A stretch of DNA of 36,323 nucleotides from Alphaproteobacteria bacterium (GTDB lineage Bacteria; Pseudomonadota; Alphaproteobacteria; Rs-D84). A program made the translations under genes and the position numbers. Each line of letters begins with the position of its first letter. Positions within the stretch are counted from its first letter, which is position 1. The notes beneath the pieces are model-generated. The model had not been told where the DNA came from. It ran no database searches and saw only the letters and a list, made by a program, of their open reading frames with translations. Below are positions 1 through 36,323 of the stretch, piece by piece. The stretch lies in NCBI GenBank assembly GCA_017522445.1, contig JAFWZK010000012.1:1-36323 (forward strand), given 5' to 3'.

Positions 1-921
1 GAAATGGCGGGTGTCGGGGCAATCTTGAAAATGCTGGAGGAAAGAAAACGTAAATTGGCCGCCGAAGGGTTGTTTGACACTGCACGAAAAAAACCACTGC
101 CAAAGTTGCCGCAGCGGGTCGGTATCGTAACCAGTCCAACAGGTGCTGCATTCCAGGATATTCAGAATAGATTGCGGGAACGTTTTCCTGTGCATGTATT
201 GCTGTATCCTGCAACTGTCCAGGGGGTGTCTGCTGCTGCAGAGGTTGCTGCAGGTATTGAATACTTTAATCGTATGAACAATGTTGATGTTATTATCGTG
301 GCACGTGGTGGCGGGGCCTTGGAAGATTTACTGCCCTTTTCAGAAGAAATTGTCGTGCGTGCCGCCGCAGCCAGTCATATACCGCTGATATCGGGGGTGG
401 GACATGAACCAGACTGGATGTTAATTGATTTTGCAGCCGATTATCGTGCACCAACACCAACGGGGGCCGCAGAAGTCTTGGTGCCAACAAAATTGGCACT
501 GAGTCAGGATATAGATAATTTGTGGATGCGATTAAGTGGAAACTTTGTCACGCGGCTGAATAATGCAAAACAGCGTATTGAATCGATTAATATCAAAAGC
601 CCAAAACAACTGGTGATGGAACATATGCAAAGATTGGATGATTTGGGACGGACAATGAATGTCTTGATTAATGCCAAGGTTGATATCGCAAAACAAAAAA
701 TACATATGGTTTCAACATTCCCAAATATTCTGCAAAATCGTATGATGACACTGGGGCAAGCGGTAAATCATCTGGGACAGATGTTGCAATCGCTGTCGTA
801 TAAAAGTGTTTTGTCGCGTGGCTATGCAATTGTACGTGATGCAGACGGCAAGATAATCAGTCGTTCAGACGCCGGCACGCCAAAAACAATCGAATTCGCA
901 GATGGTGTGGTTGCGTTGTAA
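1..921 (+). CDS. xseA: Exodeoxyribonuclease VII large subunit, 5'-truncated by window edge
   Basis: XseA is the catalytic large subunit of exonuclease VII, which with XseB degrades single-stranded DNA into oligonucleotides during repair. The frame is open from base 1 and 305 residues follow the first ATG at position 4, but that ATG is internal. The N-terminal OB-fold and the true start lie outside the window; full-length family members are about 400-450 residues. The central nuclease domain is clear: a VTSPTGAAFQDI segment, RGGGALEDLLPF (family RGGGS.EDL) and ISGVGHEPDWMLIDFAADYR followed by RAPTPTGAAE. The C-terminal half is the coiled-coil arm expected to bind XseB, ending with a typical SRGYAIVRDADGK. 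The gene converges on recN with one base between the stop codons. Assignment is secure; only the 5' end is missing. Confidence 0.95.
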   Translation, partial: EMAGVGAILKMLEERKRKLAAEGLFDTARKKPLPKLPQRVGIVTSPTGAAFQDIQNRLRERFPVHVLLYPATVQGVSAAAEVAAGIEYFNRMNNVDVIIVARGGGALEDLLPFSEEIVVRAAAASHIPLISGVGHEPDWMLIDFAADYRAPTPTGAAEVLVPTKLALSQDIDNLWMRLSGNFVTRLNNAKQRIESINIKSPKQLVMEHMQRLDDLGRTMNVLINAKVDIAKQKIHMVSTFPNILQNRMMTLGQAVNHLGQMLQSLSYKSVLSRGYAIVRDADGKIISRSDAGTPKTIEFADGVVAL

Positions 922-922
922 C

Positions 923-2572
923 CTAGTGAATTAACGTCTGGGCCATTGTGATTGATTCTGATGTAATTTCGGCACCACTGATTATGCGGGCAATTTCGTG
1001 TAAACGTTCGTCTGCAGTTATTTCGTGGACGGATGTTGTTGTTTTATTATCAATGACCGATTTTGAAATCTTAAAGTGTTTATCGGCATAGCCCGCAACC
1101 TGGGCCGAGTGAGTTACGACCAATGCCTGGTTCGCAGATGCCAGACGATTAAGGCGTGCCCCAACGGCAGATGCGGTGGCACCACTGATACCTGTGTCAA
1201 TTTCATCAAACACAAATGTGTGGCAATCGTCTGTACCGGCCAAAACAACACGCATCGCCAGCATCAATCGTGCCAGTTCGCCCCCAGATGCCGCACGATG
1301 CAACGGTGCAAATGGCGAGCCGGGATTTGTGCGAATCATAAACGTTATGTCGTCTGTGCCCGCGCCAGATGGTGATGCATCAGAAATTTCAGTCGAAAAG
1401 TCTGCGTTCCCCAGTTTCAAATCTGGTAATTCTGCCAGTAACATTGTTCGCAACCTGTCTGCGGCATCGGTTCGCAATTCAGACAATTTTTTTGCATGGG
1501 AATCAAACTCTGCACGATATTTTTTTACATCTGCGTCCAATCGGTGCAGTTCTGCATCAGAATTGTCAATCGCATTTAACTGGGATTCCATTTTGGATAA
1601 CAGTTCTGGCAGTTCGTCCGCAGAGACGCGGTGTTTGCGTGCGGCGGCACGAATTGCAAACAAACGCTCTTCAATCGTGTCCATGTCGTCTGTGTCTGTG
1701 GCATCCGGTTCCAGCGAGTCTGCGATTTCTGCAACAGATGATGCCAGTTCATACAATTTATCAATTTGTTCTTGGAACGGATTAATTTCACCGCGAATTC
1801 GTTCCAGTATATGGGCCGTGTTAAAAAGCAATGTTTCCAAAGACGTGCCGTGTGGCATCAAGCTTTGACGTGCGTCCGAAATAATGGCGGCATTTTTTTC
1901 TGCGTTCATCATGTTGGTGCGTTTTGTCGAAAGCTCTTCTTCTTCGCCAGGTTGTGGATTCAGTTGACGCAGTTCGTTGATGTTGTGTTCCAAAAAATCG
2001 CGTTCAGATGCACTGCGTGATAATGTTTCTTGTAAATCAGACAGTTTTTGTTGTGCAGTATGATATTTTTTGTATGCGTCACGCGTGGCAGACAGCAGTT
2101 CACCAAAGCCAATGATGTTTTTTTGTGCATAACTGTCCAGTGTGCCACGGTGTGTTGATTGGTTTAATAGTGCGTGATTCGCAAATTGACCATGAATTTC
2201 AACCAATGCATCACCAACAGACTTTAACACGCGCGCCGACACAGGCACATCATTTATCCATGCACGACTTTTCCCATCTGATGATAATGTGCGGCGTAAA
2301 ATCAAACCTTCGTCCAGTTCCATCCCCAAGTCATCTAAGATACCAATCACATCAGACGGCACAGTATCAAAGTGTGCCACAACCGAAGCTGTGTCGCAAC
2401 CATGCCTGATTAACCCAGAATCAGAACGTGCCCCCAATGCCAAAGACAAGGCATCCAGCAAGATACTTTTCCCGGCACCGGTTTCCCCAGTCAGTACATT
2501 CAACCCCGCACCGAATTCCAAACTCAATTTTTCAATCAGTACTATGTTTGATATTTGTAAACTTGTCAGCAT
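923..2572 (-). CDS. recN: DNA repair protein RecN (SMC-like ATPase)
   Basis: RecN is a cytoplasmic SMC-family ATPase acting in recombinational repair of double-strand breaks. The 549-residue product has the full-length layout: Walker A GETGAGKS at residues 29-36, a long central coiled coil rich in K/E/L, then an ABC signature region (SGGELARLMLAMR) and Walker B with VFDEIDTGISG near residue 460, followed by the H-loop TH in LVVTHSAQVA. It is the last gene of a minus-strand repair operon, 7 bp after the AddA-type nuclease gene, so co-transcription with the helicase/nuclease pair is likely. It ends one base from the convergent xseA stop. Nothing is missing from the family core. Confidence 0.97.
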   Translation of the reverse strand: MLTSLQISNIVLIEKLSLEFGAGLNVLTGETGAGKSILLDALSLALGARSDSGLIRHGCDTASVVAHFDTVPSDVIGILDDLGMELDEGLILRRTLSSDGKSRAWINDVPVSARVLKSVGDALVEIHGQFANHALLNQSTHRGTLDSYAQKNIIGFGELLSATRDAYKKYHTAQQKLSDLQETLSRSASERDFLEHNINELRQLNPQPGEEEELSTKRTNMMNAEKNAAIISDARQSLMPHGTSLETLLFNTAHILERIRGEINPFQEQIDKLYELASSVAEIADSLEPDATDTDDMDTIEERLFAIRAAARKHRVSADELPELLSKMESQLNAIDNSDAELHRLDADVKKYRAEFDSHAKKLSELRTDAADRLRTMLLAELPDLKLGNADFSTEISDASPSGAGTDDITFMIRTNPGSPFAPLHRAASGGELARLMLAMRVVLAGTDDCHTFVFDEIDTGISGATASAVGARLNRLASANQALVVTHSAQVAGYADKHFKISKSVIDNKTTTSVHEITADERLHEIARIISGAEITSESITMAQTLIH

Positions 2573-2579
2573 GCCCAGA

Positions 2580-3041
2580 TTATAGCGACTTTAACGACAG
2601 TTTTTCCAGTGAAAAATCATGCGTCCACAATATATATCCAGAAATTGAATAATCTGGATAAATGGCGTGCAGTAATGCTGCATACTCGTTCAATTGATTA
2701 ACGTATTCATTGTAATGCATTGCCCGAGACGTGTCGGTTTTATAGTCCAATATATCAATTGTTTTGGATTCTTTATCTATTAACAGGCGGTCAATGCGAC
2801 GACTGATGAATTTGCCGCAAATTGTGCCAGCAACAGGAACCTCGGTTCGTGAAAGTGGCGAAAACATCTTGGCTAATCCCGGGACTGACAGAATTCGCGA
2901 AATTAATTCAGGGTCGCCACGATGGTTGACCTTATCAATTGTTACCCCGTGCAGCCGGGCATGCATCTGGGTTCCAGATTCTGTCGCATGACAAGATTGT
3001 TCAATGTTCTTGATTATCTGGGTCAGTGTGTTCGGTTTCAT
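2580..3041 (-). CDS. AddA/RecB-type PD-(D/E)xK nuclease domain, encoded as a separate ORF
   Basis: This 153-residue product matches the C-terminal nuclease domain normally fused to the AddA helicase. Seen in order: a GTQMHARLHGV segment like the AddA 'G..lH.ll' motif, an EVPVAGTICGK strand, RRIDRLLID with the acidic metal ligand, and ILDYKTD, the core D-x-K of the PD-(D/E)xK fold. The start chosen is the ATG at 3041, preceded by AGGA at good Shine-Dalgarno spacing. Upstream the frame stays open in the helicase shadow, without homology. It overlaps the 3' end of the helicase gene by 41 bp and lies in the +1 frame relative to it. Either the protein is genuinely split and translationally coupled, or a frameshift separates the two halves. 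The SD and clean overlap favour a real split gene. Confidence 0.75.
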   Translation of the reverse strand: MKPNTLTQIIKNIEQSCHATESGTQMHARLHGVTIDKVNHRGDPELISRILSVPGLAKMFSPLSRTEVPVAGTICGKFISRRIDRLLIDKESKTIDILDYKTDTSRAMHYNEYVNQLNEYAALLHAIYPDYSISGYILWTHDFSLEKLSLKSL

Positions 3042-5655
3042 TTGTAATCCTGATATATGTTTGATTGTCTGAAATTTTACCTGCAAATACACGCCACAGA
3101 TGGGCATGCCATGAATCAGGTGTCGTGTTTTTGTTGGGTGTATGCCCATAAATATACAGCTGGTCACGGGCACGAGTCATAGCAACATACAACAAACGAT
3201 AATATTCCGCCATTTGTGATTCATGCGATAGTGCGGCGGCAGACTGATATTTTTCACTGCCTTCGCCACGGGCAGTCCACAGCCATACAGGATAATTATC
3301 CGATGGTATGGACAGAACACGTTCGGCCTTGGGCGTGTGGATGGTGTCAATCAAAAATACAACCGGCGATTCCAGACCTTTGCTGCCGTGAACGGTGACT
3401 ATGCGTACACCACTGGACGCGTCCATGTCGCGTTTAATTTCACTGCCACCTGTTATGAACCACTTTAAGAATTGGTATAACAAACCCGGCTGGGTGCGTT
3501 CATAGGCCAAACAGATTGTCATAAATTCTTCTAATGGATCTATGACCTGGTGCCCCAATGCGGCAATAAAGTTCTGACGTGCGTTATCTGTACCCAAAAC
3601 GTTCGAAAAAAACGTATAAGGTGCCATGTATTTAGACCATTTAATAATCTGTAATAAACGAGTATGAGCATCTGGACGATATGTTGATAAAATGTCAAAA
3701 ATTGTTGTATGCGGGTTGCTTGTTTTATCGTTATGTGTAAAAGCAGCTTGTTCATTTCTTGCCTTACACAAATTAAAAATATCAACTTCGGTCAAATAGA
3801 AAAGCGGACTTTTTAACACACAACATAAACTGTAATCATCTGATGGATTTATACAAAAACGAATTAAATTTAACAGGTCGCGTACCGCAGGAAAATCAGG
3901 CAAAACAACACGGTCGCTGCCCGCAACATCTATGTTTCTGCGTTTCAAGGCCTTTAACAAAGGCGATGCCATTGGGTGCCTTTTTTGAACCAGTACCATA
4001 ATATCTTTTGGTTCATATTTACCGGACTTTATCATAGATTCAATTTTGGTGGCAATACGCTCTATGTATTCTTCAAGCGTCGTTTCCGTGCCGTTGTCGC
4101 CCTGTTTTGCCGCCAGTTTATGTATTTCCACAGCCCCAACATCGTCCACACGAAAACATTTGTGTGTATTATTTACAAAACCAGATAATTCAATAACACC
4201 ATCGTCAGAAAAGAACCTGTCTACGCTTTCCAATATGGGGGCGGTTGAACGAAAACTTTGTGCCAGGGGTATTTCACAAATTGTTCGCATACTGTTTTCC
4301 AGTTGCGATGCGATTTCAGCACGACTGGTCGCGAATGCGTTTGGGTCCGCACCCTGAAAGCCATAAATAGACTGTTTCGTGTCGCCAACCACAAACATAG
4401 AATGCGTATGTCCAGCCGTATCACCATCTGCAAAGAAATCACCCGCCAGCATGCGTAAAATATCCCACTGCATTGGAGAGGTATCTTGGGCCTCGTCCAC
4501 CAGGATGTGCGACAAAGACAGGTCCAGCTGCGACAATACCCACCCCATTGTCTCGCGGTTTGAAAACAGTTTGCGTGTGTATAAAATCAAATCATCAAAA
4601 TCCAGCAAATTACGCAACCGCTTTTGTGTCAGATATTCATCAGCAAATGCAGACGACAAATCAAACAATGCAACCGTGTCTTCAAACATTTTTTTGTTTG
4701 CTGTATACTGATGAACGGCGTAAACACGTTCCTGTTCGGGAACCAAATAGTCACGCTTGGACACGGCAACATTACGTGTAAACTTGCCAGTTAAATAAGC
4801 AAACTTGTATTCGTCAAAATCTATTGCATTGTCAATGAATTGTCTTGTCATACTAACAAGTTCGTTTAATGTTTTTGTCGGCTTTTTTATATGATTTATA
4901 TCATTTTCCACAGAATCTATGATTTTTTGCAGTTCAGATACCGAAATTTCCATCTGTGGCACATTATCTATTTCAAGATATTTTCGAGTTGTATCAACAA
5001 AGTATTCACGATATTTAACACGATTATCTATTGTAAAAAATTGTTTATACTGGTCACTTAATACGTCTAATAAATCCCCCATCGATTTTTCCGACACACG
5101 ACCGACTATGTGTGCAAAGGCGGCGTTTGTTCGCACGTCCGTTTTGGGCGAGTTTATTAAATGCTCGAACGTTTCGGCCAGCAATACACGCTGGGCCGCA
5201 TCAGACACCAATGACCATGACGGCGAAATGCCCGCCTCGAGCGGAAAACGATGCAAGATTTCTTCACAAAATCCATGAATTGTCTTTATTTTCAGAATAT
5301 CTGGATTATCAATGTAATAAAAGAATATTTGTCGTGCATGCTGAATATCAGCCGCAGTTATGGGGCGATTTAATGACACACCGTCCAGTAATTCTGCCAA
5401 TTCAGTGTCCGTAGATACCGCCCATGTACGAAGTGCCTTTAATATACGATTACGCATCTCGCCCGCACCTGCATTGGTGTATGTCAGACATAATATACCC
5501 GATTTTGAACAGTCAGGACTGCGAAACAAGATTCTTAATAGCCGCTGAACCAGCACACTGGTTTTGCCAGTGCCGGCATTGGCCTGGACCCAAACATTGT
5601 CATTTGGATTGGCGGCCCTGTCCTGGTCAAGTGAAAGTTTTGGTTTATCTGTCAT
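3001..5655 (-). CDS. addA: AddA-type UvrD/Rep superfamily helicase lacking its fused nuclease domain
   Basis: An 884-residue SF1A helicase resembling the AddA subunit of the AddAB recombination nuclease, which processes double-strand ends for RecA loading. Motif I NAGTGKT lies at residues 26-32, with IKTIHGFCEEIL (motif Ic-like), LVDEAQDTSPMQW (motif II), VVGDTKQSIYGFQGADP (motif III), VHGSKGLESPVVFLID (motif V) and YRLLYVAMTRARDQLYI (motif VI). AddA is normally about 1,100-1,200 residues because of a C-terminal nuclease. Here the frame stops after the helicase core and the nuclease continues in an overlapping ORF at 2580-3041. The start at 5655 is supported by AAGGATAGAA just upstream and by the promoter at 5680-5708. 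No addB is visible; the upstream neighbour is divergent. Confidence 0.88.
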   Translation of the reverse strand: MTDKPKLSLDQDRAANPNDNVWVQANAGTGKTSVLVQRLLRILFRSPDCSKSGILCLTYTNAGAGEMRNRILKALRTWAVSTDTELAELLDGVSLNRPITAADIQHARQIFFYYIDNPDILKIKTIHGFCEEILHRFPLEAGISPSWSLVSDAAQRVLLAETFEHLINSPKTDVRTNAAFAHIVGRVSEKSMGDLLDVLSDQYKQFFTIDNRVKYREYFVDTTRKYLEIDNVPQMEISVSELQKIIDSVENDINHIKKPTKTLNELVSMTRQFIDNAIDFDEYKFAYLTGKFTRNVAVSKRDYLVPEQERVYAVHQYTANKKMFEDTVALFDLSSAFADEYLTQKRLRNLLDFDDLILYTRKLFSNRETMGWVLSQLDLSLSHILVDEAQDTSPMQWDILRMLAGDFFADGDTAGHTHSMFVVGDTKQSIYGFQGADPNAFATSRAEIASQLENSMRTICEIPLAQSFRSTAPILESVDRFFSDDGVIELSGFVNNTHKCFRVDDVGAVEIHKLAAKQGDNGTETTLEEYIERIATKIESMIKSGKYEPKDIMVLVQKRHPMASPLLKALKRRNIDVAGSDRVVLPDFPAVRDLLNLIRFCINPSDDYSLCCVLKSPLFYLTEVDIFNLCKARNEQAAFTHNDKTSNPHTTIFDILSTYRPDAHTRLLQIIKWSKYMAPYTFFSNVLGTDNARQNFIAALGHQVIDPLEEFMTICLAYERTQPGLLYQFLKWFITGGSEIKRDMDASSGVRIVTVHGSKGLESPVVFLIDTIHTPKAERVLSIPSDNYPVWLWTARGEGSEKYQSAAALSHESQMAEYYRLLYVAMTRARDQLYIYGHTPNKNTTPDSWHAHLWRVFAGKISDNQTYIRITNETEHTDPDNQEH

Positions 5656-5679
5656 TTCTATCCTTGCATTGTTGTTCGG

Positions 5680-5708
5680 ATTTTAGTATAAATTCGGCAG
5701 AACTGCAA
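5680..5708 (-). promoter_or_regulatory. Promoter of the addA-nuclease-recN operon
   Basis: On the minus strand a -35 TTGCAG (5703-5708) is followed after 17 bp by -10 TAAAAT (5680-5685). It gives a leader of about 20 nt carrying the Shine-Dalgarno AAGGAT before the ATG at 5655. Confidence 0.65.
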
Positions 5709-5748
5709 GTTTTATAAAATAAAATAGCGTTTGCGTAGGGAGAAAAAA

Positions 5749-7674
5749 ATGGATTTTACTCAATTTTTGTTAATTAGTTCTGGAATCTTTGGTGGATTGA
5801 TGCTGATTGCACTGGTGGTGCTGTTCTTGGTGTCCAGAAAATCACAAAAAGTGATGGAGTCTTTGCTGACAATTATGACACGACCAGAACGGGCCAAGGT
5901 GGCAGATGCAGCACGTGTTCTGAATACTATTTTGGCAGATGAAATTACAAAAATAGAGCATAGTTTTCAAACAATGAAAAACACGCTGAACGAACAAATT
6001 TCCGCTGCAAACGCATTAAAAAATGCACTGGCAGAACAAAACAATCAGCTGGTCAGTCTGGCCGATGACGCAACCAGGAAAATGTCACAGATGGCAGGAC
6101 GACTGGATAATACCGTAACGGGACTGGGACAGATTGTAGAATCGCAATCATGGAAAGACATAGAAACATCAACCAACAATTTTGGCAATACAATCAACGA
6201 TTTATTGTGCAGAATTGATACAACTTCTCAGGATACGACTGAGCGTGCAACACAAATCCAAACCCAAATAGATTCGTGGATTGCCAGTGGTAAAAATCTG
6301 TCCGAAGTGCTGCAACAAGAGTTTAATCGCAATGCTGAACAAATGCAAAATATTACAAGCCAATCAGAATCTGTGCAAAATAAACTGGGCGAATTAACCA
6401 AGTCAACCGCCGATGGTTTTGAAAGCGTCAAAAACGCCGCAACAAACTATGAAGAAACAATGATACGTAACGACAGATTGCTGGATGGATATCTGGAAAA
6501 GCTGGACCTGTTCGGCAGAACATCAAAAAAACAACTGACAGGTCAAATGAATACCTTGACCAATACCGCAAATACAGTTGGTGTTCAGCTGCGTCTGACA
6601 GAATCTTCGATTGTTAATCTGTCAGAAAAATTGGCAGATACTGCAAAAACACTGATTGGAACAGCCGCAACGACCGAAGAATCTGTGCGAAACATATCAG
6701 GTGAAATGGTGACACTGACCAATCGATTTAACAAGGAAGTAAAAGAGTTTGCAACAGGCGTCGTTTCTGAACTGCAGGCCGTATCCGGTGTCGCAAATCA
6801 TACGCTGGAAAATACCAAGACCGCCGCAAATGCGTTCTCGGATTCGGTAAAAACAATGGCGGGCAGTGTGCGTGAAACACTGATAGAAATGAATACTGCA
6901 CATTCACAATTATCAGGTCAATCTGCAAATCTGATTAAGATGTCAAATGAAACAACCGCCCAATTGCAGCCACTGTCCGCATTGATTGAAAAGTACTATG
7001 CCGCCCTGCCCGACCTGTCGCGTGGCAGTGTCGAGGCCAGCACAAAACTGGAAGATATCGTTAACAGTTTAAATGAAAAACTGAACCTGATGAAGGATAC
7101 CGTTGCAGAATCAACAACCGCCGTGTCCGAGTCCGCAATAAAATTAGAGGATTTAGCCGGAACATCACGCCAACAAATGATAGATTTAATGTCCGACTAT
7201 GCCAAGGCAGTAAATACTATGCAGACATTAAACAAACAAATGATGGTGGCACGTGCATCTGCACCAATGGATGCAATCAAAACCGCACCAGCCGAAACTT
7301 TTGGACATATCAGTGGTCAAGACTTCTTGGCACAAAGCGAAAAAATGTTCGAAAAATTACATGAACAGTCTATGGATTTAACCCGTGCCGCAGGTGCAGA
7401 AATACCAGATGTTATTTGGAAAAAATATCATGGGGGTGATAAAACCATCTTTTCAAAATGGTTGGCAAAAATGCTGGGGGCGGCCGACAAAAAGCGGGTC
7501 AAGGATATGCTGAAATCAGATACCGTTTTCAGATCCCAGGCAACACAATTTGTCCGCAGCTTTGATAAAATATTAAGCATGGCAAAACAGACCGATAATC
7601 CAGACAATGTTTCTGCAACACTGATAAAAACAGAACCTGGACAAATTTATATCGCCCTGAAAAGTCATATATAA
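5749..7674 (+). CDS. Membrane-anchored coiled-coil protein of unknown function
   Basis: The 641-residue product begins with a single hydrophobic segment (about residues 5-28, rich in L/I/V/G, then SRKSQK), so it is predicted to be a type II inner-membrane protein with a large cytoplasmic part. Residues 30-520 are almost entirely low-proline, heptad-like helix rich in T, N, S, Q, E and K, superficially like the signalling rods of chemoreceptors but without the conserved MCP hairpin tip. The C-terminal about 110 residues are different: a compact domain with a PDVIWKKYHGGDKTIFSKWL segment and basic KKRVKDML, resembling a domain I recall at the end of other alphaproteobacterial coiled-coil proteins, but I cannot name it. 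The ATG at 5749 is chosen over an upstream TTG because AGGGAG sits 8 nt before it. It is not RmuC: the RmuC nuclease core is absent. Confidence 0.8.
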   Translation: MDFTQFLLISSGIFGGLMLIALVVLFLVSRKSQKVMESLLTIMTRPERAKVADAARVLNTILADEITKIEHSFQTMKNTLNEQISAANALKNALAEQNNQLVSLADDATRKMSQMAGRLDNTVTGLGQIVESQSWKDIETSTNNFGNTINDLLCRIDTTSQDTTERATQIQTQIDSWIASGKNLSEVLQQEFNRNAEQMQNITSQSESVQNKLGELTKSTADGFESVKNAATNYEETMIRNDRLLDGYLEKLDLFGRTSKKQLTGQMNTLTNTANTVGVQLRLTESSIVNLSEKLADTAKTLIGTAATTEESVRNISGEMVTLTNRFNKEVKEFATGVVSELQAVSGVANHTLENTKTAANAFSDSVKTMAGSVRETLIEMNTAHSQLSGQSANLIKMSNETTAQLQPLSALIEKYYAALPDLSRGSVEASTKLEDIVNSLNEKLNLMKDTVAESTTAVSESAIKLEDLAGTSRQQMIDLMSDYAKAVNTMQTLNKQMMVARASAPMDAIKTAPAETFGHISGQDFLAQSEKMFEKLHEQSMDLTRAAGAEIPDVIWKKYHGGDKTIFSKWLAKMLGAADKKRVKDMLKSDTVFRSQATQFVRSFDKILSMAKQTDNPDNVSATLIKTEPGQIYIALKSHI

Positions 7675-7680
7675 CAAACA

Positions 7681-7704
7681 TCCCCGCATTCGCGGGGATT
7701 TTTT
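7681..7704. terminator. Rho-independent terminator between convergent genes
   Basis: A 7-bp stem TCCCCGC/GCGGGGA with an ATTC loop is followed by six T on the plus strand. It ends the coiled-coil gene and overlaps the stop of the convergent kinase-like gene, where it can work only weakly. Confidence 0.85.
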
Positions 7705-8296
7705 ATCGAGATTTTTCAAGACGTTTTATATGTGCAGTCAGGGCAGAATCATAGTAACCATTTATCGGCTGGAGACAATAATTTACACGTACGCCTGAAT
7801 GTAAAAAATCAACCGGATTACACGTATTCATTTGACGGACGTGCGTATCATTGGGCATGTTGGCACGACCTGCAACCGTGTTTTGACTGATGGTCGCAGG
7901 CAGAAAATATGCAACACGAAAATTATAATACTTGGTCAAATCGTTGCGTCGAAACCAGTCCATTAGCTGACGTGTATATTGTGGTTCTATTACATCATAT
8001 ATCAAGTTCTGCCCCAGATTGTTGTAAATTTCAAATTCTGGGATGCCATACATCCATTTCTTTTCGCCCGGAACCCAAACATCCTTGTTCACCCACAGAT
8101 GTGTTGCCAATGGCGTGTTATCGAAATAGTATTCATCGCGGAAAAAGTACGGATTGCCTTCGCTTTCGCCGTCACGCATTGGGCGCGTGGTCGCAGAACG
8201 CAGATTGTAAAACAGCCCCTCCGGCAAGGTATTCTTGATAAAGTATGTTTTTCCACTGCCCGATACACCATTACAAAATAATAATGTGTTTTTCAT
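7703..8296 (-). CDS. Guanylate kinase-like P-loop NTPase
   Basis: A 197-residue protein with a P-loop GVSGSGKT at residues 10-17 and a stretch LRSATTRPMRDGESEGNPYF that matches the GMP-binding region of guanylate kinases (family SATTRPPRPGE.dG.dYfF). A W/Y-rich middle and a DVIEPQYTRQLMDWF segment replace the typical 'Y.vP...D...WGGVVDC' order, and the C-terminal half diverges strongly. It may therefore be a gmk paralogue with another substrate rather than the essential Gmk. The start is the ATG at 8296, with GGGGAC 7-8 nt upstream. A longer upstream frame runs through the rpoD terminator and is not credible. It lies 55 bp downstream of rpoD on the same strand. Confidence 0.75.
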   Translation of the reverse strand: MKNTLLFCNGVSGSGKTYFIKNTLPEGLFYNLRSATTRPMRDGESEGNPYFFRDEYYFDNTPLATHLWVNKDVWVPGEKKWMYGIPEFEIYNNLGQNLIYDVIEPQYTRQLMDWFRRNDLTKYYNFRVAYFLPATISQNTVAGRANMPNDTHVRQMNTCNPVDFLHSGVRVNYCLQPINGYYDSALTAHIKRLEKSR

Positions 8297-8325
8297 TTTA
8301 TATTGTCCCCTTGTTTTAAATACAT

Positions 8326-8345
8326 TCCCCCGCAAAGGCGGGGGA
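8326..8345 (-). terminator. Hairpin after rpoD
   Basis: A perfect 8-bp GC-rich stem (TCCCCCGC/GCGGGGGA, 4-nt loop) stands 6 bp beyond the rpoD stop. The following minus-strand sequence (ATGTATTT) is only moderately T-rich, so termination may be partial and allow read-through into the kinase-like gene. Confidence 0.6.
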
Positions 8346-8351
8346 TTACAA

Positions 8352-10430
8352 TTAATCTTCCAAGAAACTGCGAAGTTTGCGTGCACGCGATGGATGCTTT
8401 AACTTATTCAGTGCCTTTTGTTCAATCTGACGAATACGCTCGCGGGTTACGCCGATGTATTCACCAACCTCTTCCAGGGTGCTGGTTTTATTACGGCTTA
8501 GCCCAAAGCGACGACGTATTACGGCTTCTTCCTTGGAATCCAGTTCCGCCAGTGCACGCGTGACAATGTCTTTCAGATTTTTTTGTGCAGCTGATGCAAA
8601 TGGATTACGTGCGGTTTCATCTGCAATGATTTCAATACGCGAACTGTCGTCTTCGGTGCCAACGGGGGCCTCTAATGAAATAGGTTTCAGGTTAACCTTC
8701 ATTGCCTTGTGAATCTTGTCAACAGGCAGATATATTATCTTGGACAATTCTTCAGCCGTTGGTTGACGACCGTATTTATGCATAAACTGGCGTGTGGCAC
8801 GCTGAATCTTGTGAATATTATCTATCATATGCACAGGGATTCGAATTGTACGTGCCTGGTCTGCGATACTGCGGGATATACCCTGCTGAATCCAGTTTGT
8901 CGCATAGGTCGAAAATTTGTTCCCCAGGCGATAATCAAATTTGTCCACCGCCTTCATCAGACCAATATTACCATCCTGGACCAGGTCGGAAAAGTCCAAC
9001 CCCAGACCACGGTTGCTGGATTTTTTTGCAAATTTGATAACTAAACGCAGGTTGGCCTCTATCATTTCGCGTTTCGCACGGGCGGCCTCGGCCTGGCCAC
9101 GACGAACCAGTTCCACCACCTTTTTATATTCAGATGTTGGCTGACCTGTTTCGTTTGCAATGGCAGTCAAATCTTCTTGGATTTTCAAGATATCTGCTTC
9201 GTGCTTTTTCGCAAAGTTTGCCCAAGCGGCATCTTTGTGTTTGGTCAGATTTTTTGCCCAATTGCGATTCAATTCATTGCCTGTATATTCGGCCAAAAAG
9301 TCTTCGCGTTTGATTTTGTTGGCCATTGCCAAACGCATCAGTTTTCCTTCGAGTCCCAATAACAACTGATCTCGTTTGGTCAGCTGTTCCAGTATTTCTG
9401 CAATACGATCATCATTCAAGCGAATCTTGCTGACGTGTTCGAATAATTCCAGACGTAATTTAGTGTACTTTTTTTCCAAAGCAACATCAGGCGTGTTCGA
9501 AACCAACAGATTATCCAATCGTTTCGCCTGAAGTTTCTGCATACTGTTAAAGATACGTTTTATTTTGGCAAATAAATCCAAAATAGTCTGCAACAAGGCT
9601 TCTTCCATGACAGGAATTGGAACACCAGATGAACTGCGTGGGGTATCCTTTTTAATACCATCTTCGTCATCTTCCTCGTCTTCATCCTCTTCTTCTTCGG
9701 TTGCGGTAACATCCTGCAGGTCGTCCAAATCATCATCGTCCAGTTCATCGATATGTTCCACACCTTTGGACTTTAATGCCTCGGACAGGGCGGCCAATGA
9801 TTTTTGTTCTGATTCACTGGAATACATTACTTCCAGGTTTATGATATAACGCAGACGAATATCTTCATTTATTAACTGCTGATACCAGTCTAACATGGCC
9901 TTGATGGTCATCGGACTTTCACACAGACCGTAAACCATCAAACGTGATGCCGCCTCGATACGCTGGGCAATGGCAACTTCGCCAGCCGCCGTCAATAACT
10001 GAACTGTACCAATCTGTTTCAAGTACGATTGAACAGAATCCTGAACCCCCAGCACCAAACCGCCAGTCTGACTGCGTTCCAGCTGCTTGGCGTAATGTTC
10101 ATACTCGTCATCGTTGACATCCACCTGCTCGGCATCGGCGTTCAATAAATTACGGGTTTTATCACGTGGCTCGTCATCGTCAGAATCATAATAGCGACTT
10201 AAATCCTGGGGATAATTTTCAGTTTCTAAAATCTCGACCCCTAAATCCTGTTGAAAGAAATCCAGAACTTCTTCGTGTTCTGATTCTGGAACCTCGTCCG
10301 CGTCGGTCGCGGCGGTAAACTCCATGCGGGACATATAACCAATGTCAACCGCGTTCATTGCCAATTTTTGCAGATTTTCCGGCAATGAATCAATTAACAG
10401 TTTTGTTGCTTCGTCCAATTTCTTAGCCAT
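8352..10430 (-). CDS. rpoD: RNA polymerase primary sigma factor RpoD (sigma-70)
   Basis: The housekeeping sigma factor directs RNA polymerase to -35/-10 promoters. The 692-residue protein is slightly longer than typical (about 610-680). Region 1.1-like residues open the protein. An acidic, low-complexity stretch of D/E near residues 225-255 forms part of the non-conserved region between 1.2 and 2.1. Region 2 is intact (DFSDLVQDGNIGLMKAVDKF, then the NKFSTYATNWIQQGISR -10 recognition helix), followed by region 3 and a region 4.2 helix-turn-helix (LEEVGEYIGVTRERIRQIEQ) ending KLKHPSRARKLRSFLED. The start at 10430 has AAAGGG 8 nt upstream. It lies 60 bp after trcR. Its recognition of TTGCAN -35 boxes would fit the promoters listed here, an inference. 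Confidence 0.98.
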   Translation of the reverse strand: MAKKLDEATKLLIDSLPENLQKLAMNAVDIGYMSRMEFTAATDADEVPESEHEEVLDFFQQDLGVEILETENYPQDLSRYYDSDDDEPRDKTRNLLNADAEQVDVNDDEYEHYAKQLERSQTGGLVLGVQDSVQSYLKQIGTVQLLTAAGEVAIAQRIEAASRLMVYGLCESPMTIKAMLDWYQQLINEDIRLRYIINLEVMYSSESEQKSLAALSEALKSKGVEHIDELDDDDLDDLQDVTATEEEEDEDEEDDEDGIKKDTPRSSSGVPIPVMEEALLQTILDLFAKIKRIFNSMQKLQAKRLDNLLVSNTPDVALEKKYTKLRLELFEHVSKIRLNDDRIAEILEQLTKRDQLLLGLEGKLMRLAMANKIKREDFLAEYTGNELNRNWAKNLTKHKDAAWANFAKKHEADILKIQEDLTAIANETGQPTSEYKKVVELVRRGQAEAARAKREMIEANLRLVIKFAKKSSNRGLGLDFSDLVQDGNIGLMKAVDKFDYRLGNKFSTYATNWIQQGISRSIADQARTIRIPVHMIDNIHKIQRATRQFMHKYGRQPTAEELSKIIYLPVDKIHKAMKVNLKPISLEAPVGTEDDSSRIEIIADETARNPFASAAQKNLKDIVTRALAELDSKEEAVIRRRFGLSRNKTSTLEEVGEYIGVTRERIRQIEQKALNKLKHPSRARKLRSFLED

Positions 10431-10490
10431 TAAACGCCCTTTGATAAATTGTGTTATATTATGGTGTATGTCGTATCAAAAAATCTTTTT

Positions 10491-11054
10491 TTATTTTTTC
10501 TTTTTCTTGGGCTTTTTGGGTGCGGCGGCCTTTTTCTCGGCTGCGGCAACGGCCTCGAGAATAGCGGATTCAGATACCAGCCCCAAAACAATTGGACTGA
10601 CCCCGCCCTTTTCCAGTTCATGATACGATGCATGGCTTTTGTTGCGAATAGATGCAACCGTTGGGTTGGTGCTGTGCATCAAACGTGCAATCTGGCCATC
10701 AGATAATATCGGATAGTGTTTTAAAATCCACCAAACACCAAATAAACGATTCTGACGATGAATCTTTGGGGTGTACCCTACACCGCGTTTATTTTGGGCC
10801 TGCTGAGAATCGATAATTTCTGTACGTAATGTTAAACGTGCCGATGGGTCCGCCTCGCACTTAGTGATGTCTTCGCGTGTGATTTGACCACTTAAAATCG
10901 GATTTAATGGTTGAAACTTGTACGATTCTGCATCTGCAATATTTTTAACCTCTAATTCGTGCAGGCCGCAGAAATCCGAGATTTGTTCAAAGGTTAAAGA
11001 TGTGTTTTCAATTAACCACAGTGCAGTTGATTTTGGCATATATGGATAGTTCAT
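10491..11054 (-). CDS. trcR: DUF1013 family cell-cycle transcriptional regulator (TrcR-type)
   Basis: A 187-residue protein of the alphaproteobacteria-specific DUF1013 family, named TrcR in cell-cycle work. The recognisable parts are the N-terminal MPKSTALWLIENTSLTFEQI and CGLHELEVKNIADAE (a sigma-70 region 4-like helix-turn-helix), a DPSARLTL linker, a second HTH with GVWWILKHYPILSDGQIARLMHS and TNPTVASIRN, and an Ala/Lys tail ending in PKKPKKKKK. The ATG at 11054 is chosen over one at 11111 because GAGGAA lies 6 nt upstream and family similarity starts there. It lies upstream of rpoD on the same strand and downstream of the cysS terminator. Family members are considered transcription regulators; the targets here are unknown. 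Confidence 0.88.
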   Translation of the reverse strand: MNYPYMPKSTALWLIENTSLTFEQISDFCGLHELEVKNIADAESYKFQPLNPILSGQITREDITKCEADPSARLTLRTEIIDSQQAQNKRGVGYTPKIHRQNRLFGVWWILKHYPILSDGQIARLMHSTNPTVASIRNKSHASYHELEKGGVSPIVLGLVSESAILEAVAAAEKKAAAPKKPKKKKK

Positions 11055-11120
11055 GGAAATTTCCTCTATTGTTAACGGGGGTAAATATAGCATAAAACGC
11101 CAAAAATTCAAGCCATTAAT

Positions 11121-11151
11121 TCAAAAAAAATTATACCCGGCAATGCCGGGT
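11121..11151 (-). terminator. Rho-independent terminator of cysS
   Basis: On the minus strand ACCCGGC/GCCGGGT (7 bp, 3-nt loop) is followed by ATAATTTTTTTTGA, just beyond the cysS stop codon. Confidence 0.85.
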
Positions 11152-11157
11152 AAGTTT

Positions 11158-12582
11158 TTATGACTTTTTTACTAATTTATAGCCGTCTTTGCCGTCCAGG
11201 ATGGTCCAGCCAGCGGTATCAATTTGGGTACGCAAGGCATCAGCAGTCGCCCAATCTTTGTTCGCCTTGGCAGCAACGCGGGATTCAGCCAGTGCAACGA
11301 TTTCTGCCGGTGCAGTTTCTGATTCCAGTGCGACTAATTTTTTTGCCCGGTCAATAAATTGTAAGCCCAGCAGCCGGTCAACAAATTCAAACAAAGCAAT
11401 TTTTGTAGCGGGGTTCAATTCGCCAGACTTTACAATGTCTTGGACAAAAACCAAAACAGACGACGTTTTCAGATTGTCCGACATCGCAGCCAACATTTTG
11501 TCGTGCCATGTGTTATATGCAGATTCATCGTGCGTGCCGACATCCGATTTTAACAAATCGGCAACACGGCGGACCAAATTCATATATCCATTTGCCGCCG
11601 CATCCATGGTTTCCCAAGAAAATGCCAATTGCGATTGATAATGCCCCATGGCGACAACATAACGATAAACCATCGGATCATAGCCACGTTTACGCAATGC
11701 ATCCATGCCCAGAAATTCGCCTTTGGATTTGGCCATTTTTTCGCCCGATTTATCCAACAGAAAACTGTAATGTAACCAAGTGTTTACCCAAGGTGCACCG
11801 GTAATAGGTTCGCTTTGTGCGATTTCGTTGGCATGGTGTACACGAGACAGGTCTTCGCCGCCAGTGTGGATATCAAAGTGATTGCCCAGTAATTTCATGC
11901 TCATTGCACTGCATTCTGCGTGCCAGCCGGGAAATCCGATGCCCCAAGGGCTGTCCCATTCCATTTGACGTTTGGTTTCGGTCGGGGAAAACTTCCACAG
12001 TGCAAAGTCAGTTGGATTGCGTTTTGCATCATTAAACCCAACACGTGCACCCGCACGATTGCCCGACAATGAACCGCCCGTCAGTGCACCGTATGCAGCA
12101 AATTTGGATGTGTCATAATATATTCCATCGCCAGGAATTTCATAAGTGTAACCCAAGTCTTGCAATTTCTGTACCAGTTCAATTTGTTCGGCAATATAAT
12201 CTGTTGCATGTGGCATAACTGTTGGAGGTAACATGTTCAGGTCGTTAAAATCACGCAGGAATTCACCCTTGTAGAATTTTGCAATATCCCATACGGATTT
12301 GTTTTCACGGGCGGCACCTTTTTCCATTTTGTCTTCGCCAGAATCGTCTTCGTCATTTGTCAGGTGGCCAACGTCTGTGATGTTCATAATGTGGCGTACA
12401 TCATATCCATTTGCCAAAAACATGCGCTTTAAAAAATCGTTGTGCAAAAATGTTCGTAAGTTTCCCAGGTGGGTATAATGATAAACCGTTGGGCCGCATG
12501 AATAAAAACCAACTTTGCCGGGTTCAAGTGGTTTAAATTCTTCCAGTTTGCGTGTCAGTGTATTATATAATCTGATTGTCAT
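11158..12582 (-). CDS. cysS: Cysteinyl-tRNA synthetase
   Basis: CysRS charges tRNA-Cys with cysteine in the cytoplasm. The 474-residue protein is full length. It has SCGPTVYHYTHLGNLRT (zinc ligand Cys and HIGH-type motif with THLGN), GWHAECSAMS (second zinc Cys), DIHTGGEDLSRVHHANEIAQSE (zinc His/Glu, a variant of the usual FPHHENEIAQ) and KMAKSKGEF (KMSKS motif), then a helical anticodon-binding C-terminal domain ending in GWTILDGKDGYKLVKK. The start is preceded by GAAAGGAC. A promoter 125 nt upstream (12714-12743) gives a rather long leader, with a small GCAAAC/GTTTGC hairpin. It is transcribed alone and has its own terminator. Confidence 0.97.
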   Translation of the reverse strand: MTIRLYNTLTRKLEEFKPLEPGKVGFYSCGPTVYHYTHLGNLRTFLHNDFLKRMFLANGYDVRHIMNITDVGHLTNDEDDSGEDKMEKGAARENKSVWDIAKFYKGEFLRDFNDLNMLPPTVMPHATDYIAEQIELVQKLQDLGYTYEIPGDGIYYDTSKFAAYGALTGGSLSGNRAGARVGFNDAKRNPTDFALWKFSPTETKRQMEWDSPWGIGFPGWHAECSAMSMKLLGNHFDIHTGGEDLSRVHHANEIAQSEPITGAPWVNTWLHYSFLLDKSGEKMAKSKGEFLGMDALRKRGYDPMVYRYVVAMGHYQSQLAFSWETMDAAANGYMNLVRRVADLLKSDVGTHDESAYNTWHDKMLAAMSDNLKTSSVLVFVQDIVKSGELNPATKIALFEFVDRLLGLQFIDRAKKLVALESETAPAEIVALAESRVAAKANKDWATADALRTQIDTAGWTILDGKDGYKLVKKS

Positions 12583-12713
12583 TGTGTGTCCTTTCGGTTT
12601 ATTAATATTGGGATTTTAGTAAGTGTGTGTTTGAAATGCAAACGAATTAAGTTTGCGAAAGTGTATTATTATCGACAACAGTAAAAGTTTATAAAACGAA
12701 TTGTCATGCCCTT

Positions 12714-12743
12714 ATTATGGCACGAGAATGCAAGATAAGTCAA
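12714..12743 (-). promoter_or_regulatory. Promoter of cysS
   Basis: A -35 TTGACT (12738-12743), 18-bp spacer and -10 CATAAT (12714-12719) on the minus strand predict a start near 12707 and a leader of about 125 nt. Confidence 0.55.
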
Positions 12744-12750
12744 GAAGCAA

Positions 12751-12804
12751 AAAAATTAAACCCGACAAAAGTCGGGTTGAATTTTTGGCGGAGCGTATAG
12801 GACT
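12751..12804 (-). repeat. 54-bp direct repeat, distal copy: tRNA-Ser(GCT) 3' fragment plus terminator
   Basis: This segment is a perfect 54-bp copy of 12929-12982. It holds the last about 19 nt of tRNA-Ser(GCT), including the acceptor strand and CCA, and the terminator hairpin AACCCGAC/GTCGGGTT that follows the tRNA. The copies are offset by 178 bp. The fragment has no D or anticodon arm, so it is not a tRNA gene. Confidence 0.9.
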
Positions 12805-12928
12805 GTACTCCCCTTCCCGTATAAACGGGCGGGGATACCCCTATCCACTCGTGACGATTTGGGTGCACTACGTTGCCCAAATCTACTTCGTATCGAACCT
12901 TTTACGGTTCTCGTCCTACGTCCACAAC
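12805..12928. other. 124-bp insert between the tRNA-Ser(GCT) 3'-end repeats
   Basis: No credible gene is present. The insert contains several potential hairpins (minus strand GATTTGGGC...GCACCCAAATC, GAACC...GGTTC, CCCGTTTATACGGG, GGGGTATCCCC). Together with the flanking 54-bp repeats it looks like a small mobile or decayed element that inserted at, and duplicated, the tRNA 3' end. The region 12583-12750 upstream holds only the cysS leader and promoter. Confidence 0.5.
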
Positions 12929-12956
12929 AAAAATTAAACCCGACAAAAGTCGGGTT
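12929..12956 (-). terminator. Terminator of tRNA-Ser(GCT), within the proximal 54-bp repeat
   Basis: On the minus strand an 8-bp stem AACCCGAC/GTCGGGTT with a TTTT loop is followed by TAATTTTTG, immediately after the tRNA CCA. The proximal 54-bp repeat copy runs 12929-12982 and includes this hairpin and the tRNA 3' end. Confidence 0.85.
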
Positions 12957-12963
12957 GAATTTT

Positions 12964-13052
12964 TGGCGGAGCGTATAGGACTCGAACCTATGGACCAAAA
13001 AAGCTCGGTCACAGATTAGCAATCTGCTGCATTACCACTCTGCCAACGCTCC
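12964..13052 (-). tRNA. tRNA-Ser(GCT)
   Basis: An 89-nt class II tRNA with acceptor GGAGCG.../CGCTCC, D arm, anticodon loop TTGCTAA with GCT at 13018-13020, a long variable arm (GACCGAGCTTTTTGGTC), a T arm with GGTTCGAGTCC, and encoded CCA. It reads AGC/AGU serine codons. It has its own promoter and terminator, and its 3' end is duplicated 178 bp downstream. Confidence 0.97.
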
Positions 13053-13063
13053 ATGCGTGGGGT

Positions 13064-13092
13064 ATTATATAGAAATTGCTTTCCAAATGCAA
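13064..13092 (-). promoter_or_regulatory. Promoter of tRNA-Ser(GCT)
   Basis: A -35 TTGCAT (13087-13092), 17-bp spacer and perfect -10 TATAAT (13064-13069) on the minus strand end 11 bp before the mature tRNA 5' end. Confidence 0.85.
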
Positions 13093-13107
13093 GTGATAAA
13101 ATTAAGA

Positions 13108-13127
13108 AAATCCCCAGTTGGGGATTT
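13108..13127 (-). terminator. Hairpin after the accDA gene
   Basis: An 8-bp stem AAATCCCC/GGGGATTT with a 4-nt loop lies 2 bp past the stop. The downstream minus-strand sequence TCTTAATTTT is moderately T-rich. Confidence 0.65.
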
Positions 13128-13129
13128 GT

Positions 13130-14875
13130 TTAGTGTTCTTCACCAATGTGTTCGGGTTGGTATATCTCGACATCACGGGTCATGGCCAAGAATTTGTCCA
13201 TGCGACGCCCTGGCAGTTCTGATACAGGTATTTCCATCAGTTCACGAATATGCCTGGTAACAGATGTCGCCAACAGTTCCATGGTTGTTTGCCAATCCGT
13301 ATGTGCACCACCCGCAGGTTCGTGTATAACCTCGTCTACGATGTTCAAATTCGCCATGTCGCGGGCCGTTAGTTTCATTGCTGTGCTGGCAACTGCCTTG
13401 AATTTATTATCACGCCACAAAATACTGGCACACGATTCTGGGGCAATCACAGAATATATCGCGTTTTCTAACATCAAAACACGGTCGCCCGTACCAATCG
13501 CAATCGCACCACCAGAACCACCCTGCCCCACGTTAACGGCGATATATGGGGTTTTGATAGACAAACCGGTCGCAATAGACGATGCAACCGCCTGGGATTG
13601 ACCACGCTCTTCACCTTCGCGACCGGCAAAGGCCCCCGCCGTGTCAAACAGCGATATCAATGGCAATTCAAACTTTTCTGCCAGACGCATCATGCGTTGG
13701 GCTTTGCGATAACCGTCGGGATTGGGCATGCCAAAACGATGCTTTTGCCGGGTTTCAATGCTGCGCCCCTGTTCCTGGCCAATAATTACAGATGGGATGC
13801 CACGCCAAAATCCAATGCCAGATGCCATGGCCGCATCTTCGGCATATAAACGGTCGCCCGCCAGGTATGTCCAATCGTCAACAATGCCGTTGATATAATC
13901 CAGAAAATGTGGACGATTTTCGTTGCGGGCCAATAACACCTTGTCATAGGCATCGCTTTCGCCCATGCCGCGAATCTTTTTCGATGCGTCATGCGGCGGT
14001 GTTGATACGTTAATTTGCTTTGGCGTGCGTTCCTGTTTGGTCAAGACCGCCAATATTCGCGCAATCGTATCGTGCAAATCGCCACGGGCAACAACCATGT
14101 CAACCATTCCATGTTCGTACAGATAATCCGCCGTTTGGAAATTCGATGGCAACTTCTCGCGGATGTTTTGTTCAATAACGCGGCGACCCGCAAAACCTAT
14201 GCGAGCCCCCTTTTCTGCAATGTTTATGTCGCCCAACATTGCAAATGATGCCGTCACACCGCCAAATGTAGGGTCGGTCAATAAAACAATATAGGGTATA
14301 CCATTTGCGTGCAATTTATTTACAGCAGCCGTCGTGCGTGCCATTTGCATTAGTGATAAAATATTTTCCTGCATACGGGCACCACCACTGGACGTAACCA
14401 TAATAAACGGACGACGGGTCGCAATCGCGTGTTCCATAGCCGCAACAATGGCATCGCCCGCCGCACGCCCCATAGACCCCATCATAAATAAACCATTTAA
14501 TACACAAACAGTTGTTGGAATGCCGCCAATCGTTCCGTCCGCAGTCGATACGGCGTCGTAACAGCCCGTTTCAGAACGTGCATCTGCCAATCTGTCCAAA
14601 TATGGAACACGATCTGAAAAACTTAACGGATCGTCAGATACACTGGGTGGTGTCAGACGCTCCCACAGATTATCATCAAACAGTAAATCAAATCGCTGCT
14701 TTGGAGTCATGATAAATGCACGACCACAACTGGGACAAATATATTTATTTCCCTTGTAATCTTTATAGTAAACCAATTTGCCGCATGATTCACACTTAAT
14801 CCACATCAGACGACGAACGCGTTCGTAACGTTCCCGATTGCGATTTTTTATGCCAGACCTTTTACCAAATAGCAT
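13130..14875 (-). CDS. accDA: Fused acetyl-CoA carboxylase carboxyltransferase beta-alpha (AccD-AccA)
   Basis: One 581-residue chain carries both halves of the acetyl-CoA carboxylase carboxyltransferase, which moves the carboxyl group from biotin to acetyl-CoA to make malonyl-CoA for fatty acid synthesis. Residues 24-50 form the AccD zinc ribbon (C28, C31, C47, C50), followed by the beta crotonase-fold domain (VTSSGGARMQENILSLMQM, DPTFGGVTASFAMLGDI, AGRRVIEQ). From about residue 300 the AccA domain follows (AYDKVLLARNENRPHFLDYI, FGMPNPDGYRKAQRMM, FDTAGAFAGREGEERGQ, GQGGSGGAIAIGTGDRVLML, APESCASILW). The short N-terminal helical segment usual in free AccA is missing at the junction. In most proteobacteria accA and accD are separate, so the fusion is notable. 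It starts 2 bp after the ihfB-like gene, in one operon. Confidence 0.95.
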   Translation of the reverse strand: MLFGKRSGIKNRNRERYERVRRLMWIKCESCGKLVYYKDYKGNKYICPSCGRAFIMTPKQRFDLLFDDNLWERLTPPSVSDDPLSFSDRVPYLDRLADARSETGCYDAVSTADGTIGGIPTTVCVLNGLFMMGSMGRAAGDAIVAAMEHAIATRRPFIMVTSSGGARMQENILSLMQMARTTAAVNKLHANGIPYIVLLTDPTFGGVTASFAMLGDINIAEKGARIGFAGRRVIEQNIREKLPSNFQTADYLYEHGMVDMVVARGDLHDTIARILAVLTKQERTPKQINVSTPPHDASKKIRGMGESDAYDKVLLARNENRPHFLDYINGIVDDWTYLAGDRLYAEDAAMASGIGFWRGIPSVIIGQEQGRSIETRQKHRFGMPNPDGYRKAQRMMRLAEKFELPLISLFDTAGAFAGREGEERGQSQAVASSIATGLSIKTPYIAVNVGQGGSGGAIAIGTGDRVLMLENAIYSVIAPESCASILWRDNKFKAVASTAMKLTARDMANLNIVDEVIHEPAGGAHTDWQTTMELLATSVTRHIRELMEIPVSELPGRRMDKFLAMTRDVEIYQPEHIGEEH

Positions 14876-14877
14876 AA

Positions 14878-15159
14878 TTATTTCTCGTTCATTTTTTTGG
14901 TTAATTCACGACTGGGTTTGAATAAAATAGTTGTGCTGGCCGGCAATGGCATAGGTTTGCCAGTGCAAGGATTATAGCCAACCTTGGTCGCACGGGCACG
15001 TGGCTGAAATGTGCCAAAGCCACGAATCTCGATTCTGTCACCGTTGGCAACAGACTCAATCATATGTTCCGAGACCGTGTCCAATATCGCAGCAGCATCC
15101 GTTGACCGCATGTGTTTAAATTTTACCTGAATAGAACGTACTATGTCTGAGCGTTTCAT
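14878..15159 (-). CDS. HU/IHF family DNA-bending protein, IHF-beta-like
   Basis: A 93-residue histone-like protein. KRSDIVRSIQ opens the dimerisation helices. GDRIEIRGFGTFQPRARA matches the IHF-beta body (ERIEIRGFGSF), and YNPCTGKPMPLPASTTILFKPSREL matches the arm plus C-terminal helix, including the NP..G intercalating tip (GYNPCTGK). That motif and the RIEIRGFGTF strand favour IhfB over HU, but subunit type cannot be settled by eye. The ATG at 15159 has AGGATAAG just upstream, better than an ATG eight codons earlier. It precedes accDA by 2 bp, so the two are co-transcribed. A TATAAT at 15196-15201 (minus strand) could be its -10 box, though no good -35 is visible. Confidence 0.9.
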   Translation of the reverse strand: MKRSDIVRSIQVKFKHMRSTDAAAILDTVSEHMIESVANGDRIEIRGFGTFQPRARATKVGYNPCTGKPMPLPASTTILFKPSRELTKKMNEK

Positions 15160-15309
15160 TTTTCTTATCCTTTGTTCTTGCACCTTATTATGATTATTAT
15201 AACGATATTTATCAAGAATAAAGTTTCTTGTTTAATACGAATACGTTCCTGTGCCGATTTTTTAGCAAAAATGATAATCTGAATAGCGTAAGCAAGCAGG
15301 AGTCTTTGT

Positions 15310-16011
15310 ATGGAACAACTAAATAATGAACACGATTTTATACCGCGGATGCCACTGATTGGTGATATTGCACCCCAGTTTTATGCAAACACAACAAATG
15401 GTAAAATTAACTTTCCAAATGACCTGGCAGGACATTGGATTGTGTTCTTTTCGCACCCATCAGACTTTACCCCAGTTTGCACAACCGAGTTTGTTGCGTT
15501 TCAAAATAAAATTGCGGATTTTGCAGAAATAAATACTGTGCTGGTCGGGCTGTCCGTTGGTGCAAATGCGTCGCACCTGGCGTGGATTGATGTAATTGCA
15601 AAAATGAAAAATGGTGTACAGATAACCTTTCCTTTGATAGATGATTTAAGTATGAATGTTGCAAAAAAATACGGAATGATTCACCCAGGTGCATCCGATA
15701 CCAATGCCGTTCGCGCTGTGTTTATAATAGACCCCAGTGCAATAATTCGTACAATTTTATACTATCCGCCTGTGTTGGGGCGAAATATCGATGAAATATA
15801 TCGTGCAGTTGTGGCACTGCAAACAGCAAGTGTATTTGGTGTTGCCACACCCGCTGATTGGACACCAGGGGAAAATGTGCTGACCCCTGCCCCCACCCAG
15901 GTCAAGCAATTATGGAAACACGATAAAAAAACACCATGGTTTTTGAACTATAAAAAGTTGAGCAAAGATGATATTTATCGCAAAATCAGAAAACAAAAAT
16001 CTGGGAAATAA
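15310..16011 (+). CDS. 1-Cys peroxiredoxin (Prx6-type)
   Basis: A thiol peroxidase that reduces H2O2 and organic peroxides. The 233-residue length and C-terminal extension fit the Prx6/AhpC-TSA subgroup. The peroxidatic cysteine is Cys57 in HPSDFTPVCTTEF, with the Thr (T54) and the downstream Arg (AVRAVFIIDP) of the active site. I see no other cysteine in the chain, which makes it a true 1-Cys enzyme needing an external reductant. The start at 15310 has AGGAG 8 nt upstream. It is divergent from the ihfB operon and convergent with the alkyltransferase-like gene. Confidence 0.93.
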   Translation: MEQLNNEHDFIPRMPLIGDIAPQFYANTTNGKINFPNDLAGHWIVFFSHPSDFTPVCTTEFVAFQNKIADFAEINTVLVGLSVGANASHLAWIDVIAKMKNGVQITFPLIDDLSMNVAKKYGMIHPGASDTNAVRAVFIIDPSAIIRTILYYPPVLGRNIDEIYRAVVALQTASVFGVATPADWTPGENVLTPAPTQVKQLWKHDKKTPWFLNYKKLSKDDIYRKIRKQKSGK

Positions 16012-16046
16012 CAACCCAGGACAAAATAATGTGGTCAAATTCTGGT

Positions 16047-16391
16047 TCAAAATACCAGCGGAAAATCACGTATGTCAACAGGTGCAGAATCACGTTCGGG
16101 GTCCCATTGAAAATCGGACATGATAACATGCCTTTGACGGTCAAACCGCACACCTTCGGATTTCAAAGCACGGTATTGTTCGGCCGCCATGCCAGAACAC
16201 AAGGAACCGTCTTTGAACACAACACGATGCCACGGCAGGTGCCAGGATGCCCGATTATTAGACGCATAACCGACAAAGCGCGCCATGCGTGGGCGACCAA
16301 TCATTGCCGCAATTTGACCAAATGTCGCCACACGACCATGCGGAATACGGGCGACAGTATCATATACTTTTTCGTTGAATGTTTTCTCCAT
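16047..16391 (-). CDS. Alkyltransferase-like protein (ATL; PWHR variant of MGMT)
   Basis: A 114-residue protein with only the DNA-binding domain of O6-alkylguanine-DNA alkyltransferases: VYDTVARIPHGRVATFGQIAAMIGRPRMARFVGYA includes the wing/arginine-finger region. The active-site motif, normally PCHRV, reads PWHRVV with Trp54 in place of the acceptor Cys. This is the hallmark of ATL proteins (E. coli YbaZ type), which bind O6-alkylguanine lesions and hand them to nucleotide excision repair instead of repairing them. A tail of about 35 residues (RFDRQRHVIMSDFQWDPERD) has no clear family match. A Shine-Dalgarno is poor (AAGGT almost touches the ATG). The gene converges on the peroxiredoxin gene. 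Confidence 0.88.
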   Translation of the reverse strand: MEKTFNEKVYDTVARIPHGRVATFGQIAAMIGRPRMARFVGYASNNRASWHLPWHRVVFKDGSLCSGMAAEQYRALKSEGVRFDRQRHVIMSDFQWDPERDSAPVDIRDFPLVF

Positions 16392-16435
16392 ACCTTAATG
16401 CTAGCATATACAATGAAAAAGTCAAATATTTGGAC

Positions 16436-16464
16436 TTGCAATATAATCCCAATGTGGTTATAAT
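16436..16464 (+). promoter_or_regulatory. Promoter of tRNA-Ser(CGA)
   Basis: TTGCAA (16436-16441), 17-bp spacer and TATAAT (16459-16464), placed 9 bp before the tRNA 5' end. Confidence 0.85.
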
Positions 16465-16473
16465 GGCGGGCAC

Positions 16474-16564
16474 GGAGACGTGGCAGAGCGGTTGAATGCG
16501 CGCGACTCGAAATCGTGTATACGGCAACCCCGTATCAAGGGTTCAAATCCCTTCGTCTCCGCCA
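16474..16564 (+). tRNA. tRNA-Ser(CGA)
   Basis: A 91-nt class II tRNA: acceptor GGAGACG/CGTCTCC, anticodon loop CTCGAAA with CGA at 16508-16510, long variable arm (TATACGGCAACCCCGTAT), T arm GGGTTCAAATCCC, encoded CCA. It reads UCG serine codons. A diverged copy of its 3' portion lies about 400 bp downstream. Confidence 0.97.
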
Positions 16565-16586
16565 CCCGTCTTTGCTAGCGCAAAGC
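16531..16586 (+). repeat. Left copy of imperfect repeat (tRNA-Ser(CGA) 3' end plus hairpin)
   Basis: From CGTATCAAGG in the variable arm through the CCA and a CTTTGCTAGCGCAAAG hairpin. The right copy at 16934-16985 has the same order with substitutions and a 4-nt gap. Confidence 0.75.
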
Positions 16587-16681
16587 CGCGGTTAAGCGGA
16601 TTTAAGTGTAGCAAAACGGAGTGTCGCGGCTTTTGGGTCGCAGTTTTTTTATAAAAAACAAGACAAAAAGACGGACTAAAC

Positions 16682-16921
16682 ATGTATTACGTGTACATTT
16701 TACAATCAATAAATAATCCAGATTCCTTTTATATTGGTTTTACAACTGATTTAAAACAGAGATTAGCGGAACACAATTCTGGAAAATCGATACATACAAA
16801 TAAATACAGACCTTGGCAAATAAAAAATTATTTTGCATTTGGTGATGAACAAAAAGCCAAAGATTTTGAATCTTACTTAAAAACTCATTCTGGACGTAAA
16901 TTTTGTAAAAATCATTTTTGA
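16682..16921 (+). CDS. Small GIY-YIG endonuclease-domain protein
   Basis: A 79-residue single-domain GIY-YIG protein of the UPF0213/YhbQ size class. The core is YYVYILQS (GIY-like strand) followed 10 residues later by FYIGFTTDLKQRLAEHNSG (YIG strand, catalytic Arg in the QRLAEHN helix), then a WQIKNYF strand and an AKDFESYLKTHSGRKF helix (metal-binding Glu). Members are structure- or site-specific DNA nucleases; some are linked to mobile elements. No Shine-Dalgarno is evident. The gene is AT-rich compared with its neighbours, lies directly downstream of tRNA-Ser(CGA) and is enclosed by the imperfect duplication of the tRNA 3' end. That suggests a small element using the tRNA as its target (inference). 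Confidence 0.88.
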   Translation: MYYVYILQSINNPDSFYIGFTTDLKQRLAEHNSGKSIHTNKYRPWQIKNYFAFGDEQKAKDFESYLKTHSGRKFCKNHF

Positions 16922-16933
16922 TTTTTATTATTG

Positions 16934-16985
16934 CGTATCAAGGACAGGGATACGTCTCCGCTACCTGTCTTTGCTAACGCAAAGC
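16934..16985 (+). repeat. Right copy of imperfect repeat (diverged tRNA-Ser 3' end)
   Basis: CGTATCAAGG, a shortened T-arm-like part, CGTCTCCGCTACC (the tRNA acceptor end with CCA changed to CTA) and CTTTGCTAACGCAAAG. It closes the GIY-YIG element on its right side. Confidence 0.75.
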
Positions 16986-17002
16986 GAGATGGTCAGAAAT
17001 TA

Positions 17003-17030
17003 AACCCGCCAATCGGCGGGTTGTTTTTAT
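17003..17030 (+). terminator. Rho-independent terminator after the GIY-YIG element
   Basis: AACCCGCC/GGCGGGTT, 8-bp stem with AATC loop, followed by GTTTTTATTTT on the plus strand. Confidence 0.8.
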
Positions 17031-17101
17031 TTTGGTCAAGCAAATCGGCCACTAGGCTTTTTACATTGGTATAGGAATATTTTGATATCAACACAAGATT
17101 T

Positions 17102-18295
17102 TTAAACTTCGAAATTATAGTTTTTGACAGAGCGGACAATCGCATCAACCAATTTGTTCTGGTGCTTGTCCGTTTTTAATAACTTTTCTTCGGCTGCATT
17201 GGACAGATGCCCCAATTCCAATAATGCCCCAGGAACCGTAGAACGTAATACCGCAAATGGTGCATGACGGACATCTGGGCCGGGTTGTTGTTCTATGTCT
17301 GCACGTTTAAATGACTTTGCACAGCCGGTGGCGTATTCCTGACTCATTTCTGCGACCGCGTGCTGTTGTAATGACGATAATGCTATGCGAATATTTTCTT
17401 CAAACTCGGTAAAACCCGACACGCCAATTTTATCAGCAGCATTTTCGGCCTCGGCCAGTTTTTTTGCCTCTTCGTCTGATGCCTTTTCAGATAATGTGTA
17501 AATCGAAAAACCCTTCATCTTGCGACTGGGATTCGCGTTTGCATGCAGGGATATAAACAGGTCTGCATGTCGCTTCTCGGCAATAGAGGCGCGTTCAGCC
17601 AATTTCAAATATGTGTCACCACTGCGGGTCAGGTATGTTTTGTAACCGCTGGCGTCCAACTTATTTTTTAACTTTCTGGCGACAGATAAAACAATATCCT
17701 TTTCGCGGGTTCCACCTTTGCCTATGCAACCGGGGTCTTTGCCGCCGTGACCGGCATCTATGACAATTACATATTTATGCGCCGCAGTCACAGCCGTTGT
17801 TGCCGTGGCAGATGATGTAGTGTATTCGGATTTTGACGATGATGATTTGATATTCTGGGATGCCTGGGGTGCCGTGCCTGCAACAAAATCTAAAACCAGA
17901 CGATAATCATTGTCACCATTTGGTTCCAATATCATAACAGAAGACTTGGATATTTCGGCAATTGGTTTATGCAGGTTCGCAATAATATGCAATACATCAC
18001 CATTTTGCGACTGGCTGATGTTTTTTACCAGTCCATCACTGGCCAATCGGGCAGATATATTCATGTTTGCAGATGTGTTCGACAGTTTTACCACCAGCTG
18101 GTTCGCAGGGTATGATAATGTATATGATGGACGATTTGCAGTTTCAATTACCAATCGTGTTTTATTGCCCGGTTGAACCCCCGTGCGAATTGAACGCAAT
18201 GTATTGCGTGCCGCAAACGCAACGCGTGGCAATGTCATCGCCGCGAATACCGAAAAACCTGTAATTTGTAAAATGTTTCGTCTGCTGAATTTCAT
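17102..18295 (-). CDS. N-acetylmuramoyl-L-alanine amidase (AmiC-like, Tat-exported)
   Basis: A 397-residue periplasmic amidase that cleaves the peptide stem from MurNAc during cell separation. The start MKFSRRNILQITG begins a twin-arginine signal (SRRNIL at residues 4-9), hydrophobic core, cleavage after VAFA. Residues 30-150 resemble an AMIN septal-targeting domain. A Ser/Thr/Ala linker follows. From about residue 180 comes the Amidase_3 zinc domain: VIDAGHGGKDPG (zinc His), GTREKDI (Glu), DLFISLHANA (His) and the catalytic Glu in ALLELGHLSNAAEE. No Shine-Dalgarno is present. A near-consensus promoter ends 7 nt before the ATG, so the mRNA should be leaderless. A longer upstream frame overlaps the neighbour's terminator and is rejected. 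Confidence 0.93.
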   Translation of the reverse strand: MKFSRRNILQITGFSVFAAMTLPRVAFAARNTLRSIRTGVQPGNKTRLVIETANRPSYTLSYPANQLVVKLSNTSANMNISARLASDGLVKNISQSQNGDVLHIIANLHKPIAEISKSSVMILEPNGDNDYRLVLDFVAGTAPQASQNIKSSSSKSEYTTSSATATTAVTAAHKYVIVIDAGHGGKDPGCIGKGGTREKDIVLSVARKLKNKLDASGYKTYLTRSGDTYLKLAERASIAEKRHADLFISLHANANPSRKMKGFSIYTLSEKASDEEAKKLAEAENAADKIGVSGFTEFEENIRIALSSLQQHAVAEMSQEYATGCAKSFKRADIEQQPGPDVRHAPFAVLRSTVPGALLELGHLSNAAEEKLLKTDKHQNKLVDAIVRSVKNYNFEV

Positions 18296-18302
18296 GGATT
18301 TT

Positions 18303-18331
18303 ATTATATCAAAAATCGCCCCCTTGTTCAA
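18303..18331 (-). promoter_or_regulatory. Promoter of the amidase gene, predicted leaderless
   Basis: TTGAAC (18326-18331), exactly 17 bp, then perfect TATAAT (18303-18308) on the minus strand. Only 7 bases separate the -10 box from the ATG at 18295, so transcription should begin at or within a base or two of the start codon. Confidence 0.8.
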
Positions 18332-18344
18332 GTGTATTTCAGGA

Positions 18345-18368
18345 ATAAAAAACCCGCCAATCGGCGGG
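18345..18368 (-). terminator. Rho-independent terminator of the secreted protein gene
   Basis: On the minus strand CCCGCC/GGCGGG with a 4-nt loop is followed by TTTTTTAT, directly after the 415-residue protein's stop. Confidence 0.85.
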
Positions 18369-18378
18369 GGATTTATAT

Positions 18379-19626
18379 TTATTTGCTGACACAATTCGCA
18401 AACGACTGGGAAACAATGGATTGTTCCTGGGGTGTCATTTGGGCAACCGGTATAACATAACAACGTGCACTGTCACGAATAATATACACCTTGGTCCCGC
18501 GGGTATAGGCAACCTGCATATCGTCCATTTGTGCACCAGTTAAAAATGCATTCTGGGTCGTTGAAGGATTCGATAATGCCGCCATTACCACCTGGTATGC
18601 GTCAGAATATGTGTACAATTCAGATAAAGATGTGACATCCATCCAAACAGACCAGTCTTCGTGCTTATTCTCGCGTTTTTCTTCGGTCGTTGGAAATGCC
18701 ATATTGACCGCCAGAGCTGCAACAGTTTGCAGTGCCGTCGGCTGAGACTGGCCATCAGATGTATGGGCAACGGTATTTAACTGCATATTATCACCACACG
18801 CCAGGTTCATACGGTTTGTATAACCCGCCAATACTGCATCAACCGCCGCCTGCCATTCTTCGCCCTTTTTATTTAAATCCAGACTGACAATCTTTTCCGC
18901 CCAACCCCAAATGTTTGCACCAACATTACCAGCATTGGCAAAGCGTGTTACCATTTCAGCACTGCCCCCAGGGACGCCGGCACCACAATAATCTGTTAAT
19001 TGCGTGTTTAGCATGCTGGCCGTTTCGTTGCCATACGCCAACGCAACCGAGTGACATGCCATGGCGGCCTCTAACTCTTGGCGACGTTGCAAACACAGGT
19101 CAGAGTGCGATTTTGACAGCTGGTTCGCCATATTAGACATAGATATGAATGACATTAATTCCTGTTGCACATAAGAAGGACATAAACGTGCCGCCGTATT
19201 CATGCCGCCTTTGCCATTTATTGTGTTTACACCGTATTGAGGCAACAAGATTTCTGTATCCTTTTGCAGGCACAGCAATGTGTAGTTGTATAATTCACTT
19301 TCCGTTGCATACTGGCACCTGGATTCGCGTTGACCGGGCACAACCGTTACATCGCCACAATATTCGGTCAGGCAATTAAAAATCTTGGTCCGACATGCCG
19401 TATCAACATCTGGCTGGGTTACCATAAAGTATGTATTACGCTGGTTCGTTTTATACGCCTGGGCCAGTCCAGCGTTGCCACGCAAATTCGTTGTCCCGCC
19501 CGTTACCGTGCCAGAAATACCACGATTTTGTCCCGCAGAACCAACCGTGCCAGCAGACACTGCAAATGATGCGTCGCCCAACAGGCATGCACAAACCATA
19601 CAAAAAAACGTCAGAAAATATCTCAT
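18379..19626 (-). CDS. Exported cysteine-containing protein of unknown function
   Basis: I do not recognise this 415-residue protein. It starts with a Sec signal peptide (MRYFLTFFCMVCACLLGDASFA, cleavage near ASFA-VSA). A Gly/Thr/Asn-rich stretch (about 23-60) follows, then a conserved-looking core with about a dozen scattered cysteines (CRTKIFNCLTEYCGDV, ESRCQYATESELYNY, LLCLQKDTEI, RLCPSYVQQELMSF, DLCLQRRQELEAAMACHS), probably disulphide-bonded in the periplasm or outside. The C-terminal part has YTYSDAYQVVMAAL and ends QSFANCVSK. GAGAGGG 6 nt before the ATG supports the start. No catalytic motif is seen. It is divergent from prfB and has its own promoter and terminator. Confidence 0.85.
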   Translation of the reverse strand: MRYFLTFFCMVCACLLGDASFAVSAGTVGSAGQNRGISGTVTGGTTNLRGNAGLAQAYKTNQRNTYFMVTQPDVDTACRTKIFNCLTEYCGDVTVVPGQRESRCQYATESELYNYTLLCLQKDTEILLPQYGVNTINGKGGMNTAARLCPSYVQQELMSFISMSNMANQLSKSHSDLCLQRRQELEAAMACHSVALAYGNETASMLNTQLTDYCGAGVPGGSAEMVTRFANAGNVGANIWGWAEKIVSLDLNKKGEEWQAAVDAVLAGYTNRMNLACGDNMQLNTVAHTSDGQSQPTALQTVAALAVNMAFPTTEEKRENKHEDWSVWMDVTSLSELYTYSDAYQVVMAALSNPSTTQNAFLTGAQMDDMQVAYTRGTKVYIIRDSARCYVIPVAQMTPQEQSIVSQSFANCVSK

Positions 19627-19647
19627 TTAATCCCTCTCGTTAAGCTG

Positions 19648-19676
19648 ATTCTATCACATTAATTAAAAAAAGGCAA
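19648..19676 (-). promoter_or_regulatory. Promoter of the 415-residue secreted protein
   Basis: TTGCCT (19671-19676), 17 bp, TAGAAT (19648-19653) on the minus strand. Start expected near 19641, giving a 15-nt leader with GAGAGGG. Confidence 0.65.
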
Positions 19677-19684
19677 ACATTCAT

Positions 19685-19712
19685 TTGATTTATAAAAATA
19701 ATCTGATAAGAT
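19685..19712 (+). promoter_or_regulatory. Promoter of prfB, predicted leaderless or nearly so
   Basis: TTGATT (19685-19690), 16 bp, TAAGAT (19707-19712). The ATG at 19722 is 9 bases after the -10 box and has no Shine-Dalgarno, so any leader is at most about 3 nt. Confidence 0.55.
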
Positions 19713-19721
19713 TTAATCGCT

Positions 19722-20793
19722 ATGGTTATAACAAATGATTTTTTGACACAAATTTCAGACGACATCGCCGCCGTCAGGGGGTTCCTTTGACCCTGATACA
19801 CTGATAAAACAGATTTCTGAACTGGATGAACAGGTAAACAATCCTAATCTGTGGGATAATCCTGATAATGCACGTGCAATTCTGCAGAAAAAATCAAACC
19901 TGGAAAAAACATTGAAAGAACTGACTGATTTAGAGTCGGAACTGGCCACGTTGCGTGAATTGTATGAATTGGCCCCCGATGATGCTGATGTTTTAAACGG
20001 GCTGAAAACACTGGCGGACAAGGCACATCGGGCAAAGTTTATAACACTGTTTCGTGAACCCGCCGATAATAATGGGGCATTTCTGTTTATCCAGGCCGGT
20101 GCCGGCGGAACCGAGGCACAAGACTGGGCACAGATGATGGCACGTATGTATGCCAGATGGGCCGAACGTCATGGATTTATAACCGAAGTTATCGAAGAAC
20201 ACGAAGGCGATACAGCAGGAATTAAAAATATTACATACAGAATATCTGGCGAACGTGCCTATGGATGGCTGAAAAATGAAATCGGTGTACACAGATTGGT
20301 ACGGATTTCACCATTTAATGCAAACGGAAAACGCCAGACCAGTTTCGCATCTGTTGACGTGTGGCCCGATATAGATGATACAATCGAAATCGAAATAAAC
20401 GACAAAGATCTGCGAATTGACACATATCGCGCATCAGGTGCAGGCGGTCAGCATGTTAACAAAACCGACAGTGCTGTTCGCATTACTCATATTCCTACAA
20501 ATACAGTTGTTACATGCCAAAATGAACGCAGCCAAATTCAAAATAAAGAAATGGCAATGAAAATGCTGCGAAGCAAATTGTATGAACTGGAAATGCAAAA
20601 ACGTGCCGCCGAAGAAGATGCCGCCAAGGCCGCACAAAAGAAAATTGAATGGGGCAGTCAAATCAGAAACTATGTTCTGTACCCATATCAGCTGATTAAA
20701 GACGTTCGTACAAATGTTGAAAAAACAGATTCTGACGCTGTGCTGGACGGTGATTTAGATGATTTTATGCTGGCTGCGTTACAGGGATTTTAA
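19722..20793 (+). CDS. prfB: Peptide chain release factor 2, with programmed +1 frameshift
   Basis: RF2 recognises UAA/UGA and triggers peptide release. The gene is two frames: 22 codons from ATG 19722 to an in-frame TGA at 19788-19790, then, after skipping one T at 19788, 334 codons from 19789 to the stop at 20793, giving 356 residues (E. coli 365). The joined product reads AAVRGFL-DPDTLIKQ as in other RF2s. Domain landmarks are VRISPFNANGKRQTSFASV (SPF anticodon-like motif) and ASGAGGQHVNKTDSAVRITH (GGQ catalytic loop). The start has no Shine-Dalgarno and sits close to a -10 box. The small kinase gene follows 6 bp downstream, probably in the same transcript. Confidence 0.96.
19776..19790 (+). 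promoter_or_regulatory. RF2 programmed frameshift site
   Basis: AGGGGG (internal Shine-Dalgarno), TTC, slippery CTT and stop TGA followed by C: the canonical RF2 autoregulatory signal. Low RF2 delays termination at TGA and lets ribosomes slip +1. Confidence 0.95.
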
Positions 20794-20799
20794 CTTTTT

Positions 20800-21609
20800 A
20801 TGTCAAATTATGTACCACCCTTTTGCGAATACGCCATTGGCCATGTTTACCATGGTGCAAAAAATATCAGATGCCCAAATGTGCCGGGTATGGTCGCACC
20901 TGTATTCCTGGCAGATGTTAATAATAAAACCATCGTTTGCAAATTCAGTGATGAAGCAATTATCAAAAAAAATCTGATTATCAGCGACCTGATGAACGAA
21001 TATCAAATTCCAGCCCCAAAACTGAAAATGCATTCATATCGTGGTGCATGGTTCGAAGCGTACGAATACATACCAATAAAAACACTGCAAGAACATATTG
21101 AAGATGGAATTTCTGAACAACACCTGATGAATGCGTATGCACAGGCAATAAAAATACAGAATAAAATATCACAAATTCCCATATCTGACTTTCTGCCAAC
21201 AAAATACAGATATCATGCAGAAATACTGGCAATGCATCTGCAATCCAGCCAATCGCCATTTGCAATGTACAAACGTTTTTTGGCACGAAATGCCATGGCA
21301 GGACATCAGATATTACTGCACTGCGATATTCATCCAAAAAATATTTTATATTCACCAGAAACAGGTCATGTATTTTTAATCGACCTGGATGCAGTCGGTT
21401 TATGTAACGAAACGTTTTCAGTGCTGAAGATGCTGTACCAATCCCCACTGAAAAATCACGACGAACTGATGAATATATATGAAGCCGAAACCGGCAGACA
21501 ACTGCACCGACATGCAATTAAATTGTCCCTGAATACAGTCCATACAATTCATAATCATCGCGGAACAATTTTACAGCTGTATACAAAAATACAATCGTTA
21601 ACAAAATAA
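20800..21609 (+). CDS. Aminoglycoside/choline kinase-like phosphotransferase (APH fold)
   Basis: A 269-residue protein with the small-molecule kinase signature of the APH/choline kinase superfamily. The catalytic loop HCDIHPKN lies at residues 174-181 (H-x-D-x4-N: H174, D176, N181), followed by FLIDLDAVG with D195/D197 as metal ligands. The N-lobe is short, with a VCKFSDE strand near residue 46 supplying the ATP-binding Lys (K48). The substrate cannot be told; sugars, amino alcohols or lipid head groups are all possible. It starts 6 bp after prfB with only a distant AGGGA, so it is likely translated after prfB in an operon. The downstream gene is tRNA-Arg under its own promoter. Confidence 0.82.
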   Translation: MSNYVPPFCEYAIGHVYHGAKNIRCPNVPGMVAPVFLADVNNKTIVCKFSDEAIIKKNLIISDLMNEYQIPAPKLKMHSYRGAWFEAYEYIPIKTLQEHIEDGISEQHLMNAYAQAIKIQNKISQIPISDFLPTKYRYHAEILAMHLQSSQSPFAMYKRFLARNAMAGHQILLHCDIHPKNILYSPETGHVFLIDLDAVGLCNETFSVLKMLYQSPLKNHDELMNIYEAETGRQLHRHAIKLSLNTVHTIHNHRGTILQLYTKIQSLTK

Positions 21610-21632
21610 TGACAAAACCACGGGTTGCCCCC

Positions 21633-21660
21633 TTGCATTTTATTATATTTCAGATATAAT
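21633..21660 (+). promoter_or_regulatory. Promoter of tRNA-Arg(CCG)
   Basis: TTGCAT (21633-21638), 16 bp, TATAAT (21655-21660), 10 bp before the tRNA. Confidence 0.85.
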
Positions 21661-21670
21661 ACTGAAAATT

Positions 21671-21747
21671 GCACCCGTGGCTTAATTGGATAAAGCACCG
21701 CCCTCCGAAGGCGGGGACTGTGGGTTCGAGTCCCGCCGGGTGCGCCA
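21671..21747 (+). tRNA. tRNA-Arg(CCG)
   Basis: A 77-nt tRNA: acceptor GCACCCG/CGGGTGC, anticodon loop CTCCGAA with CCG at 21705-21707, T arm GGGTTCGAGTCCC, encoded CCA. It decodes CGG. Confidence 0.97.
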
Positions 21748-21755
21748 AAAATTAA

Positions 21756-21773
21756 CCGCCAAATGTTTGGCGG
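21756..21773. terminator. Terminator between tRNA-Arg and the convergent glycosyltransferase gene
   Basis: CCGCCAA/TTGGCGG stem with a 4-nt loop. ATTTCTTTA follows on the plus strand and TTAATTTTTGG on the minus strand, so it can serve both genes. Confidence 0.75.
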
Positions 21774-21779
21774 ATTTCT

Positions 21780-22598
21780 TTATGCACATTTTGTCTTGCA
21801 CACTGGCAAATCTTCAGGTATGGGTAATCCTGAAACAATATTTGCATAGCAGTTTGGTAAATGACCTATGTCTATGGCCTGGTACCCCAGGGCCGCCAAA
21901 TCGTACGCAAAAACAGTTGCAGCAGGACCACATGCCAATAAAAATAGACAGTCGGTAGAATACTGACGTGCCTGGGTCATGACAGAGTCGTATTCTTCAA
22001 ACGCATTTTCCGCCGATACGTCAATATGATGATAGTGTTTTATATTTGAAAATATTTCTGGGATTATTTCAAATCGACCCGTCGATGCATATATAAATAC
22101 AACCGTTTTGTTTTCCCATATCTTGCGATATTCAGGAATGCCAGATACCAAAAAATCTGAATGACGCGATATGTTCGCATTCGCATACGTTGAACGCAAC
22201 TTCATAAACGACAATATGCGGGAATAACGTGTGAAGTATTCTTGAAAAAAACCCATTTCTGTGGGACGTGGCGGAATACCAATCAAACAGCTGCCATTGG
22301 GGTCAGATAAAATCTGTCGCATACGACGCTTTAGCAGGGGCGAATTCTTTTGATAGCAGATTTTCTTTTTGCCCAGTGCCAAATTAAATTCGCCATCGCC
22401 CAGACGTGCCAATGAACGCCCCTGCTGCAACAACTTTACAGTTTCTGGAATCGTTAAGACATTTGGATATGGATACGGACGTGAATACAGAAAACGGCGA
22501 CGTACCAAACGGCGCCCGTTCGATGTTGTGCAAAAAATAGACATAATAAATGATAGTGGTTTATAAAAATATCGTATTTTTATCAGTTGCCAATTCAT
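21780..22598 (-). CDS. GT-D fold glycosyltransferase (DUF1792-like)
   Basis: A 272-residue protein whose middle matches the DUF1792/GT-D glycosyltransferase family: SLARLGDGEFNLALGK (residues 62-77; family 'iRfGDGEf.li.G'), ICYQKNSPLLKRRM, a CLIGIPP strand, and a C-terminal LACGPAATVFAYDLAALGYQAIDIGHL, the typical 'GP.a.vla.dL...g.q.iDiGh' end. GT-D enzymes transfer sugars onto surface polysaccharides or glycoproteins with the DGE motif at the active site. The N-terminal about 40 residues are basic and aromatic, possibly peripheral membrane association. GGGGGATGAT precedes the ATG. It stands alone, so the acceptor is unknown; with the giant secreted protein nearby, protein glycosylation is possible but unproven. 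Confidence 0.85.
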   Translation of the reverse strand: MNWQLIKIRYFYKPLSFIMSIFCTTSNGRRLVRRRFLYSRPYPYPNVLTIPETVKLLQQGRSLARLGDGEFNLALGKKKICYQKNSPLLKRRMRQILSDPNGSCLIGIPPRPTEMGFFQEYFTRYSRILSFMKLRSTYANANISRHSDFLVSGIPEYRKIWENKTVVFIYASTGRFEIIPEIFSNIKHYHHIDVSAENAFEEYDSVMTQARQYSTDCLFLLACGPAATVFAYDLAALGYQAIDIGHLPNCYANIVSGLPIPEDLPVCKTKCA

Positions 22599-22629
22599 AT
22601 CATCCCCCAGGGTTGCCGTAATAAAATAA

Positions 22630-22650
22630 CGACCACATTTTTAGTGGTCG
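22630..22650 (-). terminator. Terminator of the structured RNA candidate
   Basis: CGACCAC/GTGGTCG, 7-bp stem, 7-nt loop, then TTATTTTAT on the minus strand. No T tract follows on the plus strand. Confidence 0.75.
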
Positions 22651-22849
22651 GGGAGTTAAGAAAATCATACGAAAGAATGACCCCACCAGTCTTTGGGAAT
22701 TGGCCCTGTTGTATAACTGGTGCCCCCCGACACAGCGGGGTACGGATGCAAACAAATGCATCACGACAGTGGATGTGGGTACTGGTGAAAATACCCCCTT
22801 TCGTACGGAATTTCTTAGGTCCCGAAACATGTGTTCCACCACATGTTCA
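22651..22849 (-). ncRNA. Structured non-coding RNA candidate, 6S-like in size and shape
   Basis: The 361-bp gap between the glycosyltransferase and lipoprotein genes has no credible protein gene but strong RNA structure. On the minus strand the ends of a 173-nt core (22651-22823) pair: GGGA/TCCC, TAAGAAA/TTTCTTA and GTACGAAAG/CTTTCGTAT. Next come asymmetric internal loops and a CACCAGT/ACTGGTG helix, with inner hairpins GATGCA/TGCATC and CCCCG/CGGGG. A terminator follows immediately, and a further hairpin (AACATGTG/CACATGTT) lies at the 5' side up to 22849. A TATAAT on the minus strand at 22895-22900 could be its -10 box. Rod shape, length and the central bulge recall 6S RNA, but I do not recognise sequence identity; a novel RNA is possible. 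Confidence 0.5.
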
Positions 22850-22904
22850 GTAATCATGATAAAGGAATAAAATCTGTTTGGCAAATGATAAATGATTATA
22901 TTCC

Positions 22905-22933
22905 TTGTTTTTATTTTGTTTTACGCCTATTAT
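22905..22933 (+). promoter_or_regulatory. Promoter of the lipoprotein gene
   Basis: TTGTTT (22905-22910), 17 bp, TATTAT (22928-22933). Start near 22940, 20-nt leader with AAGGATAA. Confidence 0.6.
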
Positions 22934-22959
22934 ACTAATAACAAATCCAAGGATAAACT

Positions 22960-23424
22960 ATGCAAAAGATATCTTTATATTGCTGGGCAACAGTTATGCT
23001 GGCGGGATGCAACAGTGTTTATGTAAAACCAAATACACTGGATACCACCGAAGTTTTTTATATTGATCGTGGTGGCAATCAACTGCAACATGCAATCAAA
23101 GAAGTAATGGAAAAACGTGATTATAATATTACTGTTGGACATAAGCGTTCTAGTACAAGGACAACATATATTACAGCAGAGGATGTTGAATCTGTGATAT
23201 CTGCATCGGACATTGGAAAAGCCAGGTATATCGTGCAAATTAGTGAGACAGTACCAAAGTTCAGACCGATTTGGTGTGTATTTAATGGATTTTGGTGGTG
23301 GAGATTTAATGTGTCTATTGCAGACAATAAAACAGGGCAAGAATTATTGGGATGGTCTGGTCGGGGATGTGCAAACAGTTCGGTCAGATTGCTGGAACGT
23401 ATCTTGGATGAAATGGAACAGTAA
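22960..23424 (+). CDS. Small lipoprotein of unknown function
   Basis: A 154-residue protein with a lipoprotein signal: a short hydrophobic stretch and lipobox MLAGC with the lipidated Cys at residue 17. The mature part begins NSVYVKPNTL. It has an alternating strand/helix pattern (TTEVFYIDRGGNQLQHAIKEVMEKR, then YIVQISETV), an aromatic patch FNGFWWWRFNVSIADN and an amphipathic C-terminal helix. This resembles small outer-membrane-associated lipoproteins with an alpha/beta fold, but no named family is recognised. CCAAGGATAA precedes the ATG. It has its own promoter and shares a bidirectional terminator with the rubrerythrin gene. Confidence 0.83.
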   Translation: MQKISLYCWATVMLAGCNSVYVKPNTLDTTEVFYIDRGGNQLQHAIKEVMEKRDYNITVGHKRSSTRTTYITAEDVESVISASDIGKARYIVQISETVPKFRPIWCVFNGFWWWRFNVSIADNKTGQELLGWSGRGCANSSVRLLERILDEMEQ

Positions 23425-23426
23425 AA

Positions 23427-23448
23427 AAATCCCCCGTTTGGGGGATTT
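23427..23448. terminator. Bidirectional terminator
   Basis: AAATCCCCC/GGGGGATTT, 9-bp stem with GTTT loop, A-run before and T-run after, so it functions for the lipoprotein gene (plus) and rubrerythrin (minus). Confidence 0.88.
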
Positions 23449-23456
23449 TTATTTTC

Positions 23457-24077
23457 TTAGTCAATGATGCTGTATTCACAGAAACCTTCGTTCGTATCAC
23501 AGCGAGAAGTGGTGCCTTCGCTGATGAAGTATCCCTGTTCATGCAAACAGGCCGGACATACTTTTGGTGCGTCTGTGCCAATGTGCCACATACCGCAATT
23601 CGTGCAGCGCCACATGACAATCTTGTCCTGTTTGAATAATGTGCCGTTTTCAATCGCATCTGCCAAAGCACGAAAACGTGATTCATGATAACGTTCCGCA
23701 TAGCCAATATTTTTCAGAATTTCTGCAATTGCAGGAAAACCTTCTTGGGCGGCGATTTGAGCGAACTTTGGATACATGTCAGTGTTTTCTTCGTGTTCGC
23801 CATAGGCAGCGGCCTGTAAATTTTCCAGGGTTGTGCCGATTTTGCCCGCAGGAAATGATGCGGTGATTTCCAGTTGGCCACCTTCTAGGAACTTGAACAA
23901 GCGGGATGCGTGTTCTTTTTCCTGGTCAGCGGTTTCCAAGAATATTTTTGAAATTGCCTGATAACCTTCCTTTTTCGCGGCGTTGGCAAAGAATGTATAA
24001 CGATTGCGGGCCTGGGATTCACCAGCAAATGCAATTAACAGGTTCTTTTCTGTTTGTGTACCTTTTAGTGATACCAT
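23457..24077 (-). CDS. Rubrerythrin
   Basis: Rubrerythrin is a diiron/rubredoxin peroxidase protecting microaerophilic and anaerobic cells from H2O2. The 206-residue protein has the four-helix diiron domain with paired E..H motifs (AFAGESQARNRY, ETADQEKEHASRLF, AYGEHEENTDMY, GYAERYHESRFRAL) and a C-terminal rubredoxin-type iron site (WRCTNCGMWH and APKVCPACL, two CxxC pairs). About 25 residues extend beyond the usual end (EQGYFISEGTTSRCDTNEGF) with two extra Cys. The start at 24077 has a strong AAGGAG; an upstream in-frame ATG lacks one. Its presence suggests life at low oxygen. It is monocistronic, with promoter 24118-24146. Confidence 0.95.
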   Translation of the reverse strand: MVSLKGTQTEKNLLIAFAGESQARNRYTFFANAAKKEGYQAISKIFLETADQEKEHASRLFKFLEGGQLEITASFPAGKIGTTLENLQAAAYGEHEENTDMYPKFAQIAAQEGFPAIAEILKNIGYAERYHESRFRALADAIENGTLFKQDKIVMWRCTNCGMWHIGTDAPKVCPACLHEQGYFISEGTTSRCDTNEGFCEYSIID

Positions 24078-24117
24078 GGTGTACTTCTCCTTGTTATATT
24101 GTTTAGTTCGTGACGAA

Positions 24118-24146
24118 ATCTTAGCAGAGAATATACCAAATTGCAA
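24118..24146 (-). promoter_or_regulatory. Promoter of rubrerythrin
   Basis: TTGCAA (24141-24146), 17 bp, TAAGAT (24118-24123) on the minus strand; 34-nt leader with AAGGAG. Confidence 0.7.
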
Positions 24147-24154
24147 AGTTTATT

Positions 24155-25171
<1,017 letters not shown>

Positions 25172-25204
25172 TTATGCCTTTTGCAACCATTATAATCTAA
25201 AAAC

Positions 25205-25233
25205 TTGCAATTTCCAGTCCAAAAGACTATAAT
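25205..25233 (+). promoter_or_regulatory. Promoter of ssrA
   Basis: TTGCAA (25205-25210), 17 bp, TATAAT (25228-25233); start expected near 25240. Confidence 0.85.
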
Positions 25234-25238
25234 AAGTG

Positions 25239-25575
25239 GGCTGCGTTGCAGTGATGATTCTGAATCCGTTGTGAAATAGTCATTTTGGACTGGGGGGCGG
25301 TACCCCACAGCTCCACCATCTGATGCGATTGCGGGTCGTATTTGATTATGGGGCTGACATAGATTCGACAGATGATGAAAGACAAATTGGGTGAATCCGA
25401 CATGGTGTCGTAAAAAACCAATAAAAAAATGAATGGCGATAGAATCGCTGCGAACGACAATGTTCGCCTTGCAATGGCTGCCTAATGTGGCACTGAATAC
25501 AGTTGGCAATTGTTAATTGTATTCGCTTTAGTTATTGCGGGGTCTGTCGGGTACCTGGCACCAGAAACCCGACAC
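25239..25575 (+). ncRNA. ssrA: Circularly permuted two-piece tmRNA
   Basis: tmRNA rescues stalled ribosomes and tags the nascent peptide for proteolysis. The gene is permuted. The acceptor piece comes first, ending in CAGCTCC-A-CCA at 25308-25318. After a spacer the coding piece begins at 25350 with GGGGCTG, which pairs with CAGCTCC (one G-U) to form the tRNA-like acceptor stem, followed by ACATAGATTCGAC typical of tmRNA 5' ends. The tag frame at 25450-25485 encodes ANDNVRLAMAA then TAA, an alphaproteobacteria-type tag. A stem TGTCGGGT/ACCCGACA at 25545-25574 probably closes or terminates the transcript. The spacer (about 25319-25349) should be removed. Exact 5' and 3' ends are estimates. Confidence 0.92.
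25450..25485 (+). other. tmRNA tag reading frame
   Basis: Encodes the degradation tag ANDNVRLAMAA followed by TAA. The resume codon is taken as GCG at 25450; the preceding GCT would add one Ala. The terminal LAMAA has the hydrophobic-Ala-Ala end recognised by ClpXP-type proteases. Confidence 0.88.
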
Positions 25576-25613
25576 TTTGATTTATTATGAAAAACGGAAC
25601 ATAAGGATATAAA

Positions 25614-25853
25614 ATGTTTGGAAAAGTTAAAAAAGTATTTTTTACAGGCGTATTCGGTACGTTGTACATCTCTTTCCTGGCCCAGCTGGTTTGGGTTATC
25701 GCATGTATGGGAAATTTTGGGGCAGAACTTGACTCTAAATTATTGGGATTGGCCGGGTTGTCGCTGGAATGGCTGGTTTTGATTGCGGCACGATATTTAT
25801 CAAAACGTTCCAGCAACAATGCACAGCATAATGCTGGGTTCCGCCGTCGTTAA
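25614..25853 (+). CDS. Small membrane protein of unknown function
   Basis: A 79-residue protein with a basic N-terminus (MFGKVKKVFF) and a hydrophobic segment (about residues 11-33, TGVFGTLYISFLAQLVWVIA). A second, weaker hydrophobic stretch (LLGLAGLSLEWLVLIAARYL, about 43-62) precedes a basic tail SKRSSNN...FRRR. It may span the inner membrane twice. AAGGATATAAA before the ATG is a good Shine-Dalgarno. It follows ssrA by about 40 bp and may be read through from that promoter; its own terminator follows. No family recognised. Confidence 0.75.
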   Translation: MFGKVKKVFFTGVFGTLYISFLAQLVWVIACMGNFGAELDSKLLGLAGLSLEWLVLIAARYLSKRSSNNAQHNAGFRRR

Positions 25854-25857
25854 AACC

Positions 25858-25882
25858 AAACGCCCAAACGGGCGTTTTTTTT
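25858..25882 (+). terminator. Rho-independent terminator
   Basis: ACGCCC/GGGCGT with AAAC loop, followed by eight T, immediately after the small membrane protein gene. Confidence 0.9.
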
Positions 25883-25905
25883 GTAAACTGTGGATTTTAT
25901 AGCCC

Positions 25906-25933
25906 TTGAAATATTACCAGAATATATTATATT
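25906..25933 (+). promoter_or_regulatory. Promoter of the lon-like gene, near-leaderless
   Basis: TTGAAA (25906-25911), 16 bp, TATATT (25928-25933). Nine bases separate the -10 box from the ATG at 25943, the same geometry as prfB. An upstream ATG at 25934 would lie before the predicted start of transcription. Confidence 0.55.
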
Positions 25934-25942
25934 ATGTGGGCT

Positions 25943-27706
25943 ATGAAAAAATTTATTCTGCCTTTTCGTGATTTGGTCGTGTCACCGGGCCTGACGGTTC
26001 CGGTGCTGGTCGATAATCAAATGTCTGTTTCTGCAATCAAAGCCGCCGCGAACGCGGGTCAACAACAGCTGGTACTGGTGCCACAACACAGTTGGTCGTA
26101 CCCTTCGGCCGTTGCAGATATCTATGCCGTCGGTACAATAGGTGATGTGGTTCAGGTGTTAAGTATGCCTGATGGTGCAATACATATACTGGTACGCACA
26201 ACTGATGCAGTAAAATTAAATAACATCGAAATAAACAACGGTATCTTTACCGCAGATATAGATAAAATTGTCATTGCAGATGATATGAATGCAGAACAAA
26301 CATTGGCACTGCGTGATATCGTCGCAGAAAATATGAGTGCACTGGCCGCGTCATCACGCAGATTTAAAATGGATAAACTGCGTAATGTAATGGAGAATTA
26401 CCCCATGCCCGCGTTCGTTGACGCAGTTGTTCAGACCGCAGATATAGATACAGATGACGCTGTCCGCGTTCTGCAGGCAAAATCATGGGCCGAAAAATTA
26501 ACCATTTTACTGGAAGCAATCAAGCTGATGGCAGAAACCGTAAAAATAGAAGAATCTATTAATAAACGTATTCACCAGCAGATGGAAAATGGTCGCCGCG
26601 AAGCGATACTGCAAGAAAAAATGCGCGCCATTCAAAAAGAAATGGGCGAAGATGACGGCGAATTTGATACCGCAAATATCAAAAAGAAAATTATGCGTTC
26701 CGCCATGCCAGCCGATGCAAAAGAAAAAGCATTGAACGAGTGGAAACGTATGCGGTCTATGTCCCCAATGTCAAACGAAGGGGGGCTGCTGAAAACATAT
26801 CTGGATGAACTGTTGGCGATGCCATGGGGTAAATCTGATAATGAACCAATCGATTTGAAGCAGGCCCGCGAAATTCTGGACAGCGAACATTCCGGCATGA
26901 CCGCCGTCAAGGAACGTATCTTGGAACATATCGCCGTGATGAAAAAAACCAATGGTAATCAGGGAACTATTTTGTGCTTTGTCGGGGCACCAGGGGTCGG
27001 AAAAACGTCTTTGGGTAAATCTATTGCCAAGGCATTGGGACGAAAATATCAGCGAATTTCACTGGGGGGCATTTCAGACGAGGCACATTTCCGCGGTCAC
27101 CGAAAAACATATATCGGGGCACAAACTGGGCGAATTATGGATGCGTTAAAACGATGCAAATCAAATAATCCAGTTATTGTGTTGGATGAAATTGATAAAA
27201 TGGGACGCGATTGGCGGGGTGACCCAGAAGCTGCTTTGCTGGAAATATTAGACCCAGAACAAAATAAAACCTTTCGCGACCATTATCTGGAGGTGGACTT
27301 TGACCTGTCAAACGTTATGTTTATTGCGACCGCAAACAGTTTGAATATGTCAAACGCACTGAAAGATCGTATGGAAATTATAGAAATTCCTGGATACTCC
27401 GTAGATGAAAAGGTTAAAATCGCACGCGAACATCTGATACAGCGTGCCGCACGGGATACAGGATGGAATACGGATGATATCGTTATTTCTGATGAAGCAA
27501 TTCGGCATTTGATTCAAAAATATACCTCGGAACAGGGGGTGCGTCAGGTGCAACGCGAGCTGACCGCTGTTTTACGACGTTCATTGTTGGAAAATGACTG
27601 CGAAGATATTAAAACCGAGTTCACACCTGAAAAAATTGATTTGTTGCTGGGACTGCGTCAATCCGCAGGGTTTACCAAAAAAATCGGGTTTGGGGTAACG
27701 CTGTAA
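25943..27706 (+). CDS. Lon-family AAA+ ATPase lacking the C-terminal peptidase domain
   Basis: This 587-residue protein matches Lon from the N-terminal substrate-binding domain (LPFRDLVVSPGLTVPVLVD) through the coiled-coil (REAILQEKMRAIQKEMGEDD, LLKTYLDELLAMPWG) and the whole AAA+ module. Walker A GAPGVGKT is near 348-355, Walker B IVLDEIDKMG near 415, the sensor-1 ATANSLNMS and Arg-finger region LKDRMEIIEIPGY are present, and sensor 2 is QGVRQVQREL. It stops at KKIGFGVTL, where ordinary Lon (about 780-810 residues) enters its peptidase domain with 'RVG.VTGLAW'. No Ser-Lys peptidase motif is found in any frame before tsaB. The stop overlaps the next start (TAATG), so the ending is native. It could be an unfoldase or chaperone without proteolysis. 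ATG 25943 is preferred because of the promoter. Confidence 0.9.
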   Translation: MKKFILPFRDLVVSPGLTVPVLVDNQMSVSAIKAAANAGQQQLVLVPQHSWSYPSAVADIYAVGTIGDVVQVLSMPDGAIHILVRTTDAVKLNNIEINNGIFTADIDKIVIADDMNAEQTLALRDIVAENMSALAASSRRFKMDKLRNVMENYPMPAFVDAVVQTADIDTDDAVRVLQAKSWAEKLTILLEAIKLMAETVKIEESINKRIHQQMENGRREAILQEKMRAIQKEMGEDDGEFDTANIKKKIMRSAMPADAKEKALNEWKRMRSMSPMSNEGGLLKTYLDELLAMPWGKSDNEPIDLKQAREILDSEHSGMTAVKERILEHIAVMKKTNGNQGTILCFVGAPGVGKTSLGKSIAKALGRKYQRISLGGISDEAHFRGHRKTYIGAQTGRIMDALKRCKSNNPVIVLDEIDKMGRDWRGDPEAALLEILDPEQNKTFRDHYLEVDFDLSNVMFIATANSLNMSNALKDRMEIIEIPGYSVDEKVKIAREHLIQRAARDTGWNTDDIVISDEAIRHLIQKYTSEQGVRQVQRELTAVLRRSLLENDCEDIKTEFTPEKIDLLLGLRQSAGFTKKIGFGVTL

Positions 27707-28035
27707 TGAACGACAAGCTGTGCATTTTTGGCGATGGCGATATTCAATTAAGACTGTTTGATGATGTGAAACAGTATTTGATTCATAATACACCTGTCGT
27801 TCGTATGGGCAGCCAAGACCATGGCAAATCCAGGGTGGAAATTATCAGGGCACAATCACCAAAATTTGATATCATCGCTGTAAAACAGTATGCACAAAAT
27901 CTGGAGCTGATAACCAGTACACTGTATCAGGTTTACGTAAAAAATAATGAATCAAATAATACATATAATCACCGTGGAACTGTGGCAAAAATGATATATG
28001 ATTTACTGAAACAAAATCAAACAAAGGCGAAATAA
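27706..28035 (+). CDS. Hypothetical protein, translationally coupled to the lon-like gene
   Basis: A 109-residue cytoplasmic protein with no recognised family. It begins MNDKLCIFGDGDIQLRLFDD, has an alternating strand/helix middle (VEIIRAQSPKFDIIAVKQYA) and ends with a YNHRGTVAKMIYDLLKQN helix and basic tail. Its ATG overlaps the lon-like stop codon (TAATG), a sign of translational coupling and perhaps a functional link to the peptidase-less Lon, for example as adaptor or partner. It has no protease motif. tsaB starts 2 bp after its stop. Confidence 0.72.
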   Translation: MNDKLCIFGDGDIQLRLFDDVKQYLIHNTPVVRMGSQDHGKSRVEIIRAQSPKFDIIAVKQYAQNLELITSTLYQVYVKNNESNNTYNHRGTVAKMIYDLLKQNQTKAK

Positions 28036-28037
28036 AA

Positions 28038-28583
28038 ATGATTCTGATTATAAATACAGCAGGAAATAGTTTAGAATTTGTTCTGGGGAATAATCATAAA
28101 TCTGTCACAGTTGAAAAACAGTCGATTGCCCTGCCGGTCGAGTGCGAAAAATTTATGACCGAAAATAATGCAAAATGGTCGGACTTACATGCAATCGGTG
28201 TTGTCGTTGGGCCAGGCAGCTTTACGGGAATTCGCCTGGGAATCGCATATGCCAAAGGGTTGGCAATGGGGTTGAAAACCCCAGTCGTTGGGGTCAGTGT
28301 ATTTGATTTGTATCTGGCGGCAACACCTGATGCATTTGTTGCAATCGATTCTGGTCGTGGTGATTTCTTTGTGGCGGCGAACGGATTGGCGCCAAGGACA
28401 ATGAAAATCGAGGAACTGGAATCAAAACAAATGGAATGGCCACGCACAGTTGGACACAAACCCTTTGATTTAAAGTTGGCTGTCGATGTTGTGAAACAAA
28501 AAATTGCATCCGGTGATACAAAACCCGTTGTGCCAATGTACCTGCGCCCCAGCTATGCAGAAGAAAATAAAAATGTTAAATGA
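28038..28583 (+). CDS. tsaB: tRNA t6A biosynthesis protein TsaB
   Basis: TsaB (YeaZ) is the scaffold partner of TsaD in forming t6A37 on ANN-decoding tRNAs. The 181-residue protein shows the ASKHA start ILIINTAGNSLEFVLG and the diagnostic VVVGPGSFTGIRLGIAYAKGLA, then VVGVSVFDLY and FVAIDSGRGDFF, with the C-terminal half shortened compared with E. coli TsaB (231 residues). AAAGGC precedes the ATG. It overlaps rimI by 11 bp, the classic tsaB-rimI arrangement, in an operon starting at lon. Confidence 0.93.
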   Translation: MILIINTAGNSLEFVLGNNHKSVTVEKQSIALPVECEKFMTENNAKWSDLHAIGVVVGPGSFTGIRLGIAYAKGLAMGLKTPVVGVSVFDLYLAATPDAFVAIDSGRGDFFVAANGLAPRTMKIEELESKQMEWPRTVGHKPFDLKLAVDVVKQKIASGDTKPVVPMYLRPSYAEENKNVK

Positions 28584-28959
28584 ACTGGCGAATCTTCACC
28601 AAAAATGCTTTCCGCACAAGCCATGGAGTGCAGACGATTTTTCAGACCTGAAAAAGTCGGGGTGTGAAATTATCGCCAGCCAGCATGGATTTATCGTTTA
28701 TCGACAGACACTGGACGAAGCGGAAATTATCACCATTGGTGTGCACCCAGATGCACGCAGAACTGGAATTGCGGCAGCAATGCTGGGGATTATGGAAGCG
28801 GACTTGAAAAAACATGGTGTAAAACATGTATTTCTTGAGGTGGCGGCGGATAACACCCCTGCCCGTACACTGTACGAAAATAATGGTTTTGTTCAAATCG
28901 GTGTGCGACCAAAATATTATGATGGCCAGGATGCCATTATGATGAGGAAAGATATATGA
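28573..28959 (+). CDS. rimI: GNAT N-acetyltransferase, RimI-type
   Basis: RimI acetylates the N-terminal alanine of ribosomal protein S18. The 128-residue protein has the GNAT core: a short N-terminal part with HQKCFPHKPWSADDF, strand IITIGVHPDARRTGIAAAMLG (acetyl-CoA binding loop R-x-x-G-I/x-A), then VFLEVAADNTPARTLYENNGFVQIGVRPKYY as in RimI ('L.VR..N..A..LY...GF...g.R..YY'). The ATG at 28573 lies within the end of tsaB; an earlier in-frame ATG at 28504 would give an unrelated N-terminus. It overlaps the next gene at ATGA. Confidence 0.9.
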   Translation: MLNELANLHQKCFPHKPWSADDFSDLKKSGCEIIASQHGFIVYRQTLDEAEIITIGVHPDARRTGIAAAMLGIMEADLKKHGVKHVFLEVAADNTPARTLYENNGFVQIGVRPKYYDGQDAIMMRKDI

Positions 28960-30020
28960 GTACAATAGACTATATGCCCAGTACAGCCATTATGGTCAAG
29001 GCAGTTGAAAAATCTTTTGAATACCCATACGGTGTGATGGATGTCAATTCAATTACACCCGGTCGACCTGCGATTGTTATCCTGGGGGGTGATTTGACGT
29101 CCCTGCCCCGACATGCAACCTATTACACCAAAGAAATTAAATCTGTGTTGTCCGATGCAGAACTGCATGACGTTGATGTATATGCGTTTTACTATAAGTT
29201 CGGTTCACGCAGTTCATATGTCGAACGAATAAATATGTTTAAAAATGCCGGACATAAAATTAATTCCCTGAAGGTTGACCAGGATGTATTTGAAAAACGC
29301 AGTGAACATATGAAACAGACCGAACCACGCGCGTTATATATCAAGAAAATCTTTGATATGGTAATTCGGCCGATTATTTCGACAGACGAAAATCACATAG
29401 AACAAAATGCCGCCATGCTGCGTTTCTATACACATTCACATGGCGGGTACATAGCCCGAGAATTAGCAAGAATAATGAAGCATGAACTGAAAATACAAAA
29501 TTTATCGGACAATAAAATCAAAGATATTCAAAACCAAATTATCGCCATTCAGCATGGTCCAATCGCACCACTGGAAAACCCGGACTTTACAACCGTAACA
29601 TTTGGATCTGCGTCCGATACAGCAATGGATATGCATAACCAATTCACAGAATATGTCACAAATAATTCAGGTGATATTTTCCCGTGTTATCTGGGTGGCA
29701 AGAATTCTCACCTGTTTATTGTCGGTCAATCCAAGAAAAACTTTGATGGGGAACATGACCCACGGGGACTGGCGGTGGCGGATGAAAATGTTCTGACCCC
29801 AGATGGAAAAATTCTGTTTACCGCAGAACGAAATGTAATCGTAAACACTATGCGGGCCGCAGCCAACAAACATCCCACACCACATATAAATAAATTGGTT
29901 TCTGGTAACGGAATAGACTTTGATTCTTTGAAACAGTCCGGAACATTTTTATATAATCGGATGCTGGGCGATATCAGAAATCAGATGCAACAAAATCCAA
30001 TACGCGGTCGTCAAAAATAA
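28956..30020 (+). CDS. Hypothetical protein with a possible alpha/beta-hydrolase nucleophile elbow
   Basis: A 354-residue cytoplasmic protein of unrecognised family. The N-terminal part has a buried strand and turn (PAIVILGGDLTSLPRHATYY, residues 38-57) and VDVYAFYYKFGS. At residues 158-165 YTHSHGGY, followed by helix IARELARIM, resembles a lipase/esterase elbow (G-x-S-x-G with the first Gly as Thr), making S161 a candidate nucleophile. A histidine-rich C-terminal half (IAIQHGPIAPLEN, LGGKNSHLFIVGQ) could supply the rest of a triad. The ATG overlaps the rimI stop (ATGA), so it belongs to the lon-tsaB-rimI operon. Its 3' end overlaps the convergent helicase gene by 47 bp. Confidence 0.7.
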   Translation: MSTIDYMPSTAIMVKAVEKSFEYPYGVMDVNSITPGRPAIVILGGDLTSLPRHATYYTKEIKSVLSDAELHDVDVYAFYYKFGSRSSYVERINMFKNAGHKINSLKVDQDVFEKRSEHMKQTEPRALYIKKIFDMVIRPIISTDENHIEQNAAMLRFYTHSHGGYIARELARIMKHELKIQNLSDNKIKDIQNQIIAIQHGPIAPLENPDFTTVTFGSASDTAMDMHNQFTEYVTNNSGDIFPCYLGGKNSHLFIVGQSKKNFDGEHDPRGLAVADENVLTPDGKILFTAERNVIVNTMRAAANKHPTPHINKLVSGNGIDFDSLKQSGTFLYNRMLGDIRNQMQQNPIRGRQK

Positions 30021-31248
30021 CATCACGTGGACGCAATGGGGATGCAATATGCATGTCCGAACTGCGACGTGTACGCGATAGTGCCACATAAACCTGGCCA
30101 TGGGCAAAGGCACCACGCGATATATCAACAACAACCGCGTCCAATGTTTTGCCCTGGGCACGATGTATCGTCATGGCATAGCCCAAGGATAATGGAAACT
30201 GTTTATATGAACCCACCTCGTTTTCAACCAAGCGGTCATTCTCGTCGCGAGTGTATTCTATCTTGTCCCACTTGTCCGGTTTTACGGTTACCACATCACG
30301 CGAATCAGATAATAATTGAACAACGATTTCACGCGGTGTCAGACTGCGAACAATACCCATAGAACCATTATGCCATTTGTCACCATTTTTTACAAATACA
30401 ACCAATGCACCAACCTTTAATGTTAATGCCAATGGTGCAGGAACGTCACGTTCAGAAAATATACCACTTAACACACCATTATATACAAACTCGGGCGCTG
30501 CAATTTGTGCCAGGCGTGTTGTGTTTATGCGTTCGGCAACCGCACGAAACGGTGTGATAATAACCGCATTTTCACGACGCAAAGCGTCAGATATTTTACA
30601 TTCGTTAAAATACCCCAGTGCACCAGTGTCATTGTTTCGCAAGCGTCCCAAATTTTCCAACAATGGAATATCACTTTGACGATATACCATGCTGAAATTA
30701 TACCGAATAAAATTCGACCGTTTGTAAACGTGACTGTCAAAGAAATACGCGTTGGGATGCCCATATTCCGATTCGTAATATCCGGTTGCATCACGGGTAA
30801 TGACCGGTGGCAGTTGAAATAAATCACCAATTGCAACAACCTGGATACCCCCAAAGGGTTCATTATTGCGGCGTGCCCATCGTGCCAATATATCAATCGC
30901 ATCCAATAAATCAGGCGCGACCATCGATATTTCATCAATCACCAACACATCTGTTGCGGTTAAAATGTTGCGTGGTTTTGCCTTAAGTTTTAAAAAATCG
31001 GGCATGATAAAGTCACGTGGCTGAATCTGGAACAGCGAATGTATTGTTTGTCCGCCAATGTTCAATGCCGATACCGCGGTCGGACATGCACACAAAATCC
31101 GCTTGGACGATGCAGATTTTAAGTAATTCACAAATGTCGATTTACCCGTTCCCGCAGGCCCCAATATCAACAAATTGGAATTCGTGCGTTCCAGGGCATT
31201 AAATGCCGCCATCTGGGTTTCGTTTAAAATCGGTGCAATTTCTGACAT
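29974..31248 (-). CDS. PIF1/RecD-like SF1B DNA helicase
   Basis: A 424-residue helicase of the PIF1/Pif1-like family. Walker A GPAGTGKS lies at residues 30-37, followed by CPTAVSALNIGGQTIHSLF (motif Ia), VLVIDEISMVAPDLLDAID (motif II), VVAIGDLFQLPPV (motif III), NFSMVYRQSD (motif IV region), and a C-terminal SH3-like insertion ending in YAMTIHRAQGKTLDAVVVD (motif V) and GQVYVALSRTRRSSDMHI (motif VI). These enzymes unwind DNA 5'-3', for example at G-quadruplexes or stalled forks. Two starts are possible, ATG 31248 or 31260; MSEIAPILNETQ at 31248 is preferred on family alignment, without clear Shine-Dalgarno. Confidence 0.92.
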   Translation of the reverse strand: MSEIAPILNETQMAAFNALERTNSNLLILGPAGTGKSTFVNYLKSASSKRILCACPTAVSALNIGGQTIHSLFQIQPRDFIMPDFLKLKAKPRNILTATDVLVIDEISMVAPDLLDAIDILARWARRNNEPFGGIQVVAIGDLFQLPPVITRDATGYYESEYGHPNAYFFDSHVYKRSNFIRYNFSMVYRQSDIPLLENLGRLRNNDTGALGYFNECKISDALRRENAVIITPFRAVAERINTTRLAQIAAPEFVYNGVLSGIFSERDVPAPLALTLKVGALVVFVKNGDKWHNGSMGIVRSLTPREIVVQLLSDSRDVVTVKPDKWDKIEYTRDENDRLVENEVGSYKQFPLSLGYAMTIHRAQGKTLDAVVVDISRGAFAHGQVYVALSRTRRSSDMHIASPLRPRDVIFDDRVLDFVASDF

Positions 31249-31295
31249 GTATGTTATCATGACATAAAATAATGCGAAATAAAATAATTTTTATC

Positions 31296-31323
31296 TTGCA
31301 CGAAAAATTAAATTATATATAAT
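31296..31323 (+). promoter_or_regulatory. Promoter of tRNA-Ile2(CAT)
   Basis: TTGCAC (31296-31301), 16 bp, TATAAT (31318-31323), 9 bp upstream of the tRNA. Confidence 0.85.
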
Positions 31324-31332
31324 AGTCGCCGT

Positions 31333-31408
31333 GGGTTAGTAGCTCAGTGGTTAGAGCGGAGCGCTCATAACGCTTTGGTCGTGGGTTCAAGTCCTACCTA
31401 ACCCACCA
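31333..31408 (+). tRNA. tRNA with CAT anticodon, probably tRNA-Ile2 (lysidine-modified)
   Basis: A 76-nt tRNA: acceptor GGGTTAG/CTAACCC, anticodon loop CTCATAA with CAT at 31366-31368, encoded CCA. The D arm AGCTCAGTGGTTAGAGC and the CTTTGGTCG / GGGTTCAAGTCC region resemble E. coli tRNA-Ile2 more than elongator Met. It is not initiator tRNA (normal pair at 1-72, no three-GC anticodon stem). Met cannot be excluded. Confidence 0.8.
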
Positions 31409-31418
31409 AGAATAATTA

Positions 31419-31442
31419 CCGTCCGATTTGGACGGTTTTTTG
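31419..31442 (+). terminator. Terminator of the CAT tRNA
   Basis: CCGTCC/GGACGG, 6-bp stem, 5-nt loop, followed by TTTTTTGTTTTTTTT. Confidence 0.88.
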
Positions 31443-31453
31443 TTTTTTTTCAC

Positions 31454-31483
31454 TTGCGTAGGCAGGGGCGTTTTTTCTAAGAT
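31454..31483 (+). promoter_or_regulatory. Promoter of the giant Cys-rich gene
   Basis: TTGCGT (31454-31459), 18 bp, TAAGAT (31478-31483); start expected near 31490, just ahead of AAAGGA. Confidence 0.55.
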
Positions 31484-31515
31484 ATCGGTATCAGAAAGGA
31501 TAATGGAACGTAGGA

Positions 31516-34500
31516 ATGGTTGAGTTTTGCTGCAGAAAATTGGCGAAAATCTTGGTTTTTTTTGCACTTGCATTTGTTTGCCTGATTGTTAACACCGATC
31601 AATCATGGGCTGTGAATCTTTTTCGATGTGTGAACTGTGCTAAAACAGAGCGTTGGCTCGATGATGTAGAATGTAAAGAGAAGATAGAAGAGATCTGTTC
31701 GATTAGCGATCTTTCAGAGTCTGAGTGCGAGATAGATAATGATACCGATAAACTGTATTGCTACGGTTATACCGAACCAGAAACACCTCCATCTTCGTGT
31801 ACATGCAATTGCCCAGCCGAAAGTTGTGTTGATATTTCATATATACCGGGATATCAGGTTTGTACTAGATATATCTGTGATACATCCGATTGTGCTTGTT
31901 ATGAGATGACCAACATCGGTTGTTCATCGGGCTATACAGCAGATCGTATAGCAACGTGTCTTATAAAAGATGTGGAGGCACAAGACAAATATAGTAGTTG
32001 TTCCGGATGCACTTGTACAACACTGTGTACTTCTGTATCTGCGGCAGGTAAAGCAACCCAGGAGTGTACACGTTCGTGCGATATTGAACACGGAACATGT
32101 TCGTACAGTGGTTCAACACAAACATGTGTCAGTGGTAATTATACATCGTCTGGCTGTTCGTCTGCAGGCGATACGTGTTCGGGGTGCAGTGGACAGTGGG
32201 GCGAATGTACCGGCGGTACAAAAAGTATTACATGTAATGAGGGGTATTACAAATCTGGGAATGCATGCCTTTGCACAACCTTATGTACATCGGCTGCCAA
32301 TCGTGAAACATCCAGCGGCACCGAGGGTTGTTCTTATGATTGCACCAGTTCTATTGCCAACGCCGCATCCGCGACGTATTCTGGAACACGCTCGTACACC
32401 AACACATGTAATGGGAATTATACAGCTGGTGGTTGTAAATCGGCGGGCGCGTCATGTTCGGGATGTTCTTCGTGGACACGCACCAGCACCGGCTCCTGTG
32501 GCAGTGGTTCATGCACATTGAACAGTTGCAAGTCTGGTTATTACAAAGATGGGAATGCATGCTATTGCACAACCTCATGCACATCGGTGGCGAACAGCAC
32601 CAGCACCACCAGCGGCACCGAGGATTGTTCTTATGATTGCACCAGTTCTATTGCCAACGCCGCATCCGCGACGTATTCTGGAACACGCTCGTACACCAAC
32701 ACATGTAATGGGAATTACACAGCTGGTGGCTGCTCATCTGCGGGGGCAACATGTACAGGTTGTTCTTCGTGGTCACGCACCAGCACCGGCACCTGTGGCA
32801 GCGGTTCATGTACATTGAACAGTTGCAATTCTGGTTATTACAAAGATGGGAATGCATGCGTTTGCACAACCCCATGTACATCGGTGGCGAATAGCACCAG
32901 CACCACCAGCGGCACCGAGGATTGTTCTTATGATTACACCAGTTATATTGCCAATGCCGCATCCGCGACGTATTATGGAACACGCTCGTACACCAATACG
33001 TGTAATGGGAAGTATACAGGTGGTGGCTGTTCATCTGCGGGTGCGTCATGTACAGGTTGTTCTTCGTGGACACGCACGTCAACCGGTACCTGCGAGGGCG
33101 GAACAATCAGCATAACATGCAATGCGGGATATTATTTGAAAGATGGAGAGTGCGTTCAGTGCGACCCGGGAACATATTCATCTGCGGGGGCAACGTCTTG
33201 TAAGACCTGTACCGGATTGCCATCAAATGCAGAATGGACGGGTTCTGCAACATCAAACGCATGCCCATGGAGATGCAAGGCCAATTATTATAAATCGGGG
33301 TCTTCGTGTAAGCCATGTTCGGGGGTGTCGTTCACAGATACGGGTACAGATACAGAAACCATAACCGGCGGTTCACGCACACGCTCTAAAACACGTACAT
33401 GTTATCGCACGACCAGTTCAGCGGGTTCAACATCTTCGTCTGCATGTAGCGGTTCTGGAAATTGTGGTACCTGGTCGTATGGCGCATGGGACGCAGTATG
33501 TTCAACGGGATATACGCAAAATGCAAATGATGATGGGTGTAACTGTAATACAAATTGTACCGCTGTATCAAACACATCGTCAACCCAGACCTGTACACGT
33601 TCGTGCGACATTGACCATGGAACATGTTCGTACAGTGGTTCAACACAAACATGTAATGGTAAATATACGGCTGGCGGTTGTTCCTCTGCGGGGGCAACGT
33701 GTTCTGGATGCTCGTCATGGGGTGCATGTACTGGTGGTACAAAAAGTATTACATGTCATGCAGGGTATTATTTGAAAGATGGAGAGTGCGTTCAGTGCGA
33801 CAAGGGAACATATTCATCTGCGGGGGCAACGTCTTGTAAGACCTGTACCGGATTGCCATCAAATGCAGAATGGACGGGTTCTGCAACATCAAACGCATGC
33901 CCATGGAGATGCAAAGCCGATTATTATAAATCAGGGTCTTTGTGTGCGGCATGCTCGGACGTGTCGTTCACAGATACGGGTACAGAAACACAAACCATAA
34001 CCGGCGGTTCACGCAAACGCTCTAAAACACGTACGTGTTATCGCACGACCAGTTCAGCGGGTTCGACATCTTCATCGGCATGTAGCGGTTCTGGAAATTG
34101 TGGTACCTGGTCGTATGGTGCATGGGACGCAACTTGTTCAACGGGATATACGCAAAATGCAAATGATGATGGGTGTAACTGTAATACAAACTGTACCGCT
34201 GTATCAAACACATCGTCAACCCAGGACTGTACACGTTCGTGCGACATTGACCATGGAACATGTTCGTACAGTGGTTCAACACAAACATGTAATGGTAACT
34301 ATACGGCTGGCGGTTGTTCCTCTGCGGGGGCAACATGTTCTGGCTGCTCGTCATGGGGTGCATGTACCGGCGGGACAATCAGCATTACATGCAATGCGGG
34401 GTATTATTTGAAAGATGGAAAATGCGCTCAGTGCGAAGCCGGATATTACTGCCCCGGGGACAACAGTCGAGGTTCATGTTCTGGACGTACCAAATATTCG

Positions 34501-36323
34501 GGGGCCGGGGCATCGAAATGTTCAGACGTCAGCGGTGGGCATTACACAACCGGATGCAATTCCAGTGGTAATAATTGTAAAGATCAAAGTCAGTGTACAG
34601 ATGCAACATATTGTTCTGAGGGAATTCAATACGACTGTCCCGATGGTTATACGGCAGATACATCAAATGGTAAAACGCTGGCAAAACAATGTAAAATCAG
34701 TGTATCTGGCGGTAAATATTTGACTACGAAAAATAAGACAACCACAGCATCGTGTTTGGCGGGTTATTACAAGGCGGCACATACCGTGGCGTATGGCGAC
34801 ACGTCCAGCTGTTCTGTGTGTACGGGACGTACCAAATATTCGACGGGCGGGGCATCGGAATGTTCAACCGTCAGTAGCGGCTATTATACAACCAAGTGCA
34901 ACAGCAGTAATAATGCATGTACCGGTCAGTCTGAATGTGGTTCAAATGCATATTATTGTTCGGGTGGTATCAGATACAGTGTTACGTCGGGATATTATTC
35001 AACTGGTGGTTCTGCAACAACACGTACAGGACAAAAACAATGTACGGCTGGTACGTACTGCAGTGGTGGTGTTTCAGCGTCGTGTCCGGGGGGTACATAC
35101 GGGTCAACGGCGGGGCTGACGACCAATGCATGCAGTGGACAATGTAAGGAAGGATACTATTGCCCGGCGGGGTCAACATCTGCCACACAAAATGCGTGTC
35201 CGTCGGGTTCATCCAGTGCGGCGGGGGCTGATGCGGTTGCTGATTGTTCGTGTGTTGCCGGATATGGCGGTGATGCGTCCAGTGGGTCTGCGTGCACGAT
35301 ATGTGCGGCGGGATACTATAAATCCAGTGCGGGTAATACATCATGTTCAAACTGTGGTAAGGGATATTACTGTACCGGTGGTACGGCACGTGCGGCGTGT
35401 CCGGCGGGTACATACGGTTCAACGGACAATTTAAAAACCGCTGCATGTACGGGGCCGTGTGCGGGCGGTCGATATGGCAGCAGTACTGCACAAACTGCGT
35501 CTACATGTAATGGTTCATGTACAGAGGGATACTATTGCCCAGAGGGGTCGACATCTTCAACACAAAATGCGTGTTCAGCAGGGTATTACTGTCCGGCGGG
35601 GTCGGCATCACAAAGTCCATGTACGGGACGTACCCAGTATTCGGCGGCCAAGGCATCGGCATGTTCAACCGTCAGCAGTGGTTATTACACAACCAACTGC
35701 AACAGCAGTGGTAATTATTGTACCGGTCAAAGCCAGTGTACAGGTGCAACATATTGTTCTGGGGGAATTCAATACAACTGTCCCAGTGGTTATACGGCAG
35801 ATACATTAAATGGTAAAACGCTGGCAACACAATGTAAAATCAGTGTATCCGGCGGTAAATATTTGACTACGAAAAATAAGACAACCACAGCATCGTGTTT
35901 GGCGGGTTATTACAAGGCGGCACATACCGTGGCGTATGGTTCCACGTCCAGCTGTTCTGTGTGTGAAACAGATAAATACAGTGATGAAGGGGCCGCGGCA
36001 TGTACCGCGTGTCCAACTGACTATAAAAACACTGGGGACACAGCAAAGAAACACGCCAGCAGTGCCAGCTGTATTATAACCGTGACTGCGGGTAAGTATA
36101 TTGGCACCGCGGGTGATAATACAACCAACTGGGATACCTGTGCGGCGGGTACATATAAACCACAGCATACCGTGGCGTATGGTTCTACGTCCAGCTGTCC
36201 TGTGTGTGGAACAGATAAATACAGTGATGTAGGGGCTGGGACGTGTACCGCGTGTCCAACTGACTATAAAAACACTGGGGACACAGCAAAGAAACACGCC
36301 AGCAGTGCCAGCTGTATTATAAC
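31516..36323 (+). CDS. Giant exported cysteine-rich repeat protein (GCC2/GCC3-, TNFR-like), 3' end beyond the window
   Basis: A single frame stays open from ATG 31516 to the window end, at least 1,602 codons. An in-frame TAA at 31501 limits the start. The N-terminus is a Sec signal peptide (KLAKILVFFALAFVCLIV, cleavage near QSWA). The rest is almost pure C, G, S, T, N and Y, with Cys about every ninth residue, in CxxC pairs and GYY/GTY turns such as GYYCPAGSTSATQNAC, GYYKSSAGNTSCSNCGKGYYC and CPAGTYGSTDNLKTAAC. These resemble eukaryote-like extracellular GCC2/GCC3 (ephrin-receptor-like) and TNFR-like repeats. It contains tandem blocks: three of about 98 residues (32257-33135), two of exactly 212 (33136-34407), and an 81-residue repeat at the end. 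Probably a disulphide-rich surface or secreted adhesin; function is inferred. Codon pattern keeps the frame across all repeats. Confidence 0.88.
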   Translation, partial: MVEFCCRKLAKILVFFALAFVCLIVNTDQSWAVNLFRCVNCAKTERWLDDVECKEKIEEICSISDLSESECEIDNDTDKLYCYGYTEPETPPSSCTCNCPAESCVDISYIPGYQVCTRYICDTSDCACYEMTNIGCSSGYTADRIATCLIKDVEAQDKYSSCSGCTCTTLCTSVSAAGKATQECTRSCDIEHGTCSYSGSTQTCVSGNYTSSGCSSAGDTCSGCSGQWGECTGGTKSITCNEGYYKSGNACLCTTLCTSAANRETSSGTEGCSYDCTSSIANAASATYSGTRSYTNTCNGNYTAGGCKSAGASCSGCSSWTRTSTGSCGSGSCTLNSCKSGYYKDGNACYCTTSCTSVANSTSTTSGTEDCSYDCTSSIANAASATYSGTRSYTNTCNGNYTAGGCSSAGATCTGCSSWSRTSTGTCGSGSCTLNSCNSGYYKDGNACVCTTPCTSVANSTSTTSGTEDCSYDYTSYIANAASATYYGTRSYTNTCNGKYTGGGCSSAGASCTGCSSWTRTSTGTCEGGTISITCNAGYYLKDGECVQCDPGTYSSAGATSCKTCTGLPSNAEWTGSATSNACPWRCKANYYKSGSSCKPCSGVSFTDTGTDTETITGGSRTRSKTRTCYRTTSSAGSTSSSACSGSGNCGTWSYGAWDAVCSTGYTQNANDDGCNCNTNCTAVSNTSSTQTCTRSCDIDHGTCSYSGSTQTCNGKYTAGGCSSAGATCSGCSSWGACTGGTKSITCHAGYYLKDGECVQCDKGTYSSAGATSCKTCTGLPSNAEWTGSATSNACPWRCKADYYKSGSLCAACSDVSFTDTGTETQTITGGSRKRSKTRTCYRTTSSAGSTSSSACSGSGNCGTWSYGAWDATCSTGYTQNANDDGCNCNTNCTAVSNTSSTQDCTRSCDIDHGTCSYSGSTQTCNGNYTAGGCSSAGATCSGCSSWGACTGGTISITCNAGYYLKDGKCAQCEAGYYCPGDNSRGSCSGRTKYSGAGASKCSDVSGGHYTTGCNSSGNNCKDQSQCTDATYCSEGIQYDCPDGYTADTSNGKTLAKQCKISVSGGKYLTTKNKTTTASCLAGYYKAAHTVAYGDTSSCSVCTGRTKYSTGGASECSTVSSGYYTTKCNSSNNACTGQSECGSNAYYCSGGIRYSVTSGYYSTGGSATTRTGQKQCTAGTYCSGGVSASCPGGTYGSTAGLTTNACSGQCKEGYYCPAGSTSATQNACPSGSSSAAGADAVADCSCVAGYGGDASSGSACTICAAGYYKSSAGNTSCSNCGKGYYCTGGTARAACPAGTYGSTDNLKTAACTGPCAGGRYGSSTAQTASTCNGSCTEGYYCPEGSTSSTQNACSAGYYCPAGSASQSPCTGRTQYSAAKASACSTVSSGYYTTNCNSSGNYCTGQSQCTGATYCSGGIQYNCPSGYTADTLNGKTLATQCKISVSGGKYLTTKNKTTTASCLAGYYKAAHTVAYGSTSSCSVCETDKYSDEGAAACTACPTDYKNTGDTAKKHASSASCIITVTAGKYIGTAGDNTTNWDTCAAGTYKPQHTVAYGSTSSCPVCGTDKYSDVGAGTCTACPTDYKNTGDTAKKHASSASCII
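32257..33135 (+). repeat. Three tandem repeats of about 294, 297 and 288 bp in the giant gene
   Basis: Units begin with GGGAATGCATGC at 32257, 32551 and 32848. Each encodes NACxCTT.CTS... followed by CSYDCTSSIANAASATY, TCNGNYTAGGC and CSSWTRTSTG. They are close to identical at DNA level, always in frame. Confidence 0.9.
33136..34407 (+). repeat. Two tandem 636-bp repeats in the giant gene
   Basis: Units 33136-33771 and 33772-34407 are exactly 636 bp (212 residues), each with 24 cysteines by my count and about a dozen amino acid differences. A third, diverging start (LKDGKCAQC) follows at 34408. Confidence 0.92.
35923..36323 (+). repeat. 243-bp tandem repeat at the window end
   Basis: CATACCGTGGCGTATGG recurs at 35923 and 36166, offset 243 bp (81 residues), followed in both by near-identical CTACPTDYKNTGDTAKKHAS. 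The second unit is cut by the window end. A longer block at about 34631-34822 also recurs at about 35774-35965. Confidence 0.85.

Follow-up and report, generated by a model that had tools for sequence, protein, structure and literature searches.

What is a protein of more than 1,600 residues, with a cysteine at about every ninth position, doing in a bacterium with a 0.99 Mb genome, and is the frame that encodes it a gene at all? The window, by which we mean the whole stretch of 36,323 nucleotides analysed here, is one contig (C9) of a 62-contig assembly estimated to be 94.6% complete. From an ATG at 31516, a single open frame extends on the + strand to 36321, comprising 1,602 codons, and it stays open at its 3' end because the contig stops there without a prior stop codon. 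An earlier note had reported more than 1,600 codons without a stop and a cysteine roughly every ninth residue, and both figures hold: 175 of the 1,602 residues are cysteines, or 1 per 9.15. The protein also contains 22 CxxC and 17 GYY motifs. Spacing between successive cysteines is broad (0 to 27 residues) and module-like, and the disulfide-type pattern proposed for the protein is supported. The N-terminus, MVEFCCRKLAKILVFFALAFVCLIVNTDQSWA, resembles a signal peptide. While this call comes from a simple heuristic rather than a trained predictor, most complete orthologues start with the same arrangement, consistent with the export that had been predicted. The features within the frame are:

31516..31611, + strand: putative signal peptide, approximately residues 1–32, with a basic start, a hydrophobic core and an S-W-A end
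32312..33202, + strand: three tandem 99-residue Cys modules (297-nt repeats), from DNA repeat analysis
33074..34345, + strand: a pair of 212-residue blocks repeating every 636 nt, and an incomplete third that extends to 34443, from DNA repeat analysis
34472..35914, + strand: region of a 1143-nt repeat pair of GYY modules (34472–34771 and 35615–35914), from DNA repeat analysis
35896..36323, + strand: 243-nt repeat array cut off by the end of the contig; the final 80 nt are identical to positions 5–84 of contig C19

The repeats, with periods of 297, 636, 1143 and 243 nt, are all in frame, and comparing their copies shows how the protein has been changing. In five of six pairs of copies every cysteine column is kept while other residues drift, and in five of six pairs dN/dS lies between 0.26 and 0.52, the sixth giving 1.18 from few sites. 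This last value belongs to the pair 34474–34770 and 35617–35913, with 27 non-synonymous and 7 synonymous changes, where there has perhaps been diversification or exchange. Related frames are found elsewhere in the same genome on contigs C2, C8, C17 (two), C19, C23, C44 and C54, several of them cut by contig ends, which puts the count for the 0.99-Mb genome at seven or more related genes or gene ends. Identical stretches as long as 119 bp recur between these paralogues, and several contigs break off within them, so the interior of the array may have been assembled wrongly. The earlier note had also linked the giant protein to an exported Cys protein at 18379, but that protein gave no profile match, and no relation between the two was found.

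The surroundings of the frame are conserved. A lon-like gene at 25934 precedes the following upstream neighbours, identified by synteny:

28038..28959, + strand: tsaB-like (28038) and rimI-like (28504) genes
28956..30020, + strand: conserved neighbour with no Pfam match
29974..31260, − strand: PIF1-like helicase, supported also by profile scan

The names lon-, tsaB- and rimI-like, like flavoprotein and hydrolase below, are our own readings of the sequences. About a dozen relatives have all or part of the order lon-tsaB-rimI-helicase-giant gene-flavoprotein-hydrolase. In G020, G007 and G044 a giant Cys-rich gene is preceded by the upstream genes in unchanged order, and about eight further genomes have this upstream order wholly or in part; in G020 the neighbour corresponding to 28956–30020 is duplicated. 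Downstream, a flavoprotein and/or an alpha/beta-hydrolase-like gene follows the complete orthologues at most loci where the flank was read.

This synteny bears on the missing 3' end. Contig C19 of the same assembly starts in the same 243-nt array; from there an 880-aa frame runs on and finishes with the orthologues' C-terminal domain of ~330 aa (E 2.8e-167). C19 in turn overlaps contig C5 by 141 identical bases, and the flavoprotein and hydrolase then follow on C5. The giant gene therefore has the same neighbours on both sides, upstream in the window and downstream via C19 and C5. We infer the join of C9 to C19 from the repeat array (80 bp exact) and from synteny, and very probably the missing end of the gene lies on C19 and C5. 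The gene probably spans C9 and C19 and encodes ~2,450 aa, with the number of repeats uncertain. Behind it on C19 and C5 are two secreted Cys-rich frames of 433 and about 477 aa, the former a copy of the C-terminal domain. They overlap head to tail (2640–4067 on C19 and 3346–4752 on C5) with the junctions ATGGTGA and TAATG, which suggests translational coupling of the Cys-rich frames.

We collected 56 orthologous frames of 1,060–6,143 aa (median 2,272), some cut by contig ends. They have in common the Cys-rich C-terminal domain of ~330 aa, which we call A1 (type B end), and the complete ones finish in a Cys-rich ...CxxxCxxGYxxW. The terminal residue is Trp in 18 of 18 complete genes read, a count taken from a table with one spurious row, and the tandem copy on C19 ends QWDGK. 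BamA-type C-terminal signals usually show an alternating residue pattern; the GYxxW leading to the terminal Trp looked unlike it by eye, and this explanation of the Trp was rejected. A shorter C-terminal domain of ~65 aa (type A, A2) was also considered as an anchor for the window gene and rejected as such, because it ends other paralogues, the window gene's probable end being type B. A2 occurs in 109 of the order's 142 genomes. Within the lineage the genes vary greatly in size. Frames of 6,344 aa (G123, contig C2) and 6,143 aa (G166, contig C23) each take up ~2% of a 1-Mb genome. Contig C3 of G021 (6203–19998) has two such giant genes one after the other, of 2,871 aa and at least 1,708 aa within that stretch, the second measuring 4,469 aa in the C-terminal domain search. 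Three secreted proteins of 840–1,055 aa (L065, L066 and L080), widespread in relatives, have a different body and share with the giant family a C-terminal WDxxxxWGxC...CxxGY module.

Together, the retained Cys columns, the dN/dS values under 1 in all but one of the six pairs and the syntenic orthologues exclude chance and make the coding real. The window frame is the 5' part of a real, conserved, lineage-specific gene for a giant exported protein. A1 was matched in 92 of 142 genomes of the order, and the matches that were listed fell in the window genome's own family. In a sample of 398 genomes from the phylum, one congener was the sole match besides the own genome (tallied as 2), and searching viral contigs with both C-terminal alignments gave no relatives. 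A1 is present in most genomes of one tiny-genome alphaproteobacterial family, probably Ca. Enterousia, order Rs-D84; the size, class and relatives of the window genome fit this placement (PMC12306168, PMC8035907). A search of open-access papers returned none describing these giant proteins.

Have the modules been seen in other proteins? The earlier note had likened them to the GCC2/GCC3 and TNFR-like modules of eukaryotic surface proteins. Three stretches bear on this:

35284..35370, + strand: Ephrin_rec_like (PF07699, formerly GCC2_GCC3) match in the genome scan, 25.8 bits against a cut-off of 23.1
33118..33210, + strand: best TNFR_ELAPOR1_6th (PF23091) stretch, residues 535–565, 19.6 bits, under the cut-off of 33.2
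33109..33321, + strand: modelled module, residues 532–602, pLDDT about 71–89, with likeness to TNFR and Eph domains

The GCC2/GCC3 likeness is genuine but borderline. One stretch passes the PF07699 cut-off, and so do paralogues on C54 (25.3) and C17 (23.8), with C44 and C2 also in the genome scan, but the whole-protein scan of the window protein reported no such match. Among 299 sampled genomes of the phylum, PF07699 exceeded its cut-off in two, the own genome and one congener, so modules of this kind are rare in the phylum. For TNFR-like modules the profile score falls short, and what remains is the likeness of the predicted fold. The structure model covered residues 532–696, with fair confidence for 532–602; a second model, of residues 959–1120, was discarded for a mean pLDDT of 51. 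The 532–602 module matches chains of TNFR, Eph, ELAPOR1, calcium-sensing receptor, thyroglobulin and mastigonemes consistently but weakly, with a Foldseek E of 0.0078 at best and a Z of about 5.5 at an rmsd of 6.6 over 79 residues. The model supports, weakly, a likeness to TNFR/Eph domains and does not imply descent or function. EGF-type domains, also suggested for checking, gave no Pfam match over cut-off in the window protein, and cEGF in the C54 paralogue was below its cut-off (13.7 vs. 26.6). A PDB sequence search with the window protein returned no match at E up to 10, and an NCBIfam scan no relevant one.

How far do these comparisons extend? With Eph receptors, ELAPOR1 and TNFR proteins, the giant protein shares short Cys modules with a CxxGYY/GTY pattern. 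Unlike them, it is bacterial, very long and Ser/Thr/Gly-rich, has its own C-terminal domain and no membrane anchor, and most of its modules score under the profile cut-offs. The variable surface proteins (VSPs) of Giardia likewise have many cysteines, CxxC motifs and repeated modules and form a multigene family. However, complete orthologues of the giant protein lack the C-terminal transmembrane anchor and tail, and the gene occupies a fixed, conserved locus. Membership among protist variable surface proteins is not supported. Some relatives of the family contain stretches of Listeria-Bacteroides repeats (InlB B, Flg_new, PF09479); these were not found in the window part, and the relatives scanned were below the cut-off (25.9 vs. 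27). Chlamydomonas MST1, a long extracellular protein that forms the filaments of mastigonemes, appears among the weak fold matches of the window module, but it is a eukaryotic hydroxyproline-rich glycoprotein (PMC11015965), and the PDB search gave no sequence match. That the giant protein forms filaments as MST1 does would be only a guess by analogy. These data also raise the question of how the eukaryote-like modules originated, by transfer or by convergence.

A disulfide-bonded surface protein would also have to be exported and oxidized. A C-terminal anchor or secretion signal had been suggested as a further check, and neither was found in complete orthologues by Pfam or by reading the sequences: they have no C-terminal hydrophobic helix, profile scans detected no known secretion domain in them or in the window protein, and two of them (L038, L041) gave no autotransporter beta-barrel Pfam match. 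A secretin gene adjoining a TcpQ-like gene is present once per genome in 27 of 30 genomes and, with a T2SSE ATPase and T2SSF, makes up a type IVb pilus set. Such pili can export soluble colonization proteins, for example TcpF (PMC9565799). TcpF and CofJ serve gut colonization in species that have a TcpQ/secretin type IVb pilus, a set also present here. Each is a small single protein whose gene belongs to the pilus operon, and an N-terminal segment that binds the minor pilin is characteristic of such secreted proteins (PMC9565799). The window gene lies outside the pilus locus, by lon-tsaB-rimI-helicase. Nor do the pilus genes track the giant protein, since they also occur in families of the order without the C-terminal domain. 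A paralogue does adjoin TcpQ-secretin: on C54 (1–8996) a giant Cys-rich gene of 1,789 aa lies directly downstream of the TcpQ-like and secretin genes, and in G010 a type-A Cys-rich gene occupies the same slot. Only these two genomes among those classified have a Cys-rich gene there, the slot being variable, and the adjacency is suggestive only of a link to export.

For oxidation, the Dsb-type enzymes that had been proposed were recovered in part. A DsbA-like thioredoxin family was matched in 28 of 30 relatives, and the own-genome member (C44) has a CGYC motif and, by our reading, a membrane anchor, but neither DsbB nor VKOR gave a match in any of 30 genomes, in searches run with positive controls. 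The lineage is anaerobic and fermentative, with neither flagella nor common uptake transporters (PMC12306168). With DsbB and VKOR undetected, it is hard to see how DsbA would be re-oxidized in a fermentative anaerobe, and the question arises of how such an organism could oxidize some 175 or more cysteines in one protein.

We favour, with middling confidence, the reading that the giant protein is an extracellular disulfide-bonded rod for attachment. The signal peptide and Cys spacing, the Cys columns kept in the repeats, the syntenic orthologues with their shared C-terminal domain, the module model, the DsbA-like protein, the pilus set and the predicted reliance of the lineage on partner cells (PMC12306168) speak for it; the missing DsbB and VKOR matches, the pilus genes that do not track the protein and the weakness of the fold matches speak against it. 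The window gene would then supply the N-terminus and centre of a secreted multidomain rod of ~2,450 aa, counting the C19 end. The chain would be exported by Sec, would fold in the periplasm module by module with the aid of the membrane-bound DsbA-like oxidoreductase, and would cross the outer membrane, perhaps via the conserved type IVb pilus secretin. Outside, it would form an extended fibre or coat attaching to partner cells or to a host surface, with the variable number of modules setting rod length and surface chemistry. The conserved Trp-ended C-terminal domain would have a fixed job, either docking to secretion or anchoring machinery or binding a ligand. We infer in this way the disulfides, the outer-membrane route, the surface location, the attachment role and the ligand. 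A bolder version, which we regard as doubtful, makes it a mastigoneme-like filament of TNFR/GCC2-type modules, exported by the secretin, oxidized by the DsbA-like protein with an acceptor other than DsbB or VKOR, and connecting these partner-dependent gut bacteria to their partner cells.

Other readings start from the same observations. The protein could be a protective coat or S-layer-like lattice with no specific adhesion, in which shuffling of modules among paralogues evades phages, predators or host defences. The seven or more related genes or gene ends, their exact shared stretches and the widely varying orthologue lengths all fit this, but the main gene sits at one conserved locus, which is not an expression site, and keeps its C-terminal domain, and the shared stretches may stem from assembly in repeats or from recent duplication; we think it rather unlikely. 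Somewhat less credible is a structural protein of the periplasm or cell wall that never leaves the cell. It would account for a signal peptide with no outer-membrane passage domain, either autotransporter or known sorting domain, although a length reaching 6,143 aa and a fast-changing central region would fit exposure better. The 22 CxxC motifs might instead stay reduced and bind metals or store sulfur or redox equivalents, with no disulfides, as the failure to detect DsbB and VKOR in an anaerobic, fermentative lineage (PMC12306168) could suggest. Such a role is improbable given the broad, module-like Cys spacing, the resemblance of the modelled module to disulfide-bonded TNFR and Eph domains, and the retention of a DsbA-like protein with CGYC. 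Very unlikely, finally, is an assembly artefact joining pieces of several repeat genes: contigs do end inside paralogues and the 243-bp array, but many other assemblies, among them the single-contig genome G087 (2,279 aa), have an unbroken frame of 2,000 to more than 4,000 aa at the corresponding position, which already largely refutes it.

The attachment rod that we prefer can be set beside what has been predicted for the lineage. For order Rs-D84 the prediction is an obligately symbiotic or parasitic life, with numerous uncharacterized membrane proteins; Rs-D84 and Ca. Enterousia bacteria occur widely, are uncultured and are predicted to depend on a partner (PMC12306168). In such a lineage, the host interaction that the earlier note had suggested is plausible for this protein. 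The conserved giant Cys-rich locus is a concrete, testable candidate for how Rs-D84 bacteria contact their partner.
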